Part shown: one piece after another, positions 1-64,000 of the stretch
How the letters are laid out: every line of letters starts with the position of its first letter
Numbering within the stretch: the first letter of the stretch is position 1
Notes under the pieces: generated by a model
What the model was told of the DNA's origin: nothing
Databases searched by the model: none
The model's input: only the letters and a program-made list of their open reading frames with translations
Source: Flavobacteriaceae bacterium PS02337
GTDB taxonomy: Bacteria > Bacteroidota > Bacteroidia > Flavobacteriales > Flavobacteriaceae
Assembly: GCA_029959285.1 (NCBI GenBank)
Contig: JASCOE010000007.1
Location: 186,001 to 250,000 of the forward strand
Reading direction: 5' to 3'
DNA length: 64,000 bases
Translations under genes and position numbers: made by a program

Positions 1-92
1 AACAATTAATAACCAAATCCATTTTTAAGGTATATTTAAGTTCATGAACAAATTTGTATTCGTAAATTAGCAGATACAAAAACATATCTTAA

Positions 93-929
93 ATGACAAT
101 ACTTACCTTTACGCTGATTATGATTCTGGGTGCTTTTTTAGCAGGCTTTATCGGTTCATTATCAGGCTTAGGAGGTGGAATTATTATCATTCCGCTTCTT
201 ACTATTATTCTCGGTGTCGACATTCATTATGCCATTGGAGCCGCTTTAGTCTCCGTTATCGCAACCTCTTCAGGCTCTGCGGCAGCTTATGTAAAAGAAG
301 GAATTACCAACATGCGAATGGGAATTTTTCTTGAAATCGCCACCACTATCGGAGCCGTTTGCGGTGCGTTACTTTCTACCGTTGCTCCTACTTCATTTAT
401 CGCCGTTTTATTCGGTTTAACGTTGATTTTTTCGGCTATTAATTCACTTCGAAAAAAAGAAGAACATATTGTTTTAGAATCTAGTCCGCTGGCAAAAAAA
501 TTAAAATTAGAAGGAACTTATCCAACGCACGATGGCGAAGTAGTAAAATACGGAACTAAAAATGTAATTGGTGGTTTCAGTATGATGGGAATTGCTGGAA
601 TGATGTCTGGTTTATTAGGAATTGGTTCTGGTGCTTTTAAAGTTATTGCAATGGACAACATTATGAGAGTTCCTTTTAAAGTTTCTACTACTACAAGTAA
701 TTTTATGATGGGTGTTACAGCAATGGCAAGTTCTGTGATTTACATTCAAAAAGGATATATTGAACCTGGAATCTGTATGCCAGTTGTAATCGGCGTTTTG
801 TTTGGAGCAATGGCCGGCGCTAAAATCTTAGTGCGAACAAATCCGAAGAAATTGAGAATCTTTTTTGCTTGTTTGATTTTTGTTTTAGCAGTAAATATGA
901 TTTATAACGGACTAAATGGAAAAATCTAA
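93..929 (+). CDS. TauE/SafE family sulfite/anion exporter
   Basis: Predicted inner-membrane permease of the TauE/SafE family (278 residues), which exports sulfite, sulfoacetate or related organosulfur anions. The N-terminus holds the family's glycine-rich first helix (residues about 10-35, with GSLSGLGGG), and a second similar motif, GMMSGLLGIGSGAFK, lies near residue 167; the two half-repeats are typical of the family. Most of the protein is hydrophobic helices with a soluble loop at about residues 115-145. The start at 93 directly follows the leader and gives a full-length protein. It overlaps the DUF1634 gene, so the two are probably co-translated. The substrate cannot be told from sequence. 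Confidence 0.9.
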   Translation: MTILTFTLIMILGAFLAGFIGSLSGLGGGIIIIPLLTIILGVDIHYAIGAALVSVIATSSGSAAAYVKEGITNMRMGIFLEIATTIGAVCGALLSTVAPTSFIAVLFGLTLIFSAINSLRKKEEHIVLESSPLAKKLKLEGTYPTHDGEVVKYGTKNVIGGFSMMGIAGMMSGLLGIGSGAFKVIAMDNIMRVPFKVSTTTSNFMMGVTAMASSVIYIQKGYIEPGICMPVVIGVLFGAMAGAKILVRTNPKKLRIFFACLIFVLAVNMIYNGLNGKI

Positions 930-1323
930 TATGATACAAGAAGAAAAATTTGGAGAAAAAGATTTTCAAACCATCATCGGAAATTTACTTCGTTATGGTG
1001 TTTGGATTTCGTTATCAGTTGCATTTATTGGCGGAATCGTTTATTTAATGAACCACGGAAGCCAAATTGAAGATTATTCTGTTTTTAAAGAAAACGATCG
1101 TAATATATTTGAAGTAATTGCAAATATTTATGAAGGCGCAATTAAGGGAGATGGAGCATCGTTAATATTCACGGGAATTATTTTATTGTTTTTAACGCCA
1201 GTTTTACGTGTTTTGCTTTCGTTATTTTCTTTTTTATTGGAGAAAGATTATTTGTATGTCGGCATTACTTTAATTGTAATTCTGATTATCATTATTAGTA
1301 TTTCATTCGGATTCTCACATTAA
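916..1323 (+). CDS. DUF1634 membrane protein, TauE partner
   Basis: Small membrane protein (135 residues) with three hydrophobic segments near residues 30-47, 80-103 and 112-133, matching the DUF1634 family, whose members are commonly encoded directly after TauE/SafE exporters. The listed ATG overlaps the exporter gene by 14 bases; a second ATG at 931, one base after the exporter stop, is an equally good start. The overlap indicates one transcript. Function is unknown; an accessory role in anion export is an inference from gene order only. Confidence 0.8.
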   Translation: MEKSNMIQEEKFGEKDFQTIIGNLLRYGVWISLSVAFIGGIVYLMNHGSQIEDYSVFKENDRNIFEVIANIYEGAIKGDGASLIFTGIILLFLTPVLRVLLSLFSFLLEKDYLYVGITLIVILIIIISISFGFSH

Positions 1324-1328
1324 ATATT

Positions 1329-1386
1329 GCTTTAGGCAATAAGCTTTAGGCTTTAGGCTTCCTAAAATGCTTATAGCCTAAAGCTT
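1329..1386. repeat. GCTTTAGGC repeats forming a hairpin
   Basis: Between DUF1634 and the next gene the word GCTTTAGGC occurs at 1329-1337 and 1343-1351, and AAGCTTTAGGC at 1341-1351 pairs perfectly with GCCTAAAGCTT at 1376-1386 (11 bp stem). There is no T-run right after the stem, so it may be a dispersed intergenic repeat rather than a terminator. Confidence 0.6.
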
Positions 1387-1413
1387 AATACTTAAAGCAA
1401 AAAATAAAAAAAT

Positions 1414-2436
1414 ATGGAAATAGGAATAGACAGTTTTGCTTCGGCAATGTATGGCGATAACAACACTTTGAGCAGTGTTGATGCTATGGAACAATTATTG
1501 CAAAGAATTGAATTTGCAGATCAAGTTGGTCTTGATGTTTTCGGAATTGGAGAACATCATAAAAAAGAATTTTTAGATTCTGCAACCGCTGTTATTTTGA
1601 GTGCAGCAGCGGCAAGAACCAAAAATATACGATTGGCAAGTGCGGTTTCTGTTTTGAGTGCAGCAGATCCGGTACGAGTTTATCAAAGTTTTGCGACTTT
1701 AGATTTGATTTCGAAAGGAAGAGCAGAAATTGTAGTGGGTCGCGGATCTTCTATTGAAGCTTATCCCCTTTTTGGTTATAATTTGAATGATTATGATGCG
1801 CTTTTCAGCGAAAAATTAGAATTGCTTTTACAGATTCGCGACAATGAATTTGTGACTTGGCAAGGAAAATTTCGTCCAGCGATTAACGATTTGCCAGTTT
1901 ATCCGAGAGCTTTACAGGAAAAAATGCCGATTTGGCTTGGAGTTGGCGGAACACCTGAATCTTTTATCAGAGCAGGCTCGCTTGGACTTCCTTTAATGGT
2001 TGCTGTTATTGGCGGACAAACACATCGTTTTAAACCTTTAGTCGATTTATACCGTCAAGCGGGAAAAGCAGCGGGCTACAAACCAGAAGAATTAAAAGTC
2101 GGATTGCATTCGCCAGGTTATATTGGTGCAACTACAGAAAGTGCGATTGAAGATTATTATCCAGGTTATGCCGAATTATGGACAAAATTAGGTTATGAAA
2201 GAGGCTGGCCGCCTGTAACAAAAGGCAAATTTGATGGATTAATTGATGATTTGGGTGTTTTAATTGTTGGAAGTCCAGAACGTACCGCAGAAAAAATCCT
2301 TCGTCACAGCGAAGCACTTGGAGGCGTTGACCGTTTTACTTTCCAAATGGATAATGCTGGATTAAATCATAAACAATTAATGAATGCAATAGAATTAATT
2401 GGAACAAAATTGATTCCGTTGATTAGAAAGGGATAA
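1414..2436 (+). CDS. LLM-class flavin-dependent oxidoreductase
   Basis: Luciferase-like monooxygenase superfamily protein (340 residues, usual length). It should be a soluble FMN- or F420-type TIM-barrel oxidoreductase. Seen in sequence: the N-terminal DVFGIGEHH segment (residues about 40-50), the conserved RIRLASAVSVLS-like strand (here NIRLASAVSVLS) near residue 70, and the GRAEIVVGRGS loop near residue 100. The substrate is unknown. The gene is alone, 90 bases after DUF1634 and convergent with the siderophore receptor gene. Confidence 0.9.
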   Translation: MEIGIDSFASAMYGDNNTLSSVDAMEQLLQRIEFADQVGLDVFGIGEHHKKEFLDSATAVILSAAAARTKNIRLASAVSVLSAADPVRVYQSFATLDLISKGRAEIVVGRGSSIEAYPLFGYNLNDYDALFSEKLELLLQIRDNEFVTWQGKFRPAINDLPVYPRALQEKMPIWLGVGGTPESFIRAGSLGLPLMVAVIGGQTHRFKPLVDLYRQAGKAAGYKPEELKVGLHSPGYIGATTESAIEDYYPGYAELWTKLGYERGWPPVTKGKFDGLIDDLGVLIVGSPERTAEKILRHSEALGGVDRFTFQMDNAGLNHKQLMNAIELIGTKLIPLIRKG

Positions 2437-2543
2437 TTTTTTTTATGCCACAGATTAAGAGGATTAAAAAGGATTTTTTTTTCTTTTATTCTTGATTTTT
2501 GAATAGCGTCCAGCTTTAGCTGGATGTAAATAGAGAAGAAAAT

Positions 2544-2590
2544 AAAAAGGGCTTTAGCCAAACTTATGAGTTTGGCTAAAGCCCTTTTTT
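2544..2590. terminator. Bidirectional intrinsic terminator
   Basis: A perfect 21-bp stem (2544-2564 with 2569-2589) and a TATG loop, with A-run on the left and T-run on the right, lies between convergent genes and can terminate both. Two smaller perfect hairpins flank it: TCCAGC/GCTGGA at about 2508-2523 and CCTCCAGT/ACTGGAGG at about 2606-2625. Confidence 0.85.
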
Positions 2591-2653
2591 TATATTTTTA
2601 TGTTACCTCCAGTTAAAACTGGAGGCAATTCATAAGAAAATAATTTTTCTCAA

Positions 2654-2685
2654 AACCTCAGAACCTCAGAACCTCAGAACCTCAG
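2654..2685. repeat. Tandem octamer AACCTCAG x4
   Basis: Four exact head-to-tail copies of AACCTCAG occupy 2654-2685 between the terminator and the siderophore receptor stop codon. It is a short microsatellite-like array without spacers and so not CRISPR. Confidence 0.85.
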
Positions 2686-2717
2686 TATCTCTGTAACTTT
2701 GAACCTTCAAAAAAAAA

Positions 2718-5165
2718 CTAGAATTTGTAAGTAACACCAACTCTAAAGTTTCTTGGTTGTTCAGTCTGCCAGTAATAAGCATTTAACCAGCTGTAATAAG
2801 AACCGCTATATAAATATTTATCTAAGATATTGAATACGTTTGCTGTAACTTTAATTTTACCTGTTTCATAAGATAAACCTCCGTCTAATTTAAAGTAAGA
2901 AGGTAATTTTTGCAATCCTACACTCCAAGTATCTGTTTGACGACCGTCAAGGAAAGTTCCTCCAATAGAAGCTCCAAATCCTTTTAATTTACCGTTTTGA
3001 AGCGTATAATTTAACCATGCATTGGCTGTATGTTTAGCGTAACCTGGTACAATATCTCCTTTCTTAATTCCAGTTGCTGCAGAAACCGCAGGATCAACTT
3101 CATTTACAATAGATTCTGTGAAAGCATAATTTGCAATTAAATTAAGCCCCTCAAATATTTTTCCTCTAACGTCAAATTCAACACCTTGCGCTCTTTTTTC
3201 TCCCAAAACAACACTAAACTGCTGCCCTGGAGTATTTGCAGGGTCGCCTGTAAGTTCGTTTTTCTTTAAAATACTGTAAGCTGACAAAGTAGTACTCCAA
3301 GAACCATCAAACCAATCTCTCTTAATACCAACTTCTGTATTGTTACCTGTAAGAGGTTTTACTTTATCGCCGTTTTTAATAATACCAGATTGCGGAATAA
3401 AAGCTTGATCGTATAATCCGTAAACAGAAGTATTTTCGTCTATTGAAATACTTAAACCAGCACGAGGCGTAATATGGCTGTCAGAAATCGGAGCTCCACC
3501 CCAACTTGCTTGACTGATCCAAGTATATCTTCCCGCAAGGGTTAATCTTACTTTATTTTCAAAGAAACCAATTTCATCCTGAACATATCCCGCAGCATAT
3601 TCTGTACTCATTAAACCACCAATTGCTTTTGCTCTAACAGAAAGTGGTGTCGTATGATCAAATTGTGGAAAACCATTAGATGGCGCACCATAATTCGGAT
3701 TGTAAACATTAAATGGATTGGCTGGCGTATCTAAATCATGAGATTGTCCCCAATCTGCCATATAATCTTTGCTTCCTAAATCAACTCCACCTAATATTTT
3801 ATGTGTAACATTTCCTGTATTGAATTTTCCGTTTACAAATACTTGTCCCAAATACATGTTGCTTTCGGCATCCCAAATACCAACATTTCTAATAATGTCT
3901 CCATAAGCAAGATTTCCTTCATTGACACCATCGAAATCTCTGTCAACAGGTCCAGGTCCAACCGCTCCAGGCCAAGAACTGTATCCTTGTTGAATGTATT
4001 TAAAGTAAGAAGTCTGTGCACTAAGTTTCCAGTTTTCGTCAAATTTATGTTCAAACATTAAATATCCACTGTGATCTTGAATATTCGTATCTGGAAGTCC
4101 TGGCTGCGTCATTGTAAAACCAACTGGTAAAGTCGCATAACCACCCGCTGCTGGTCCGAAAACGTAGTAAGAACCAACTTCTGTCATATTAGCGAACTGA
4201 AAATTGTATTCGGCAGTAATTTTTGTTTTATCATCAATCTGATATGAAAGTACCGGAGCAATTACATAACGATTGTTGCGTTCAAAAGGACGGTGCGAAC
4301 CTTTATTTTGTGCAGATCCGTTGAATCTGTATAATAATTTTCCTTTTTTATCTAATTTTCCGTCAAGGTCAAGACTTACTCTGTAGAAATCATAACTTCC
4401 TGCAGTTGCTGTAACTTCGCCTTTGGTAACTCCCGTTGGTTTTTTAGTTACCACATTGTATAATCCGCTTGGATCACCGCTAGAAAGCATAAATCCTGCT
4501 GGTCCTTTTACAAATTCAATATGATCTACAAAACTCATATCTTCTGTTAATGGTCCCCAGAAAGAAGAAACTACGTTAAATCCGTTTCTAAAAGCTTGAA
4601 TTTGAGAACCTCTCATTGTAATATTGGTATACAAATCTCCCCAGTGTTCTAAGCCAACAGCACCACTCACATTACGAATTACTCCGTCGCTCATACTTGT
4701 AATTTGCTGATCTTTTAACGTTTGACCGCTTACAATTTGAACGTTTTGTGGAATTTCTAAAACTGGTGTTTGAAGACGTAATGACAACGAAGGCTTGTCT
4801 TGCTTGTATTTATTCTTTTTAATTACCACTTCTTCAAGATCTTCTTGGCTTTCTGAAAGTGAAAAATTCTTCGTAGTTGCTTGTTTCGCACTTACTACAA
4901 TATTATCCTGAATTGGCTGAATTCCAACACCTCTCAACAGGATTGTATAGGTTCCAGGTTTAACATTTTTAATTTCGTAATGACCTGAAACACTAGTAAC
5001 ATCTGAATATTTTGTTCCTTTTAGAGTTACAGAAATATCTCCTGCGGGTTTATTTCCGCTTAAAGAAACTTTTCCATTTATTGTTCCTAGCTCTTGTCCA
5101 ATCATATTTAATGAACTGAATAAAAACACAAGGAAAATAAATTTCATATTAAAAACTAATTTCAT
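2718..5165 (-). CDS. TonB-dependent siderophore receptor
   Basis: Outer-membrane TonB-dependent transporter (815 residues). Order seen: signal peptide (an alternative ATG at 5147 gives a cleaner one ending at about GQ), carboxypeptidase-regulatory-like domain (about 25-110), plug domain (about 135-240, with VRNVSGAVG and the KGPAGFMLSSGDPSG segment typical of siderophore receptors), then a 22-strand barrel ending in the aromatic terminus VGVTYKF. It should import ferric siderophore across the outer membrane using TonB energy. A good Bacteroidota promoter lies just upstream. No biosynthesis or inner-membrane uptake genes adjoin it. Confidence 0.93.
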   Translation of the reverse strand: MKLVFNMKFIFLVFLFSSLNMIGQELGTINGKVSLSGNKPAGDISVTLKGTKYSDVTSVSGHYEIKNVKPGTYTILLRGVGIQPIQDNIVVSAKQATTKNFSLSESQEDLEEVVIKKNKYKQDKPSLSLRLQTPVLEIPQNVQIVSGQTLKDQQITSMSDGVIRNVSGAVGLEHWGDLYTNITMRGSQIQAFRNGFNVVSSFWGPLTEDMSFVDHIEFVKGPAGFMLSSGDPSGLYNVVTKKPTGVTKGEVTATAGSYDFYRVSLDLDGKLDKKGKLLYRFNGSAQNKGSHRPFERNNRYVIAPVLSYQIDDKTKITAEYNFQFANMTEVGSYYVFGPAAGGYATLPVGFTMTQPGLPDTNIQDHSGYLMFEHKFDENWKLSAQTSYFKYIQQGYSSWPGAVGPGPVDRDFDGVNEGNLAYGDIIRNVGIWDAESNMYLGQVFVNGKFNTGNVTHKILGGVDLGSKDYMADWGQSHDLDTPANPFNVYNPNYGAPSNGFPQFDHTTPLSVRAKAIGGLMSTEYAAGYVQDEIGFFENKVRLTLAGRYTWISQASWGGAPISDSHITPRAGLSISIDENTSVYGLYDQAFIPQSGIIKNGDKVKPLTGNNTEVGIKRDWFDGSWSTTLSAYSILKKNELTGDPANTPGQQFSVVLGEKRAQGVEFDVRGKIFEGLNLIANYAFTESIVNEVDPAVSAATGIKKGDIVPGYAKHTANAWLNYTLQNGKLKGFGASIGGTFLDGRQTDTWSVGLQKLPSYFKLDGGLSYETGKIKVTANVFNILDKYLYSGSYYSWLNAYYWQTEQPRNFRVGVTYKF

Positions 5166-5192
5166 TTTGGTTTGGTTTTAAATTTTATGCGA

Positions 5193-5224
5193 CAAAAGTA
5201 AATTCAAATCTTAACTTTTCCAAA
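5193..5224 (-). promoter_or_regulatory. Bacteroidota promoter of the siderophore receptor
   Basis: On the minus strand TTTG (5224-5221) is followed after 20 bases by TACTTTTG (5200-5193), matching the Bacteroidota -33 TTTG / -7 TAnnTTTG pattern, 28 bases before the start codon at 5165. Confidence 0.6.
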
Positions 5225-5407
5225 TTATTTTTATTCATTCTAAATAAATGTAACAATTTATAAGCAATTAGTAAGGATTCACAGTCTGAAAATTTACTTA
5301 TGAAGTATTTCCTTAGAAATTAATCTACATTAAGTACAAATCCCGAATTGTATTTTTATCTTTATAATGCTAAAAATCACAAAATTTTCACTTAATAATA
5401 TCCCGAT

Positions 5408-6684
5408 ATGAAATCAAATACAATAAGAAAAGTAGCCATTGTGGGTTACAACAGAATTCCTTTTGCAAGAGCAAATACGGCCTATTCGAATGTTGGAAAT
5501 AAAGAAATGATGATTGCTGCGCTTGATGGATTGATTGATAAATGTAATTTGAAAGGAAAATTATTAGGTGAAGTTGCTGGAGGTGCTGTCATTAAACATA
5601 CTTACGACAATAATTTGATTCGCGAATGTGTGATACAAACCAGCCTCGACCCTGCAACTCCTGCTTGCGATTTACAGCAAGCCTGTGATACTGGAATCGA
5701 AAGTGCTATTTATATTGCTAATAAAATTGCTTTGGGTCAAATTGATTCTGGAATTGCAGGCGGCGTAGATTCTATTAGTGACATGCCTATTGCAGTGAGC
5801 GAAAAACTTAGAAAAATATTATTAGAAGCACGATATGCAAAATCATTAGGAGGAAAAATTAAAACCTTTTTAAAACTTCGTCCAAAAGATTTAAGTCCGT
5901 TGGTTCCTCGTAATGAAGAATCTCAAACCGGACTTTCAATGGGCGGACATACTGAAATTACTGCAAAATATTATAAAATACCTAGAGAAGAACAAGATGA
6001 ATTTGCTTTAAAAAGTCATTTGAATATGGCAAAAGCATACGATGAAGGTTTTTTTGATGATATGATTACGCCTTTCAACGGATTAGAAAAAGACAATAAT
6101 CTGAGAAAAGACAGCACAATTGAAAAATTAGCAAAATTAAATCCTGCTTTCGACAAAGTAAATGGAACTTTAACAGCAGGAAATTCTACTCCACTTACAG
6201 ACGGAGCATCGTGTATTCTTTTGGCTAGTGAAGAATGGGCAAACGAACAAGGACTTCCGATTTTGGCTTATATTACTTTCGCTGAAATTGCCGCAATAGA
6301 ATATGTTAAAAATCAGCAGAATCTTTTATTAGCACCTGTATTTGCTGCTTCTAGAATGTTAGAAAAAGCAGAATTAAACTTGCAAGATTTTGATTATTAC
6401 GAAATTCACGAAGCTTTTGCAGCACAAACCTTAGCAACTTTAAAATTTGGGAAAGCCCAGAATTAAGTGCTGAAATAGGTTTAAAGAAACCACTTGGCGC
6501 AATTGATCGAAATAAATTAAATGTAAAAGGAAGCAGTTTGGCAGCTGCTCACCCATTTGCCGCTACAGGCGGAAGAATTATTGGTGTAATGGCAAAATTA
6601 TTAAATGAAAAAGGTTCTGGAAGAGGATTAATTTCTATTTGTGCCGCTGGCGGACAAGGTGTTACCATGATTATTGAGAAATAA
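5408..6684 (+). pseudogene. Acetyl-CoA acyltransferase (thiolase), frameshifted
   Basis: Thiolase of the FadI-like class, about 425 residues once the frame is repaired. The nucleophilic Cys region is QQACDTGIES (near residue 95), the catalytic His is in EIHEAFAAQ, and the second Cys is in CAAGGQGV near the end. The first frame stops at 6466; the rest (GSSLAAAHPF... to the TAA at 6682-6684) lies in another frame. One extra A in the AAAA run at 6442-6445 would restore a continuous protein. As read the product lacks the C-terminal catalytic Cys and the AAAHP motif, so it should be inactive. A homopolymer sequencing error is an alternative explanation. Confidence 0.85.
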
Positions 6685-6692
6685 TATAAAAG

Positions 6693-6727
6693 AACCCGAC
6701 AGATTTTAAAAATTTGTCGGGTTTCTT
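6693..6727 (+). terminator. Intrinsic terminator after the thiolase
   Basis: AACCCGACA (6693-6701) pairs with TGTCGGGTT (6715-6723) and is followed by a short T-rich stretch; it separates the convergent thiolase and azoreductase genes. Confidence 0.75.
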
Positions 6728-6760
6728 ATTGCAATAGAAATACAGAATTTATCTTAAAAT

Positions 6761-7372
6761 TTAAAAAGCAAATTCCTCGACAGCAGACAAAGCTTTTGGC
6801 AAAGCGTTTTCTGCAAAATCAGGAATTGCAGTTCCTTCTACTCGAAATGTTGTTACATCAGTCATTCCTAAAAAACCAAACACAGCTCGTAAATACGATT
6901 CCGAAAAATCGTAGCTTTTGTATGGACCTTCAGAAAATATCGCTCCAGATGCAATTGAAAGATATACTTTTTTATCGGTAACCAATCCTTTTGGTCCTTC
7001 GGCACTGTAGCTAAAAGTTTTTCCAGCTCTGGCAACTTGATCAATCCAACCTTTTAAAACTGCAGGAATTCCGAAATTGTATAAAGGAACTCCAATTACA
7101 ATAACATCCGAATCTAATAAACGTTCAATCGCTTCATCAGAATGTCTTAATGCTGCTGTTTGTTCTGCTGAATGTGATTCTGTAGGTGCATATACAGCAC
7201 TAATATGCGAATCTGTTAAATATGGTAAAGGTGTTTTAGAAAGATCCAGTGTTTGTACATTACTGTCTGGATTTGCTGCTTTTAGTTTTTCAATAACAGC
7301 GTCAGACAATTGATTACTAAAAGAAGTTTCTCCCTTAGTACTTGTAATTATTTTTAGAATTTTTTGGCTCAT
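6761..7372 (-). CDS. azoR: FMN-dependent NADH-azoreductase
   Basis: Flavodoxin-like quinone/azo reductase of the AzoR family (203 residues, usual length). The FMN-phosphate region near residues 10-20 (TKGETSFSNQL) and the conserved PLYNFGIPAVLKGWIDQ motif (about 96-113) identify it. It reduces azo dyes and quinones with NADH in the cytoplasm. The gene is divergent from an HxlR-type regulator whose family commonly controls such reductases, and the shared intergenic region carries operator-like dyads, so induction by electrophiles or quinones is likely. Confidence 0.92.
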   Translation of the reverse strand: MSQKILKIITSTKGETSFSNQLSDAVIEKLKAANPDSNVQTLDLSKTPLPYLTDSHISAVYAPTESHSAEQTAALRHSDEAIERLLDSDVIVIGVPLYNFGIPAVLKGWIDQVARAGKTFSYSAEGPKGLVTDKKVYLSIASGAIFSEGPYKSYDFSESYLRAVFGFLGMTDVTTFRVEGTAIPDFAENALPKALSAVEEFAF

Positions 7373-7396
7373 GATTTATAAATTTGTTTTACAATA

Positions 7397-7465
7397 CAAA
7401 CTTATCTACATTTACTATCTCTTTTATAGTACTATCCTGAAGGATAGCGCTATCTTTGGGGATAG
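7397..7465. promoter_or_regulatory. azoR/HxlR divergent promoter with CTATC dyads
   Basis: A perfect dyad CTATCCT-GA-AGGATAG (7432-7447), a second CTATC-N6-GATAG (7450-7465) and a CTATC half-site at 7415-7419 cluster between the divergent genes. A -7 element TATCTTTG on the plus strand (7451-7458) lies inside the second dyad, and TAAGTTTG on the minus strand (7404-7397) faces azoR. Binding here by the HxlR protein would block its own promoter and perhaps azoR. Confidence 0.65.
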
Positions 7466-7478
7466 TAAGTAACAAATT

Positions 7479-7855
7479 ATGGAAATCGAAACAAAAACAC
7501 AGGAAATAAACGAAAAGAATTGCAAACCGCAAGAATGTATGGGCGCATTGCTCCCCGTGAGAGATGCATTAGAAGTTTTGAGCGGAAGATGGAAACTTCC
7601 TATTTTAATTGCGCTTTCTGATCGTCCAAAAAGATTTAAAGAAATCTCAAAAGACATTAACGGAATTACAGACAAAATGCTTTCTAAAGAATTGAAAGAT
7701 TTAGAAATCAATAAATTGGTAATTAGAACGGTTTATGATACTTTTCCGCAATGGTAGAATATTCAAGAACCGAACACAGCAAATCGCTTACTAATGTCAT
7801 CATGGCTCTCAAAGATTGGGGAACTTTACATCGAAAACAAATTATTGGCAAATAG
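7479..7855 (+). pseudogene. HxlR-family transcriptional regulator, frameshifted
   Basis: Winged-helix regulator of the HxlR family, about 125 residues when repaired. Visible are the N-terminal Cys (KPQECMGALLPVRDA), the wing-helix core LSGRWKLPILIALS and GITDKMLSKELKDLE. The first frame ends early at 7755-7757 (TFPQW then stop), while the expected continuation MVEYSRTEHSKSLTNVI runs in another frame to the TAG at 7853-7855. One missing A at 7749-7751 (CAATG instead of CAAATG) explains this. HxlR regulators sense quinones, diamide or aldehydes through the N-terminal Cys. Could be a sequencing error. Confidence 0.85.
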
Positions 7856-8057
7856 TTTAAAAAGCGTTTCGTTTCATCTTATAAATAATAAATTCAAACA
7901 CTACAAAAACTTTACAGCACAGTTCTAATTGTAGAGCCTTACTGCTCTTTACAATTTCTTAATCTTTGTTAGAAAAAGATCGATATTTCAATTTCCATAA
8001 ATTATACAGAAAAGCTTTAAATTTGATTACCCAAATCTTTTAAAATTCTGAATAATT
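7856..8057. other. Non-coding interval
   Basis: About 200 AT-rich bases between the regulator and the sugar dehydrogenase. No gene, hairpin or clear promoter was recognised. Confidence 0.5.
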
Positions 8058-10976
8058 ATGAAAAAACAATTACTTAATACTCTCAGGAAACCGCAATTTT
8101 TATACGTATTATTGATTCTCGGTTTATTTATTTCCTCAAAAACTTACGGTCAATACATCACTCAAAATCTAGCTCCAACTTCTGTAATTAAAGAAGGTTT
8201 AGCTTTAGAACAATCTTCAGACGGAAGGATTTTTATAGCAGAAAGAGGCGGTATTGTAAAGGTATTTCAAAACAATGTCGTTTCGACTGTTTTTACTGTT
8301 ACAACCGTTACAGACAACGAACAGGGATTATTAGGAATCACTTTGCATCCTGATTTTGCTACCAACGGCTACATTTATGTTTTTTATTCGATTAATGACG
8401 GAACTGTAATTCGTCACCGCATTGAACGAGTTAAAATTAACAATACCAATCAAGTTGTAAGCAGACAAGAGATTTTACTTTTAGAACCCATTGGTGGCGG
8501 ATTTCATAATGGTGGCGATTTAAAATTCTTTAATGGTTATTTGTATGTAACCGTTGGAGACAGTCAATTGAATACCAATTCACAAGATTTAGATACTTAC
8601 AAAGGAAAAATTCTTCGAATAACAGAAGACGGACAGCCAGCGCCTGGAAATCCATTTTACGGAAGCGGCTCTGTGCAAAGACAAAGCATCTGGGTTTATG
8701 GTTTTAGAAATCCCTGGAGACTTGTCGCGAATCCTGTTGCCAATAAATTATTTGTTTTGGATGTTGGAACTTCATGGGAAGAGATAAACGAAATCAGCAA
8801 TCCTACAATTCGCAATTACGCGTGGGGACATCCACAAGGTGGCGACGGTAAACAAACGGAAACCAATTTATTTACCAATCCGATTTTTACGTACGCAACT
8901 GGAAGTATTGGAAACGCATTGACAAATGGTGTTTTGTATAATCCTGCCATTTCTAGATATCCAAATCTTCAGGGAAAATTTATTATTAAAGATTTTGTTA
9001 GAACAGAAATCAGATCGTTTGACCCAAATGTTGCAGATACTGTTTCAACGGTCTTTTTTACAGCTCCACAACAACAAGCATTAGAAATGATGTTAGGAAA
9101 CGACGGTTATATTTATTATTGCGCTTACGGAAATAACGGTTCTTTAATCAAACTAGATTACATCGAAACTGCAGCGCCGACAATTGTAAACCATCCTGTT
9201 TCTCAAAGTATCATGGAAACCAATCCGGTAACTTTTACCGTTTCTGCAAGTGGAACTGGATTAACGTATCAATGGCAATTTAACAATCAAAATATAAATG
9301 GAGCAACTGGCGCAAGTTATACGATTCCAAACGTTACAAATTCTAATGCAGGAAATTACAGAGTTGTAGTTACCAATACTGCAGGAAATGTAACCAGTAA
9401 TCAAGCAGCATTAACAGTAACACCATTTAGCAATGCACCAACAGTTTCGATAGTTTCGCCATTACCAAGTTTAAAATGGAATGCCGACGATATCGTTCAT
9501 TTTGAAGCTAATGGAACTGATGTTGAAGATGGCGCACTTCCTGCAAGCGCTTATTCTTGGAGTATGGATCTTTTTCATGAAGACATTCCTGGAGCTGGAC
9601 ATTCGCATCCTGGAGCAAGTCCGCAGGGCGTGAAATCAGGTAATTTTACAACTTCTAATCAAGGTGAAAAAACGCCAAATGTTTGGTATCGTTTTACCGT
9701 AAAAGTTACGGATAGCAATGGTTTAACTGGAACTGCTTTTGTAGATATCAAACCTAACTTGGTTGATGTTACAGCAACAAGTTCACCTGTTCCGCTTAAT
9801 TTAGAATTCAACCAAAAACCTGTTACAGCGCCTTCTACAAAACAAGTTGTGGCAAATGCAGCATTACAGACTTTAAACGCACCAACTCCACAATATGTTG
9901 GCAATATTCGTTACGATTTTGATCATTGGAGCCAAGGCGGAACTCCAAATCAAACGTTTAAAGCGCCTGCAAATGGTACAATTACTTACACAGCATTTTA
10001 TAATGCAACAACATTGCAAAACGCACCTTATCAAGGAATAGTAGCTCAAATTCCAGGAATTATTGAAGCAGAAAATTACGATATTGGTCCAGGTGCATTT
10101 CTAGATAAAAATGGCGGTGGAGATACTGCTTACAGAGCTGGCGACGGTGTTGGAACTGAAGCATGCAACGAAGGCGGATTCAATTTAGCGTATGTGGCTA
10201 AAGACGAATGGCTAAAATATACCGCAAAAGTAAATACAACTGGTAATTACACGATAAATTTGAGAATTTCTACACCATATGCTACGCGAAAATTACATCT
10301 TGAAGTTGACGGCGTAAATGTAACAGGAGTTGTAAATATTCCAAATACTGGAGGTTTTCAAGCATGGCAGACGGTCGCAGTTCCTAATATTCCTTTGACA
10401 CAGGGAAATCATATAATCACTTTATATTTTGATGAAAACGACATCAATGTCAACAAAATGGAGTTTGTATTATCAGCAAACAACACAACTCCTATTGCCG
10501 ATTTCGAATTTAGTCCGCAAACAGGTTGCCTTAATGCTGCTGTAAATTTCACTTCGGTTTCTGTTGGAACTGTTGATAGTTATGCATGGAATTTCGGAAC
10601 TGGCGCACAGCCAGCAACTGCAACAGGAGTTGGTCCGCATTCGGTTATTTTTTCTACTGAAGGAACAAGAGAAGTTTCTTTGACTGTAACCAATTCAAAC
10701 GGAAATAATACGAAGAAAGTTCAATATACCGTAAATAATTGCAATTTAGGAGTTGAAAATCCGAATGGAGAATCGAATAAAATCATCGTTTACCCTAATC
10801 CTTCAAAAGGAATTTTTCATCTTTCAAAAGACTTAGAATGGACAATTTATTCTGTTTCTGGAAGTAAACTTAAAGAAGGTTCAGGAAATGTAATTTCAAT
10901 TTCAGAATATGCTAGCGGAATTTATTTCTTAAAAACTAATGCAAGCAGTAAAGCAATGACAATCAGTAAACAATAA
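8058..10976 (+). CDS. Secreted PQQ-dependent sugar dehydrogenase-like protein with T9SS signal
   Basis: Large secreted multidomain protein (972 residues). Order seen: signal peptide (to about residue 31); a glucose/sorbosone dehydrogenase beta-propeller (about 35-370) with the family motifs GLLGITLHPDF, NGGDLKF and YGFRNPWRL; an immunoglobulin-like domain (about 378-460, QWQFNN...NAGNYRVVVTNTAG); a Gly/Asp-rich middle; a family-6-type carbohydrate-binding domain (about 660-810, EAENYDIGPG, DEWLKYT); a PKD domain (about 815-900); and a type IX secretion C-terminal sorting domain starting at IIVYPNPSKG. It probably oxidises sugars or binds polysaccharide outside the cell. Whether the propeller keeps PQQ activity cannot be judged. 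Confidence 0.9.
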   Translation: MKKQLLNTLRKPQFLYVLLILGLFISSKTYGQYITQNLAPTSVIKEGLALEQSSDGRIFIAERGGIVKVFQNNVVSTVFTVTTVTDNEQGLLGITLHPDFATNGYIYVFYSINDGTVIRHRIERVKINNTNQVVSRQEILLLEPIGGGFHNGGDLKFFNGYLYVTVGDSQLNTNSQDLDTYKGKILRITEDGQPAPGNPFYGSGSVQRQSIWVYGFRNPWRLVANPVANKLFVLDVGTSWEEINEISNPTIRNYAWGHPQGGDGKQTETNLFTNPIFTYATGSIGNALTNGVLYNPAISRYPNLQGKFIIKDFVRTEIRSFDPNVADTVSTVFFTAPQQQALEMMLGNDGYIYYCAYGNNGSLIKLDYIETAAPTIVNHPVSQSIMETNPVTFTVSASGTGLTYQWQFNNQNINGATGASYTIPNVTNSNAGNYRVVVTNTAGNVTSNQAALTVTPFSNAPTVSIVSPLPSLKWNADDIVHFEANGTDVEDGALPASAYSWSMDLFHEDIPGAGHSHPGASPQGVKSGNFTTSNQGEKTPNVWYRFTVKVTDSNGLTGTAFVDIKPNLVDVTATSSPVPLNLEFNQKPVTAPSTKQVVANAALQTLNAPTPQYVGNIRYDFDHWSQGGTPNQTFKAPANGTITYTAFYNATTLQNAPYQGIVAQIPGIIEAENYDIGPGAFLDKNGGGDTAYRAGDGVGTEACNEGGFNLAYVAKDEWLKYTAKVNTTGNYTINLRISTPYATRKLHLEVDGVNVTGVVNIPNTGGFQAWQTVAVPNIPLTQGNHIITLYFDENDINVNKMEFVLSANNTTPIADFEFSPQTGCLNAAVNFTSVSVGTVDSYAWNFGTGAQPATATGVGPHSVIFSTEGTREVSLTVTNSNGNNTKKVQYTVNNCNLGVENPNGESNKIIVYPNPSKGIFHLSKDLEWTIYSVSGSKLKEGSGNVISISEYASGIYFLKTNASSKAMTISKQ

Positions 10977-11062
10977 TTTTATTTTATAAGATTTTTATAT
11001 TAAATTAGGGTCCATAAAGTTACTTTTTAAATTTTGTTTGAATTCATTTTAAAAACTTAAAA

Positions 11063-12973
11063 ATGATGGAATCAAAAATACCCGAAGGCCCACTTGCTGA
11101 TAAATGGAATCTTTACAAGTCAAAAGCTAAACTTGTAAATCCTGCAAACAGAAAAAAATTAAATGTCATAGTTGTCGGCACAGGACTCGCAGGAGCTTCC
11201 TGTGCCGCTTCATTAGCAGAACAAGGTTACAATGTAAAATCATTTTGTTTTCAGGATTCTCCCAGACGTGCGCATTCTGTTGCTGCACAAGGCGGTGTAA
11301 ACGCTGCTAAAAACTACAAAAATGATGGCGACAGTACTTTTAGAATGTTTTATGATACTATAAAAGGCGGCGATTTTAGATCTCGTGAAGCCAATGTTTA
11401 TCGTTTAGCTGAATGTTCTGCCGCACTCATCGATCATGCTGTTGCACAAGGTGTCCCGTTTGCCAGAGAATATGCAGGATATTTAAACAACCGATCATTT
11501 GGAGGCGTTCAAGTTTCAAGAACTTTCTATGCTAGAGGTCAAACAGGACAACAGCTTTTATTAGGAGCTTATCAAGCTTTAGAACGTCAAGCGGCTTTAA
11601 AAAAAGTCATTTTATACACACGCCACGAAATGCTAGAATTAGTAGTTATTGAAGGCAAAGCCAAAGGAATAATTGCGCGTAATCTCGAAACTGGAATTTT
11701 AGAACGCCATGCCGCCGATGTAGTTGTTTTGGCTTCTGGAGGTTACGGCAAAGTATATTATTTGTCTACTTTGGCAATGGGTTGCAACAGTTCTGCCATT
11801 TGGCGGGCACACAAAAAAGGAGCATTTATGGCAGGTGTCAGCTGGATTCAGTTTCACCCTACTTCACTTCCGCAACACGGCGAAAACCAGTCAAAACTGA
11901 CTTTAATGTCTGAATCTCTTCGAAATGACGGACGCATTTGGGTCCCAAAAACTGCAAATGACGACAGAAATGCTAATTCAATTCCAGAAGAAGAACGAGA
12001 TTATTATCTGGAACGCCGTTATCCTTCATTTGGAAATCTTGCGCCAAGAGATATTTCGTCAAGAGCAGCAAAAGAAAGAATTGATGCTGGACATGGCGTT
12101 GGACCAATGAAAAATGCTATTTATCTCGATTTCTCGGATGCTATAAAAGCGCAGGGAAAAGATACAATTGAAGCCAAATACAGCAATCTTTTTGCGATGT
12201 ATGAAAAAATTACAGGAATAAACGCATACAAAGAACCAATGCTGATTTCACCATCGGCACACTTTACAATGGGCGGACTTTGGGTTGATTACGAATTAAT
12301 GACAACAATTCCAGGGTTATTTGCTTTGGGAGAAGCCAATTTTGCCGATCACGGTGCGAATCGTCTTGGTGCAAATTCATTACTCCAAGCTTGTGTAGAC
12401 GGTTATTTTATTGCCCCATATACGATTCCGAATTATTTGGCTGGCGAACTAAATGCACCAAAATTCGATACTTCGCATCCTGCTTTTGATGAAGCCGAAA
12501 AAGCCGTAAGAAGACAACTAGACCGTTTTTTACATACTAACGGAACTCTTTCTGCCGATTACTTTCATAAAAAAATTGGAAGATTATTATATGAAAAATG
12601 TGGTCTTTCTAGAAATAGAAAAAATTTAGAAGAGGCTTTAATCGGAATTAAAGAATTGAAAGCTTCATTTGAAAAAGATTTACGAATTACGGGAGACAAC
12701 ACTCTAAACAGTGAACTAGAAAAAGCCGGCAGAATTTCCGATTATATCGAATTGGCTGAATTAATGTGTTATGATGCCTTACAGCGCGAAGAATCTTGCG
12801 GTGCGCATTTTAGAGAAGAATATCAAACTCCTGATGGCGAAGCCGTTCGAAATGACGAAGATTTCTGCTACGTTTCGGCTTGGGAATGGAAAGAAAATAA
12901 TGAAGAACCCAAACTGCACAAAGAACCTCTTGTTTTTGAATCTGTTGAACTCGCTGTTAGAAGCTATAAATAA
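11063..12973 (+). CDS. sdhA: Succinate dehydrogenase/fumarate reductase flavoprotein subunit
   Basis: FAD-containing subunit of a succinate:quinone oxidoreductase (636 residues). The dinucleotide-binding [19 protein letters not shown] lies near residue 38, and [16 protein letters not shown] near residue 75 carries the His that covalently binds FAD. Active-site segments [18 protein letters not shown] and [25 protein letters not shown] are intact. It interconverts succinate and fumarate. The iron-sulfur gene follows 160 bases later but is broken, and no cytochrome b membrane-anchor gene precedes it, unlike the usual sdhCAB order, so this is likely a second, partial copy. Confidence 0.93.
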
Positions 12974-12975
12974 AA

Positions 12976-13130
12976 TGGTTAATTGTTAATTGTGAATTGT
13001 TAATTGTAAATTATTAACTAATACTAAATTACTATCATTCATAATTCATAATTCATAACTCATAATTCATAACTCATAATTCATAACTCACAATTCATAA
13101 TTAACAATTCACCATTAATAATTAATAATT
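12976..13130. repeat. Low-complexity AATTCATAA repeat tract with inverted flanks
   Basis: The gap between the SdhA and SdhB genes is a run of degenerate 8-10 base units of the type AATTCATAA/AACTCATAA (about 13039-13100). TTAATTGT-rich sequence on the left (12977-13012) is inverted as ACAATTCA/AATTAACAATT-type sequence on the right (13092-13125). The whole can fold into a long AT hairpin and may interfere with co-transcription. Confidence 0.7.
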
Positions 13131-13134
13131 ATCT

Positions 13135-13881
13135 ATGAAACTTTATCTTAAAATTTGGAGGCAATTTAATTCTTCAACAAAAGGAGAAATGACAGATTAT
13201 GAAATTGATGGAGTTTCAGAACATATGTCTTTTCTTGAAATGTTGGATCTTTTAAACGAAAATCTAATTTAGCAAGGCGAACGCGTTATCGAATTTGATC
13301 ATGATTGCCGTGAAGGAATTTGTGGCCAATGCGGCGTAATGATTAACGGAAGAGCGCATGGACCTTTAAAAAACACTACAACTTGTCAGCTTCATATGAG
13401 AAGTTTTAAAGATGGTGATACAATTTATATAGAACCTTTTCGAGCTAAAGCTTTTCCTGTTTTACGAGATTTAAAAATTGACCGAAAAGCTTTTGATTCG
13501 ATTATTGCTTCTGGAGGATTTATTGGCGCTTCAACTGGTCAGGCGCCAGAAGCTAACAGTATTCCGATTTCGTATGAAATTGCAGAAGAAGCATTTGATG
13601 CAGCCGCTTGTATTGGCTGCGGAGCTTGTGTCGCTTCTTGCAAAAATGCGAGCGCAGCTTTATTCGTTGGAGCTAAAATAACGCATTTGGCTTTACTGCC
13701 TCAAGGAAAAGTCGAAGCTTCTAAACGCGCACTTACAATGGTAAAAAAAATGGATGAAGAAGGTTTTGGAGCTTGTTCGGATACTCGCGCCTGCGAAATC
13801 GAGTGTCCGCAAGGAATTTCGGTACTTTCAATTGCTAAAATGAATTTAGAATATATGAAAGCTTTGGCATTTAGGAAGTAA
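13135..13881 (+). pseudogene. sdhB: Succinate dehydrogenase/fumarate reductase iron-sulfur subunit, nonsense codon
   Basis: Iron-sulfur subunit of the SdhA complex, 248 residues if read through. It keeps the [2Fe-2S] ligands [10 protein letters not shown] and the later clusters [11 protein letters not shown] and [14 protein letters not shown]. An in-frame TAG at 13270-13272 (codon 46) interrupts it just before [14 protein letters not shown] would fit, so a single G-to-T change is enough. Translation restarting at ATG 13339 would lose the first cluster ligands. As read the subunit should not assemble a working complex. Confidence 0.88.
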
Positions 13882-13907
13882 AGTAATTTAAAATACTAAA
13901 GAAAATT

Positions 13908-13979
13908 TCTCGCAAAGACGCGAAGTTGCTAAATTTTAAAGGCTTAAAAAAAACTTTGCGACTTCGCGTCTTTGCGAGA
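13908..13979. repeat. REP-like 19-bp inverted repeat
   Basis: A 19-base arm at 13908-13926 (ending GACGCGAAGT) is perfectly inverted at 13961-13979 (ACTTCGCGTC to GCGAGA). It lies between the convergent SdhB and DapB-remnant genes and could serve as terminator; the unlike base composition suggests a dispersed intergenic repeat. Confidence 0.75.
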
Positions 13980-13989
13980 TTAAATTATG

Positions 13990-14406
13990 CTATACAGTAA
14001 AATACGGTGTCAATATATCTTCAAAATTATAAAGACCTTCTTCTTTTTCTTTTATATTTTCGGCCACAAAAATAACGCCGTTTCCAAAAGCTTCTCTCGA
14101 AATAGATTCATGAATAATTCGTACAGTTTGAAAAGGAAATCCGAAAATAACTTCATGTTTTCCAACAATTCCGCCCGCGCGAACCGAATTGATGTTTTCT
14201 TTATCAACATCAAGCGCTTCAGCAATTTTTATCGCCGTTCCGGAAGTTCCTTCTTTGGCTTTAAAATGTTCTTCATTGACTTCAATATCAACCCACGGCG
14301 CAATTTTCTTTAGAAATTTTGCTGCAAATAATAAATAATTTACGCCTAAAGTTATATTTGGCGACCAGAATACAGTAGTTTTCTGCCCTAATTTCTTTAA
14401 AAAAGA
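13990..14406 (-). pseudogene. dapB: DapB-family reductase, C-terminal remnant
   Basis: The minus strand encodes about 138 residues matching the C-terminal (substrate-binding) domain of 4-hydroxy-tetrahydrodipicolinate reductase: SPNITLGVNYLLFAAKF, then EEHFKAKEGTSGTAIKIAE (the family's H-x-K-x-x-x-SGTA region), then GFPFQTVRIIHESISREAFG. The NAD(P)-binding N-terminal half is absent: the frame hits a stop at 14409-14407 just upstream and no start codon is present. The break coincides with the left end of the conjugative element, so the missing half may lie beyond its right end, outside this window. Confidence 0.82.
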
Positions 14407-14659
14407 TTAATAAAAAGCAAAAGTAAGAAAAACGGTTAAAACCGTTACTATACAATGCTTTATAAAAAAGGAGTCTTAGTTTGGAACTCGGTGTCTGATA
14501 GATTTTGGGCTTGGAAATACAATGTTAGGTTACTAACTCGTTACCGATTAATGAAGTTATAGTCTTGATTTAACTGTTTATATTTCAGTTGTTTGCACTC
14601 TTTTTTATATTCTCTTGTAACTCAATGTAATTTAATTTTAAACATTAAACATTTGAGTT
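14407..14659. other. ICE left-end region with candidate att core
   Basis: About 250 non-coding bases before the integrase. On the minus strand TTACTTTTGC (14426-14417) differs at one base from the CTnDOT attachment core GTAnnTTTGC. A dyad AACGGTT-AA-AACCGTT lies at 14431-14446. These are candidates for the crossover core and an integrase or excisionase binding site. Confidence 0.45.
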
Positions 14660-15910
14660 ATGGAACAGACAAAAAAGTCCACGTTCAAACTACTTTTCTA
14701 CTTGAAAAAGAACGAACTGAAAAAGAATGGTAACGCACCAATTATGGCGCGTATCACCATTGATGGGACACCTAAAACTTTAGGAACAAAGTTAGAAATT
14801 AATCCGAAAAATTGGGATTTGAAATACGGACGGGTTGAGGGTAAAAGTGCCACAGCTTTGAATATTAACCAAAAACTGGATAACATTCGAGGGAGAATCG
14901 ACAAAATTTATGACGATATGCTGAAGCACGAAGGTTTTGCTACAGCCCAAAAAGTAAAGCTGGTATTTTTAGGTGTAGGTGTAATGGATGATGCTATACT
15001 GAAAGTCTTCAACGACCAAAATGAGAATTTTAAAAAACTGGTCGAAAAGGAAGAAAGATCACAAAGCACTTACAATAAGTATATCACAGTCTACAATCAT
15101 CTTACAACGTTTATAAAAGAACGCTACCACCGTGATGATATGGCTTTCCGTGAATTAACGGGTGATTTTATCCGTGAATTTGACTTCTATCTTCGTTACG
15201 ACCTAAAGTCTTCACATAATACAGTGTGGGTTTATACAATGCCTGTATTAAGTTTAGTAGAGCTGGCTATTAAGAAAGGCTTAATACGTGATAATCCTTT
15301 TCAGGATTATGAAATCAATATGGAAGAAACCGACCGGGGTTATATCCTTAAAGAAGATGTAGAAAAGCTGATGATGTGCATACCGCCACATCCGAGATAC
15401 GAACTTGTAAAAGACCTTTTTATTTTTAGTTGTTTTACCGGCCTTGCTTATGCGGATATTAAAAAATTGACAAGGAATAATATTCAGTCTTTCTTTGACG
15501 GTCATCAATGGATTATCAGCAGGAGAAAAAAATCAGATATTGCTTCCAACGTTCGGTTAATGGAAATTCCAAAACGTATTATAGAAAAGTATATTGGTAC
15601 TACACGTAATGAATTTATCTTTCCGGTTCCTACTAATGTAACCTGCAATAACCACGTTACTAAACTGATTGAAACAGCTGAGATTATCACAGAACAAAAA
15701 GTAACTTTTCACACGGCAAGACACACCTTTGGAACAATGTTTTTGACCGAAGGCGTACCGCTCGAAAGTTTAAGTAAAATGATGGGACATAAAAATATTT
15801 CTACTACACAGATTTATGCTAAGATCACAAGCCAAAAAATCAGCAAGGATATGGATTTAGTTGCACCAAAGTTTCAGGCGATGGAAGAAGCATTTCTTAC
15901 AGCCCTCTGA
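14660..15910 (+). CDS. int: Tyrosine-type site-specific integrase of the ICE
   Basis: Bacteroidetes-type tyrosine recombinase (416 residues): N-terminal arm-binding domain (about 8-95), SAM-like core-binding domain (about 105-215), catalytic domain (about 225-410). In the catalytic part HTARHTFGT gives His-x-x-Arg, GHKNISTTQIYAKI gives the second His and the nucleophilic Tyr. The first canonical Arg is not present in FTGLAYADIKKL, as in IntDOT-type enzymes. It should integrate and excise the element. Position next to the end and reading inward is usual. An intrinsic terminator follows. Confidence 0.93.
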   Translation: MEQTKKSTFKLLFYLKKNELKKNGNAPIMARITIDGTPKTLGTKLEINPKNWDLKYGRVEGKSATALNINQKLDNIRGRIDKIYDDMLKHEGFATAQKVKLVFLGVGVMDDAILKVFNDQNENFKKLVEKEERSQSTYNKYITVYNHLTTFIKERYHRDDMAFRELTGDFIREFDFYLRYDLKSSHNTVWVYTMPVLSLVELAIKKGLIRDNPFQDYEINMEETDRGYILKEDVEKLMMCIPPHPRYELVKDLFIFSCFTGLAYADIKKLTRNNIQSFFDGHQWIISRRKKSDIASNVRLMEIPKRIIEKYIGTTRNEFIFPVPTNVTCNNHVTKLIETAEIITEQKVTFHTARHTFGTMFLTEGVPLESLSKMMGHKNISTTQIYAKITSQKISKDMDLVAPKFQAMEEAFLTAL

Positions 15911-15934
15911 TCAGCTTTTATCACTTCAAAACAG

Positions 15935-15963
15935 AGCAGGACCATAATGGTTCTGCTTTTTTT
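15935..15963 (+). terminator. Intrinsic terminator after int
   Basis: AGCAGGACCA (15935-15944) pairs with TGGTTCTGCT (15948-15957), with one G-T pair, followed by a T-run to 15963. Confidence 0.75.
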
Positions 15964-16444
15964 ATGTCCTTACTTTTTGTAGCCTAAGCACATTTACCTC
16001 TTTCGCACTCTCCTCGCAGTAAAAGAGCTTTTGACTACTTATTGATATAGGAAATTGAAAAACACTTCGCCAATTCATTTCCCTCTTCAATGTTTTTCAA
16101 ATCTCTATCACAGGCTTTCATTGCCTGGTCAATTATCCCATGAAATTTAAGACGGAATATTTCCATAATCAACCGGTAAAAAGGCAGCCAAAGTACGGCG
16201 GTCACCCACGCTCAATCCCACCCAAAAGACTACGGCATAAACGGTTTCCTCCCTAAAGGTACCCTCCAATTATTCCGTTTCCTTTTGGCTTTTCCTCTTG
16301 ACCGCCTTGATAGTCTGCTTTCTTTTTTCCGGTTTTTCTTTTGGAAAAATTTATGCGAAGCGAAGCGGAGCAAACACCAACAGGAAGCAGGAAACGAGAA
16401 AAGCGAACGTAACAAAATGTAAAACTTTTAAAACAGGAACGATT
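15964..16444. other. Long leader before ssb
   Basis: About 480 bases between the int terminator and ssb. Apart from a possible 43-residue minus-strand reading frame (listed separately) it holds no recognised gene. The last 130 bases are pyrimidine-rich then A/G-rich, with GCGAAGCGAAGCGG near 16355, and may form the ssb leader. A longer open frame into ssb from 16298 is not needed because ssb begins cleanly at 16445. Confidence 0.4.
16035..16166 (-). CDS. Possible small protein, 43 residues
   Basis: A short frame from ATG 16166 to TAG at 16037-16035 encodes a charged helical peptide beginning MEIFRLKFHGIIDQAMKAC and containing DRDLKNIEEGNELAKC. Codon use looks natural and the frame stays open upstream to 16204 (possible GTG start). 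No family recognised; low confidence. Confidence 0.35.
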   Translation of the reverse strand: MEIFRLKFHGIIDQAMKACDRDLKNIEEGNELAKCFSISYINK

Positions 16445-16837
16445 ATGAACATCATCGGACGATTGACGAGAGATGCGGAAGTACGCACAACGTCACAAGA
16501 CAAACAAGTAGTAAACTTTTCAGTAGCAACCAACGACAGCTACAAAAACAAGCAGGGCGAACGCATTGAGCAAACCACCTATTTCGACTGCTCTTATTGG
16601 ATTTCTGCAAAGGTAGCCACCCTACTCACAAAAGGCACTTTGGTAGAACTCACAGGACGAGTAAGCACAAGAGCGTGGACAGGCAATGACGGACAGCCGA
16701 GAGCAGGACTGAATTTCCATACCTCAAACATCAAACTGTATGGAGGTAGTAAGAGAACCGAAACCGTACAAGCTACTGTACAAACAGGAAGCAACAGTAC
16801 AGCAGGGAAAGGCACAGAAGACGACCTACCATTCTAA
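16445..16837 (+). CDS. ssb: Single-stranded DNA-binding protein
   Basis: SSB protein (130 residues): an OB-fold from MNIIGRLTRDAEVR through about residue 100 and the acidic C-terminal tip EDDLPF that recruits partner proteins. The start at 16445 follows from homology; the open frame extends upstream to 16298 but that part is not SSB-like. ICE-encoded SSBs coat the transferred strand in recipients. It starts the plus-strand block that runs through the PRTRC genes. Confidence 0.93.
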   Translation: MNIIGRLTRDAEVRTTSQDKQVVNFSVATNDSYKNKQGERIEQTTYFDCSYWISAKVATLLTKGTLVELTGRVSTRAWTGNDGQPRAGLNFHTSNIKLYGGSKRTETVQATVQTGSNSTAGKGTEDDLPF

Positions 16838-16881
16838 CAACAATCATTTAATCATTTTTCAAACTTCAAAATTTTATCAAA

Positions 16882-17955
16882 ATGGCACATAACATTCATT
16901 TCAACGAGAGAACAGGAAAGCACAGTTTCTTTTCAGTACAGCAAAAAGCGTGGCACGGTTTGGGGCAGATTGTCGAACAATACCCAACGAGCGAAGAAGC
17001 TATCCGACACGCAGGATTAGATTATGAGGTGGTTAAATCCCCACTGTTTACCAAAGGTTCGGGTATTATCGAAACCGCCAACGGTATAGAGATAGGCAGT
17101 AGCGAATTGGAAGTACCTAACTATTTCGCCAACATACGCACCGATAACAATACAGTATTGGGCGTGGTCGGTAAGGATTACCACATTGTACAAAACCGTG
17201 AAGCCTTTAATTTCTTTGATGCTATTGTAGGAGGTGGCGAGGGTATTCTATACGAAACCGCAGGAGCATTGGGCAACGGAGAACGGATTTTTATTACAGC
17301 CAAACTCCCCGACTATATCCGAGTAGGAAATGGCGATGATGTAACCGAGAAGTATATTTTCCTAACCACTTCGCACGATGGTTCGGGCAGTATTACAGCC
17401 GCTTTTACTCCCATTAGGATTGTATGCCAAAATACGCTGAATGCCTCATTACGCAGTATGACCAATGTAGTCCGTATCAAACACACTTCGGGAGCAAAAC
17501 AACGTATCGAGAACGCTCACAAGATTATGGGATTGGCTAACACATTGAGCAACCAATTAGAGGGCATATTCAATGAGTGGACAAAGGTAAAAGTTACAGA
17601 CCGAGAAGTAAGAAAGTTAATCCAATTGGCACTTTGCCCAAACAAGGAAACGCTTGACCTACTCAAAAAAGGTGCTGAAGATGAAGTTTCCACCGTATTC
17701 AAAAATGTAGTTGATGATGCTTTCAGCTATGCGATGATGAGCGATACCCAACAAATGGACACAACTAAAGGCACATTGTTCGGAGCGTATAACGCTGTGA
17801 CAGGCTACTATCAGAATGTAAGGAATTACAAGAATGATGAAGCCAAGCTACAAAGTATTGTACTCGGTGGTACTGCCCAACTGAAATCGCAGAAAGCATT
17901 TGAATTGTGTACCTCATTTGCTTTGGACGGTGTGGAAATCCTAAACCTTAATTAA
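16882..17955 (+). CDS. DUF932 domain protein
   Basis: DUF932 family protein (357 residues), common on phages, plasmids and ICEs. Family features seen: AWHGLGQIVEQYPTSEEA near residue 24, NYFANIRTDNNTVLGVVG near residue 80, and TSHDGSGSITAAFTPIRIV near residue 170, followed by a helical C-terminal half. The molecular role is not established. It lies 44 bases after ssb, probably on the same transcript. Confidence 0.88.
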   Translation: MAHNIHFNERTGKHSFFSVQQKAWHGLGQIVEQYPTSEEAIRHAGLDYEVVKSPLFTKGSGIIETANGIEIGSSELEVPNYFANIRTDNNTVLGVVGKDYHIVQNREAFNFFDAIVGGGEGILYETAGALGNGERIFITAKLPDYIRVGNGDDVTEKYIFLTTSHDGSGSITAAFTPIRIVCQNTLNASLRSMTNVVRIKHTSGAKQRIENAHKIMGLANTLSNQLEGIFNEWTKVKVTDREVRKLIQLALCPNKETLDLLKKGAEDEVSTVFKNVVDDAFSYAMMSDTQQMDTTKGTLFGAYNAVTGYYQNVRNYKNDEAKLQSIVLGGTAQLKSQKAFELCTSFALDGVEILNLN

Positions 17956-18007
17956 ATAATCACAGGCTACCGCCTTAAACGGTGGTAGCCTACTATAAAC
18001 AACAGCC

Positions 18008-18391
18008 ATGACAATAGAGATATATGAAGCAACGCTGAAGCACGACACAGGTACGACAATGCTAAGGGTATTTTCATTAAGTGGAAAGCAGGGAGCTATA
18101 CAGCAGATAACAACCACAGAGGGTTGTCCCGAATGTGCCATTGTGGATATAGTGAAGATTGATAACGATACAAAACAGCAGGATATGAAAGCAAAAAACA
18201 TAGAGGAAGCAAAAGAATTGGCTAAAGGCAAGAGCCTTGAAAAGAAGCACAAGGACGAAACAGTACATATTATCTACTGCAATCGTACGGAGTATTTCTA
18301 CATAGACACGGACGGTTTAATACGCCTTTGGGAGCAGTCATTCGGCTACTATGTAAATGGCATTTACACCGCTGAAAAATCACATTCATAA
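18008..18391 (+). CDS. Conserved ICE hypothetical protein
   Basis: A 127-residue protein of no recognised family. It has an N-terminal beta-rich half containing TTEGCPECAIVDI (a CPEC pair that could bind metal but stands alone), a Lys/Glu-rich helix (EEAKELAKGKSLEKKHKDE), and a C-terminal half ending EQSFGYYVNGIYTAE. It lies 52 bases after DUF932 and 20 before the next gene in the same direction. Confidence 0.7.
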   Translation: MTIEIYEATLKHDTGTTMLRVFSLSGKQGAIQQITTTEGCPECAIVDIVKIDNDTKQQDMKAKNIEEAKELAKGKSLEKKHKDETVHIIYCNRTEYFYIDTDGLIRLWEQSFGYYVNGIYTAEKSHS

Positions 18392-18411
18392 CCCTTAAAC
18401 AATATACAATT

Positions 18412-18894
18412 ATGGCAAATTGGTGTAGCAATACGGTTGTTTTCGAGGGAGAACCCGAAGCAATCGAACAGATACAACAGCTATTCAAATCAATGGCTGA
18501 AAAACAACAGGAAGAAAATTGCGGACAACTGCCCGACTTTGTAGAGGACAGTAACGGTGGCTATTTCTTCGACATCTATCAAGACGATGATGTTACAGGC
18601 ATATTTCAGTACGAAACAAAATGGTCGCCCAATATTGAGGTAGTACAAGCGATAGCAGAACACTATAACGTGAGTTTCACACAGGACTATGAGGAAATGG
18701 GTAACTGTATATGTGGCAGGGCAATCTTTTCTGACAAGCTACTCACAGATATTTATTTGGACGAAGAAGAATTTGAGCAATACGAGTTCGATGAAGAAAC
18801 GGACACCTACCATTTTGAGGGCGAAGAATACGAAAGCGATTACGAGATATTGGAAACCCTATTGGAACGGAAAATCGCCATTTATCAATCTTAA
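18412..18894 (+). CDS. YubB ferredoxin-like domain protein
   Basis: 160-residue acidic protein beginning MANWCSNTVVFEGEPEAIE, the signature opening of YubB/Api92-like ferredoxin-fold proteins found on plasmids and phages. The remainder is strongly acidic (DEEEFEQYEFDEETD), which suggests a nucleic-acid mimic or a partner of basic proteins, an inference only. Function unknown. Confidence 0.75.
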   Translation: MANWCSNTVVFEGEPEAIEQIQQLFKSMAEKQQEENCGQLPDFVEDSNGGYFFDIYQDDDVTGIFQYETKWSPNIEVVQAIAEHYNVSFTQDYEEMGNCICGRAIFSDKLLTDIYLDEEEFEQYEFDEETDTYHFEGEEYESDYEILETLLERKIAIYQS

Positions 18895-18905
18895 AAGCAA
18901 ACACA

Positions 18906-19244
18906 ATGGAAACAAAAGTAATAGCCACAAAGTTTGTCCGCCACGATGTACCCGAACTGAAAACCCTGCAAAATGCAAAGGTCTATCTGTTAAGGGAAAA
19001 ACTCAACAAAGGCGAAAAGATGAACCGAGCCGAAAAGAACTGGCTTGCAGAAGCCGTAAACCGAAATGCTTTCTTCAAACGAGCCGTTCCCTTGCAGGGT
19101 TATCGCTTCGGGTTTGAAGATGTATTAAAAACCTATGTGGTAAAGCAGTACGGCAGTTGGGCAGAATACAACGCCCCCGACAAAACAAGCCTTAGAACTA
19201 TTGTTTATGGCAGGATTGACCAGATAGCAGAAATCAGTAAGTAA
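18906..19244 (+). CDS. Conserved ICE hypothetical protein
   Basis: 112-residue basic protein, unrecognised. It has helical segments (LREKLNKGEKMNRAEKNWLAEAVNR) and a C-terminal part with VKQYGSWAEYNAPDKTSLR. It begins 11 bases after the YubB-like gene and reads in the same operon-like run. Confidence 0.65.
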   Translation: METKVIATKFVRHDVPELKTLQNAKVYLLREKLNKGEKMNRAEKNWLAEAVNRNAFFKRAVPLQGYRFGFEDVLKTYVVKQYGSWAEYNAPDKTSLRTIVYGRIDQIAEISK

Positions 19245-19263
19245 CAATTTAAAGCAATCAAAA

Positions 19264-19707
19264 ATGAAACTATCAGATAAACCAACAGAATACGTACTAC
19301 TCAAAGCAGGTACTAACAGCGAATGGGACAATTGCAATTTTGCCATTGTCCACATTACCGAAGATTGGAAAAAGGAACAGGCAAAACGGCTTGAAATGGT
19401 TAAGCCATTTGCAGAAGATTATTTCTTACAATCACTGAACTATTACGATACGGCAGTAGATTTTTATACGGCTGACGAAGACGACAATCCCGATTTATAC
19501 AAATGGCTTGAAAATAAGCCTATGGTATTCGTGGAAGTGGATAAAGAAGAATTGGAAACCCTTTCCGTACCCGAAAATCGCTTGGACTGTTACAGGCTTG
19601 TAATGTACAAAACAGGAACAGCGATGTACAAGGCTTACGGAAAGCACACGAGCGAAGAATTTTGGACAGAGGAATTTCCATTAACCCCAATACTTGAGCA
19701 GTTATGA
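19264..19707 (+). CDS. Conserved ICE hypothetical protein
   Basis: 147-residue acidic soluble protein, unrecognised. It opens MKLSDKPTEYVLLKAGTNSE and carries an aromatic/acid-rich middle. It ends in the overlap ATGA with the next short gene at 19704, indicating translational coupling. Confidence 0.65.
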   Translation: MKLSDKPTEYVLLKAGTNSEWDNCNFAIVHITEDWKKEQAKRLEMVKPFAEDYFLQSLNYYDTAVDFYTADEDDNPDLYKWLENKPMVFVEVDKEELETLSVPENRLDCYRLVMYKTGTAMYKAYGKHTSEEFWTEEFPLTPILEQL

Positions 19708-19898
19708 AAATAACGGATTTGAACGGTTGCGAAATTGAAGTAACCAACCTAAAGGAAGCTATCAAAATAGCAAAACGCAATACAGGATACAGCCACGAGG
19801 ATAAAAGTTTTTCCGAGTTCGACAAAAGGCAAAAAGCCTATTGGACAGATATACACGAGAAACTCACAGCAATCAAAAAACGAACAGATAACAATTAA
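19704..19898 (+). CDS. Small conserved ICE protein
   Basis: 64-residue protein starting within the stop of the previous gene (ATGA overlap). It has the form of a short alpha/beta protein (ITDLNGCEIEVTNLKEAIKI then a charged helix). No family recognised. Confidence 0.6.
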   Translation: MKITDLNGCEIEVTNLKEAIKIAKRNTGYSHEDKSFSEFDKRQKAYWTDIHEKLTAIKKRTDNN

Positions 19899-19910
19899 AA
19901 TTTCAGAACG

Positions 19911-20552
19911 ATGAATACCAATTTTTTCAATCAGATACAAGCTTTGGACTTTACAGGAGTATTGCAACTGAACATTTCCAAAGGAGCAGAAAATAACTTA
20001 ATCGTATCGGTTTTACTCAACAACGAACAATGCGGAGATAACGCCAAAAACCTCATTCCCCCATTGACATTTAATGCCACTCCCCAAGAGTTTGACGAGG
20101 AATTTTTCAATCAGATACAAGCACCTATCAAAACCGTTTCGGGCGTAATGGTGGATATGGAAAAATTCCTAAAACAAATGGAAGAAGTCAAAAAGCAATC
20201 GGCAATGGAGAAAGAAAAAACCGAGAAAGCCAAAAAGGAAAAAGAAGCCAAAGACAAGAAGTTTAAAGATGGAATGGCAAAGGCTGACGAACTCGAAAAA
20301 GAGGGCAAATTCCGTGAAGCGTGGATAAAAGTTCCCGACATAACCGAGTTTCCCGAAAAAGCGGACGAGATACGCAAACGCAAAACGGCATTGTCTGCAA
20401 AATTCGCTACACCAAGCCTTTTCGGAGAAGCGGAAGAACCGCAACCCGAACCGAGCCAAGAGGAAGAAACCACACCCGAACCGCCAAAAACGGAAAAAGT
20501 TACAGCCGATTATCCCATAGATGAAACAGGCGAAGAAGAAACAGCGTATTAA
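19911..20552 (+). CDS. PRTRC system protein E
   Basis: 213-residue PRTRC-E-type protein. The N-terminal 95 residues are a compact domain (FFNQIQALDFTGVLQLNISK, NLIPPLTFNATPQEFDEEFF), then a long Lys/Glu coiled coil (about 80-140), a short domain and a Pro/Glu-rich tail. The PRTRC set (ParB-related, ThiF-related cassette) is a conserved mobile-element gene group of unproven function. The phrase FFNQIQA appears twice (near residues 4 and 65). Nine bases separate it from protein C. Confidence 0.82.
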   Translation: MNTNFFNQIQALDFTGVLQLNISKGAENNLIVSVLLNNEQCGDNAKNLIPPLTFNATPQEFDEEFFNQIQAPIKTVSGVMVDMEKFLKQMEEVKKQSAMEKEKTEKAKKEKEAKDKKFKDGMAKADELEKEGKFREAWIKVPDITEFPEKADEIRKRKTALSAKFATPSLFGEAEEPQPEPSQEEETTPEPPKTEKVTADYPIDETGEEETAY

Positions 20553-20560
20553 CAATAAAA

Positions 20561-20788
20561 ATGAGCATTATGTTATTAGCAACGCAATTAGAACGAGTGT
20601 TTATACTCAAAGATAAAGGACAGGACATCAGACTGACCGACCCCGAACCACGTTGGAGCGTGGAAGCCGTAATGAATTTTTACGCCAATATGTACCCGAT
20701 ACTCACAACGGCAAAAGCATCTGCACCGCAGATAAAAGATGATGCAGTAGAATACAAATTTGAGAGCGTAATGGGAACGAAAGGTTAA
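20561..20788 (+). CDS. PRTRC system protein C
   Basis: 75-residue PRTRC-C protein (RVFILKDKGQDIRLTDPEP, then YPILTTAKASAPQIKDD, then YKFESVMGTKG), full length for the family, whose fold is related to the multiubiquitin/E2-like modules of ThiF cassettes. The ATG at 20570 is an equally plausible start. Confidence 0.85.
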   Translation: MSIMLLATQLERVFILKDKGQDIRLTDPEPRWSVEAVMNFYANMYPILTTAKASAPQIKDDAVEYKFESVMGTKG

Positions 20789-20805
20789 ACCAAATATTTA
20801 AAGTA

Positions 20806-21960
20806 ATGAACTATGCACAAACATATCATATCGGGAACTATCACAATACCCGAACAGCAAAGACAACGGCAATTGCACCGCCAATTAAACGAGTTCGCCA
20901 ATTGGATGCAAAAGCCAAAGGATACAAACGAAGTGCGGAAAGACAAACGCAAATCAGTACCGACAGCCATGTTGCCAATGGTTTTCTAAAGAGTACGTTT
21001 CTGCCTAAACTGAAAGAAACGAAAACCATACAGGCTTGTAGGAAATCAGATAAAACGGAAAGGGATTTTTTTCAGTCCCTTTCCAAACTTGCCGAGCATT
21101 ACCAAATTGAACCGATGCAGAGTAAACAATTTCCATATCCTTACAATATGGCTTTGGCAATGTCGGATATGGAAGAAAAATTGAAACAAAAGGTCTTGGA
21201 TTGGGAAGAAATTCGTTTGGTACAGGATAGCAAGAAAACCTACTTTGTAAGTGAAGAACGTTACAATACAGGCTCAACACTTTTTTACATTCCCGTTGCT
21301 TCCTTATACCGAATGTTGCACAATCGCAAACGAAAAGGTAACGCTCATTTATTGTTATCCGTTTGTGCCTATCTCTACCATATAGCCGATATTCCGTATT
21401 ACAGGCAAGAAGCAAGCTATCTGTATTGGATGTACGAAATGATGAACGATTGGGTTGAACAGGACGATTATACGGATGAAACGGAAGTATATCTTTCCGA
21501 AATCAAACAAGCAGAATACATCGGGAATTATATAGAACAGCGGATTTATAACCGCATTAATCTGACTGTATTTGAACAGCGTATCAACAGTTTTAAAGTC
21601 AAAGATGATTTTGATACCGACTGTTTAAACGTAGCAAAAGAAACCTTTGCCCTTTATCAGACCTATCCGAATGAAAATGTATTCCGTAATGCGAAACCCA
21701 ACGGAGAAGCATCGGAAGAAGATATGGAGAACATTATCGGAATGGAAAAGTATATTTCATTCTATGCTGACCACAAAGGTTGGCTTAATGAAACCCTTAT
21801 AGAATCGGTCAATACCGAAATGCAGGAGTACGGACAAATGGAAGAACCCATTATCCAAAAGCAGTTTGACGGCAGGGATATAACCGCCAACAACCTTTGT
21901 TTTGAAAACCGATTGTTTGAACTACTGCACAAATTAAGCGACATTTTACACACCTTATAA
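20806..21960 (+). CDS. PRTRC-cassette protein (F-like)
   Basis: 384-residue protein located where PRTRC protein F normally lies, between C and B. From about residue 65 on it looks like a true folded protein (TFLPKLKETK, SERYNTGSTLFYIPVASLYR-like region, helical C-terminus). The first 60 residues, rich in Thr, Ala and basic residues, overlap another convincing short frame (20813-20989), so the true start may be later. No catalytic motif seen. Family assignment rests mainly on gene order. Confidence 0.65.
   Translation: MNYAQTYHIGNYHNTRTAKTTAIAPPIKRVRQLDAKAKGYKRSAERQTQISTDSHVANGFLKSTFLPKLKETKTIQACRKSDKTERDFFQSLSKLAEHYQIEPMQSKQFPYPYNMALAMSDMEEKLKQKVLDWEEIRLVQDSKKTYFVSEERYNTGSTLFYIPVASLYRMLHNRKRKGNAHLLLSVCAYLYHIADIPYYRQEASYLYWMYEMMNDWVEQDDYTDETEVYLSEIKQAEYIGNYIEQRIYNRINLTVFEQRINSFKVKDDFDTDCLNVAKETFALYQTYPNENVFRNAKPNGEASEEDMENIIGMEKYISFYADHKGWLNETLIESVNTEMQEYGQMEEPIIQKQFDGRDITANNLCFENRLFELLHKLSDILHTL
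20813..20989 (+). CDS. Possible overlapping small ICE gene
   Basis: A 58-residue frame, opening MHKHIISGTITIPEQQRQRQ and containing LNEFANWMQKPKDTNE, runs entirely inside the N-terminal part of the F-like gene in another frame. Its residue and codon composition look more natural than the overlapping part of the larger frame. Either this is the real gene and the F-like start lies downstream, or both are translated. Confidence 0.4.
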   Translation: MHKHIISGTITIPEQQRQRQLHRQLNEFANWMQKPKDTNEVRKDKRKSVPTAMLPMVF

Positions 21961-21970
21961 ATTGGATATT

Positions 21971-22696
21971 ATGGAAACGATTAACGACATAACACAGGAC
22001 TTCGGCACATTGTACCACCCAAAATCGGCTTTGGTATTCTATGAAACCAAAGGAAGCAATACCGATGTATATGTAGAGCATTTTGATATGGACAAAAACG
22101 GTAATCCTATCAATGCCCACCCTTTGACGGTAAAAGAAGCAAATGTATTGGCAAAGGCACTCAATACCGAACAGGAAAATAACAAAGCCTTTTTGAAATC
22201 GAACGGAATTTTGCCAACCAACATTTTGCACATCAACCCCAATGCGGATAAAGGTGCAGTCATTTGGTACACCAAAGCACAGCAAAGGCAACTGTATTTT
22301 GTAGAAAGTTTGGGCATACCCAACGGAAAAGCACCAATACCACCCATGCTTTGGAAAGCTAGTAAAAACGGTTTGAGCGTGTTTGCCCTTTCAAGTGATA
22401 GAAGACCCAACGAGAAAACGAAATTGTATCATACGCCTTATTTCAACATCTATGAAGACGGCAAAGTCTGTATGGGAACGGTAAGCGTAGATATTAAAAA
22501 ATCCGCTTCGGTGGAAGAGTTTATACAGGCTTGGGAATATTATTTTTTCAATTCCTATTTCAGCCATTTGTTAGGCAAACATAATCCGATAAAGGGCAAT
22601 TGTGTAAGCCTTTGGAAAGACCTAGTAAACACAGATAAACCTTTTCCAAAAGAAGTATTGAAACCAAATAACAAAACCCTTAAAAATCTATTGTAA
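21971..22696 (+). CDS. PRTRC system protein B
   Basis: 241-residue PRTRC-B protein from ATG 21971 (an in-frame TTG at 21962 is less likely). Features: YHPKSALVFYETKG near the N-terminus, PIPPMLWKASKNGLSVFAL and CVSLWKDLV towards the C-terminus, as in the family. It overlaps the ThiF gene by one base (TAATG), so the two are translationally coupled. Confidence 0.85.
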   Translation: METINDITQDFGTLYHPKSALVFYETKGSNTDVYVEHFDMDKNGNPINAHPLTVKEANVLAKALNTEQENNKAFLKSNGILPTNILHINPNADKGAVIWYTKAQQRQLYFVESLGIPNGKAPIPPMLWKASKNGLSVFALSSDRRPNEKTKLYHTPYFNIYEDGKVCMGTVSVDIKKSASVEEFIQAWEYYFFNSYFSHLLGKHNPIKGNCVSLWKDLVNTDKPFPKEVLKPNNKTLKNLL

Positions 22697-23502
22697 TGGA
22701 AACAGTAAAAACAGCCGTTCATTTTACGGACAACTATTTGATAAGCCCGACTAACCCGATTGAGGTTAATTTGATTGGTGCAGGTGGCACAGGTTCAAAG
22801 GTGCTGACCGCTTTAATGGAAATGAGCCACAGTTTAACAGAATTGGAACACGCAGGATTGCAGGTGCGTTTGTGGGATGATGATATTATCACGGAAGCCA
22901 ATTTGGGCAGACAGCGATTTGCACCAAGTGAAACAGGCTTGTACAAATCGGTAGCATTGATAAACCGTGTCAATCGGTTTATGGGTACGAATTGGAAAGC
23001 GGAAACCCAAAAGTTTGAAAGGAATAATTTCGGTGGATTGCCCGAAAATGCAAAGGCAACGATTTTCATTACCTGTGTGGACAATGTACAGGCACGGTTT
23101 GACATTGCAGAAATGCTAAAAGCAATGAGCAAACGCAGAGCCAATCGTGACGAACCAAAGTATTGGTTAGACTTTGGTAACAGCCAACAGACAGGACAAG
23201 TCATACTATCTACTATCGGAGAAATTAAACAACCCAACTCCGAGAAGTACGAAACGGTAGCAAGCCTGCCAATGGTTACAGATGAATTTGGCGAACTGCT
23301 GAAACAGTCCGAACAAATAGACGATACCCCAAGTTGCAGTTTAGCCGAAGCATTGGAAAAACAGGATTTGTATATCAATGCAACATTGGCTCAAATGGGT
23401 TGTTCGTTATTATGGTCTATGTTTCGTTATGGAATGACCGAAAACAGAGGTTTCTTTCTTAATCTGAAGAACTTCCTAACCCAACCCTTAAAAGTCGCCT
23501 GA
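22696..23502 (+). CDS. PRTRC system ThiF family protein
   Basis: 268-residue E1-like adenylyltransferase. The nucleotide-binding loop VNLIGAGGTGSKVLTALME is near residue 24, followed by the acidic RLWDDDIITEANLGRQRF region (E1 Asp and Arg), and a Cys-containing C-terminal half. ThiF/E1 enzymes adenylate the C-terminus of ubiquitin-like proteins; the PRTRC partner substrate is not proven. Last gene of the plus-strand PRTRC run; a compound stem-loop follows. Confidence 0.88.
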   Translation: METVKTAVHFTDNYLISPTNPIEVNLIGAGGTGSKVLTALMEMSHSLTELEHAGLQVRLWDDDIITEANLGRQRFAPSETGLYKSVALINRVNRFMGTNWKAETQKFERNNFGGLPENAKATIFITCVDNVQARFDIAEMLKAMSKRRANRDEPKYWLDFGNSQQTGQVILSTIGEIKQPNSEKYETVASLPMVTDEFGELLKQSEQIDDTPSCSLAEALEKQDLYINATLAQMGCSLLWSMFRYGMTENRGFFLNLKNFLTQPLKVA

Positions 23503-23517
23503 CAGCAAAGTCGGGCG

Positions 23518-23560
23518 GCGAAAAGACGCATCCTTCCGTTGGTCGGAACCGCCTTTTCGC
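23518..23560 (+). repeat. Compound stem-loop after ThiF
   Basis: GCGAAAAG (23518-23525) pairs with CTTTTCGC (23553-23560) and an inner TTCCG (23534-23538) pairs with CGGAA (23544-23548). It may terminate the PRTRC transcript, although there is no long T-run. Confidence 0.5.
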
Positions 23561-23646
23561 ATTTTAAAATCGGTACAACCACTTTGTCAAAATGTACCGT
23601 TCCAAAAATTCCACTTCTAACATTTCGCCAAACAGGTTGCGACATC

Positions 23647-23746
23647 ATTTCACGGGATATTCAGTATCCCTTTTGTTGTTGTTAGCGAACTTCTTTTCTT
23701 TCCAAATTGCGACCAAAGAAAAGAAGCAAAAGAACGTCGCTTGATT
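23647..23746 (+). repeat. Cargo repeat, copy 1 (palindromic)
   Basis: About 100 bases ending in GCAAAAGAACGTCGCTT. Its core is a perfect 12-bp palindrome, CTTCTTTTCTTT (23690-23701) with AAAGAAAAGAAG (23715-23726). The upstream part ATTTCACGGGATATTC is shared in degenerate form with copy 2. Confidence 0.75.
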
Positions 23747-23820
23747 TGTTATCGATTTAATTTACTCGTGTCAATGGCGAATGTTATTTTCTTAAATTCG
23801 TATTCCTAAAAATTACTAAA

Positions 23821-24282
23821 ATGAAGATTGTTAAGCAAACTGAATTAAGCAAAAAAGATAAAAAACAAGTTTTTGAATTATGGAATAACGAGTATCCTGA
23901 AAAACTTGTTTACCAATCGGTAGATGATTTTGAAAACTATTTGGATAACCTGACTCAAAAAGCACATTACTTACTACTTAACGATGAAAATAATATTGAG
24001 GGATGGGCAGTTACATTTATTCGTGAAAATGAGAAATGGTTTGCCATTATCATTTCTGGAAAATTACATGGTAAAGGTATAGGGACAATGATGCTAAATA
24101 AACTAAAAGATGATGAAGATACTCTAAATGGCTGGGTAATTGACCATGATCTTGATAAAAAATCCAACGGCTATTATTATAAATCACCTATAGGATTCTA
24201 TCAAAAAAATGGTTTTAAGGTAATATCTGAAACCAGGCTTGAGCTAGAAATCATGTCAGCAGTAAAAATAATATGGAATTAA
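23821..24282 (+). CDS. GNAT family acetyltransferase
   Basis: 153-residue GCN5-related N-acetyltransferase. The acetyl-CoA loop is GKGIGTMMLNKLK near residue 84, preceded by the usual strand WFAIIISGKLHG and followed by FYQKNGFKVISE. Substrate unknown; candidates include small molecules, antibiotics or protein N-termini. It stands alone as a single-gene unit between repeat copies 1 and 2, is AT-rich compared with the PRTRC genes and is probably recent cargo. Confidence 0.85.
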   Translation: MKIVKQTELSKKDKKQVFELWNNEYPEKLVYQSVDDFENYLDNLTQKAHYLLLNDENNIEGWAVTFIRENEKWFAIIISGKLHGKGIGTMMLNKLKDDEDTLNGWVIDHDLDKKSNGYYYKSPIGFYQKNGFKVISETRLELEIMSAVKIIWN

Positions 24283-24384
24283 CTCTATTGAAAAGTGTGT
24301 TACTCATTTCGTTTGTATTCCTCTCTCAAATAACCACAACAGGCGTTTCTTTTCTAATCTGTAGAACTCAATGTACTCTACTCA

Positions 24385-24482
24385 TTTCACGTGATATACA
24401 TTATCCCAATGAGCGGTTATGGTACGGACTTCTTTTCTTTCTAGGTTGCGACCAGGAAAAGATGCAAAAGAACGTCGCTTTA
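24385..24482 (+). repeat. Cargo repeat, copy 2 (palindromic)
   Basis: Degenerate copy of the 23647-23746 repeat: shares ATTTCACGTGATATAC-like upstream sequence, CTTCTTTTCTTTCTAGGTTG and the end GCAAAAGAACGTCGCTT. It lies between the first acetyltransferase gene and the secreted protein gene. Confidence 0.72.
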
Positions 24483-24547
24483 GTTAAAAAAAGACTTTTT
24501 TGTATATTTACTAAGGGAAGATTTATCAAACAAAACACTTAGAAATA

Positions 24548-25105
24548 ATGAAACAATTTTTATTTATCTTTTTGACCTTAACAACCTTGACCATTTATGG
24601 ACAAGACAAATACAACCATACTCAATTCAATAAATTGACAGAAGTTGAAGGAACGTCATTTGTAATTGCGACAATTGAAAATTGGGGGAAAATAGACGGA
24701 CTTAAAAACCGCTATCTTTTGTTTATAGATACAAAAAATGGAAGTACAACCCAAGTTGATTTCCCGAATGAAGGATATTTAAAAAAAATAGAACAAGTTA
24801 AAATTGACGATTTAGGAATTAACCAAATAATTGTATCTGCTCAAACTATTGACTTAGACGAAAAGAAGGGAATTGACTGGAATGATCCAACTCAAATAAT
24901 TATTTTATCAGTTGACGGAAAAGAACGAACTCAATTAACTGGCAGTAAATTATTCGTTCGTAATTGGGTGGTTAATAAGGATAGTGGAACTATTGTAATT
25001 ACTGGGCATTACGACACAAACAACAATGGTAAGTTGGACAAGACTGACAAAAACGAAATAGGAATTTACGACTTGAAAACATTGAAACTGATAAGCAAAA
25101 TTTGA
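24548..25105 (+). CDS. Secreted hypothetical protein with EF-hand-like loop
   Basis: 185-residue protein with a signal peptide (first 18 residues, ending IYGQ) and a beta-rich body. DTNNNGKLDKTDKNEI near residue 155 resembles a Ca2+-binding EF-hand/dockerin loop. Periplasmic or exported; no family recognised. It is a single-gene unit between repeat copies 2 and 3. Confidence 0.7.
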   Translation: MKQFLFIFLTLTTLTIYGQDKYNHTQFNKLTEVEGTSFVIATIENWGKIDGLKNRYLLFIDTKNGSTTQVDFPNEGYLKKIEQVKIDDLGINQIIVSAQTIDLDEKKGIDWNDPTQIIILSVDGKERTQLTGSKLFVRNWVVNKDSGTIVITGHYDTNNNGKLDKTDKNEIGIYDLKTLKLISKI

Positions 25106-25158
25106 TAAAATACCGCATGCACAACAAGCTGTTTTGCAAAATAGCTGATAAACAAGTA

Positions 25159-25209
25159 ATTTCTTTTCACACAGTGACCCAAGAAGAAGGAAAAGAACGT
25201 CGCTTGATT
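25159..25209 (+). repeat. Cargo repeat, copy 3 (degenerate)
   Basis: Contains TTTCTTTTC, a partial inverted AAGAAGAAGG, and the conserved end GAAAAGAACGTCGCTTGATT, matching copy 1 at its 3' side. The palindrome is less perfect. Confidence 0.6.
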
Positions 25210-25295
25210 GACGTTGGATTTTAACTGGATTATATCCAAAGCGAGTTTTTAAATCTTTAAATTTGTTCATAGAAGAGACGCAATGAAGTTTATGT

Positions 25296-25823
25296 ATGAA
25301 ATACTACAAAATGGTAAAAAAATCAACACATTTAATTTTTGAAAAACCAAACAGAGATGATTTTCGAAGATTTTATGAAATCAACTCTGACCCTGACACT
25401 AATCTGTATAATCCCGACGGAGCCATGAATTATGAAAAAGCAAACAAGGCTTTTGAAAACATCTTAAAACATTGGATTGAAAATAATTTTGGTTCGTGGA
25501 AAATTTGCGAAATAAATAATCCAAATTTTGTGATTGGATTTGGAGGTGTTTCCTATATGAAATATGGGGAAGAAACAAGGCTAAATCTAGGTTATAGGTT
25601 TGATAAAAATTACTGGGGAAAAGGTTATGCAACAGAACTTGCAGAAAACGCTATTGATTATGCTTTTTTTGAATTACGATTTAATGAAATCTATGCTCTA
25701 GTCAGACCAAAACATTCGGCTTCGATAAGAGTATTAGAAAAAAGCAAAATGAATTTATTTGACAGATTAGCTGATGTGCCGAATGATGAAAAAAGTTTAG
25801 TTTACAAAATTGAAAAAGTATAA
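25296..25823 (+). CDS. GNAT family acetyltransferase (RimJ/RimL-like)
   Basis: 175-residue acetyltransferase of the RimJ/RimL type. The acetyl-CoA-binding motif YWGKGYATELAENAIDYA (near residue 108) and the C-terminal RPKHSASIRVLEKSKMN are family hallmarks. The ATG at 25311 may be the real start. Such proteins acetylate ribosomal protein N-termini, other proteins or drugs; the target is unknown. It follows repeat copy 3. Confidence 0.88.
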   Translation: MKYYKMVKKSTHLIFEKPNRDDFRRFYEINSDPDTNLYNPDGAMNYEKANKAFENILKHWIENNFGSWKICEINNPNFVIGFGGVSYMKYGEETRLNLGYRFDKNYWGKGYATELAENAIDYAFFELRFNEIYALVRPKHSASIRVLEKSKMNLFDRLADVPNDEKSLVYKIEKV

Positions 25824-25933
25824 GAACAACTTCGTTTCTGTCCATTCATTCCAGACCATTTTTTCGTAAATTAGCACAATGCCATTTCACAAAAAAGTGG
25901 CACACATTTATTAATCTATGTAGAAATAACATT

Positions 25934-26413
25934 ATGGAAGAATTGATAATGGCCGAATTTGAAAAGACGAATTCTAAGCCAACCCATATCCTGATGATGA
26001 GAAGTCTGAACTTCGGTCTGTTCAAAAACCTTAATCCTAAACAAAGACAGGAGGCAGATATTGCGATTCAATCGCTAATTGACAAACAATATGTAACGTA
26101 TGAAAATGGCGGAGGATCTGAGTGTCTTCGACTTACCGATCTTGGTTACGGTCAATTGTATAAAAACAGCAAGACCACCGAGCAGATTGGAAAATTGGTG
26201 ATGGATGCTTTCGAAAAGCAACACTCAAAATCGGGTCATATCGTAATGATGAGGAACATTAATCATAACATCCTACAGAAGTTGAATCCGGTGGAGAAAA
26301 ATTTATTTGCAGATGCGGTAAACAGCCTGATTGATCAGGGGCTTATCACCTATGAGCAGGAACCTATGGAATGTTTGCAGTTGACTGACAAAGGATACGA
26401 GGAATTATATTAA
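25934..26413 (+). CDS. Tandem-duplicated winged-helix-like protein
   Basis: 159-residue protein made of two copies of one roughly 75-residue unit. Unit 1 (about 5-76) and unit 2 (about 85-159) share the pattern EFEKTNSKPTHILMMRSLNF / AFEKQHSKSGHIVMMRNINH, then LNP..., SLIDKQYVTYE / SLIDQGLITYE and LRLTDLGYGQLY / LQLTDKGYEELY. The ...LIDQGLITYE...LQLTDKG pattern resembles a winged helix with its wing. Unknown function; 79 bases upstream of another unknown gene in the same direction. Confidence 0.7.
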   Translation: MEELIMAEFEKTNSKPTHILMMRSLNFGLFKNLNPKQRQEADIAIQSLIDKQYVTYENGGGSECLRLTDLGYGQLYKNSKTTEQIGKLVMDAFEKQHSKSGHIVMMRNINHNILQKLNPVEKNLFADAVNSLIDQGLITYEQEPMECLQLTDKGYEELY

Positions 26414-26492
26414 TGTCACAAACCAGTGCGTGTTGAACTGTTTTCTAAACTATGGAAGACAGTTCAACCTGTGCGATACTTTAAACTTATAG

Positions 26493-27215
26493 ATGACCGA
26501 TCAGGCGATAAATCTAAATAATCTCTCAGGCATTCCTGATGCTTACCTACAAAGGCTAAAAAAAGTCAGAAATAATTTTTTAGAAACAGACTTCCTAGAT
26601 GACCTAATGGAAGATAGAGAGGTTGCTTTATTGGTGCAAGAAGTAAATGAATTTTGCCTTAATGGCAGGATCAAAGGATTTCATTATACAAGAGCCGTTC
26701 CTGAGCAGATTCTTAAATCGGGACTTACATGCAGGATAGGAGAAGAAATAAGACGCAGTTTCATTAAAGACCATGGACATCTGTTTTCAGATACCGAATT
26801 GCAGATCGTACAGGACAAATGGGACAATCATTTTGACCACAGGCAACAGCAGTCTAGGGATAATTATCTATTTTTCAATTTTACCACATCAGCTCTGTAC
26901 AATGGTGGAGCTGAACCTTTATTGGTAAATTTCGGAGGGGAGCAGATTTACATGCCTTTTTATGAATGCGATAATATTTCAAACATAATAAAGAGTCTGG
27001 GAAGCCCCATGATACTCAAATGTAACCTGGATCCCGGTTATCTAAATACCTTTTATGAATATCCATGGGGAAAGATCGCCGTATCTTCTTATCATTCAAT
27101 GTGTAATCCGGAAGCTTGTAGAGTTGATCAGGATGGTTACCAATCGGTTGATGTACATCCTTCTCAGATAGAGATTCTTCATTATGATAGCCATACGGAT
27201 TTTAGCAGAATTTAG
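26493..27215 (+). CDS. Unknown protein, possible ADP-ribosyltransferase-like fold
   Basis: 240-residue soluble protein. FHYTRAVPEQILKSGL (near residue 63) resembles the His-containing strand-helix opening of DarT/PARP-like ADP-ribosyltransferases, and FFNFTTSALYNGGAEP and LVNFGGEQIYMP could be further core strands. This assignment is tentative: no confirmed catalytic triad was seen. Two short Cys-containing segments (PEACRVDQDG) lie near the C-terminus. It follows the duplicated winged-helix-like gene, so the two may work together as effector and regulator, which is inference. Confidence 0.5.
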   Translation: MTDQAINLNNLSGIPDAYLQRLKKVRNNFLETDFLDDLMEDREVALLVQEVNEFCLNGRIKGFHYTRAVPEQILKSGLTCRIGEEIRRSFIKDHGHLFSDTELQIVQDKWDNHFDHRQQQSRDNYLFFNFTTSALYNGGAEPLLVNFGGEQIYMPFYECDNISNIIKSLGSPMILKCNLDPGYLNTFYEYPWGKIAVSSYHSMCNPEACRVDQDGYQSVDVHPSQIEILHYDSHTDFSRI

Positions 27216-27326
27216 GTTTTCAGAAGCCAGTGATTTTGATTAACCTTGTTCATAACCATTAATTTTTAAAGCAGCCAAGAAAATGGCACTGATGTATAGC
27301 ATATAAATTAACACAAATCATTAAAT

Positions 27327-27845
27327 ATGAAAAAAAGAGCTACGGTATTCATGCTGTTGACACTATCGCTTTTTGTTCCGGAAATTCAAGCCCAAACGCC
27401 AACTGTAACATCGATACAAAATAATCTGGATGAACTTTTTATAAACAAAGACAACCCTTACGGTGAAATCCCGGAAAAGACGGTCGATAATTATCTGAAT
27501 GAAACTTCAAAAATCTACTTTTTTGAAATCGTCTATAACAATAATGTGATTTACAGGGAGGGCATCAAAAAAACAATCCCTCAATCCAGAGATTCCGAAA
27601 CGATGGCTAATCAGTTCAGGTTTAAATACAATAAAATATATCTGGACGCTTCTCTGATCAGCGATTCGGATAAACTAAGACTGCTTGAATCCTATACCAA
27701 TAAGATCATTGATATTTCGGGAAAGAAAATGCTTGCGTTAAACGATTTTGAAATTATTATAATGGACTATAAAAAAAGTAAATATGTTGTAAACAACCCA
27801 TTAGATAATATGATCATTAATATTTACAAAGCTGAGTTCAAGTAA
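27327..27845 (+). CDS. Secreted hypothetical protein
   Basis: 172-residue protein with a clear signal peptide (first 22 residues, ending IQAQ). The remainder is charged and alternates strands and helices. No family recognised. A hairpin follows at 27866-27897. Confidence 0.65.
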   Translation: MKKRATVFMLLTLSLFVPEIQAQTPTVTSIQNNLDELFINKDNPYGEIPEKTVDNYLNETSKIYFFEIVYNNNVIYREGIKKTIPQSRDSETMANQFRFKYNKIYLDASLISDSDKLRLLESYTNKIIDISGKKMLALNDFEIIIMDYKKSKYVVNNPLDNMIINIYKAEFK

Positions 27846-27865
27846 ACAGGAAGATGATCCTATTT

Positions 27866-27897
27866 AAATATAGCTTTCCAAATGGAGGGCTATATTT
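27866..27897. terminator. Hairpin between convergent genes
   Basis: AAATATAGC (27866-27874) pairs with GCTATATTT (27889-27897); a possible terminator for the plus-strand gene ending at 27845. Confidence 0.5.
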
Positions 27898-28016
27898 GTA
27901 GCTATTTACCTTCAGGATATATGATATGGTTTCTGTCAAACCAGACCAGGTAAAATATACCTTTGTAGTGAAAACCGGAAGCCCTTGCTTTCGAGAGAAA
28001 TGTACGAATGTTAAAC

Positions 28017-28409
28017 TCATAAAGTTACAATCTTGTCTATAACTCTCCTAAAATCATCAACATCACAGCCAACCAACAAACAACTAGAAAAACCAATATC
28101 TAAAAGAGTTTTACCTATTTTCTCATTGTCAATATCGCTATGAGAAATCAGTTTGACTGTAGGATATTTAGCTCTTAATTTTTGAAGTTTTGAAATTATC
28201 TGGTTATCATAAAAATCAAGGTCAATGATGCAGACTTCCGGAAGTTCTTTCAAGGAAGCTAACTGAAATAATCCATCTTCGATTGTTTCGGATTGGAATG
28301 TGACTTCAAATCCTGAAGCGGTTAGACCATCAGAGATTAAATCCAATATCGGACTTTTTTCATTGATAAAAGCGAGCGTAATTTTTTGTTGTGCTATACC
28401 AGTTTCCAT
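28017..28409 (-). CDS. Stand-alone receiver-domain-like protein
   Basis: 130-residue protein that is a single response-regulator receiver-like domain without output domain. VCIIDLDFYD near residue 65 is the phosphoacceptor strand, and KLISHSDID is the expected switch strand; the usual N-terminal acidic pair is replaced by NEKS and the conserved C-terminal Lys is not evident, so it may not be phosphorylated. No kinase is adjacent. Such small proteins are common in Bacteroidetes ICEs. Confidence 0.6.
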   Translation of the reverse strand: METGIAQQKITLAFINEKSPILDLISDGLTASGFEVTFQSETIEDGLFQLASLKELPEVCIIDLDFYDNQIISKLQKLRAKYPTVKLISHSDIDNEKIGKTLLDIGFSSCLLVGCDVDDFRRVIDKIVTL

Positions 28410-28719
28410 ATTTATATCAGTATTTAATTAATGGATTGCCTGCACAAAAAAAGAAGCGTAGGCAACTACAACTTACCGATACTGAGGCACTGGTATACCC
28501 GACAACGAATAAGCGAGCGCCCACGCCTATAGCGTGAGCGTTCTTCCTTATCGTCTTGTTGTCTTAAAAATTACCAGTTTTCAGTACCAAGACTTAAAGC
28601 AAAAACACTTTAAGATTTTTATATTTTACTAAGCAAAGATAAGCATGTTGTCTATTATATACAATATTCGACTGTTAAAGAAAGTCAGTTTTGTAAATTT
28701 GTACTAAACAAATCAATAG
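28410..28719. promoter_or_regulatory. Structured divergent intergenic region
   Basis: 310 bases between the divergent receiver and YoaK genes. It contains two stem-loops: TGCCT/AGGCA around 28436-28463 and CGCCCACGC/GCGTGAGCG around 28529-28551 with one mismatch. No gene was found. Confidence 0.4.
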
Positions 28720-29457
28720 ATGTTTAGGCATAGAGGTAAAGGTCGGACATATACACACAATTTGAAATTAGCTTCAATATTATCAGGTGTAGCAGGCATA
28801 GTAAATATTACGGGCGTTCTGGAATTACATACGTTAACAACGAATGTGACAGGACATTTTGCGTTTTTTTCTGAAGAACTTGTTTTAAGAAATTACAAAA
28901 TGGCTGTTGCTTATTTATTCTACATTTTGTTTTTTTTGTTTGGTGCATTCGTATCAAGTCTTATCATGGAATGGGTTTCAAAATACAAACCGCAAATTTC
29001 TTATGTTATACCCATATTCATCGAAATATCTATATTCTTGGCAATTAGCATTTCAGCATTTTTATCACCTAACAAATGTCCTGGATTTTCAATTCTTCTA
29101 TCTTCCTCTCTGCTTTTCGCCATGGGATTACAGAATGCATTGGTGACTAGGGTATCTCAATCTGTGGTGAGAACAACACACTTGACGGGATTATTTACAG
29201 ATTTAGGTATAGAACTGTCTCAACTGTTCTTTTATAGAGATCGTCCAGCAAGGATACAATTAAATAAAAATATATTTTTAAAGCTGGCTATCATATCCTG
29301 TTTCTTTTTGGGATGTATAATAGGAGGATTCTCTTATCCGTATTTTGGTCTGAGAATGCTTGTTCTTCCAGTAGGATTGTTACTTTTTACTCTATGGTAC
29401 GACCGTTTACTATTTCGTTATTATTATCTGAAAAGAAAATTCAGGAGTTATCATTGA
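28720..29457 (+). CDS. YoaK family (DUF1275) membrane protein
   Basis: 245-residue integral membrane protein of the YoaK/DUF1275 family, with about six helices. Family signatures: SGVAGIVNITGVLELHT near residue 23, TNVTGHFAFF near residue 40, and GLQNALVTRVSQSVVRTTHLT near residue 140. Transport substrate unknown. The end overlaps the 3' end of the minus-strand HTH gene by 17 bases. Confidence 0.85.
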   Translation: MFRHRGKGRTYTHNLKLASILSGVAGIVNITGVLELHTLTTNVTGHFAFFSEELVLRNYKMAVAYLFYILFFLFGAFVSSLIMEWVSKYKPQISYVIPIFIEISIFLAISISAFLSPNKCPGFSILLSSSLLFAMGLQNALVTRVSQSVVRTTHLTGLFTDLGIELSQLFFYRDRPARIQLNKNIFLKLAIISCFFLGCIIGGFSYPYFGLRMLVLPVGLLLFTLWYDRLLFRYYYLKRKFRSYH

Positions 29458-29749
29458 TAGAAGTTTTTCCGGTGTAATGCTTTTCTAATTCCAAAAAAAG
29501 ATCTGATTCCTTATAAAGGATCTTGCCTCCAATCTGTATGTACGGCAAAATATGATCATCCCTGTATTGTTGTAGCGTTCTTTTGCTGATATGGAGCAGT
29601 CTGCATATATCTTCGCCTGAAAGATAAATCTCTCCGTTCATTACCGGACGATAGTTTTTCAGAATGTCTTCGATTCGACTTCGCAATTGTGCTACCATTT
29701 CCTGTTGTTGGATGATTTCCAGGGTTTCATTCGTCAGTAAATCCATCAT
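29441..29749 (-). CDS. Helix-turn-helix (excisionase-like) protein
   Basis: About 102 residues from the internal ATG at 29749 (an open frame extends to 29794). A helical N-terminus is followed by ISGEDICRLLHISKRTLQQYRD-like sequence (here YLSGEDICRLLHISKRTLQ) and QIGGKILYKESDL, the MerR-like winged-helix fold of excisionases and CTnDOT Xis-type proteins. It overlaps the next upstream paralogue by about 23 bases. Likely controls excision or transfer. Confidence 0.8.
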   Translation of the reverse strand: MMDLLTNETLEIIQQQEMVAQLRSRIEDILKNYRPVMNGEIYLSGEDICRLLHISKRTLQQYRDDHILPYIQIGGKILYKESDLFLELEKHYTGKTSINDNS

Positions 29750-30110
29750 TATAGGTATTGTACGGCTGACCGGCTTGTAGTAAAGCCTGAACATCCGAAA
29801 GTTTAAAATAATTTTTTCTATTCAGCCTGGAATAAGGTAACAATCCTTTGTCCTTATAAGTCTGTAAACTACGTTTCGTAATACCCAGCATCAGGCATAC
29901 CTCCTGGTTATCCAGCCATTTCTCTTCCCTGAAAATAGGGGTGTATTTTCGGGTTGTGTTTTCAGTCAGTTCTAAAAGATCCTTCAACTCATTATTCAAA
30001 CTGTCCAATGCGGATTTTTGTATTGCAATTACTTCCATATGATGCTCAATTTTTCTGTCGAAATCGAATTTACAAAGCCTGATTTTGGAATAGATATAAG
30101 TGGAAGTCAT
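29727..30110 (-). CDS. Helix-turn-helix (excisionase-like) protein, paralogue
   Basis: 127-residue protein; the ATG at 30038 (MEVIAIQKS) is the more typical start for this family, giving about 103 residues. WLDNQEVCLMLGITKRSLQ followed by GLLPYSRLNRKNYFKLSDVQ forms the MerR-like helix-turn-helix and wing. It is paralogous to, overlapping and probably translationally coupled with the gene at 29441-29749. Tandem pairs of this kind are typical of Bacteroidetes ICEs. Confidence 0.8.
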   Translation of the reverse strand: MTSTYIYSKIRLCKFDFDRKIEHHMEVIAIQKSALDSLNNELKDLLELTENTTRKYTPIFREEKWLDNQEVCLMLGITKRSLQTYKDKGLLPYSRLNRKNYFKLSDVQALLQAGQPYNTYNDGFTDE

Positions 30111-30160
30111 TGGCTTTGAAAGGTAGTGTTTGTCTTTATCGCATTCAGTATTGACATAAA

Positions 30161-30186
30161 AAAAGCCCCGTATATATACGGAGCCA
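30161..30186 (-). terminator. Intrinsic terminator after the aspartoacylase-like gene
   Basis: GGCTCCGTA-TATA-TACGGGGCT on the minus strand, followed by a T-run (seen as the A-run at 30156-30164), terminates the gene ending at 30207. Confidence 0.75.
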
Positions 30187-30206
30187 TAAAATGGATTTGG
30201 GTTTGG

Positions 30207-31265
30207 TTAAAAACCTTCTTTGACCTGAAAGCCTATACAAAACAATGTTTCTCCTTTATTTACCGGAGGTGTACCAACTTTGTAAAGTACAGTACCACTT
30301 TCGGGAGCCACTATTTTTTGGATTTCTTTCCCGAAAATATCGGTAATATATCCAATTTCTGCATCTTTTTTAACCTTATCACCTGCTTTTACATTGCTGT
30401 AAAAAATACCTTGAACCGGAACCGACACGTATGCCTGTCTGTTGTAATGGATCTTTGCTGACTGAACAGGTTTCACCTGCTTATTTTCGTACATTTTCAA
30501 CTCAGTCATCATCCTGTAGATACCATCTTTGGTCATCGAGATTTCTGACTTACTCCAGTTTCCCAATTTCCCGATTTCTATACTCAGTGCGGTGATACCC
30601 TGTCTTACCGCCTGTTTAAAAGCATACATTGCGGGTTTGTCTGCAGGTAGTATGTAGGGATAGGAAACAACCGTATCAAACCCACTTATTTCGCTTAATC
30701 TTGATGCCAGTTCCGTTTGCTGCTTGAATTCTTTGTTCTCGTAATAGCACATAAAGGGAATTAGGTCTTCGCCTACGTCCCCTCCATGCATATCCAATAA
30801 AACATCGGTGACTGCAAACACTTCTTTTGTCATCCAGTCAGCCATAACTTCAGTAATGGTTCCGTCGGCACTTCCGGGGAAAACCCGGTTAAGGTTGAGA
30901 TTATCCAATGGATTTATAAAAGGTGTACGCTTATAAAAAGACTGTACATTAACAATCGGTATAATGATCAGGTTCCCTTTTAACTTGCGTGGATCGATTT
31001 CCTTTCGAAGTTCTAAGAGAGACATTATCGTAGGATACTCCATTCCATGTATGCCTGCAATAATTGTAAATGTAGGCCCTTTTTCAGCTCCGTTGATAAT
31101 TGTTACAGGTATATCTACTGAAACGTTGTCGGTTGTACTTACTTTAAAAACGGTGTCTTTAACCACCGATTTTTCACCTTTTATTATTTTTTCCAATGTT
31201 TGTTTTTGAGCCTGGGCTGCCTGAAATAAAAATAATACGAATATTAAAAATGATAATCTTTTCAT
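30207..31265 (-). CDS. Succinylglutamate desuccinylase/aspartoacylase family protein, exported
   Basis: About 352 residues from ATG 31265 (an alternative ATG at 31271 adds two). A signal peptide precedes an M14-type zinc amidohydrolase domain: AGIHGMEYPTI near residue 75 gives the His and Glu ligands, and DMHGGDVGEDL near residue 160 supports the family. The C-terminal beta-sandwich (VPVQGIFYSNVKAGDKVKK) is usual in these proteins. It should cleave an N-acyl amide in the periplasm. Role on the ICE unknown. Confidence 0.85.
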   Translation of the reverse strand: MKRLSFLIFVLFLFQAAQAQKQTLEKIIKGEKSVVKDTVFKVSTTDNVSVDIPVTIINGAEKGPTFTIIAGIHGMEYPTIMSLLELRKEIDPRKLKGNLIIIPIVNVQSFYKRTPFINPLDNLNLNRVFPGSADGTITEVMADWMTKEVFAVTDVLLDMHGGDVGEDLIPFMCYYENKEFKQQTELASRLSEISGFDTVVSYPYILPADKPAMYAFKQAVRQGITALSIEIGKLGNWSKSEISMTKDGIYRMMTELKMYENKQVKPVQSAKIHYNRQAYVSVPVQGIFYSNVKAGDKVKKDAEIGYITDIFGKEIQKIVAPESGTVLYKVGTPPVNKGETLFCIGFQVKEGF

Positions 31266-31336
31266 GTACACTTTAACTAATGCAATTATGTTGCAAATAT
31301 AGCGAAGTCAGCAAAGACAGGCAAACTATGTTCCCG

Positions 31337-32494
31337 CTATTTCTTCATCATCTCTTCCTTCAGATTATCTCCCTCGTTTCCACGGAAGAAACGTTTCCTG
31401 AAATACAGGCTCAGATGCACCAGGCTGATCAGGACAGGAACCTCCACAAGGGGGCCGATTGCCGTGGCAAAGGCTACAGGCGAAGCAATGCCGAATACAG
31501 AAATACCCACGGCAATAGCCAGCTCAAAATTATTGCCCGAAGCTGTAAATGCTAATGTTGCACTTCTGCGGTAATCAACTCCCATACGGTGTGTTATAAA
31601 AAAACTGACCAAAAACATGATTACAAAATAAGCCGACATAGGCAGTGCAATCCAAAGTACATCGAGAGGCTGCGTGAGCATTCTTTCTCCCTGAAGGCTG
31701 AACATGACAAAAATTGTAAAAATCAATGCAATTACAGCAAGTGGGGCTATTTTAGGTAAATACGTATTTTCATACCATTCGTTCCCTTTTGCTTTTACGA
31801 GAAATATCCGTCCGAAAATGCCCAATGCGAAAGGTATGCCCAAATAGATCAGCACACTGTTGAAGAGTTCTTTGAACTCTACATCTACGATAGTACCTTC
31901 CATTCCAAAATATGGGGGCAGTACTGAAATGAAAATCCATGCATAGAAGCCAAATGTGATGATCTGGAAAATACTGTTCAATGCTACAAAAGCAGCACCA
32001 TATTCGCTGCTGCCACCTGCCAGACGGTTCCAGATTAGAACCATAGCCACGCAACGGGCTATCCCAACAAGTAAAAGACCTGCCATATAAAGTGCCCAAC
32101 GGTCATCGGGGCCGATAAATGTAGGAGCTATATAGGCGAAGAAACCAATGGCAAGGGCAAACATAATCAGGGGACCGACAATCCAATTCAGTAGAAGAGA
32201 AAGCCAAAGGGCTTTTGTATCCTTAAATACTTTCGGAAGCAACTCAAATCGTACCTCGGCCAAAGGCGGGTACATCATAAGAATAAGCCCGAATGCAAGC
32301 AGAAGATTGGTATGTCCTGCAACTGTAAAAGTTTCGTTTATGGCTTCCGCGGAAGACTGGAAGAAGTGGCTGACACCTGCACCGAGCAGCATTGCCAGAA
32401 AAATCCATACGGTCAGGTATCTATCTAATATCGAAATATCATTTGACACAGTTTCGGGTTCACAGCCCGCTGTGGAGCATCCTTGTTTCGTCAT
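31337..32494 (-). CDS. arsB: ACR3 family arsenite efflux transporter
   Basis: 385-residue inner-membrane transporter of the ACR3 family with ten helices. The family signature GIARCVAMVLIWN (near residue 145) contains the essential Cys, and the FTASGNNFELAIAV helix is intact. It extrudes arsenite. The N-terminal Cys-containing segment (TKQGCSTAGCEPE) is typical of Bacteroidetes versions. It is divergent from a MerR regulator gene and has a MerR-type promoter. No arsR, arsC or arsM gene is present in this module. Confidence 0.93.
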   Translation of the reverse strand: MTKQGCSTAGCEPETVSNDISILDRYLTVWIFLAMLLGAGVSHFFQSSAEAINETFTVAGHTNLLLAFGLILMMYPPLAEVRFELLPKVFKDTKALWLSLLLNWIVGPLIMFALAIGFFAYIAPTFIGPDDRWALYMAGLLLVGIARCVAMVLIWNRLAGGSSEYGAAFVALNSIFQIITFGFYAWIFISVLPPYFGMEGTIVDVEFKELFNSVLIYLGIPFALGIFGRIFLVKAKGNEWYENTYLPKIAPLAVIALIFTIFVMFSLQGERMLTQPLDVLWIALPMSAYFVIMFLVSFFITHRMGVDYRRSATLAFTASGNNFELAIAVGISVFGIASPVAFATAIGPLVEVPVLISLVHLSLYFRKRFFRGNEGDNLKEEMMKK

Positions 32495-32521
32495 TTTCTT
32501 TGTATTTTTTTAATGTGTTAT

Positions 32522-32595
32522 AGTGGACTAATTCCTGCTAGTTATATTTAATTATCTTTGCAAAGATAAACGTTGGAGTGTAGTCCACTGTCAAG
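32522..32595. promoter_or_regulatory. Divergent arsB/MerR promoter with MerR-type operator
   Basis: TTATCTTTGCAAAGATAA (32552-32569) is a perfect palindrome placing a TATCTTTG -7 element on each strand. On the minus strand CTTGAC (32595-32590) and the -7 element (32568-32561) are 21 bases apart, an overlong spacer filled by GTGGACTACACTCCAAC, a dyad-like MerR operator. A related AGTGGACTAATTCC lies on the plus strand at 32522-32535. Confidence 0.7.
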
Positions 32596-32622
32596 TAAAA
32601 AGAGAGATTAATTTTATCAGAT

Positions 32623-33030
32623 ATGTTAATAGGCGAATTATCAGAGCGTACAGGGCTTTCCAAAGACACCATCCGGTTTTATGAAAAACAGGGTTTGATT
32701 ACCGTTGACAGAAAAGAGCGGAGGCAGAACAACTATAAAGAATATTCGGAAGAAACTTTTCAACGGCTCATGTCTATCAAGTGGATCAAAAACATGGGGT
32801 TCACATTAAACGAAGTATCAGAAGTGCTCGATATGATAGATGCCAACGAAGCAACCTGCCAGAACATCGCAGATAAGATTGCAGAAAAGGTGAACCGCAT
32901 TGATAACAAAATCAAAGAGTTACTGCAAGTCCGTACGATGTTGCTAAATGGTCTTAAAACCTGTTGCAGTACTTCTAATACAAACGTTTCCAATGAAAAT
33001 TGCTGTCCAATAATTGTCCCCAAAGACTAA
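32623..33030 (+). CDS. MerR-family metal-sensing regulator
   Basis: 135-residue MerR regulator: winged helix LIGELSERTGLSKDTIRFYEKQG (residues about 2-25, shown without the full run), Arg/Tyr-rich second helix pair, dimerising coiled coil (about 80-115), and a C-terminal Cys-rich tail with two CC pairs (TCCSTS and NCCP). The vicinal Cys pairs plus CQN near residue 85 suggest thiophilic metal(loid) sensing. It probably acts as activator by untwisting the overlong-spacer promoters upstream of arsB and of the 34994 gene. Confidence 0.88.
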   Translation: MLIGELSERTGLSKDTIRFYEKQGLITVDRKERRQNNYKEYSEETFQRLMSIKWIKNMGFTLNEVSEVLDMIDANEATCQNIADKIAEKVNRIDNKIKELLQVRTMLLNGLKTCCSTSNTNVSNENCCPIIVPKD

Positions 33031-33051
33031 ATAATCCCTGGGGACATTACA

Positions 33052-34929
33052 TCAATCTTTGCTTCCCCTACGGTTTTTCCAATTGAAAAATATAATAATA
33101 GCAAGTATTAAAATCTGTGCCGAGAGGGTTTGTACATTTGGATAAATCCCCAGCAGGTCTATTTGTGGTATAAAGCCAACAGGCGTAATAGGGACGTAAC
33201 CTGCTTCTTGAAACGCCATAATTCCCTTACCTGCCAATACCACTGCCAATACAGCCACCATATAGGATGCCAGTTTGAAGAATTTTCCAATCGGGAGCTT
33301 TTTAGTAAACTTCAGGAAGACAAATGTGATAGCGGCTACGATAACCACTGAAGTAAGCACTGCCCAGTTAATAGCAGAACCTGCAACTTCGGGATTGTTC
33401 AGCTTCAATGAAGAAAGGAACAGAACCACCTCAAAGGCTTCCCTGAAAACAACTATAAAAGCGAAAATAAATAAGCCCATCCAGTTACCTGTTTCTGAAA
33501 TACGGTTTATACGGGTTTTAACAAAGTGCGTCCACTTCGATATCTCGGAATGGGAATGAAGCCATATACCGGCAAAGAGCAATACCAGAACAGCTACAAT
33601 AGCTCCAATACCTTCCATTAGCTCACGCGAAGCTCCACTTAGATTGATCAGGCTGTCTACAAAAAACCAGCCTGCTATACCAATAAGCACAGCAAGCAAC
33701 CAACCAGAATGCACTGCCACAACTGCTTTTTTAACTTTCATTGGTCTCAAAACGCTTAAAATGATGAGGATGATCAACAGTGCTTCCAATGCTTCCCTTA
33801 TTAATATGGACAAGGCAGAACCGTAAATAAAAGCGAAGGAATAGTCTTTTTCAGACAATATTTTTTTTGCTGAAATGATTTCTTCTTTAAGCGTGTTGTA
33901 ATACTTTTCTGCATTTTCTTTATCCTTATTCTGAAGAGCCTTTCGGTAAGCGATCATGTCCCGTTCGATATCTCTTACCAAAGAAGGCGACGAGGCACTC
34001 AGCAGGTTTTCTACAAGCTCTATACCTTCGAGATAGGAAGTTAAAGCCAGTTTCTCAGCCTGTTTATTGTCTCCGTTCTGGAAAACGGCATAAGAAAGAT
34101 TCAGATTTTCCATGGCCACGTCCAAGGGATCAGGTCTTTCGGGTTCATAGTGGCGAAGCTGCCCTACTGTAACTTTTTCCTGTGATTTATCCAGAAATCT
34201 TTGGAGCTCATCATCATTCCATTTGCTGATACTGTCCAGATGTAACCGGTTGGGAAATTTGATTTTTGCATTATCCTTATCGTGTTTAAGCGATAAGATA
34301 TAAAAAGAAAGATCCCAGATTTCACTTTCGGACAAGTGGTCATAAGAAACCATTCCTGTCCCCTCAATACCCAGTTTGATAACATTATATGCCTGGAGCG
34401 GAGATATTTCGGCTTCGTGAAAATTAGTGGGAGACGGATCTAGTGCTTTACCGGCCGGTCCGTCACCAAAACCTTTGTTCCCATGACAGGAAACACAGTT
34501 GGCCTGAAATAAAACAGCTCCATTTTTTAAAGACGGATAGCGATCAGGTGTAATCTTCAGTAATCCCAGATCAAGAATTCTGTTCTTGGTGTTTAAGGCA
34601 ATTTCTGAAATTTTTTCCTTTTCCTTTTTATGGGCTATGGATTGTTGCAATTCCAATAAAGAGGTTTGCAGTTCATTGAACTTATTGTTATTGATTGCGG
34701 GTGATAACTCTTTTTGCAGTACAATGCTTTTTTCGGCAAATTCGGTCATTTCGGCGAATTCAAATTCATTGACCACTTTACCAGCCTCCACAGCTGCCGG
34801 ATAATCTTTTGATATGTAATCTAATAAGGTTACTAAAGTGCGTAAGTCTTTATCTCTTTCGGCGGTCTGCGAAAATGCCTGGGATGTCCCAAGAAAGAAG
34901 AAAAGAAAATAAATATAAATTTTGTTCAT
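33052..34929 (-). CDS. FTR1-family permease fused to a cytochrome c domain
   Basis: 625-residue protein with, in order, a signal peptide (ending SQAF), a helical domain, a cytochrome c domain (CVSCHGNKGFGDGPAGKAL, heme-binding CxxCH near residue 147), a helical domain and a C-terminal FTR1 membrane domain of about seven helices. FTR1 REGLE-type motifs appear as IREALEALLI (near residue 378) and FREAFEVVLF (near residue 490). FTR1 permeases transport iron coupled to oxidation. Here it lies inside an arsenic module, so transport of another ion is possible. Confidence 0.9.
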   Translation of the reverse strand: MNKIYIYFLFFFLGTSQAFSQTAERDKDLRTLVTLLDYISKDYPAAVEAGKVVNEFEFAEMTEFAEKSIVLQKELSPAINNNKFNELQTSLLELQQSIAHKKEKEKISEIALNTKNRILDLGLLKITPDRYPSLKNGAVLFQANCVSCHGNKGFGDGPAGKALDPSPTNFHEAEISPLQAYNVIKLGIEGTGMVSYDHLSESEIWDLSFYILSLKHDKDNAKIKFPNRLHLDSISKWNDDELQRFLDKSQEKVTVGQLRHYEPERPDPLDVAMENLNLSYAVFQNGDNKQAEKLALTSYLEGIELVENLLSASSPSLVRDIERDMIAYRKALQNKDKENAEKYYNTLKEEIISAKKILSEKDYSFAFIYGSALSILIREALEALLIILIILSVLRPMKVKKAVVAVHSGWLLAVLIGIAGWFFVDSLINLSGASRELMEGIGAIVAVLVLLFAGIWLHSHSEISKWTHFVKTRINRISETGNWMGLFIFAFIVVFREAFEVVLFLSSLKLNNPEVAGSAINWAVLTSVVIVAAITFVFLKFTKKLPIGKFFKLASYMVAVLAVVLAGKGIMAFQEAGYVPITPVGFIPQIDLLGIYPNVQTLSAQILILAIIIFFNWKNRRGSKD

Positions 34930-34944
34930 TCAAATTTTAGATAG

Positions 34945-34959
34945 TGACATATATAGTCA
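34945..34959 (-). promoter_or_regulatory. Possible weak MerR site before the FTR1 gene
   Basis: TGACATATATAGTCA, an imperfect dyad sharing TATAGTCAA with the site at 35484-35503, lies 16 bases before the FTR1 start. No standard -7 element is spaced correctly, so this is tentative. Confidence 0.3.
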
Positions 34960-34993
34960 ATTAATAGCTTTTCGTGTATTATAGAACGTATTT

Positions 34994-35443
34994 TTAAAAA
35001 TCCAGTTCAGCAGTTATAAATTCTTTCACACCATCTGCCCCTGTTAGCTCCAGCCAGGCTTCGCTTTTATCTCCGCTTACAGACATTGCAAATGTGAAAA
35101 AGTCACAGCAGTTTCTTTCTGTTTTGATAAACTCTGTCAGTTCATCCAATACCTTATCATCTCCCGAAAATTTATAAGCAAAACCATTTTTAAGTTCCTT
35201 TTTTTCAATTACCTGACCCTTTAAGCTTGCAATAGCGGTTTCTTTTCTTCTTTGCAGCTCAGGACTCGTCAGTTTGCAGGACATCTGTTCTGACTTATTT
35301 TTGGCATTGCAGTCGTTGCTGCACACCGTTTTCTCCGCTTGTTTCATAGTAGTTTTTTTTAAGTGATTCTGTGCATAACCACATGTTGCCAGCAATGAAA
35401 ACACCAAGGTTATTGCTGCCGTTTTATATGTTTTGTTCAACAT
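34994..35443 (-). CDS. Secreted Cys-rich metal-response protein
   Basis: 149-residue protein with a signal peptide (first 24 residues, ending CGYAQ). A Cys cluster follows (TVCSNDCNAKNKSEQMSCKL) and a conserved C-terminal module with TERNCCDFFTFAMSV and AWLELTGADGVKEFI. The CC-x-FFTF motif followed by the TGADGVKEFI motif is found in small proteins of metal-resistance loci. It may bind thiophilic metals in the periplasm. Its promoter matches that of arsB, so both should be controlled by the MerR protein. Confidence 0.7.
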   Translation of the reverse strand: MLNKTYKTAAITLVFSLLATCGYAQNHLKKTTMKQAEKTVCSNDCNAKNKSEQMSCKLTSPELQRRKETAIASLKGQVIEKKELKNGFAYKFSGDDKVLDELTEFIKTERNCCDFFTFAMSVSGDKSEAWLELTGADGVKEFITAELDF

Positions 35444-35473
35444 TTTCTATTATTTTTTAAAGATTTGCATACG

Positions 35474-35508
35474 CAAATATAAACCGTGGAGTATAGTCAA
35501 CGGTCAAG
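35474..35508 (-). promoter_or_regulatory. MerR-type promoter of the Cys-rich protein gene
   Basis: Minus strand: CTTGAC (35508-35503), dyad CCGTTGACTATACTCCACGG (35503-35484), then -7 TATATTTG (35481-35474). Spacing is identical to the arsB promoter, and 15 of 20 operator positions match. Confidence 0.7.
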
Positions 35509-35760
35509 AAAAAAGTGATAAAAATTTACATAAATTTAAAAGGTGTCACTATTTATCATGTAATACCTAAAGGATAATACGCAAGATTTATGCAGTTTGG
35601 GTACTTATTCGTAAATTCTTCCGTCATTAAATGCTCGCCAAATTGACGAGCAGCCGCAAAAAAAGAATTATAAGGATATAAAGATTAAGATGCCAACTGT
35701 TAAATAAAAAAAGGCTCACCAAATCCGGTAAGCCGTTTTTTTATAAACTAAAATGCCGCT
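35509..35760. other. Gap between metal module and tra operon
   Basis: About 250 non-coding bases between the MerR-type promoter and traQ. Only the terminator at 35711-35742 stands out. Confidence 0.5.
35711..35742. terminator. Bidirectional terminator at the end of the tra operon
   Basis: GGCTCACC (35713-35720) and GGTAAGCC (35727-35734) form a stem with one mismatch, flanked by an A-run on the left and a T-run on the right. It ends transcription of the minus-strand tra genes. Confidence 0.75.
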
Positions 35761-36210
35761 TTAATCACTACTATTAAACTGAAAGCTCAGTTGCTTTTCG
35801 TTACCAAAGCTGTCCGAAATCCAGACTTCAAAGGATTGTGATACAGCAGATGTTGATGTGTAATACAACCTGAATTGTTCCGTTGCTAACGGGTATAAAT
35901 CGTTTGGCTGATAAGGCGGTTCATCATGATACTGTAAGGTTCCCGTTCCGTCAAACTGGAAATAACGGAGATAGTATTGTGTGTTGCTGTAATTTCCGGT
36001 ACGTTGTATCGAGATACGAATTTCTACCGTCTGCCCATTAGATACATCTTTAGGTACAGGCATCACATTGACCTCAAAAGGAAAATCGTTCTGTATTTCG
36101 AGTTCATCATCTTTACTGCAAGACACCAACGTAACCGAAACTGTAAGGATTGCCAAAAGAACATATATTGGCAATAGTACCATTCTGAATTTATTAAATA
36201 TTGCTATCAT
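35761..36210 (-). CDS. traQ: Conjugal transfer protein TraQ (DUF3872)
   Basis: 149-residue TraQ/DUF3872 lipoprotein: N-terminal hydrophobic segment with lipobox-like LVSCSKDD, then a beta-sandwich domain ending with SFGNEKQLSFQF. It is the last gene of the conjugation operon and 11 bases after traO. Role in the mating apparatus not defined. Confidence 0.88.
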   Translation of the reverse strand: MIAIFNKFRMVLLPIYVLLAILTVSVTLVSCSKDDELEIQNDFPFEVNVMPVPKDVSNGQTVEIRISIQRTGNYSNTQYYLRYFQFDGTGTLQYHDEPPYQPNDLYPLATEQFRLYYTSTSAVSQSFEVWISDSFGNEKQLSFQFNSSD

Positions 36211-36221
36211 TGTTCTACGTT

Positions 36222-36782
36222 TTAAAAGTTAAACCTTAAACCCACACCTGCTGACGGGCGGAATTGTTCCAGATCCGTACCCCACAAAACTTTTGTACGT
36301 CCTTGCAGAACTAATACAAATCGGTCTGAGAGATAGGTTTCAAAAGTGAGACGACCACCAGCTCCGTAGATGAAGTTGTCTTCATTCAAAATCTTTGCTC
36401 CGTCATACAACATCACTTCGCCACGGTTAATGGTTTCGTACCCGACCACACCTGTTAAGCCTAAGTTCAGCGTGATGTTTTTTCTACTATCGCCTAAAAG
36501 GAAGAAACTATAGCCTCCTTCGGCAGTGTAGGTTTCCTGCGGAATGCGGATAGTTTTATAATCGTGGTATTGGTGCGTATATTCCAACGCCCAAAGCTGG
36601 TAGTTCCCATTCTTACCATTTATGGTCATACCGATATTGATGTAATAATCATTTCCGATTTTATCATCGGACAATACACCAACATTTACTTCCAATCTTT
36701 TTTGTTTAGGTATCATTCGCTGAGCCTGACTGGTTGTGATACTCAAGATTATGAGCATCACGGTATAGATATACTTTTTCAT
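36222..36782 (-). CDS. traO: Conjugal transfer protein TraO
   Basis: 186-residue TraO family protein with a signal peptide (ending TSQAQ) and an outer-membrane beta-barrel-like body ending in FRPSAGVGLRFNF, with a C-terminal aromatic. Likely an outer-membrane component of the mating channel. Lies 26 bases after traN. Confidence 0.88.
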   Translation of the reverse strand: MKKYIYTVMLIILSITTSQAQRMIPKQKRLEVNVGVLSDDKIGNDYYINIGMTINGKNGNYQLWALEYTHQYHDYKTIRIPQETYTAEGGYSFFLLGDSRKNITLNLGLTGVVGYETINRGEVMLYDGAKILNEDNFIYGAGGRLTFETYLSDRFVLVLQGRTKVLWGTDLEQFRPSAGVGLRFNF

Positions 36783-36808
36783 TTTATTGCTATTGTTTTA
36801 AAGTGTTA

Positions 36809-37702
36809 TTAAAATTTTAAGTGCATATCGTTAATCAAACGAGCTTTGATTAAATCCAAATTTTCCACCTGAAGCGTTTGATGCCTGCCTCCGTTTTTCT
36901 CGAAAATTTCAATCAGCAACACTTTGTCATCGCTAATTGTAAACTGATCTAACAGGAACACATTTTGCTCTGTCAATTTTCCACCAATCTCATCCAGTGG
37001 CTTGTAAGTACGAAGCGGTATCATTGGTCGTTCCTGCACTACGGTACGTTTGGCAACCTTTTTATCGACCACCTTGAAATTGATAAAATCAATCTGAAAC
37101 GGTACATTGGTTTTGTTTCTCAATTCCGTGTGGAAATAATATTTACCGTTGTGGATGTAAATTCCTTTAAGGATAAACTGGATGCCAAAACTCTTTGCCC
37201 CGATATGCTTTACTATGCGTTTGTCTTTCTTGTAAATGGTTTCCAACAGTAAGCCTGCCAATGAGGGCGAATTGTTGCCCAGTTCTTCAAAAAGCACATC
37301 GTTTCCGTTGGCTTTATCAACTGCTTTTTGCATCGTCAAAAGGTCATAGCTCAACGCTTCGGGATAAGAACTGTAATACACATCAAAAGAGTAATAACGA
37401 CCGTCATTGGTAATGACGGAAAAATTTGTTTCAGCTTCAAAATCCCTAACTGATGCTTTCACACGCAATACGTTTTCCGCATCTTCCGCCTTTCCGGCAA
37501 TCAGGTATTCACTTCCCAAATCCACATAACGTATAGCAGTCGGGAAAATCAAATGCGAAGTTTTATCGTAGGTTACTTCCATTTTGTAAGGAGCTATCTT
37601 TCCTAAAGCGAGCGGAGTTCTTACACTATCCTGTGCATAAGATTGTACGGCAAAGCCGAGTATCAGGGCAATAGCCCAAAAAGTTTTTAAATGATTTTTC
37701 AT
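36809..37702 (-). CDS. traN: Conjugal transfer protein TraN
   Basis: 297-residue TraN (DUF4138) protein: signal peptide ending SYAQ, then a beta-rich domain with KTSHLIFPTAIRYVDLGS, the family's conserved N-terminal segment, and a C-terminal domain related to VirB9-like channel proteins. Forms part of the outer-membrane core. Precedes traO, follows traM by 24 bases. Confidence 0.9.
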   Translation of the reverse strand: MKNHLKTFWAIALILGFAVQSYAQDSVRTPLALGKIAPYKMEVTYDKTSHLIFPTAIRYVDLGSEYLIAGKAEDAENVLRVKASVRDFEAETNFSVITNDGRYYSFDVYYSSYPEALSYDLLTMQKAVDKANGNDVLFEELGNNSPSLAGLLLETIYKKDKRIVKHIGAKSFGIQFILKGIYIHNGKYYFHTELRNKTNVPFQIDFINFKVVDKKVAKRTVVQERPMIPLRTYKPLDEIGGKLTEQNVFLLDQFTISDDKVLLIEIFEKNGGRHQTLQVENLDLIKARLINDMHLKF

Positions 37703-37726
37703 TTTTCTATTTATTTGAGTTTAACA

Positions 37727-39070
37727 TTATTTTTTGGATACAAGGAATACCTGATGTCCGGCTTTCAGCGTAACTTTTGGTGTTCTTACTTTTTTGGCGA
37801 AATAGCCCGAAATACCCTGAACCACCCCACGGCTTAAATCAGCCGCTACCTGTTGTCCGGCATTCTGCGTAAGCATTACGCTGGTTCCACCTGTTTGGCT
37901 CATATTACCCGCCATTTCGGTAAGAGCATTCATTTCGGGTGAATACGGAACGTACAAACCTTGCTGTCCGTCCAGATCATAAATGGTTATATCCACCGGA
38001 ATGATATTGCCCTCCAATTCTATGGAAGTAATTTTTAGCTGTAAACGTCCGCCCTGAAATTTGCCGTTGGCAGTTACAATGGTTCCTTTGGGAATAGTTC
38101 GTTGAGGCGTTTGGGCTGTTTCCAGCAATCGCAGTCTTACACCCGTTTCACCAACAACGGTTTGTGTTTCGTGTACGCTGGCTTTGATACTGTTTTTAGG
38201 TTGTACCACCTGCTCTGTAGAACCTGCGGTATAAAACCCACGGTTTTTAGTTTGGCTCCAATCAGCTAAAAACTCTGCATCCGAAGGTTCACGGTACAAC
38301 GCCGAAACAGTATTTTTCCTTGCTGGTGTGAATGCGACAAAATGCTCTTTTTGATTTACAGCAGAAGCATTGGTAACTGTATTGTTATTACCAGAAGGTG
38401 CAGCTTCTCCTGTATTTGTAGTGCCTTGTGGTAAATACTTAGCTGCCATCTGATAAGATTTCTCCATCAATGCCAATTGGTCATCCACCGTTGTAGCCCG
38501 AGGTACATCTTTTTCCGCCAATTGCTCTTTGAGTTCATCCAATTGCCTGCGGAGTTCCATTGTTTCCGAATTATTATCCTGATAGAATGAACCTAATGTA
38601 CTTTGTGCATTACGGTAACTGTTCAATGCCGAATTGCCGGATCTTCCCGAATTTCGTCCCGGGCTATAATCATAACCGTCCTCTTCTTCGGGAATTTCTT
38701 CTTCCGTATTTAGTGAGCTGTCTGTATTCCAGTAATCTGAAAGCGTTGTCAGGGCATTTCGCTTTTCACGATCTTTTTGCTCCAACATTTCCAGCTCATA
38801 CGCCTTTTGCTTATCCGATTGCATCCCTGCCTCGGTAGCCTGTGGAACAGCATCGTTCAACCCAATATTTTCCATCTCATTTTTATCTTCCGATGGCTTA
38901 AATATGAGGTACATACATCCCACGAAGACGATGCCCATCAAACCGAATATGAGTGGCTTTTTAAGCTTTTCGGTTTTTGTCTGTGTACTGTCTTGCAGCA
39001 CATCAGCCGTTTCTTTCGGATTACCTTCCGTTACCCGAACAACTGTCTTTTTATTCTCATTTTCTTTCAT
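37727..39070 (-). CDS. traM: Conjugal transfer protein TraM
   Basis: 447-residue TraM: cytoplasmic N-terminal tail, one transmembrane helix (about residues 38-57, KPLIFGLMGIVFVGCMYLIF), a long low-complexity/coiled periplasmic region, and a C-terminal VirB10-like domain (GTIVTANGKFQGGRLQLKI to VFLVSKK). It links inner- and outer-membrane parts of the mating channel. Overlaps the upstream TraL-like gene by 14 bases. Confidence 0.9.
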   Translation of the reverse strand: MKENENKKTVVRVTEGNPKETADVLQDSTQTKTEKLKKPLIFGLMGIVFVGCMYLIFKPSEDKNEMENIGLNDAVPQATEAGMQSDKQKAYELEMLEQKDREKRNALTTLSDYWNTDSSLNTEEEIPEEEDGYDYSPGRNSGRSGNSALNSYRNAQSTLGSFYQDNNSETMELRRQLDELKEQLAEKDVPRATTVDDQLALMEKSYQMAAKYLPQGTTNTGEAAPSGNNNTVTNASAVNQKEHFVAFTPARKNTVSALYREPSDAEFLADWSQTKNRGFYTAGSTEQVVQPKNSIKASVHETQTVVGETGVRLRLLETAQTPQRTIPKGTIVTANGKFQGGRLQLKITSIELEGNIIPVDITIYDLDGQQGLYVPYSPEMNALTEMAGNMSQTGGTSVMLTQNAGQQVAADLSRGVVQGISGYFAKKVRTPKVTLKAGHQVFLVSKK

Positions 39071-39344
39071 AAATCTTATTTTTTAAAATGGTTGATATAC
39101 TGTCCTGCAAGCTTGCAGGACTTTCCCTTTTTTTGAGGATAGGGTTTTCGATATGCTCAATTCTCATATCGTTTTCAGACTTTCCCGTATCGTACCATAC
39201 TTTGGCAATGACCCCTGCGGTAAGCAGCAAATAACCCAGAAAAAAGTAAAGGGTATATTGGTGTTGTTTGCGTACAGGTAGTTCCCGCCAGCGATCGTCC
39301 AATTGGTCAAAGTACCTGTCCATATTTACTCGTAATTTTTTCAT
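39057..39344 (-). CDS. traL: TraL-like membrane protein (DUF3989)
   Basis: 95-residue protein with one membrane helix (about 30-50, LYFFLGYLLLTAGVIAKVWY) after a basic N-terminus containing DDRWRELPVRKQ. This matches the DUF3989/TraL family encoded before traM in CTnDOT-like elements. Overlaps traM by 14 bases. Confidence 0.78.
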   Translation of the reverse strand: MKKLRVNMDRYFDQLDDRWRELPVRKQHQYTLYFFLGYLLLTAGVIAKVWYDTGKSENDMRIEHIENPILKKRESPASLQDSISTILKNKIYERK

Positions 39345-39361
39345 ACCTTAATGATTATCGA

Positions 39362-39796
39362 TTATCGCATCCTGAACCGTCTGTTTGGGTTAGATAACTG
39401 TTCTTTGGGCTTTTCGGACACTTGTGCTATGGCTTCTTTTCTTGTCGGAACCGAATTTGTAGATAGATCTGTCAATTTCGATTGCTTCAATATTTGCCCG
39501 TACTGATCTATTCTTTCAATGTTCATTTTCTGAACATCGAATAGACCGTTTTCATATTTTACCCACATATTGCATTCAACCTTTGGCTTATCATCGCCAT
39601 TCCATTCCAGATAGGTTTTCAGCATCATAATGTTAGGCAACATCGGTTTGTCAGTTCCGTTATTACAAGCCTCTAAAAATCTGCTAATGCTATCTTTGAG
39701 CTTGTCGGCATAAGCCGCCTCCGTCTGGAAATAACCATTATATCCTTTATCTGTAAGAGTTTTTGCGAATGTGTCTAAATCAAGTAACTGTTTCAT
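39362..39796 (-). CDS. Conserved tra-operon hypothetical protein
   Basis: 144-residue soluble protein inserted between traK and traL, 11-17 bases from each neighbour and so co-transcribed. It has a helical N-terminus (FAKTLTDKGYNGYFQTEAAY) and a basic C-terminus (NPNRRFRMR). Not recognised as a standard Tra family; found in this position in related elements by inference only. Confidence 0.6.
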   Translation of the reverse strand: MKQLLDLDTFAKTLTDKGYNGYFQTEAAYADKLKDSISRFLEACNNGTDKPMLPNIMMLKTYLEWNGDDKPKVECNMWVKYENGLFDVQKMNIERIDQYGQILKQSKLTDLSTNSVPTRKEAIAQVSEKPKEQLSNPNRRFRMR

Positions 39797-39807
39797 AACT
39801 TTTTCTT

Positions 39808-40431
39808 TTAGCGTTCAATCACTTCGATGTCCCTGTTTTCAGTTACAGCAAATTTTTCAATATTAAACCCTTGCGGATTGTTATCTGAACGGACAGAATT
39901 CACCAGATAACAAGAAGTAATAAGGTTACGTCGGGTTACGTTGCTTGAACGGATAATGAACTGTTTGGCATAGGTTCGTACTGCATAAGGATAGGTATCG
40001 AAATTGCAGACCACACTGTCCACTTCGATACGTTGCTGTACATTTCCCGAAATGATACGGTTGTAATAGCCCTTTTCCGAAAGGTCTTTGTAATAGTCAA
40101 AAGCACTTTTATCGGCAAGGTTAAACGCCCGTTTCATATTACTTTCGATGGCATTCTTATCGGGAGCCAGTGTGAAAAACAGTTCATGAAAGCGACGAAC
40201 GTGTTCCCTTGCTTCTACAGGGCGGTTGATACTGGCATCCTGTGAAAGAGCTAACATTAATGATTTTCCATTGTCCAGCACATAAACTTTCTGGCGTTGT
40301 TCTTCTGCAAAACGGTAGGACTGCCATACGGCATATCCTACCACACTAATGCAGAGAACGGCAAACACAATGGCGTAAAGCCTAATCTGTCTGAAGCTGT
40401 TTTCAATATTTCTTAGTGTTTTAAATTCCAT
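39808..40431 (-). CDS. traK: Conjugal transfer protein TraK
   Basis: 207-residue TraK, a VirB8-like protein: short cytoplasmic N-terminus, single transmembrane helix (about 17-34, YAIVFAVLCISVVGYAVW), then a periplasmic domain with NVTRRNLITSCYLVNSVRSD. A hub of the inner-membrane complex. Confidence 0.92.
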   Translation of the reverse strand: MEFKTLRNIENSFRQIRLYAIVFAVLCISVVGYAVWQSYRFAEEQRQKVYVLDNGKSLMLALSQDASINRPVEAREHVRRFHELFFTLAPDKNAIESNMKRAFNLADKSAFDYYKDLSEKGYYNRIISGNVQQRIEVDSVVCNFDTYPYAVRTYAKQFIIRSSNVTRRNLITSCYLVNSVRSDNNPQGFNIEKFAVTENRDIEVIER

Positions 40432-40457
40432 TTTTTTTAATGATTAATTATTTTACA

Positions 40458-41450
40458 TTATTTCATTAGCTGACCACCAATATTTCCTGCTGCTGAACCA
40501 GCACCGGCACTTGCTACATTTCCAGCTTTCATTGCGGTCTGATTTACATTACGGGTGAAGTTTCCTGCACCTCCTGCCTGGATAATCCAGCCTGTTACCG
40601 TCGGTATTGTAAAATATCCGATAATGCCAATGATCATAAATATGATGTACACCGTATTACTCGTATCAGGTATGTAGGTCGGATCTGCAAGCATTTCAAT
40701 ATCACGTTCCAATATGAGTGATTGTATCCTTGCCAGCATCGAGCTGAACAAATCAGAAACAGGTAGCCAGAGATAGACACTGACGTACCTCGTGAGCCAT
40801 TGGGTGAGCGTAGATTGAAATCCATCCCACACAGAAATGGCAAAGGCTATCGGTCCGAGTATGGAGAGGACTATCAGGAAAAACGTTCGTATAGTATCTA
40901 TGACAAGTGCTGCTGCCTGAAACAGTATTTCCAATAAATTACGGAACCAGTCCTTTATTACTTTTTCCAACTGATAAGCGGTTCTGTCCATATTCATACC
41001 TGCCATTGTTCCAATATCGGAGGGCGACCATCCCAGTTCTTCCAGCTTTTTATCAAACTCTTCGTCTGATACCATATAGGCTGTTTCAGGATTTCTGACC
41101 ATTGCTTCATACTCCAACTGGTCTTTTTGTTGCTGCAACAGGTTCAGGTCAAGTACCTGGTTTTCTAATATGGAATGTGTTCCTGTAACTACCGGGCTTA
41201 GTACCGCATTAATGGTTCCCAAAACAATGGTTGGGAAGAACATAATACACAGTCCCAAAGCAAATGGTCTTAATAGCGGAAACACATCAATAGGTTCGGC
41301 ACGGCTTAAAGCCTGCCAAACCTTTAATGCCACATAGAATAATGCACCTAATCCTGCCAAACCTTTTGCCACCGCTGCCATATCGCCTGCAAGCGGCATC
41401 ATATCATCGTAGAGCGACCGCAGAACTTCATGAAGATTATTCCATTCCAT
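40458..41450 (-). CDS. traJ: Conjugal transfer protein TraJ
   Basis: 330-residue polytopic membrane protein, TraJ (VirB6-like). Several membrane segments appear (about 20-45, 60-85, 175-205 and 265-285), with a Gly/Ala-rich C-terminus (GNVASAGAGSAAGNIGG). Forms the inner-membrane channel component. Two bases from traI. Confidence 0.9.
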   Translation of the reverse strand: MEWNNLHEVLRSLYDDMMPLAGDMAAVAKGLAGLGALFYVALKVWQALSRAEPIDVFPLLRPFALGLCIMFFPTIVLGTINAVLSPVVTGTHSILENQVLDLNLLQQQKDQLEYEAMVRNPETAYMVSDEEFDKKLEELGWSPSDIGTMAGMNMDRTAYQLEKVIKDWFRNLLEILFQAAALVIDTIRTFFLIVLSILGPIAFAISVWDGFQSTLTQWLTRYVSVYLWLPVSDLFSSMLARIQSLILERDIEMLADPTYIPDTSNTVYIIFMIIGIIGYFTIPTVTGWIIQAGGAGNFTRNVNQTAMKAGNVASAGAGSAAGNIGGQLMK

Positions 41451-41452
41451 TT

Positions 41453-42085
41453 TTACCAGTATTTTTGATTTGAAGTTCCGTAGAGATCCAATACTCTTTT
41501 GGCATCGTCTTTCTTTTTCGCTCTCAGGTAGCTTACAGAGATATTTTTATTGGTGTAATAGCGTACAAGGCTGTGGTATTCCTTTACTTCTTTATACACA
41601 CGGTCGATGATGTCCATACGTTCTTTGTCATTCAGCGAAAGGCTTGACGAGGTTACAATCTGTTTTAATTCCTTCAGTAGCTCAGTACTTTCGTTAAGGA
41701 GTGCCGAATAGCCGTTACCGATAGCAACTAATTCCTGTGGTGTGAAATTGGGATCGTTCATCATCTTGCCAAAATTTTGAACATACATTTCAGATACATC
41801 ACCTACCAGCAAAACAGTCTGCTGCACTTTGCGGGCATCTTTTACCAGATTGTTGATCGCTTTCAGCTTATCGTAGTATTCCTTGCCTTGCTTATAGACT
41901 TTTTCAACTTCTTTGAAATTCTTCACTACATTACTTACGGTAGATGAAGTCTGTACAATCTCATTGGCGGAGTTAAGAATTCCTGATGCCAGATTAGCCG
42001 GATCGGTTACTACCCATTGGGCTTTAGCGGTGGGTGCTATGGCAAGCATTAGTGCCGTACACACCAGTAACATTATTTTTTTCAT
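41453..42085 (-). CDS. traI: Conjugal transfer protein TraI (DUF4141)
   Basis: 210-residue TraI/DUF4141 protein: signal peptide (first 22 residues, ending TAKAQ) followed by a coiled-coil periplasmic body (VSNVVKNFKEVEKVYKQGKE), resembling VirB5-type minor pilus proteins. Lies between traG and traJ in the standard order. Confidence 0.88.
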   Translation of the reverse strand: MKKIMLLVCTALMLAIAPTAKAQWVVTDPANLASGILNSANEIVQTSSTVSNVVKNFKEVEKVYKQGKEYYDKLKAINNLVKDARKVQQTVLLVGDVSEMYVQNFGKMMNDPNFTPQELVAIGNGYSALLNESTELLKELKQIVTSSSLSLNDKERMDIIDRVYKEVKEYHSLVRYYTNKNISVSYLRAKKKDDAKRVLDLYGTSNQKYW

Positions 42086-42112
42086 TGCTTCTAAATTTTA
42101 AATGATTAATAA

Positions 42113-44617
42113 TTATTGATTTGATTGATCACGCCTTTGCATAGCGATATGCTTGATGGCGAGTTCGACGTTTCCGTCGAGTTCCGATGCGAACTGCATC
42201 ACTTCCATTTTTTCGGTTTCTTCCGTGGTGTATGCGAGGTATTCCTCCAAACTAACTTCTGTGGCATAGACTGCCGAGTGTGTACCACCTAAGCCAATCC
42301 AGACTTCCTTGTAAAGCCGTGACGGATCGTTGTTCATATTGATGGAAAGTACCTGACCTTTCTCTTTGTCCGTCAATCCCAACATTGCCTGTATATCATC
42401 AAACTTGTTCATATACTTGCGTTGGTCTAAAAGGATTTTACAGTCAGAATTATTGATGATACTTTCCTTGACAATAGGCGATTGAATGATGTCGTCCACT
42501 TCCTGTGTTACCACGATGGCTTCCCCAAAAAACTTACGCACGGTTTTGAATAAATACTTGATATATTCCGCCATTCCTTCCTTCGCTATCGCTTTCCAGG
42601 CTTCTTCAATCAGTATCAGCTTGCGGATACCTTTGAGCCTACGCATCTTGTTGATGAAGACCTCCATAATGATGATCGTGACTATGGGAAAAAGAATTTT
42701 ATGGTCCTTAATAGCATCGATTTCAAAAACAATAAAGCGTTTGGAAAGCAGGTCTAATTGCTTGTCGGAGTTTAGCAGGTAATCGTATTCACCACCTTTG
42801 TAATAAGGTTCGAGTACATTCAGAAAATTGGCAATATCAAAGTCTTTCTCCCTTACCTGTTTTTCTTCGAGTACCTTGCGGTAATCGCCCTGTACGTATT
42901 CATAAAATCCGTTGAAGGATGGAAAAATCCCTTCGTTTTTAATGCGTTCAATGTAACCGGAAACGGCATTGGAAAGAGCCACTTCTTCCGAACGTGTTGG
43001 CGGTTCGTCATCACGTTTCCAAAGTGTCAATATCAAAGTCTTGATACTTTCACGCTTCTCAATATCGAATACGCCATCATCGGTATAGAATGGATTAAAG
43101 GCAATGGGATTATCTTCTGTGTACGTGAAATACACACCGTCTTCGCCTTTGGTCTTTCCTTTGATGAGTTCGCATAATCCCTGATAAGAGTTACCTGTAT
43201 CTACGAGCAGTACGTGAGCACCTTGCTCGTAGTACTGCCTAACCATGTGGTTGGTAAAAAAAGATTTCCCGCTTCCTGACGGACCCAATATGAATTTGTT
43301 CCGATTTGTGATGATACCACGCTTCATCGGCAAATCCGAAATATCCAAATGGATAGGCTTTCCTGTCAATCTATCCGCCATCTTGATACCAAACGGCGAA
43401 GGCGAATTGTGGTAATTCGTTTCTTCCGTAAAGAAACACAAGGCTGGTTCGATGAAGGTGTAAAAACTTTCTTCGCTTGGAAAATCGCCCGCATTGCCCG
43501 GCATTCCTGCCCAATACAAAGTGGCTACATCGGTCGTGTTGTGACGTGGTTTACATTCCATCAGTGCCAAGGCACTACCACAATCGTTCTTTAACTGTTT
43601 CAGTTCCGCTGGATCTTCTGACCAGGCTATGATGTTGAAGTGTGCCCGTATAGATGAAAGACCGAAACTGTGGGCTTCATTCAGATACCTTTCTATCCAT
43701 TCTTTGTTAATCTGGTTGGCACGGCTGTAGCGAGCTAAAGAGTGCATATTCCTTGCAGACTTCTCAAACTTTTGCAGATTAGCTTCGCTGTTATCCAAAA
43801 ACAGGTATTGATTGTAAATGTGATTACAACTCAATAACAATCCCACTGGTGCGGCAAACGACAAACGGCAATCACTACGGTCGGTAGATAATTTTTCAAA
43901 ACGGGTATCCGCCGATACTGTTCCGGGCAAATCATCCGTATCTGAAAGTGTATGCAGACTTAATCTTTTATTGCCGATACGTACTTCTTCTGAACCTAAA
44001 CCAATGTCCTGCATCGGTGTCCCAGCTTCTCTTGATAGCGTTAGGTATTGTTCCAGCAAACCCTGCTTTTCGTCCGTACCAATGATTTCATCTTCGGTCA
44101 AACGTTGCAGTGTTATGAAACCACTATCGTTTACGATACGTTCAAACTGTGCTACGGCTTCCATAAAGCGGTGTATGGCTTCTTTATCCCTTATTTCCTT
44201 CGGGATAAGCGTACCTTTACAAAGCGAACTGAAGTTGCTTTGCATACGCATTCTTTCCTTTGTTGTTTTGGTCAGAAACAGGTAGCAGTAGTGATTTAAG
44301 AACGGTCGCTCATTGAAATGGCGTTGGTAAGACTTTGCCAAAAAACTTTGGTTATCCGCCGCCAAATCGGGAGCATAGTTTTCCTTGATATACCAATCCT
44401 GTTTGTGGATGACCGTGAAGTCCGGCAGGGTTTTAATCGCCTTATGCCAGGCGGAATGAATGGCTTCATATTCCGCAGAAGCTACTGTGAACAGTTCTGG
44501 CAAGCGCACTTCAAAGCAAGCGGTAATATCTGCATCTTTGGAAAGAATACAGTTGTTTTCTACTGCCAATAGTGGAAACTTGCTTTCCAGTGTGGTGGTC
44601 TTTGCTACATTTCTCAT
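42113..44617 (-). CDS. traG: TraG, VirB4-like conjugation ATPase
   Basis: 834-residue VirB4-family ATPase powering the type IV secretion machine. Walker A GPSGSGKSFF is near residue 445, Walker B-type LILIEEAWKAIA near residue 667, and the VTQEVDDIIQSPIVKESI segment near residue 700 is typical. Full length. Overlaps traF by four bases (ATGA), indicating coupled translation. Confidence 0.95.
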   Translation of the reverse strand: MRNVAKTTTLESKFPLLAVENNCILSKDADITACFEVRLPELFTVASAEYEAIHSAWHKAIKTLPDFTVIHKQDWYIKENYAPDLAADNQSFLAKSYQRHFNERPFLNHYCYLFLTKTTKERMRMQSNFSSLCKGTLIPKEIRDKEAIHRFMEAVAQFERIVNDSGFITLQRLTEDEIIGTDEKQGLLEQYLTLSREAGTPMQDIGLGSEEVRIGNKRLSLHTLSDTDDLPGTVSADTRFEKLSTDRSDCRLSFAAPVGLLLSCNHIYNQYLFLDNSEANLQKFEKSARNMHSLARYSRANQINKEWIERYLNEAHSFGLSSIRAHFNIIAWSEDPAELKQLKNDCGSALALMECKPRHNTTDVATLYWAGMPGNAGDFPSEESFYTFIEPALCFFTEETNYHNSPSPFGIKMADRLTGKPIHLDISDLPMKRGIITNRNKFILGPSGSGKSFFTNHMVRQYYEQGAHVLLVDTGNSYQGLCELIKGKTKGEDGVYFTYTEDNPIAFNPFYTDDGVFDIEKRESIKTLILTLWKRDDEPPTRSEEVALSNAVSGYIERIKNEGIFPSFNGFYEYVQGDYRKVLEEKQVREKDFDIANFLNVLEPYYKGGEYDYLLNSDKQLDLLSKRFIVFEIDAIKDHKILFPIVTIIIMEVFINKMRRLKGIRKLILIEEAWKAIAKEGMAEYIKYLFKTVRKFFGEAIVVTQEVDDIIQSPIVKESIINNSDCKILLDQRKYMNKFDDIQAMLGLTDKEKGQVLSINMNNDPSRLYKEVWIGLGGTHSAVYATEVSLEEYLAYTTEETEKMEVMQFASELDGNVELAIKHIAMQRRDQSNQ

Positions 44618-44943
44618 ACGGCTTTCTGTTTAGGAGTGAATTTTAAATAGCGATGTACCGGCTTTCGGCAGATGATGTAGCGGGGATGCCTTTTGTTGGC
44701 AGCGATTTTCATCAAACCGTGCTCACCGTATTTGCCATTCAGTGAAAAGGTCTGCCATACAATGAGCGAAGCACCACCGACCCCGAGGAACAGGCAGACG
44801 TAAGAATTTACGCCGGCCATGTACAGTATCATCACGAGAATAAGCGTGCCGAGTAGCCCCCCTGCAAAAATGAACAGGTACTGTGCTTTCAGTCCTTTAA
44901 ATTCCACCGTTCTTCCGATGCCTTTGTTGATATTGTAATTCAT
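44614..44943 (-). CDS. traF: Conjugal transfer protein TraF (DUF4133)
   Basis: 109-residue TraF (VirB3-like, DUF4133) from the ATG at 44943, which starts with the family's MNYNINKGIGRTVEFKGLKA. A longer open frame to 45018 lies in the end of traE and is not used. Two adjacent membrane helices (about 25-70). Confidence 0.9.
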   Translation of the reverse strand: MNYNINKGIGRTVEFKGLKAQYLFIFAGGLLGTLILVMILYMAGVNSYVCLFLGVGGASLIVWQTFSLNGKYGEHGLMKIAANKRHPRYIICRKPVHRYLKFTPKQKAV

Positions 44944-44954
44944 AAGGCAAAGGA

Positions 44955-45260
44955 TTAAAGGAAGAATGAACGCAGGATGGTAGCTGCTACGATTAAGAAG
45001 ATACATGCTCCGAACCACGAAGCTGCCGTTTTACTCGTGTCGGGATCACCACTGCTGAATTTGTTATACACCTTAACTCCTCCGATGAGTCCTACGACGG
45101 CACCGATGGCGTAAATAAGCTGGGTTGCGGGATCGAAATAGGAAGTTACCATTTGGGTAGCCTCGTTGATACCTGCCGAACCATTTCCCTGTGCGAATAC
45201 GCCAATTGCTGACAGCATAGCCACGGCCGTCAGCAAAACTTTTTTTCTTTGTTTTTCCAT
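44955..45260 (-). CDS. traE: Conjugal transfer protein TraE (DUF4134)
   Basis: 101-residue TraE (VirB2-like pilin candidate, DUF4134): signal-like N-terminus (ending VFAQG), then two membrane helices with GSAGINEATQMVTSYFDP between them and SAASWFGACIF-type C-terminal helix (DTSKTAASWFGACIF). First gene of the traE-traQ block; preceded by a long leader that is duplicated upstream of the neighbouring cargo gene. Confidence 0.92.
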   Translation of the reverse strand: MEKQRKKVLLTAVAMLSAIGVFAQGNGSAGINEATQMVTSYFDPATQLIYAIGAVVGLIGGVKVYNKFSSGDPDTSKTAASWFGACIFLIVAATILRSFFL

Positions 45261-45261
45261 A

Positions 45262-45440
45262 ATTAAAACACATTAATTTGTTACAGTTTGCCCACACCTT
45301 GCGGGCTTTCGGAACAAAGGTGTTTCGGAAATCAAAGCACTCTAACAAACTGGCTGTCAAAGGCATTATTTGGCTGTCATTGGCGTTACAGTGTGTGTTA
45401 TGTAATAAAAAAACGCCAAACTTTTACGGTTTGACGTTGT
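45262..45440 (-). repeat. traE leader, copy A of a 180-bp duplication
   Basis: Leader before traE, about 180 bases, homologous over its length to 46297-46476. On the minus strand it carries two TGACAGCCA boxes exactly 20 bases apart (45379-45371 and 45359-45351) and, at its distal end, a hairpin AACGCCAAAC/GGTTTGACGTT (about 45412-45437). Likely holds the traE promoter and regulator sites. Confidence 0.75.
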
Positions 45441-45458
45441 CATGTATCATTAATTAGT

Positions 45459-46295
45459 TTACATTTTTCTCCCTCTTTTTTTTAGAGTTTTGTCGGTTTC
45501 AGGAATTTGTTTTTTTGATTGTAAAGTGTCCGGCTTTAATCGTTTTATATTTTCCTTGATGGTTTCGTCTATTCCTGTCTTCTGCCAAGGGATTAACTTT
45601 GCCTCGAAATGCAGTTTCAAACCTATTTCCTTTAAGTTTTGGGTTTCATTAAATCCGTGGTATCTGTTCCAGCCAATGGGATCTAATATCTGTTGATGTG
45701 GAAATTGTACAGCTATAAGATCTTTTGGATATTCCGTAATCTTATCATAATCCAGTTCCTGAAATTGATGTGTTTTTGGATTGTATGGAATTATATAACT
45801 GTGTTCTTCTTCATTGAAATAATGGTCGATATCAGAAAAACAAATACCCAGAGTGGTAAAATCATCTTTTGGCCTCAGCAGGTCTATCCGAGCATCGGCA
45901 AAAAAAGTATGTCCTGCAATATCTAACGTCGGAAGATTTCCCAGACGGATACGTTTATGCAATGCATCCTGATCAACCATTAAATCAAAATCATCCTTTC
46001 CGGAAACATCTGCAACATTATATTTTAATGCCATGCCCTCCGGGTCAAGTTTGACCAGGTCAGGAATTTTTACCGTTATTTTTTCATTACTGGAGAACAA
46101 ATGCGGAATATTTTTTTCACTCAAACCATATTGAAAAGTATAGCCGTCTCCAACATCCCGCATATCAAAGATTGAGATAGTATTTTTGGAGTTTAACTTT
46201 TCCCGGAGTTCTAATTTGTTTACATCGATAAGAAACTCTGTTCCCTCAATGTTAATTGTTGGTAATTCTCTTTTGTAGTCAGGTTCTTTCATCAT
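45459..46295 (-). CDS. Conserved ICE hypothetical protein
   Basis: 278-residue soluble protein of no recognised function; similar proteins are common on Bacteroidetes ICEs by impression of composition. It appears to contain two related halves, each pairing an ELPTINIEGTEFLIDVNKLE-like motif (residues about 10-30) with a second LPTLDIAGHTFFADARIDL (about 120-140). The C-terminus is Lys/Arg-rich. It is bounded by two copies of the traE leader, indicating insertion by recombination between duplicated leaders. Confidence 0.65.
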   Translation of the reverse strand: MMKEPDYKRELPTINIEGTEFLIDVNKLELREKLNSKNTISIFDMRDVGDGYTFQYGLSEKNIPHLFSSNEKITVKIPDLVKLDPEGMALKYNVADVSGKDDFDLMVDQDALHKRIRLGNLPTLDIAGHTFFADARIDLLRPKDDFTTLGICFSDIDHYFNEEEHSYIIPYNPKTHQFQELDYDKITEYPKDLIAVQFPHQQILDPIGWNRYHGFNETQNLKEIGLKLHFEAKLIPWQKTGIDETIKENIKRLKPDTLQSKKQIPETDKTLKKRGRKM

Positions 46296-46296
46296 T

Positions 46297-46476
46297 AAAA
46301 CACTTTAATTTGTTATTGTACTCACTCTTTGTGGGCTTTGTCAACAAAGATGTTTCAGAAATTAAAGCACTCTAGTAAAGTGGCTGTCAAAGGAATTATT
46401 TGGCTGTTATTGGCTTTGCATGACTTTTGAAACATCAAAAAAGCCAAACTTTTTATGGTTTGGCGTATAATTTTTA
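46297..46476 (-). repeat. Leader copy B of the 180-bp duplication
   Basis: Leader before the 45459-46295 gene. Shares with copy A the TGGCTGTCAAAGG-N-ATTATTTGGCTGT core (boxes at 46382-46390 and 46402-46410, 20 bases apart) and the hairpin AAGCCAAAC/GTTTGGC (about 46442-46465), which may terminate the methyltransferase gene. Confidence 0.75.
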
Positions 46477-46501
46477 GTTGTACAAATAGGTGTTTTTAAA
46501 T

Positions 46502-48343
46502 TTACAATCGAATATTATAATAATCTTCTAAGAACGCATCGATTATATCCTGATTAGATTCATTAATTAAAAAATCAATATCATTATTAGTAAATTCAGG
46601 AATACCAAAATTCTTGATATATGTACCATTCAATGAATAATAATCTGATGAATATGGTTTACTTGTTGTTTTTATATAGTACCAAAACAAACGGGATTCC
46701 AAAATCTTCTTTACCAATAACATTTCCTCTTCTGAATGACCGACAATTGCCTGTCCATTGTAGAACAGCAAATCATCATCGTTGCTGATTAAATAACTTG
46801 GAATTCTGTCTGAAAATTTAGGAAAAAATAATTTATTAGCAACTTTTTCCAAAGACTGCGTTCTTCCGAAGGCAAACCATTTTTCATATTTTCCTTTCCC
46901 TTTATCTCTTTCGGATAAAATGGCTCTTTTCCTTTGTAGATATTCAAATGCCATAGGAAATTGGTTACTCAAAAACTCTTCATCAAGGGCTTTTGGTTTT
47001 ATGTCATCATTATATGGAAACAAGACCTTTTCTCTCACTGCATCAAAATCAATATTTCTACTCAATTTATTTGAGTTCAAAATATCTTTGCAAATTCCTT
47101 TCTCTATTGGGTAAAGATTCCCATTTTGCAAGTAAAAAAAATCTTCATCTTCTGCTACTGGCTTAAAAATATAAATGTCATTTTTTAATGTAGCAATGCC
47201 ATGTCGAGTTTTATATCTTTCCCCAAAAGGTCTACCTATAGCTTCTAGCCTGGATATAATTTCATTGTTATTTAAATTCCAACCCTTTTTTGCATCAAGA
47301 TTTTTGTAATTAATTCTACTATATTGATTTCTATTAGTTGGAAATTCTTTATCAGTAGATTTATAATATTCGATATAATTCTGTTCCACTTTTTCCAAGA
47401 AACAAATGCAGGTGTAAGTGCTTTTTGATTTAAAAATCTGAAGAGTTCCAAAGTCAACAATTCTTATTGTAGCTCTATTTTCTTCAAAATAACTCCTTAA
47501 AGCTCTTCCATTTAAACTTTTGAAAAAAGTATTCATTGTAATATAACCTAGAATACCATTTTCTGCAAGATTTTCATACCCAATTTGAAAAAAAGGAATA
47601 TACAAATCAGGATTACCCGATGTACTAACTGACCAATTCTTAATATTTTCTTTGGCTTCTACTTCTAGATTCCTTGCAGAAACATATGGTGGATTTCCTA
47701 CAATAATTTCAAAACCTTGGAAATTATCATAGATATTATTCCAATTAAATATTAAAGCATCACCTGTGTGGATATTAAAATGAAATTCTTCTACATCTTC
47801 ACCTTCTGACAGTGCCAATAAACTTAATAGTAGCTTACTTCTGTTAACAGAATATTCTTGAATATCTAATCCAAAAATTTGGTGTTGAAAAATATGTGAA
47901 TAGCTGCTGCCCGTTCTTCTTTTTAATTCTTTTGCGGCAGTATATAAAAAGCCTGAACAACCACATGCAATATCAGCGATCTTACAATGGTCTATTCTAT
48001 AATTTTCTTTTTGGAAAGCCTGAGCAACAATATATTCTCTAATTTCGGAAGGTGTATATATCGCACCATTAACAATTCTATCTGAGGGAGATATAACAAA
48101 TTCAAAAAGTTCAATCAGTTTTTCAATATTAAAGTTTTGAACGACGTTTTTTATAATGTCTATAAACTTTAATAAATTATCTCTTTTTTGTGATCTTCGC
48201 TTTGATATTGAATATTCTTTGAGGAGTTTGTTATTAATAAGATTCAGATTATTAATTTCAATAAAAGCAGACACAATAAGTTTGTCCACTTCTTTTGGAA
48301 GTGGTGAATAAAACTTTAAATATTGATGTATTTCTCTATTCAA
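46502..48343 (-). CDS. Eco57I/TaqI-like N6-adenine DNA methyltransferase
   Basis: 613-residue DNA methyltransferase. Helical N-terminus (1-105), SAM-binding motif I DIACGCSGFLY (near residue 125), catalytic motif IV NPPYVSARN (near residue 218), then a C-terminal TaqI-type target-recognition domain (FYLQNGNLYPIEKG near residue 400). No nuclease domain is visible, so it should protect host DNA or act as the modification half of a system. The start is a TTG that directly follows the HNH stop in the reconstructed operon; no alternative ATG lies nearby. Confidence 0.88.
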   Translation of the reverse strand: MNREIHQYLKFYSPLPKEVDKLIVSAFIEINNLNLINNKLLKEYSISKRRSQKRDNLLKFIDIIKNVVQNFNIEKLIELFEFVISPSDRIVNGAIYTPSEIREYIVAQAFQKENYRIDHCKIADIACGCSGFLYTAAKELKRRTGSSYSHIFQHQIFGLDIQEYSVNRSKLLLSLLALSEGEDVEEFHFNIHTGDALIFNWNNIYDNFQGFEIIVGNPPYVSARNLEVEAKENIKNWSVSTSGNPDLYIPFFQIGYENLAENGILGYITMNTFFKSLNGRALRSYFEENRATIRIVDFGTLQIFKSKSTYTCICFLEKVEQNYIEYYKSTDKEFPTNRNQYSRINYKNLDAKKGWNLNNNEIISRLEAIGRPFGERYKTRHGIATLKNDIYIFKPVAEDEDFFYLQNGNLYPIEKGICKDILNSNKLSRNIDFDAVREKVLFPYNDDIKPKALDEEFLSNQFPMAFEYLQRKRAILSERDKGKGKYEKWFAFGRTQSLEKVANKLFFPKFSDRIPSYLISNDDDLLFYNGQAIVGHSEEEMLLVKKILESRLFWYYIKTTSKPYSSDYYSLNGTYIKNFGIPEFTNNDIDFLINESNQDIIDAFLEDYYNIRL

Positions 48344-48399
48344 TTACTGTTCTGTTTTTAGATATTTTAAATCACTTGCGTCCTAAACGTTTAAAAAGT

Positions 48400-48459
48400 G
48401 GCGGTGTTTGGATATAGCAAAGTTGCTATATTTAAATTGCAAAATTATAACACACCGCC
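48400..48459 (+). promoter_or_regulatory. Structured leader of the transposase gene
   Basis: GGCGGTGT (48400-48407) pairs with ACACCGCC (48452-48459) and encloses ATATAGCAA-AG-TTGCTATAT (48412-48431). The structure ends one base before the start codon and may limit translation from readthrough transcripts. Confidence 0.6.
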
Positions 48460-49635
48460 ATGATAAATTTAAATGTTTTTAGTCAGATTTTATCTCTTAT
48501 CGACCGCGAATTATTCAAAGATTTGGTTTCAAAGCACAAAAGTGACAAACATCAGAAAGGGATCAACAGCTGGACGCATCTAGTCAGTATGCTTTTCTGT
48601 CATTTTTCCTCGGCAGATTCGGTTCGTGATATTAGTAACGGTCTACGCAGTACCACTGGTAATCTGAACCACTTAGGTGTAGTAAGAGCTCCAAGTAAGT
48701 CTAATATATCCTATATCAACACACACCGTACCCATGAACTTTTCAAAGATCTTTACTATTCTGTTTTGGATAGGCTTTGGCAAAAGGACACCCATTTTCG
48801 CAAAGATCTTGGTCAGCTAAAGCGTAAAGTATATCTGATGGATGCAAGCATCATCCCCTTATGTCTATCTGTATTTGACTGGGCAAAGTTTCGTAGCACC
48901 AAAGGTGCCGTAAAGCTGCACACTGTCTTGGATTATGATGGCTGCCTACCTGTTTTTATGCAGATTACCGATGGAAAAGTACATGAGAGCCAGCGAGCCG
49001 GTAGTTACAGTTTTTCCAAGGGAAGCGTGGTGGTAGTGGACCGTGGCTACGTGGATTACAGCTGGCTTGGGGATTTGGACAGCAGGGGGTGTTACTTCGT
49101 TACCAGGAGTAAAGTTAATATGAAGTACAAGGTTATCAAGTCCTATCAGAGTGAAGCACTCATGGAAAAGGGGATCCTTAAGGATGAGCTCATTGAGCTA
49201 TCCGGTGCTGCCTGCAATAAATACAACGGCAAGCCGCTACGCCTAGTCCACTTTTGGGACAGCACCACTGGCAATGAGTACCACTTTTTGACCAATAATA
49301 CGAAGTGGAAGGCTTCTTTGGTGGCAAACATCTATAAACAACGCTGGCATATCGAAGTCTTCTTCAAGCATCTAAAGCAGCGCTTAAAAGTATCGACATT
49401 CATAGGGACTTCTGAAAATGCAGTGATGATCCAGATCTGGACTTCACTCATTGGCATATTACTGTTAAAATACTTACAAAAAAAGGCCAAATATGACTGG
49501 AACCTGTCCAATCTGGTCGCATTCATCAGAATGAATATCTTCGTGAAAATAAACATCTGGCAATGGATAGATGATCCCTTTCTCAGGCCGCCTATAAAAG
49601 GAAAAAAGGGACAGCTAAAGATCTTCGCAGATTGA
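48460..49635 (+). CDS. IS4 family transposase
   Basis: 391-residue DDE transposase with an N-terminal DUF4372-type domain (SLIDRELFKDLVSKHKSDKH), first catalytic Asp in VYLMDASIIPLC, second Asp in SVVVVDRGYVDY, and the IS4 Y-x2-R-x3-E-x6-K motif YKQRWHIEVFFKHLK (near residue 293). Intact, so the element may still move. Confidence 0.93.
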   Translation: MINLNVFSQILSLIDRELFKDLVSKHKSDKHQKGINSWTHLVSMLFCHFSSADSVRDISNGLRSTTGNLNHLGVVRAPSKSNISYINTHRTHELFKDLYYSVLDRLWQKDTHFRKDLGQLKRKVYLMDASIIPLCLSVFDWAKFRSTKGAVKLHTVLDYDGCLPVFMQITDGKVHESQRAGSYSFSKGSVVVVDRGYVDYSWLGDLDSRGCYFVTRSKVNMKYKVIKSYQSEALMEKGILKDELIELSGAACNKYNGKPLRLVHFWDSTTGNEYHFLTNNTKWKASLVANIYKQRWHIEVFFKHLKQRLKVSTFIGTSENAVMIQIWTSLIGILLLKYLQKKAKYDWNLSNLVAFIRMNIFVKINIWQWIDDPFLRPPIKGKKGQLKIFAD

Positions 49636-49707
49636 AAAATAGGGGTCAATATCGAAATGATGAAAAAAGCTATGCTTGTACCACAGAAATCCAATCCTAA
49701 AATTTAT

Positions 49708-50268
49708 TTAGGACACATATGATTTTAAATATGTAATAAACTCTTCCGATAAATCACTGTTCAAAATTTTTAAATCATTTTTAATTTTTTCATTTTTAGG
49801 ATCATTAATTTGATCTCTAAGTTTAAGCATCTTTTCATACATTTCATCCAACTTCCATATTAAACTATACCTTCTCAAACCAAGTTGCAGTTTATTGAAC
49901 ATATAATTTGCTTCTTTTGATCCTGCCTTTGGAACTATTGAACCATCACTATCTCTCTCAAAATGATCATTAAAATCAACATCACAAGGGTCTATGTAAT
50001 CCCCCTCATCATTAGATTTTAAAATATTAACATAAGAACAACAATAAACTAAATTAGAATATTCTGTTTCAAGATTTGGATTTTTAGAAAATGGCTTAAA
50101 GTGATCTATATGAAAAGTATTTTTTCCGCCAAACCAAAAATCGGGACAATCTGTGTATCCACATCTGCAATTAAAATCTTTAGCTAAGTAAACCTTATAG
50201 CTTCTATAATTTTTATATGCTTTTGTGAATGTCCTTGCGGGGATTTGGTATCTGAAATTACTTGCCAT
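49708..50268 (-). CDS. HNH endonuclease, last codons altered by the IS
   Basis: 186-residue HNH-type nuclease. FHIDHFKPFSKNPNLETEYS (near residue 53) supplies the catalytic His pair, NLVYCCSYVN the Asn/Cys part, and FNCRCGYTDCPDFW further Cys ligands. Its final codons (after TYLK) come from the insertion sequence. Without the insertion the frame would end YLKTEQ then TAA, giving about 188 residues, so only six residues are lost and activity may remain. Its start overlaps the end of the receiver gene by 11 bases. Likely the effector of the defence operon. Confidence 0.85.
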   Translation of the reverse strand: MASNFRYQIPARTFTKAYKNYRSYKVYLAKDFNCRCGYTDCPDFWFGGKNTFHIDHFKPFSKNPNLETEYSNLVYCCSYVNILKSNDEGDYIDPCDVDFNDHFERDSDGSIVPKAGSKEANYMFNKLQLGLRRYSLIWKLDEMYEKMLKLRDQINDPKNEKIKNDLKILNSDLSEEFITYLKSYVS

Positions 50269-50929
50269 CGTTATCTAATTTTTTAAGTAATTCATCTACC
50301 TTGTTCAATATATTGTCAAGACGTTGTGTATTTGAAAACGTCTTAAATTCAGTTGGAACAGAATGACTCGCATCAATAGATTTTTCTAGAAAATCATCTA
50401 ATTCAATAATGCGATTTTCAATCTTATAATCAGCCTTACCACTCTTTCTAACCTCTAATAATTCTTGCAATTCCTTTTGAGCTTCGGTAATTCTGGATTG
50501 ATAATGCTCTATTTGTTTTATTAATCTATCAGTAAATTTCACTTTAGCTTTTGTATCCTCGATTTCAGTAGTCATTAAACTTTTGGTGTAAACCAAATTA
50601 ACATCCTCACTATCACTGACAGCATCTTGATCTTTAGCCGTTAAAACAAAACAAGGAAACTTGTGTCTAATTGCCAGAAATTCTTCTACTAATTCAACAC
50701 CATTATAGGGAACATTATATCCCAATGCTCCAATGTTCTCATTTAGTAAAAAATCACTGACTATCACATCTGGATTAGCTTTTAGTATTTTTTCAATCAT
50801 TTCTTCCATATCTCCCAATGGAAGTTGTGGAACCACCTCAAAAATATTATTGGTGTTTGTATCATCAATATAATTTTGGAAGTTTTCTATTTGTTCTTGA
50901 TCCTCATCAATATAAAGCAACTTGTACAT
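50258..50929 (-). CDS. Receiver-domain protein with coiled-coil tail
   Basis: 223-residue protein: response-regulator receiver domain (1-125) with acidic pair IDED (8-10), phosphoacceptor Asp59 in VIVSDFLL, Thr97 in CFVLTA and Lys116 in VYTKSL, all canonical; then a coiled coil (about 125-170) and a helical tail, with no DNA-binding domain. It is eight bases downstream of the ATPase gene and overlaps the HNH gene, so the phosphorylation output is likely by protein contact, perhaps with the nuclease or methyltransferase (inference). Confidence 0.85.
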   Translation of the reverse strand: MYKLLYIDEDQEQIENFQNYIDDTNTNNIFEVVPQLPLGDMEEMIEKILKANPDVIVSDFLLNENIGALGYNVPYNGVELVEEFLAIRHKFPCFVLTAKDQDAVSDSEDVNLVYTKSLMTTEIEDTKAKVKFTDRLIKQIEHYQSRITEAQKELQELLEVRKSGKADYKIENRIIELDDFLEKSIDASHSVPTEFKTFSNTQRLDNILNKVDELLKKLDNDGK

Positions 50930-50937
50930 AACTTTAT

Positions 50938-52890
50938 TTATTTTTTGTATTTAACAGGAAATGTAATCCTAAGTCCAAATCCAACTTCAGGATATAATAA
51001 CTGTACCTTTCCATCATTTTCATTTACTATTGATTTTATTAACCACATACCCAATCCTGTTCCTTCTTCTTCACCTGTATATTGATTCCTTCTCGTAGTA
51101 AACAATGGTTCAAAAATCTTTTCAGGTTCAGTAATGTCCTTTGAAAGTCCTGGTCCATTATCGTGATAATCTATAATTATCCCTTTGTTGTTTTGTGTGA
51201 TTTTAAGATTAATTTGTCTTGGTCTATTAACTTTTGAGATTATAAATGCATCAATAGTATTAACTAGTAAATTGTTAAAAATACTATCCAAATCAATTTC
51301 AAATATCCTCATATGGACATCTTCAACCTCTGATAAGTCATAGTTAATTCCTTTTTCATTTAATACAGTAAGCCAATCATTTTTATAATTTGTAAAATAT
51401 GACTTAAATGATAATTGTCTTCTAGTTCTTTTGTCTTTTCGAGTTGCTCCAAGAGAAAAATTTAGCCAATTTTGTATTTTGACATCCTGAACTTTTATGC
51501 GTTCAATAAGTTTAAATGGATTTTTCCTGTCTTCTATTTGATCATATTCATTTTCTTGGATTTTTGAAATTAAAAGGTTTTTTAAGCGATCAGTTCTAAC
51601 AGCTAACATATCATTTAGCTTACTTAAATCGTGACTAAATGAAGCTAAAACGATACCGCTACTAGCCAATGCCCTTAACATTTTCTGTTCTTCCTTTAAC
51701 TTTTCTATTTCTTCTTCTTTTCGATCTAATTCTCCTGCAAGAATTTCTTTTTCTTTCTCGGCTTCGGACTCTTTTGAGTTTTCGTTATCATCTTTAACCG
51801 CATTAGGGTTATTTGCTGAAGCTTCTTTCTTAGCTCTACTTTTTGCTAATATTTCATTTTTGAGTTTCTCTGCCTTTTCTCTATCTCTTTCTGGACCATA
51901 CTTGATGTCATCATAGTCAGCCATTTCTCGGGCAATGTATGATCTGTCTTTTTCAAATTCTGCAATTATTTGAGTAATAAGTAGAACAAATATTCTAAAT
52001 GTCTTATTTTCCTGTAAACCTTCACGACTTGACTTATCTTCGAAATCTACATTTGTTAATCTTGAAATATTAACCGCACCTGCGACATTATCAGGCTCTA
52101 CTTTGTACCCACCTTCCTTTTTAGCAACACTAGCAGGACTTTGAGCTTTTCTGCTACCTAATCCTAACCAATCAAATGCTACATTATTAACCTCCCCATA
52201 AGGTCTTACCCTAAAATTATCTCTTACCAGTTTAATCCCGCCAAATTTATTCAACCAATCTCTTCTATCATTAGACATAAAACTTTTATTAAAGAATTTT
52301 TTTGTGTCTAATGAATTTGACTGTCTTTTTAGAAAATAAAAGGAGAAGCTAAAAATCCCAATATTTTTGAAAGTATTATCCTCATCAATATCTTTGAAAC
52401 CTTTTAATAGTTCAGAAAAAGTACTGGTCTTTTCCCAATATCCCTTAACAAAATCATTTTTCTTGTAATTATCTTTTTGCATCCCTTCTCTTTCAAAGAA
52501 ATCACTAGGTATAAGCTCAATATCATACTCATTTCTATATATTTTTATTGTAACATTTTGATCATCATCAGCAGTAGCAACTAATTTGTAATCAAAATCA
52601 TCACAAACAGATCCTAATACTTCTCCATACTTATTAGTAAATAGCGAACTGAATAGAAAAATTTCGAATCCACCTGCTTCCTTCGGTGGTACTAAAACTT
52701 CTAAATCATTGAAAACTTGCTCAACAAAAAAATCTTCCCACTCATCCCTTAAATCAGTTATTTTTAAAATAGTACCAAATTTAAAATCCTTCTCAGATTC
52801 TATTTTTGTTAAATCTATCTGTGGTAATCTATTTAAAAGCTCATCTTTAATGGATTTAGAAGTTAACCCTGTTAATTTTGCTCCTACTTT
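50938..52890 (-). pseudogene. Dual-GHKL ATPase/histidine-kinase-like protein, C-terminal part
   Basis: Frame continuous from 52890 to the TAA at 50938 (650 residues), separated from its N-terminal part (58916-59686) by the nested element. It holds a middle domain, a long coiled coil (Lys/Glu-rich), an H-box-like FSHDLSKLN (near reconstructed residue 672) and a full histidine-kinase ATPase domain: N box IFNNLLVNTIDAF (near 791), G1 YHDNGPGLS (near 834), F box IFEPLFTT and G2 GTGLGMWLIK (near 864). The native gene would encode about 907 residues. An in-frame ATG at 52482 could still give a 514-residue product retaining the kinase-like half. Confidence 0.88.
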
Positions 52891-53173
52891 CTCCGCTGAT
52901 AAAAATCCTAAAAGGTATCAAAACCCCCGAAATCCTATGATTTTCGGGGGTTTTTGCTTTTGCTGACATACCAAATTATTCATAAAATCTTATCGCTAAA
53001 GGGACTAAATCGAGACCCTAGAAAAAATCAGAAATCTAGGGTCTCGCTAAATCTCTTTAACCCTTGTAAACATTGAGGTTAACGATGTGAAAAAGTAGCT
53101 CGTTCACTTATTAAACATCTTGTTTGGCTTGGGAATGGATTTTAATTTGAAGAATAATTAACCAGTCAGTAAA
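52891..53173. other. Left end of the nested element
   Basis: About 280 non-coding bases. Contains an intrinsic terminator-like hairpin AACCCCCGAAA...TTTCGGGGGTT (52921-52956) followed by T's, and a perfect 11-bp inverted repeat GAGACCCTAGA/TCTAGGGTCTC (53012-53022/53035-53045), a possible integrase arm-binding or attachment structure. Confidence 0.6.
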
Positions 53174-54418
53174 ATGAAAGCGAAAGTAAACCTGCATATC
53201 TATGCAAAATCCACCAAGGCGAATGCCAAAGGGCAATTTCCAATTTATGTTCGTCTAACCGTAGATGGAAACAGAACCGAATTCAGCACTAAAAAATTTA
53301 TTGAACCTTCCCGATGGTCGTCAGAAGCATCTAAGGTTAAAGGTACAACTGAAGAAGCCCGTTCAATAAATAGTTACCTTGATGTAATAAAATCTAAAGT
53401 ATTGGATATACAAATGGAGCTAATTCATAAAAATCAAAATCTAAGTATTGAGAATTTTAAAGAATTGCTTTTCGGCTCTGATGAAAAACAGCGAATGCTT
53501 GTACCCATCTTTCAAGATCACAATAACAAGATAAAGGAATTGGTCGGAAAAGAATATGCTCCCGGAACATTAGAACGTTACGCAACTTCTTTAAAGCATA
53601 CTATAGAGTTTTTAGAGTGGAAATACAATGTAACTGATATTGAGATTTCCAAAATAAACCACGCATTCATTACTGACTATGAATTTTATTTGAGAAGCGT
53701 TAGAAACTGTTCAAATAATACGGCAGTAAAGTATATTAAGAATTTTAGTAAGATTATCAAGATTTGTCTTGCTAATGATTGGTTGGAGAAAAACCCATTT
53801 GCAAATTATAAAGCAAAAGTGAAAGAAGTTGAACGTGTCTATTTAACCGAAGAAGAAATTCAAGAAATAATAAAAAAGGATTTAAAAAACGACAGGCTTT
53901 CACTTGTTCGGGATATTTTCCTTTTTAGCTGTTTTACAGGCTTGGCTTACATAGATGTGAAGAACTTGACCAAATCCCACATAAGTATTGGGATTGATGG
54001 GGAAAAATGGATTTTTACACATCGTCAGAAAACCGAGAGTGCTTCAAAAATTCCAATTTTGCCAGTTACTCAAATGGTAATTGACAAATATGAAAATCAT
54101 CCGCAATGTGTTGGGGAAGATAAATTGCTCCCTATCCTATCCAATCAAAAAATGAATGCCTACCTAAAAGAAATTGCAGGAGTTTGTGAGATAGAAAAAG
54201 AATTGACCTTTCACATTGCCCGACACACTTTCGCCACGACTGTAACGCTAACTAATGGAGTTCCGATAGAAAGCGTGAGTAAAATGTTAGGTCATAAAAA
54301 TCTAAGAACTACTCAACATTATGCAAAGGTTTTGGATAGAAAAGTGAGTGAGGATATGGAAGTTCTCAAAGAGAAATTTAAAATAAGTCCAAATTATATT
54401 GAAGCAGTTAATAGATAA
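53174..54418 (+). CDS. int: Tyrosine-type integrase of the nested element
   Basis: 414-residue Bacteroidetes-type tyrosine recombinase, a distant paralogue of the ICE integrase: arm-binding domain (about 5-90), core-binding domain (100-210), catalytic domain with HIARHTFATTV (His-x-x-Arg), GHKNLRTTQHYAKV (His and Tyr). As in the ICE integrase, the first Arg position reads FTGLAYIDVKNL. Presumably catalysed insertion of the 6-kb element into the ATPase gene. Confidence 0.93.
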   Translation: MKAKVNLHIYAKSTKANAKGQFPIYVRLTVDGNRTEFSTKKFIEPSRWSSEASKVKGTTEEARSINSYLDVIKSKVLDIQMELIHKNQNLSIENFKELLFGSDEKQRMLVPIFQDHNNKIKELVGKEYAPGTLERYATSLKHTIEFLEWKYNVTDIEISKINHAFITDYEFYLRSVRNCSNNTAVKYIKNFSKIIKICLANDWLEKNPFANYKAKVKEVERVYLTEEEIQEIIKKDLKNDRLSLVRDIFLFSCFTGLAYIDVKNLTKSHISIGIDGEKWIFTHRQKTESASKIPILPVTQMVIDKYENHPQCVGEDKLLPILSNQKMNAYLKEIAGVCEIEKELTFHIARHTFATTVTLTNGVPIESVSKMLGHKNLRTTQHYAKVLDRKVSEDMEVLKEKFKISPNYIEAVNR

Positions 54419-54576
54419 TTAAATATCTTTTAAAATGACCGTTGAATTAGATTGTCTTTGAATTTTTAAGATAAATCGCCTATATCCACAATTTCATATC
54501 CCTGCTGAAGTCAAGTCTTAAAGTCGTATTTTGATGTATGTTTTCATTTGCAGGGTGTTGTTCTAGAATTAAGCGG

Positions 54577-55590
54577 TTATTGTCGTTTAATCGCTTTTTT
54601 GCTCCCTAAAGTACGGAGGTATTCTAAAATCAAATGCACGCCCTCATCATGCGACATAGAAGTTCCTATCTTTGGCATGTGAAGTTCGCCTTTCGCTGTT
54701 ATTCTCATTGCTATTTTGCCTTGCTTTTGCCATATCCCCGTATTATTAAATGGTGTTTCAGCCCTCAAATCCATTTGAGCCATATAGGCAATTCCCTGTG
54801 GGTTATGGCAGTGTGCGCAGTTAATATTAAGATAAGCCCTTGCCTTTGCTTCAATTGTTGCAGATGGATCATTATAATCCGTCATAGACAATAGTTTTTC
54901 GTTAGGTAAAATCTGGAGTTTGTTATGTTGCTTTAAATATTCTAATTGGTTTACCAGTTCATGATTTCGATTTATATCCATATTCATATTTTTGATTTTT
55001 AGTCCAATGGGTAAGAGCTCATTATCCTGGCGATGACATACAATACAATCAGTTCTAGAGGGAATTACGTAGTTTGTTGCGCGTTTTTTACCATTTTTGT
55101 CGATAAACGTGATAGGTGTAGTTTTGCCGTTCTGTGATAAATATGCTTCATTTTGCAATTCGTTCCATATATAAACAGCGGCATTCCATTTAGCTTTATA
55201 TTTTATTAATACACGTGTTTCCAGCACAGATTTGATAATCTTATTGTTCTTTAGGCGACTGCCATAATAAAATGTTTTAGCAATAATGGTTCCGTCCGGA
55301 AATTGTGGCAGTCCGTTTGTCTTGGCTATCATTTTTTGTCCGTGAGGTAAAATAACGATTCTCTTTTTTTCAGCATAATCCGTAAATAATGTGGATGCTA
55401 TTTCTACTGTAATTGCTTCAGTATTGGGTTTCAAATTTAACATTGGACCCTCAAAAAAATGATATTCAGATAGCTTTTCCTTAAAAATGATATTATATTC
55501 AATTACCGAATTTGTCCGTCGGTTATTGAGCATTATTATCAAAAATGGAACTAATAGCATTATAAATACAACGATATAAGATTTTTTCAT
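54577..55590 (-). CDS. Diheme c-type cytochrome (SO2930-like)
   Basis: 337-residue exported protein with an N-terminal signal anchor (about 5-22) and two CxxCH heme sites, CIVCHRQDNELLP (near residue 187) and CAHCHNPQGIAYM (near residue 260), with YLNINCAHCHNPQG typical of SO2930-family diheme cytochromes. MPKIGTSMSHDEGVHLI near the end can supply a Met ligand. Periplasmic electron carrier. On the minus strand downstream of the DUF420 gene after a 394-base gap. Confidence 0.88.
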   Translation of the reverse strand: MKKSYIVVFIMLLVPFLIIMLNNRRTNSVIEYNIIFKEKLSEYHFFEGPMLNLKPNTEAITVEIASTLFTDYAEKKRIVILPHGQKMIAKTNGLPQFPDGTIIAKTFYYGSRLKNNKIIKSVLETRVLIKYKAKWNAAVYIWNELQNEAYLSQNGKTTPITFIDKNGKKRATNYVIPSRTDCIVCHRQDNELLPIGLKIKNMNMDINRNHELVNQLEYLKQHNKLQILPNEKLLSMTDYNDPSATIEAKARAYLNINCAHCHNPQGIAYMAQMDLRAETPFNNTGIWQKQGKIAMRITAKGELHMPKIGTSMSHDEGVHLILEYLRTLGSKKAIKRQ

Positions 55591-55984
55591 ACTTGTGAAA
55601 ATATTAGAATAATTTAATGATACTTGAAAGCCAAAGTTTCACAAAAAGGTATCGGTAATATCCCGTCATTTGTGCGAAACGCTTCGCCATGAAATAATCT
55701 CGTTAGGATGAAGAAAAAGTATGCTGGAATTTCAATATCATAGCTTTTCGTTCCGATAGAAAAATAACCTTCCCCTTAATCGATGAACAAGATTTTATAA
55801 AAGTCTCTCGTGTTGGGTTACATATAACTATCGCAGACTATTTCGTCACTATCTGCCACAAAAATGAAATAATCTCTGTTAACTGGAATATTGGATGGAA
55901 AGTCTTAAAGTTGTTGAATATCTGCCAATTGCTTTATATTATCTTAAAACAATGCTTCGGATAATTTGCTGCATTTTAATAGTT
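55591..55984. other. Intergenic gap in the nested element
   Basis: 394 bases between the cytochrome and DUF420 genes. No complete gene. The plus strand has a degenerate open stretch (near 55745-55900) with PLIDEQDFIKVSRVG that might be a remnant of a regulatory gene, but it lacks a start. Confidence 0.4.
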
Positions 55985-56524
55985 TTACTTATAGTAAGGT
56001 GAAATTAATAAATATACAATCACGCCAGTTAAGCTAACATAAAGCCAAATTGGCATTGACCAGCGGGTAATTTTTCTATGAAGTGCAACTTCCATATTTA
56101 AACCTCTGCCTATAGATATAAGTGCCAGAGGAACCACTATTATGGCAAGTATGACATGTGTAATTAATATTACGTAGTATGCATATTTTACAAAACCCAC
56201 ACCTCCAAATTTTGTTGATGGCGTAGTAAAATGATACAATAAGTATGATAACAAAAAGACTGATGTAGACAAAAATGCGGCAAAGATAAAATTACGATGC
56301 CTTATGATTTTCTTTTGCTTGATAGCATAGAGTGCAAGTAAAAGAAATAAAAAGGTTGCCCCATTCATTATAGCATTCAATAGTGGCAAAAATGAGAAGT
56401 CATATTCTTGAAGACTCTCTCTTTTGGGAAGAAAAAAGGATAATGTAATAAGCCCATTGATTCCCAAACCCAAAGCCCAAACCCATGGTTTGTAATTCCT
56501 GATAATTATTCTGTTGTATTCCAA
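55985..56524 (-). CDS. DUF420 family membrane protein
   Basis: 179-residue membrane protein with five to six helices, matching DUF420, whose members are associated with cytochrome oxidase assembly or copper/heme handling. LNAIMNGATFLFLLLALYAI and HRNFIFAAFLSTSVFL are family-type segments, with His residues at the membrane faces. 43 bases downstream of the next membrane-protein gene and probably co-transcribed with it. Confidence 0.8.
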   Translation of the reverse strand: MEYNRIIIRNYKPWVWALGLGINGLITLSFFLPKRESLQEYDFSFLPLLNAIMNGATFLFLLLALYAIKQKKIIRHRNFIFAAFLSTSVFLLSYLLYHFTTPSTKFGGVGFVKYAYYVILITHVILAIIVVPLALISIGRGLNMEVALHRKITRWSMPIWLYVSLTGVIVYLLISPYYK

Positions 56525-56567
56525 AATGAAGTTTTAAAAGTTATTAATTGTTTTTCTGTTAATTGAA

Positions 56568-57032
56568 TTAAAAAGGTCTAAAATTTGGTCTGCTCGCCAA
56601 TGGAGAGAATGACCAAGGGATTGATGTTAGTATGATTATAAGCCCAACTGTAAACCATAGAGCCTCAGTCTTAAATTTTTCGACATCCATTTCCTTTCGT
56701 TTTGCCTTAGCAGAACCAATAGAGATAACAATGATTGCTATAAACATCATAAAACTGTGTTCCATCCCAAAAAAGCGGATTTCCCTTTGATGAACAGCCT
56801 CGTTATAATTATGAATGAAAAAGTTAGTGATTGGACTTATAAAATAAAGCCATAAACCTAAAATAAGTTGTATATGAGATATTGTTGCTGTCCAATGCCG
56901 TAACAAATTATCAAATTTTGAAAAGTCACGTTTGAGAAACCAACCCCGATAAGCACAAAAAATTGACAGGAGCAGGCTTATAAGCACAAACCATCTATTT
57001 AGAGAATGTAATGCTAAAACGGTTGAATACAT
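56568..57032 (-). CDS. Cytochrome b-like small membrane protein
   Basis: 154-residue membrane protein from ATG 57032 (MYSTVLALHSLNRWFVL); the open frame to 57137 crosses the promoter and is rejected. About four helices with conserved His positions (LHSLNRW, HWTATISHIQL, EHSFMMF), a pattern of heme-ligating cytochrome b-like proteins. First gene of the minus-strand operon under a TetR-type operator. Confidence 0.72.
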   Translation of the reverse strand: MYSTVLALHSLNRWFVLISLLLSIFCAYRGWFLKRDFSKFDNLLRHWTATISHIQLILGLWLYFISPITNFFIHNYNEAVHQREIRFFGMEHSFMMFIAIIVISIGSAKAKRKEMDVEKFKTEALWFTVGLIIILTSIPWSFSPLASRPNFRPF

Positions 57033-57053
57033 AATAAACTGTAATTTGTGTGA

Positions 57054-57085
57054 CAAAAATACATAAAAAACATACCAATCGGTAT
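57054..57085 (-). promoter_or_regulatory. TetR-type operator and promoter of the cytochrome operon
   Basis: Dyad ATACC-AATC-GGTAT (57072-57085) followed, on the minus strand, by T-rich sequence and the -7 element TATTTTTG (57061-57054). The dyad covers the -33 position, as expected for repression by the adjacent divergent TetR protein. Confidence 0.65.
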
Positions 57086-57217
57086 CTTTACAATAATTTT
57101 CTAAAAACTCAATTAATAAGCTTAACATTACCCACAACCATAGAATTTTTATAACCTACATAGAGCTTGTATGAGCGGGTTCAATTTTGTTCCTTTGCAA
57201 ACTAAATATTGATCTAA

Positions 57218-57808
57218 ATGAAAAAAGCAGCGGCTACACGCTTAACTATTCTACAAAAAGCATTTGATTTAATTTATGCTAGAGGATATCAAACTACAAG
57301 TATCGATGATATCATAGCCACAACACAAGTAACAAAAGGAGCATTTTATTACCATTTTAAAAATAAAGATGAAATGGGAATTGCCATAATTAACGAAATC
57401 GTAAAACCGATACTTACGAATAGCTTAATCATACCTCTGCAAAATGAAAAAGATCCATTAAATGGTATTTATGCTTTAATAAATAATCTTTTATTAGATA
57501 ATGATTTGCTAAAGGTAGAATATGGATGTCCTATTTCAAATTTTACACAAGAAATGAGTCCTTGGAATTCAGAGTTCAATAATGTATTAAGTAAATTGTC
57601 ACAGGAATGGATAGAAAAAATGACCGCAACTATTGAAAATGGGAAAAACGAAGGATACATACGCAAAGAAGTAAATGCAAAACAAGTAACAATATTTATT
57701 ATTTCCGGCTATTGGGGAGTTAGGAATTTCGGTAAAATAGAAAATAGTAATAGAGTATATTTTCACTATTTAAGGGAACTCAAACACTATCTTGAATCAT
57801 TGAAATAA
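57218..57808 (+). CDS. TetR/AcrR family transcriptional regulator
   Basis: 196-residue TetR repressor: N-terminal helix-turn-helix RGYQTTSIDDIIATTQVTKG with AFYYHFKNKDEM (residues about 20-58), then a ligand-binding domain with two Cys (YGCPISNFT). Divergent from the membrane operon and upstream of the carbonic-anhydrase-like gene; matching dyads precede both. Confidence 0.9.
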   Translation: MKKAAATRLTILQKAFDLIYARGYQTTSIDDIIATTQVTKGAFYYHFKNKDEMGIAIINEIVKPILTNSLIIPLQNEKDPLNGIYALINNLLLDNDLLKVEYGCPISNFTQEMSPWNSEFNNVLSKLSQEWIEKMTATIENGKNEGYIRKEVNAKQVTIFIISGYWGVRNFGKIENSNRVYFHYLRELKHYLESLK

Positions 57809-57819
57809 TTTTTTTATTC

Positions 57820-57856
57820 AAAAACATACAATTTAGTATGTTTTTAAGTAACTTTG
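57820..57856 (+). promoter_or_regulatory. TetR-type operator and promoter of the carbonic-anhydrase-like gene
   Basis: AAAAACATAC-AATTTA-GTATGTTTTT (57820-57845) is a perfect 10-bp dyad, followed by the -7 element TAACTTTG (57849-57856). The half-site GTATGTTTTT and its distance to the -7 element match the operator at 57072-57085. It could also serve as terminator of the TetR gene. Confidence 0.65.
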
Positions 57857-57881
57857 TCAATTAATTTTAAAAAATTTAAAA

Positions 57882-58460
57882 ATGACAAAATTTAGCGAAT
57901 TCGAATTCAGAAATATTCCTGGATTTGACCAAAACAATTTTCAAGGATTAGACCAAGCAATTCCAATGAAAACAATTGTTATCTATTGTTTCGATCCCCG
58001 AGCTTCGGAAATTCCGATGGCTGTAGCCAACTATTTAGGCGATGAAGTTTACCCCGGAGAAAATATTGTTGATGAAAACGGTGTTCGAATGGGTCACACC
58101 CGAACACTATTTACTATGTCAAATGGAGGCGGTCGTGCACTTCAGTCGCTTCAAACAATAGCAACAATGGATTATCTATTCAATTATAAGAATATTGTTA
58201 TAGTACATCATTCATTTTGTGGTATGACTTCTTATACTCCTGAATTACTTATTGAAAAATTTCACGATCGTCATCATGTTGATATTTCAGGCATGTGGTC
58301 TCATGAAGATATGGCAATAGTTGATTACGAAAAGACCATTAAACATGATGTCGAACTACTTCGCAACAGTCCTATCGTACCAAAACATCTTAATCTCTAT
58401 GGGTTTTTCTACGAAATAAATTCAGGTCAATTGACTGAAGTCGTTCGTGATATTGCTTAA
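57882..58460 (+). CDS. Beta-carbonic-anhydrase-like protein
   Basis: 192-residue protein with the zinc-site motifs of beta-carbonic anhydrases: IYCFDPRASEIP (Cys and the Asp-Arg dyad) near residue 32 and IVIVHHSFCGM (His and Cys) near residue 108. Expected to hydrate CO2, or to act on a related small molecule such as COS or CS2, which use the same fold. Under a TetR-type operator. Confidence 0.85.
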   Translation: MTKFSEFEFRNIPGFDQNNFQGLDQAIPMKTIVIYCFDPRASEIPMAVANYLGDEVYPGENIVDENGVRMGHTRTLFTMSNGGGRALQSLQTIATMDYLFNYKNIVIVHHSFCGMTSYTPELLIEKFHDRHHVDISGMWSHEDMAIVDYEKTIKHDVELLRNSPIVPKHLNLYGFFYEINSGQLTEVVRDIA

Positions 58461-58481
58461 GAGGAAAACGTATAATATTTT

Positions 58482-58520
58482 TATGGAGCGATCTTGGAAA
58501 TATTGGTCGCTCCATTTGTA
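58482..58520 (+). terminator. Intrinsic terminator after the carbonic-anhydrase-like gene
   Basis: TGGAGCGATC pairs with GTCGCTCCA across a 13-base loop, followed by a T-rich stretch. Confidence 0.7.
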
Positions 58521-58576
58521 TTAATTATGGATTTGTCTCAATCACCATTTTGAACAATCCAAAAAATAATTCAAAT

Positions 58577-58915
58577 ATGATTTTAGATATAAAAGTGCCT
58601 GATAGCAGTATTGCGCTTCAGGCTGAGGAGTTTGCCCGCTCTGTATCCGATGATATGTTATTTAATCATGTCATGAGATGTTATTATTTTGGGGAACTAC
58701 TTGCAAAGCAAGCGAACATAAAGGTTGATAGAGAATTGATGTTTGTATCATCAGTTCTACATGATCTTGGTTTTACTGAAGCTGGGAAAGGAACAAATCG
58801 TTTTGAAATAGAGGGTGCTAATGCAGCCCGAAAATTTCTTTTGGAACGAGGTGTAGAAGAAAATCGGACATGGAAAGTATGGCATAATATTGCACTTCAT
58901 GTGGGAGACCTCTTT
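58577..58915 (+). pseudogene. HD-domain hydrolase, truncated by the element end
   Basis: About 113 codons of an HD-domain phosphohydrolase-like protein from ATG 58577: metal-binding VLHDLGFTEAGKG (near residue 63) and WKVWHNIALH. After LH the sequence meets the element boundary at 58915 and continues by chance in host sequence to 58987. The second half, including the last Asp ligand, is missing, and joining the element's ends in a circle also gives a stop soon after. Non-functional. Confidence 0.75.
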
Positions 58916-59686
58916 ATCTATAGTTTTAAAATCACCTTCGAAGTCCTCCCAATTAACTACCCAATTGTATCCTGTGAAATTTGTTAATTTACCCTCTATA
59001 TCTGTGTCAGGTTTGTGAATTTCAGGATCAGGATTGAAAATTGTGGTCATTTCACATTTACTCCCTAATTTATCTAATGCAAACCTACCGATGCCTTTAG
59101 CTCCTGATTTTACTCTTCCTTGTCTAGTGAAAATGTTATTTGCTTTATTATCAGTACCTATAGTCATCCAGTGATCCCTAATAATATTCTGAGTCATACC
59201 TTCTCCAAAATCAATAACATAGAGAGCTGCAAATTTTGATATCAGATTTTTAAATAGCTGTATTTTTTTTTCTTCAATTTCAATTTTTAAAGAATTTTGA
59301 TCTTCATCACTTTCACACTTTGTCGAAAGAGTTTCTTTTGATATACCCAGTTCTATAAGACCTGTAAAATTAGTTATATCAATTTCTTGGTTTAGAGTAT
59401 AGTAACCTTCATCGCTATTAAAAATATAAATTGCTTCAAGAATTTCTTTAGAGACACCAAAGTTCATTAATCCCTGAAAGTGTTCTTCCTCTATTTCATT
59501 CAAAAAGGTAGAATACTTGTTATCAAAATAGACAATACAAACTTTACTATCTGCATCATAACTATTTTTGACAAGTTCAATAATCGCTCCTTTTGAACTC
59601 GCAACATTTTCACGTCCAATTAGCCTTGCAGTTCTAGCTGAAACTTTAAATGGAATTATATCAGTATTGTTGTCTTCCATTCTCAA
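58916..59686 (-). pseudogene. Dual-GHKL ATPase/histidine-kinase-like protein, N-terminal part
   Basis: The first 257 residues of the ATPase gene. An Hsp90/MutL/MORC-type GHKL ATPase: N box IIELVKNSYDAD (residues about 35-46), G1 VIDFGEGMT (near 157) and G2 GAKGIGRFALDKLGSK (near 192). It ends in FEGDFKTIDK at the nested element's boundary. The start ATG overlaps the stop of the upstream XRE gene. If expressed, it would produce a chimera ending in element-encoded residues (to 58757). Confidence 0.88.
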
Positions 59687-59883
59687 TCATTAAAAAGGTT
59701 AGTAAGCTTAACATCTAACAATTCAGCAACTTTTACAAAGGTTTTAATAGGAGGTTGGACCTCATTTGTACACCATCTTGATATAGTGGCTTCATTTTTA
59801 CCTAACTGTTCAGCTAGCCACTTGCTACTCATATTCTTCTCTGCCAATACTACCTTAAGTCTATTAATTGCCTTTTTACTCAT
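59683..59883 (-). CDS. XRE-family regulator, controller-like
   Basis: 66-residue helix-turn-helix protein: KVVLAEKNMSSKWLAEQLGK then NEATISRWCTNEVQPPIKTF, the XRE fold used by restriction-modification controller proteins. It overlaps the ATPase start by four bases (ATGA), so it heads the putative defence operon and probably controls its own promoter. Upstream gap of 92 bases to the tra gene at 59976. Confidence 0.85.
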   Translation of the reverse strand: MSKKAINRLKVVLAEKNMSSKWLAEQLGKNEATISRWCTNEVQPPIKTFVKVAELLDVKLTNLFND

Positions 59884-59975
59884 AAAAATTGCATATGGTG
59901 TAAAGATATTGATTTTTTTAATTACAATTGAAAAGGTTCAAAATATGTTTTTATATCACAAAAAAGGAGCTTGCT

Positions 59976-60611
59976 TCACACAAACTCCCCAATATCAAAA
60001 TCATTCAAATCACTTTTCCGCAAAGTGGAAGAGCTGGTTTCCGTTTCAGATGAAAGAGTACTGTCCAAAAGCTCGGCAATTCTTCGGGAAGCACCCTCCA
60101 TTGAACTTTCCAACAAGCTGAATAATTCGGTTCCCTGTAATCTTTGAACTATGTCTACCGCTGTTTCCTTTTGGGCTGGTTCCAAATTCTCTTTTTGCAG
60201 CAACACCCCCACGGAGCTTAGTTCTTCAAAGGTAACCCCTTGGGCATAACCGTTATCACTGCTGGATATTCCGTACCTATTCCATTCTTCTTCCTCTTCC
60301 TCCAAATCAGGCATATTACTGAAAACATCGTCCAGCTCTTCCTGCGGAATTTGAATATTGACTTCTTCGTTCTCGTCGTATTCAATGTCTAAATTATCAG
60401 GATTTATCTCAGCGTCCTGTATTTGGCTTTCATTGGCGGTGTTTGACTGCGAAAGGCTTTTTACAGGCTTTGGTTTACCCATGATTTCGGGCAAATCGGG
60501 TGCAGAAGAGACTTTATCTTCTTTTTTATAGCTAATCTTATTAATGACGACTTTCTCACTCACTAAAAGAATGATGACTATAAAGAGGCATATAACTATT
60601 ACAATTTCCAT
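59976..60611 (-). CDS. traD: Conjugal transfer protein TraD-like
   Basis: 211-residue protein with one N-terminal membrane anchor (about 2-17) and an acidic helical body (EEEEEEWNRYG), followed by a domain with FEELSSVGVLLQKENLEPAQ and a C-terminal FDIGEF. In CTnDOT-like operons such a protein lies between traB/C and traE. It follows the DUF3408 gene by 11 bases. The downstream traE now lies about 14.7 kb away because of cargo insertion. Confidence 0.72.
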   Translation of the reverse strand: MEIVIVICLFIVIILLVSEKVVINKISYKKEDKVSSAPDLPEIMGKPKPVKSLSQSNTANESQIQDAEINPDNLDIEYDENEEVNIQIPQEELDDVFSNMPDLEEEEEEWNRYGISSSDNGYAQGVTFEELSSVGVLLQKENLEPAQKETAVDIVQRLQGTELFSLLESSMEGASRRIAELLDSTLSSETETSSSTLRKSDLNDFDIGEFV

Positions 60612-60622
60612 AATTATTATGA

Positions 60623-61060
60623 TTAAATGGGTTTATATTTATCGTTATAGCTTTTGGTAATCTGCTCAGCAAATTCCTGAAAATGGTAATCCAGCAGATT
60701 GTCTAGATAGGCGTAGATACTGATTTTGTCTTCACCGATTACTTGTATAATACGTGTCAGCTTTTCGTGAAACTCCGGTCGGATATAAACCGTTTTTCCG
60801 TCACGGGCATTCGTTTCCGACTTTTTGAAAAATGTGTATTCATAATCAGTTTCATTAGTCCGTTTAGTTTTGCTCTTCTCCCTAACTACAGGCTTCTCCT
60901 TTGTCGGTTCTTCAATTTTATCCTCTTCTTTTTCGACTGCTTTGGCAGGCGGTTCGGGCGGAAGCTTCAGGCCCTCTTTTTTTACGCCATCAACCATTAG
61001 GTTCATCATCAATTCCTCATCGATGTCGGGTGTCGCTTTTCTTTTATTATCTTTTTCCAT
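60623..61060 (-). CDS. traB: DUF3408 protein (TraB/TraC-like)
   Basis: 145-residue DUF3408 protein: a low-complexity Pro/Glu/Lys N-terminal half and a C-terminal ribbon-helix-helix-like domain with GKTVYIRPEFHEKLTRIIQV and SIYAYLDNLLDYHFQEF. It probably acts with the ParA-like TraA. Three bases after the traA stop. Confidence 0.82.
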   Translation of the reverse strand: MEKDNKRKATPDIDEELMMNLMVDGVKKEGLKLPPEPPAKAVEKEEDKIEEPTKEKPVVREKSKTKRTNETDYEYTFFKKSETNARDGKTVYIRPEFHEKLTRIIQVIGEDKISIYAYLDNLLDYHFQEFAEQITKSYNDKYKPI

Positions 61061-61063
61061 AGG

Positions 61064-61831
61064 TTATAATTTGATGATTTTTAAAAATTCGTTGATGAAC
61101 AGATCCAGCTGGCTGGCTTTCATCAGGCGTTCGTCAGGAGGCATTAAAGTCGAGCGAAAAATAGTTTTACTGTTCACTTCACTTTCTTTACGAAAACGGG
61201 TGCTGTTCTTAATCCGGCTCCGCATCAGGCTCAATCCTAATTCGTCGATAAGGTTGTTATATACATTGTATAAAGGCGTGCTTTCCCTGCCATCCACCTG
61301 ATTCCAGAACAGGTTAATGCTTTCTATGGAAGTTTCTCCTTGTTTCATAATTATATTCTGCAATAGCTGTGAGAAAACAAGTGTACTTTCCATGACCACA
61401 CGGTCAGCCGTAATGGGTGTAAAAATGTGGTGCATTCCTGCCAGTGCTTTTAGTATGCCGGGTGTGTTTACGGTACCGGGCAGATCGAAGAATATTACAT
61501 CCACCGGAACGGAAGAATCATTTATAAATTCACGAGCTGCATCCAGGACACTATCTGCCTTGTGCTGCATAATGGAATAGGCTTTCTTGTTGATAGTAGT
61601 AAATTGTTTGTAAGCCAGCTTTTTCAAAGCCTCATTATCCATTACCATTTTCAGATCACGGTCTTTCATTTTCATCAGGCTGTGCTGTGGAAAGTCCGCA
61701 TCGAATACAGCTACATTATATCCCAAACGATAATGCATCGTACTGGCAACAAGCGTTGTGAAAGTGCTTTTGCCTACACCGCCTTTTTGGGAAGAAAAGG
61801 CGACAAATACTGTTTTGTGTTTTGCGTTCAT
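61064..61831 (-). CDS. traA: TraA, ParA-family ATPase
   Basis: 255-residue ParA/Soj-type ATPase: deviant Walker A SSQKGGVGKSTF (residues about 13-24), VAVFDADFPQ near residue 40, and VIFFDLPGTVNTPG near residue 115. First gene of the minus-strand conjugation operon, divergent from mobA across about 730 non-coding bases. Involved in element partitioning or transfer regulation. Confidence 0.92.
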   Translation of the reverse strand: MNAKHKTVFVAFSSQKGGVGKSTFTTLVASTMHYRLGYNVAVFDADFPQHSLMKMKDRDLKMVMDNEALKKLAYKQFTTINKKAYSIMQHKADSVLDAAREFINDSSVPVDVIFFDLPGTVNTPGILKALAGMHHIFTPITADRVVMESTLVFSQLLQNIIMKQGETSIESINLFWNQVDGRESTPLYNVYNNLIDELGLSLMRSRIKNSTRFRKESEVNSKTIFRSTLMPPDERLMKASQLDLFINEFLKIIKL

Positions 61832-62563
61832 ATTTTAACTGTTTTTAATTACTTATATACTCATCTACTTATTTCTATGCATCTAAAGGTAGCTACCTGT
61901 GTATTCTTGTACCTGTGTATGTTTATCTGCAATTAGCTAAGCAGGTACTTGATTACCTCTGTACCAAACTGTTTATGTATCTGAACACTCATCTATATAG
62001 CTATTTAGATAAGTAGGTTCTCACAGGTTCACCTACTGACATATCTACTTGCCTTTGTCAATAGCTCACTACATAATCAGGTATCTGAATAGGTACTTTT
62101 TTTCATCTATACACCGGTACTTTTCTGCATAGCAGATTACGTACTTATGTTGTTACCTGCATAGCTAACTATGTCGTTATGCCTGTTTGTAGGTACAAAG
62201 AAAAGCTAGTATTTATCTGCCTTTCTCAATGTGGCACTGTTTGGCTTTCAAAGGCAGTGTTTGTCCAAATACGTTATAGCAATACTCTGTTAAATAGGCT
62301 TTTACTTTGTAAAATGAATTTTACTAACAGATTTATGCGAGCATCTTTTGACAAATTGGAAGAAATCGGGAACGGCATCAAGCCGTTTTTCCCCGCTACT
62401 TTTAATCCGTCCCGCAGGGCGGATTATTGTGTTCAACAGAACACGGCAAGTTGTGTTCTCAGCATCTCAAAAGTATTTTCCGATGCAGAACAACTTGCCC
62501 TGCCGGGGGCTGAAAAACACTCTCCGAAGTCGAGGTTTTGTATAGATTAAAAATGGATTAATT
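61832..62563. other. oriT-like region between traA and mobA
   Basis: 732 non-coding bases. The left half (about 61850-62190) is a dense run of degenerate short words of type CTACCTG/TATCTG/GGTAC repeated about every 10-15 bases. The right part has a hairpin AATCCG-T-CCC-GCA-GGG-CGGATT (62404-62425), and a 9-bp inverted repeat GCAAGTTGT/ACAACTTGC (62446-62454/62490-62498). Position next to mobA/mobB favours the origin of transfer; the traA promoter should also be here. Confidence 0.6.
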
Positions 62564-62998
62564 ATGAACGAAAACAACAGAAGACAAGTGAAGAAGACCA
62601 TAGGTCGTCCACTTAAAACAGATCCGGCAATATTCCGGTATTCCCTTTCCTTAAACGAGGAAGAAAACGCCCGTTTCCTAGCCCTTTTTGACAAATCAGA
62701 TATGCAGGTTAAGGCACATTTTATCAAGTCCTGCCTCTTTGATAAGACGGTAAAAACTATTCAGATTGACAAAGGAACGGTTGATTTTTATATGCGGCTG
62801 ACATCGTTTCACACCCAGTTCCGAAATGTAGGGGTTAATTATAACCAGATTGTAAAGCTATTGTACAAGAACTTTTCGGAGAAAAAGGCATCTGCCTACC
62901 TCTTTAAACTGGAAAAACAGACGACTGAAATGGCGATGTTATGCCGACAGATCATTGAACTGATTGATGAATTTGAAGTGAAAAACCTGAAAAAATAG
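62564..62998 (+). CDS. mobA: MobA-type mobilisation accessory protein
   Basis: 144-residue protein with an N-terminal basic tail (NNRRQVKKTIGRPLKTDPA), a ribbon-helix-helix-like part and the conserved FHTQFRNVGVNYNQIVKLLYKN motif of Bacteroidetes MobA/BmgB-type proteins. It should bind oriT and help the relaxase. The gene ends nine bases before mobB. Confidence 0.9.
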   Translation: MNENNRRQVKKTIGRPLKTDPAIFRYSLSLNEEENARFLALFDKSDMQVKAHFIKSCLFDKTVKTIQIDKGTVDFYMRLTSFHTQFRNVGVNYNQIVKLLYKNFSEKKASAYLFKLEKQTTEMAMLCRQIIELIDEFEVKNLKK

Positions 62999-63006
62999 AG
63001 GTAATA

Positions 63007-64000
63007 ATGATAGCAAAGATTGGAAGAAGTGCAAATTTATACGGTGCATTGGCATACAATAATCTTAAAGTTGAGCATGAAAACGGACAGATTTTGCTTG
63101 CCAATAAGATCATTGAAACCGCAAACGGGCAATATTCCGTTGCACAATTGGCCCAATCTTTTGCTACTTACCTCATTGCTAACCGCCAGACAGAAAAGCA
63201 TACTATACACATTTCCTTAAATCCTGACCCGAAAGATACAGTCAGTGATGATAAATTTCGGCAAATAGCAGAACAATACATGAGGGAAATGGGTTATGGT
63301 GAACAGCCTTTTGTCGTATTCAAGCATACGGATATTGACCGTACACATATTCATATCGTATCGGTCTGTGTGGATGAAGAAGGTAAAAAGATTTCGGACA
63401 AATTCGAAAAAATGCGGTCAATGAAGCTGTGTCGTGAACTTGAAAAGCAACACGGATTGATACCCGCAACGGAGAAAGAGCGTAATCAGAATGATAAGAT
63501 TTTTCGTCCGGTAGATTATAAAGCAGGCGACGTAAAAAGCCAGATCGCTTCAGTAGTACGACACTTACCTAACTACTATAAATTTCAAACTTTGGGAGAG
63601 TACAACGCTTTGCTTTCACTATTTAATATCACTACGGAAAAAATAGAAGGGGAATTAAGGGGAAAACCTCAACAGGGCTTGTTATACATTCCCTTGAATG
63701 AAAAAGGCGACCGAGCCGGACATCCGTTTAAGGCTTCGTTATTTGGTAAAGATGCAGGACTTCCTGCGTTAGAATTGCATTTTGCGAAATGCAAAACAGA
63801 TTTGAAAGACCATCCAACCCAAAAGACTTTACAATCTGCCGTTACTATTGCCCTGCAATCCACAAGAGATGAGTTGGGTTTTAAAAGACAATTAGGGGAA
63901 CAGGGTATTAATGTAGTGGTTCGTAGAAATGATGCAGGTCGTATTTATGGAATGACCTTTATTGACCATAATTCCAAAACGGTTTGGAATGGCTCACGTC
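63007..64000 (+). CDS. mobB: MobB relaxase, N-terminal part (runs off the window)
   Basis: At least 331 residues of a Bacteroidetes relaxase, cut by the window end. It opens MIAKIGRSANLYGALAYNN, has HTIHISLNPDP as a strand near residue 66, and the HUH-type metal-binding motif FKHTDIDRTHIHIVSV near residue 107. The N-terminal Tyr (residue 12 or 17) is a candidate nucleophile. It should nick oriT and pilot the strand to the recipient. No stop codon before 64000. Confidence 0.92.
   Translation, partial: MIAKIGRSANLYGALAYNNLKVEHENGQILLANKIIETANGQYSVAQLAQSFATYLIANRQTEKHTIHISLNPDPKDTVSDDKFRQIAEQYMREMGYGEQPFVVFKHTDIDRTHIHIVSVCVDEEGKKISDKFEKMRSMKLCRELEKQHGLIPATEKERNQNDKIFRPVDYKAGDVKSQIASVVRHLPNYYKFQTLGEYNALLSLFNITTEKIEGELRGKPQQGLLYIPLNEKGDRAGHPFKASLFGKDAGLPALELHFAKCKTDLKDHPTQKTLQSAVTIALQSTRDELGFKRQLGEQGINVVVRRNDAGRIYGMTFIDHNSKTVWNGSR

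Follow-up and report, generated by a model that had tools for sequence, protein, structure and literature searches.

A candidate mobile restriction-type operon of dual-GHKL kinase, receiver, HNH nuclease and N6 methyltransferase, disrupted by two insertions in Flavobacteriaceae bacterium PS02337

The DNA considered here, referred to as the window, is a stretch of 64,000 nucleotides from Flavobacteriaceae bacterium PS02337 (contig JASCOE010000007.1, positions 186,001 to 250,000). An earlier note made from the letters alone had described five minus-strand genes at 46502-59883 as an undescribed defence operon interrupted by two insertions, and all five genes were found at these coordinates. From the first gene of the operon to the last, the features are as follows:

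59683..59883, minus strand: XRE/Cro-type regulator of 66 amino acids, first gene of the operon (Pfam HTH_26/HTH_3; same ORF present in the intact operon L086)
about 58909..59686, minus strand: N-terminal part of the dual-GHKL kinase, with the MORC-type GHKL domain (HATPase_c_3; alignment to intact relatives; boundary via L086)
52891..58908, unstranded: tyrosine-integrase element of about 6 kb within the kinase gene (Pfam Phage_integrase and Arm-DNA-bind_5; site empty in L086)
53174-54418, plus strand: integrase of the 6 kb element, with several cargo ORFs alongside
50938..about 52890, minus strand: C-terminal part of the kinase, with the remaining MORC-like module, a coiled coil, the DHp helix bearing the phospho-acceptor His, and the CA domain (HATPase_c, E 8e-13; fold of the intact homologue)
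50258..50929, minus strand: receiver protein of 223 amino acids, a REC fold followed by three C-terminal helices (Response_reg, E 2.7e-4, under the Pfam cut-off)
49708..50268, minus strand: PtuB-like HNH endonuclease, its final codons changed by IS4 (PADLOC PtuB models)
48373..49721, unstranded: IS4-family insertion sequence (NCBIfam transpos_IS4_1, E 3e-74; 9-bp duplication)
48460-49635, plus strand: IS4 transposase
46502..48343, minus strand: Eco57I-like N6-adenine methyltransferase (MTase) of 613 amino acids, long class (Pfam Eco57I, E 3e-29; PADLOC MTase_II across nearly the full length)

An intact operon, L086, is found in Flavobacteriaceae bacterium PS02338. It is near-identical to the window copy and lies on the same conjugative element, which aligns in three pieces at 99.4-100% DNA identity and lacks both insertions, confirming that these were inserted. 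All five genes of L086 are intact, the kinase has 907 amino acids, and the spacings are -4 nt (XRE/kinase), +8 nt (kinase/receiver), -11 nt (receiver/HNH) and 0 nt (HNH/MTase), the same values that had been obtained by removing the insertions from the window on paper. The alignment breaks at window positions 48372/49722 with a 9-nt overlap, which is the 9-bp target duplication of IS4, and at 52890/58909 with an 8-nt overlap in the BLAST pieces, where the flanks share a shorter core only. IS4 is indeed an insertion, but it lies inside the last codons of the HNH gene and not, as had been proposed, between the HNH and MTase genes; the window HNH therefore ends in altered residues and has 186 instead of 188 amino acids. 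There is one copy of IS4 in the genome of the window, and one full-length copy of the integrase element together with six further short, weaker matches. With its kinase gene split and its HNH end altered, the window copy of the operon is very likely dead, and it should not signal because the kinase gene is split. The XRE gene was rightly placed in the operon of the window and of L086, but it is not a constant member: with a profile built up from the XRE of the window, which may miss other small regulators, an XRE-like ORF was detected next to the kinase in 19/80 related loci. It is an optional, non-core part of the gene set.

The kinases of this type have both HATPase domains, HATPase_c_3 and HATPase_c (9/9), and in the predicted model a MORC-like half is followed by a histidine kinase. 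The N-terminal GHKL domain is followed by an S5-like domain, a feature of MORC and paraMORC proteins, while the best reach of this half in sequence comparison was endoplasmin (E about 0.001). When the whole kinase was searched with Foldseek, the first 50 matches listed were all kinases or kinase complexes, and the MORC match came from a second look. PADLOC gave two REase_II models (23/51 and 14/51 members) and weak others for the kinase, which is probably soluble. The H-box His is present in all 80 complete relatives. On the side of the receiver, D59 and K116 are kept in 81/81 members, T97 in 79/81 (Ser in two) and the acidic pair in 80/81 with one gap. The phosphorelay residues thus appear complete and nearly invariant, in keeping with the two-component logic proposed in the earlier note, and this proposed signalling logic is well supported by the anatomy. 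The receiver model has a pLDDT of 89.4 and its fold search returned mostly receiver proteins (best E 6.4e-5), with no identification for the helical tail. DNA-binding domains gave no significant match in the receiver, its PADLOC labels were weak (at most 8/50 members), and no ORF matched both the receiver and the HNH profiles.

The HNH protein is a predicted nuclease that presumably is active, with H56, N72, N81 and K84 kept in 81/81 members. The PADLOC PtuB models matched 36/36 members, 30 of which also matched one model labelled PtuA1, and PtuB-like HNH proteins bear Septu and retron labels in the scans. The MTases keep the NPPY motif and match type II models of PADLOC over nearly their full length; those of two plasmid loci (L032 and L033) are annotated as 'N-6 DNA methylase'.

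Scanning 84,980 species genomes with a pattern-based method gave 216 kinase relatives, of which the best 80 were analysed. The receiver lies directly downstream in 80/80 of these loci, the HNH gene is present in 78 (the contigs of the other two end), and an adjacent MTase was found in 75, downstream in 72 and upstream in three, giving the order kinase-receiver-HNH-MTase in 72/80. The possibility set out beforehand, that homologues of the ATPase and receiver are never found beside HNH and MTase genes, is clearly contradicted by the 75 loci with an adjacent MTase. Three of the five loci lacking one end at or near a contig edge (2, 2 and 143 nt remaining); in the other two, L094 and L107, the first three genes are present and a search for the MTase detected none. 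The 80 loci are partly non-independent, being in some cases near-copies or from genomes whose loci had already been found (e.g., L040/L041, L095/L096, and L046 and L025), and split genes occur among them (HNH in L074, MTase in L079). Considering all 110 kinase loci, the gene junctions overlap or measure at most 15 nt in 102/104, 101/102 and 84/88 cases. The gene order recurs far beyond chance, the operon is a real unit of wide distribution, and the recurrence of the set across related loci bears out the proposal of one functional operon. Bacteroidota is the label of 63 of the 80 genome loci, and the others come from six further named bacterial phyla, an archaeon and a few genomes without placement, although many loci are metagenome bins, so that single cases may be misplaced.

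Searches with the receiver and the HNH led to the same gene set. Within the window's own family, the receiver matched eight of 299 genomes, that of the window among them, and the other seven all have kinase, receiver, HNH and methyltransferase in that order. At the level of the phylum, 245/395 genomes exceeded the formal threshold, with five strong ones (E 2e-51 or better; the next after the gap at 7e-9) and the others weak and mostly partial among the matches listed. The five are the window's own genome, G157 and three more, and these three all have complete operons (3/3), one of them (G322) being probably the same genome as that of L063. The HNH search of the 299 family genomes matched 13 at E 1e-10, ten strongly (E 3e-27 or better) and three weakly (E about 1e-11); eight of the strong ones were already known, and the two new ones (G276 and G045) have complete kinase-receiver-HNH-MTase operons. 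At least 10 of the 299 family genomes, the window's included, therefore carry the gene set.

The MTases of the 80 systems fall into two groups of 43 and 37 members that BLAST does not link to each other at E 1e-20 and 70% coverage. Sequence comparison presents them as diverged classes rather than proven unrelated ones, because they share a common N6-methylase domain and 17-19% identity in closest-kinase pairs. The window MTase had no phmmer match at E 1e-3 among the MTases of the short class in the seven family loci, which were recognised by a mixed profile that includes the window MTase. On a FastTree kinase tree, at least seven class changes are forced by starred branches, and there are eight changes in all versus 26.7 with shuffled labels; the MTase class thus appears clustered on the kinase tree but repeatedly exchanged. 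In close pairs of MTases, no sharp hotspot corresponding to a hypervariable target-recognition region was found (window identities 35-83%).

Co-variation was assessed by identity correlations over 3160 pairs from the 80 systems, which are not phylogenetically independent and carry no p-value. The correlation is 0.67 for kinase and receiver, 0.64 for kinase and HNH, and 0.67 for receiver and HNH, while it is 0.09 for HNH and MTase and a weak 0.19 for kinase and MTase. These values bear on an explanation that we regard as unlikely, namely an ordinary type II restriction-modification (R-M) system in which a sequence-specific HNH is paired with the MTase, and the kinase and receiver are merely regulatory accessories. 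Like such systems, our operon combines a methyltransferase with an endonuclease (the nuclease family by homology), the two being adjacent in the 72 ordered loci; the nearly full-length type II matches of the MTases and the kinase-MTase correlation inside the short class (0.56, versus 0.19 in the long class) fit as well. However, the HNH tracks the kinase and receiver and not the MTase, even inside the MTase classes (0.14 and 0.27), and related HNHs are paired with widely diverged MTases, as in one pair with 66% identity in the kinase, 62% in the HNH and 19% in the MTase. Moreover, the 10 strong HNH matches in the family sample, where kinase-free pairs were sought via the HNH, all sit in kinase-receiver operons (10/10). 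The methylation-sensitive nuclease suggested in the earlier note is weakened by the same independence of HNH evolution from the MTase. Since the MTase classes have been swapped repeatedly and the kinase, receiver and HNH kept together, a signal-gated nuclease is favoured over an ordinary matched restriction pair; in our reading of these sequences, the three proteins would form the working core, with the MTase as an exchangeable specificity part.

Similar kinase and receiver loci beside R-M genes were predicted in 2021, in the one close description that the literature searches gave, which qualifies the claim of an undescribed system. HEF_HK kinases and Response_reg_2 receivers were predicted there mainly beside C5 methylases, with Vsr and HNH_2 nucleases, and according to the accessible text, they share with our operon a kinase of HATPase_c_3, DHp-like region and HATPase_c, a separate adjoining receiver gene and nearby R-M genes, HNH nucleases included (Bellieny-Rabelo et al., 2021; PMC8011034). 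PF19191 (HEF_HK) was absent from nine kinases at E up to 10 and, at a limit of E 0.01, from the kinase fragments in the window; PF19192 (Response_reg_2) was absent from 11 receivers at E up to 10 and, at a limit of E 0.001, from the genome to which the window belongs. Seven PF19192 loci above the cut-off all have the order C5-type MTase, kinase, receiver (7/7), where the C5 label comes from the first residues of the proteins and the accessible text of PMC8011034 and not from a profile. Their kinases are distant homologues that match our kinase profile (E 1.5e-37 to 6.7e-47), and our receiver, HNH and MTase profiles matched nothing in these loci at E up to 10. Their receivers measure 525-575 amino acids versus about 205-236 in most of our loci, and the methylase neighbour is mainly of C5 type in the HEF_HK loci of the accessible text (PMC8011034) versus Eco57I/N6 type in our window. 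Membership in the HEF_HK/Response_reg_2 families was rejected, as PF19191 and PF19192 were unmatched and the methyltransferase and receiver types are different; we regard those loci and ours as sister types within a single larger kind of dual-GHKL kinase-receiver restriction locus. A metallo-beta-lactamase-fold variant in Hymenobacter (L035) and a C5-methylase locus with a 362-amino-acid receiver-like protein (L134) seem to be further types.

ParaMORCs have been placed in R-M operons, and in the text available, the MORC/paraMORC operons resemble ours in the N-terminal GHKL and S5-like half and in the methylases and nucleases around it (Iyer et al., 2008; PMC2292703). In our operon, by contrast, the MORC-like half and a histidine kinase form one protein and the receiver is separate; the word "receiver" is absent from the main text of that paper as available (PMC2292703). 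Septu and HNH-bearing retrons share the PtuB-like HNH nuclease, whose partner in our operon is the kinase-receiver pair and not a PtuA-type ATPase or reverse transcriptase: the gene upstream of the HNH is the receiver, within 15 nt in 101/102 loci where both were called, and none of the six PADLOC families listed for 51 kinases is PtuA. The GHKL type of Shedu, VcSduA, is a GHKL-nuclease protein that works as defence and likewise couples a GHKL ATPase to a nuclease, but it is a single protein with a DUF4263 nuclease domain and, in the accessible text, no described kinase-receiver pair or MTase (PMC12137116); the 22 Pfam families listed for nine kinases do not include DUF4263. No defence label in the scans covers the gene set as a whole, and the statement that no named system has it holds for PADLOC-DB 2023 and for the literature searched, whose reach stopped short of most subscription papers and preprints. 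The accessible text of PMC12839542 and PMC10952713 does not describe it either.

Detocs, which shares with our operon the two-component logic in defence, can act by abortive infection, and its best-described effector degrades ATP, according to the accessible text (PMC11249213). It differs in having three genes, and no Detocs label appeared among the PADLOC families listed (kinase, receiver and 25 of 88 for the HNH), in a version that may lack Detocs models. Detocs is not known to contain a methyltransferase or HNH. Its mode of action, together with the Septu and retron labels of PtuB-like HNHs, would suit an explanation that we hold to be improbable, in which the kinase senses phage interference (e.g., methylation loss or DNA damage), the HNH destroys host DNA or other nucleic acid, and the cell dies; such a suicide switch needs no dedicated, conserved methyltransferase.

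Besides the conjugative element, the operon is found on several kinds of mobile carriers. Among 18 viral-contig kinase matches, 14 have receiver and HNH and eight a detected MTase (six downstream, two upstream), and N6_Mtase is also matched by the gene that lies upstream of the kinase in L127 and, less strongly, in L124. In plasmids, 100 records match the C-terminal part of the kinase, 41 of the matches being from Campylobacter at about 25% identity among the matches listed; three of five loci examined are complete by profile, the exceptions being L035 with its variant set and L036 with a split kinase. Searches of phage records gave three and two records with weak protein matches, one of which spans most of the kinase at 25% identity. 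Eight mobility probes matched in only 17/80 genome loci within the DNA fetched around each, which speaks against the reading of mobile defence. A survey of neighbours (148 of 156 selected proteins, 48 loci) gave scattered integrases, TniQ and defence-like proteins and no recurring family, any one being matched by at most two members. The copies of L127 and of L110 (Enterobacter) had no DNA-level match in complete E. coli genomes. The carriage on a conjugative element, plasmids and viral contigs would also suit an addiction module of mobile elements, in which operon loss leaves the nuclease acting on unmethylated host DNA, but this is very unlikely, as disruption of the kinase is tolerated in the window copy and a nuclease gated by the relay would lose its activity along with the kinase.

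Taken together, we consider it somewhat probable that this is a mobile restriction-type defence operon in which a kinase relay gates the HNH and the MTase marks self, with the window holding an inactivated copy on a conjugative element. A role in defence is suggested because of the R-M content and the mobility, and we infer the anti-phage function from anatomy and company. In the proposed mechanism, the N-terminal half of the kinase would act as an ATP-driven clamp of the MORC/paraMORC type, probably loading onto DNA or onto a complex of protein and DNA. Foreign or unmodified DNA, the presumed trigger, would cause the C-terminal half, a complete histidine kinase, to autophosphorylate on the H-box His, from which the receiver would take over the phosphate on Asp59. 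Once phosphorylated, the receiver, which lacks a recognisable DNA-binding output domain, may then turn on the co-translated PtuB-like HNH by direct contact. The N6 methyltransferase would mark host DNA and, as an exchangeable part, is probably the source of sequence specificity; since it is swapped while the rest stays, where specificity lies is a directly testable question.

If this is right, phosphate signalling, which usually serves gene regulation, would decide when a restriction nuclease cuts, with a MORC-type clamp as the sensor. A more far-reaching version, which we put forward only tentatively, is a restriction system whose phosphorelay uncouples sequence recognition from cutting: the MORC-kinase would read the methylation or foreign state, the receiver would license a non-site-specific nuclease, and the swappable MTase would define self. 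Were this version true, MORC-type clamps would be true signalling sensors, and there would be an evolutionary root for the reading of epigenetic marks by MORC proteins.

The kinase gene of the operon is split by a 6 kb integrase element, of which the genome holds one full-length copy. Beside its integrase, the element encodes a protein with weak similarity to cytochromes and what may be a TetR-type regulator (a label read from the sequence); a further ORF, which weakly resembles the HD/cyanamide-hydratase family, crosses the right edge of the element into the kinase gene. Another broken copy is found on a Rhizobium phaseoli plasmid. These two features and the diverged or variant loci are as follows:

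Window 52891-58908, 6 kb element, tyrosine integrase with Arm-DNA-bind_5 and SAM_5
L036:4933-7560, R. phaseoli plasmid copy, kinase divided over two ORFs
L189:4601-10186 (genome G045), complete, more diverged operon, small regulator-like ORF in front
L035:3809-8940, Hymenobacter plasmid variant, in the order N6 methyltransferase, kinase, diverged receiver, metallo-beta-lactamase-fold protein
L134:6418-11167, viral contig, C5 methylase, dual-GHKL kinase, 362-aa receiver-like protein

The G045 operon was missed by the single-sequence receiver search and recovered by the HNH search; therefore, receiver-based operon counts are lower bounds.

In the Hymenobacter variant, the metallo-beta-lactamase-fold protein takes the position of the HNH, which suggests that effectors can be exchanged. 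L134 is a third arrangement of the same kinase–receiver theme, and L131 and L132 also have a receiver-like ORF of similar size downstream of the kinase. Viral contigs among L124–L129 have a gene of approximately 420–440 aa upstream of kinase–receiver–HNH, which is methyltransferase-like where tested (L124 and L127 by Pfam; L126 by profile). Integrase-like ORFs are present in some of these contigs, whose operons are perhaps prophage cargo.

The operon in the window is flanked by ParA-like and TraG-like genes (approximately 42113-61831; names read from sequence). Since L086, the intact near-identical operon of Flavobacteriaceae PS02338, and the related loci L070, L090, and L091 also match both flanking genes, a conjugative element may favour this interval as a place for its cargo.
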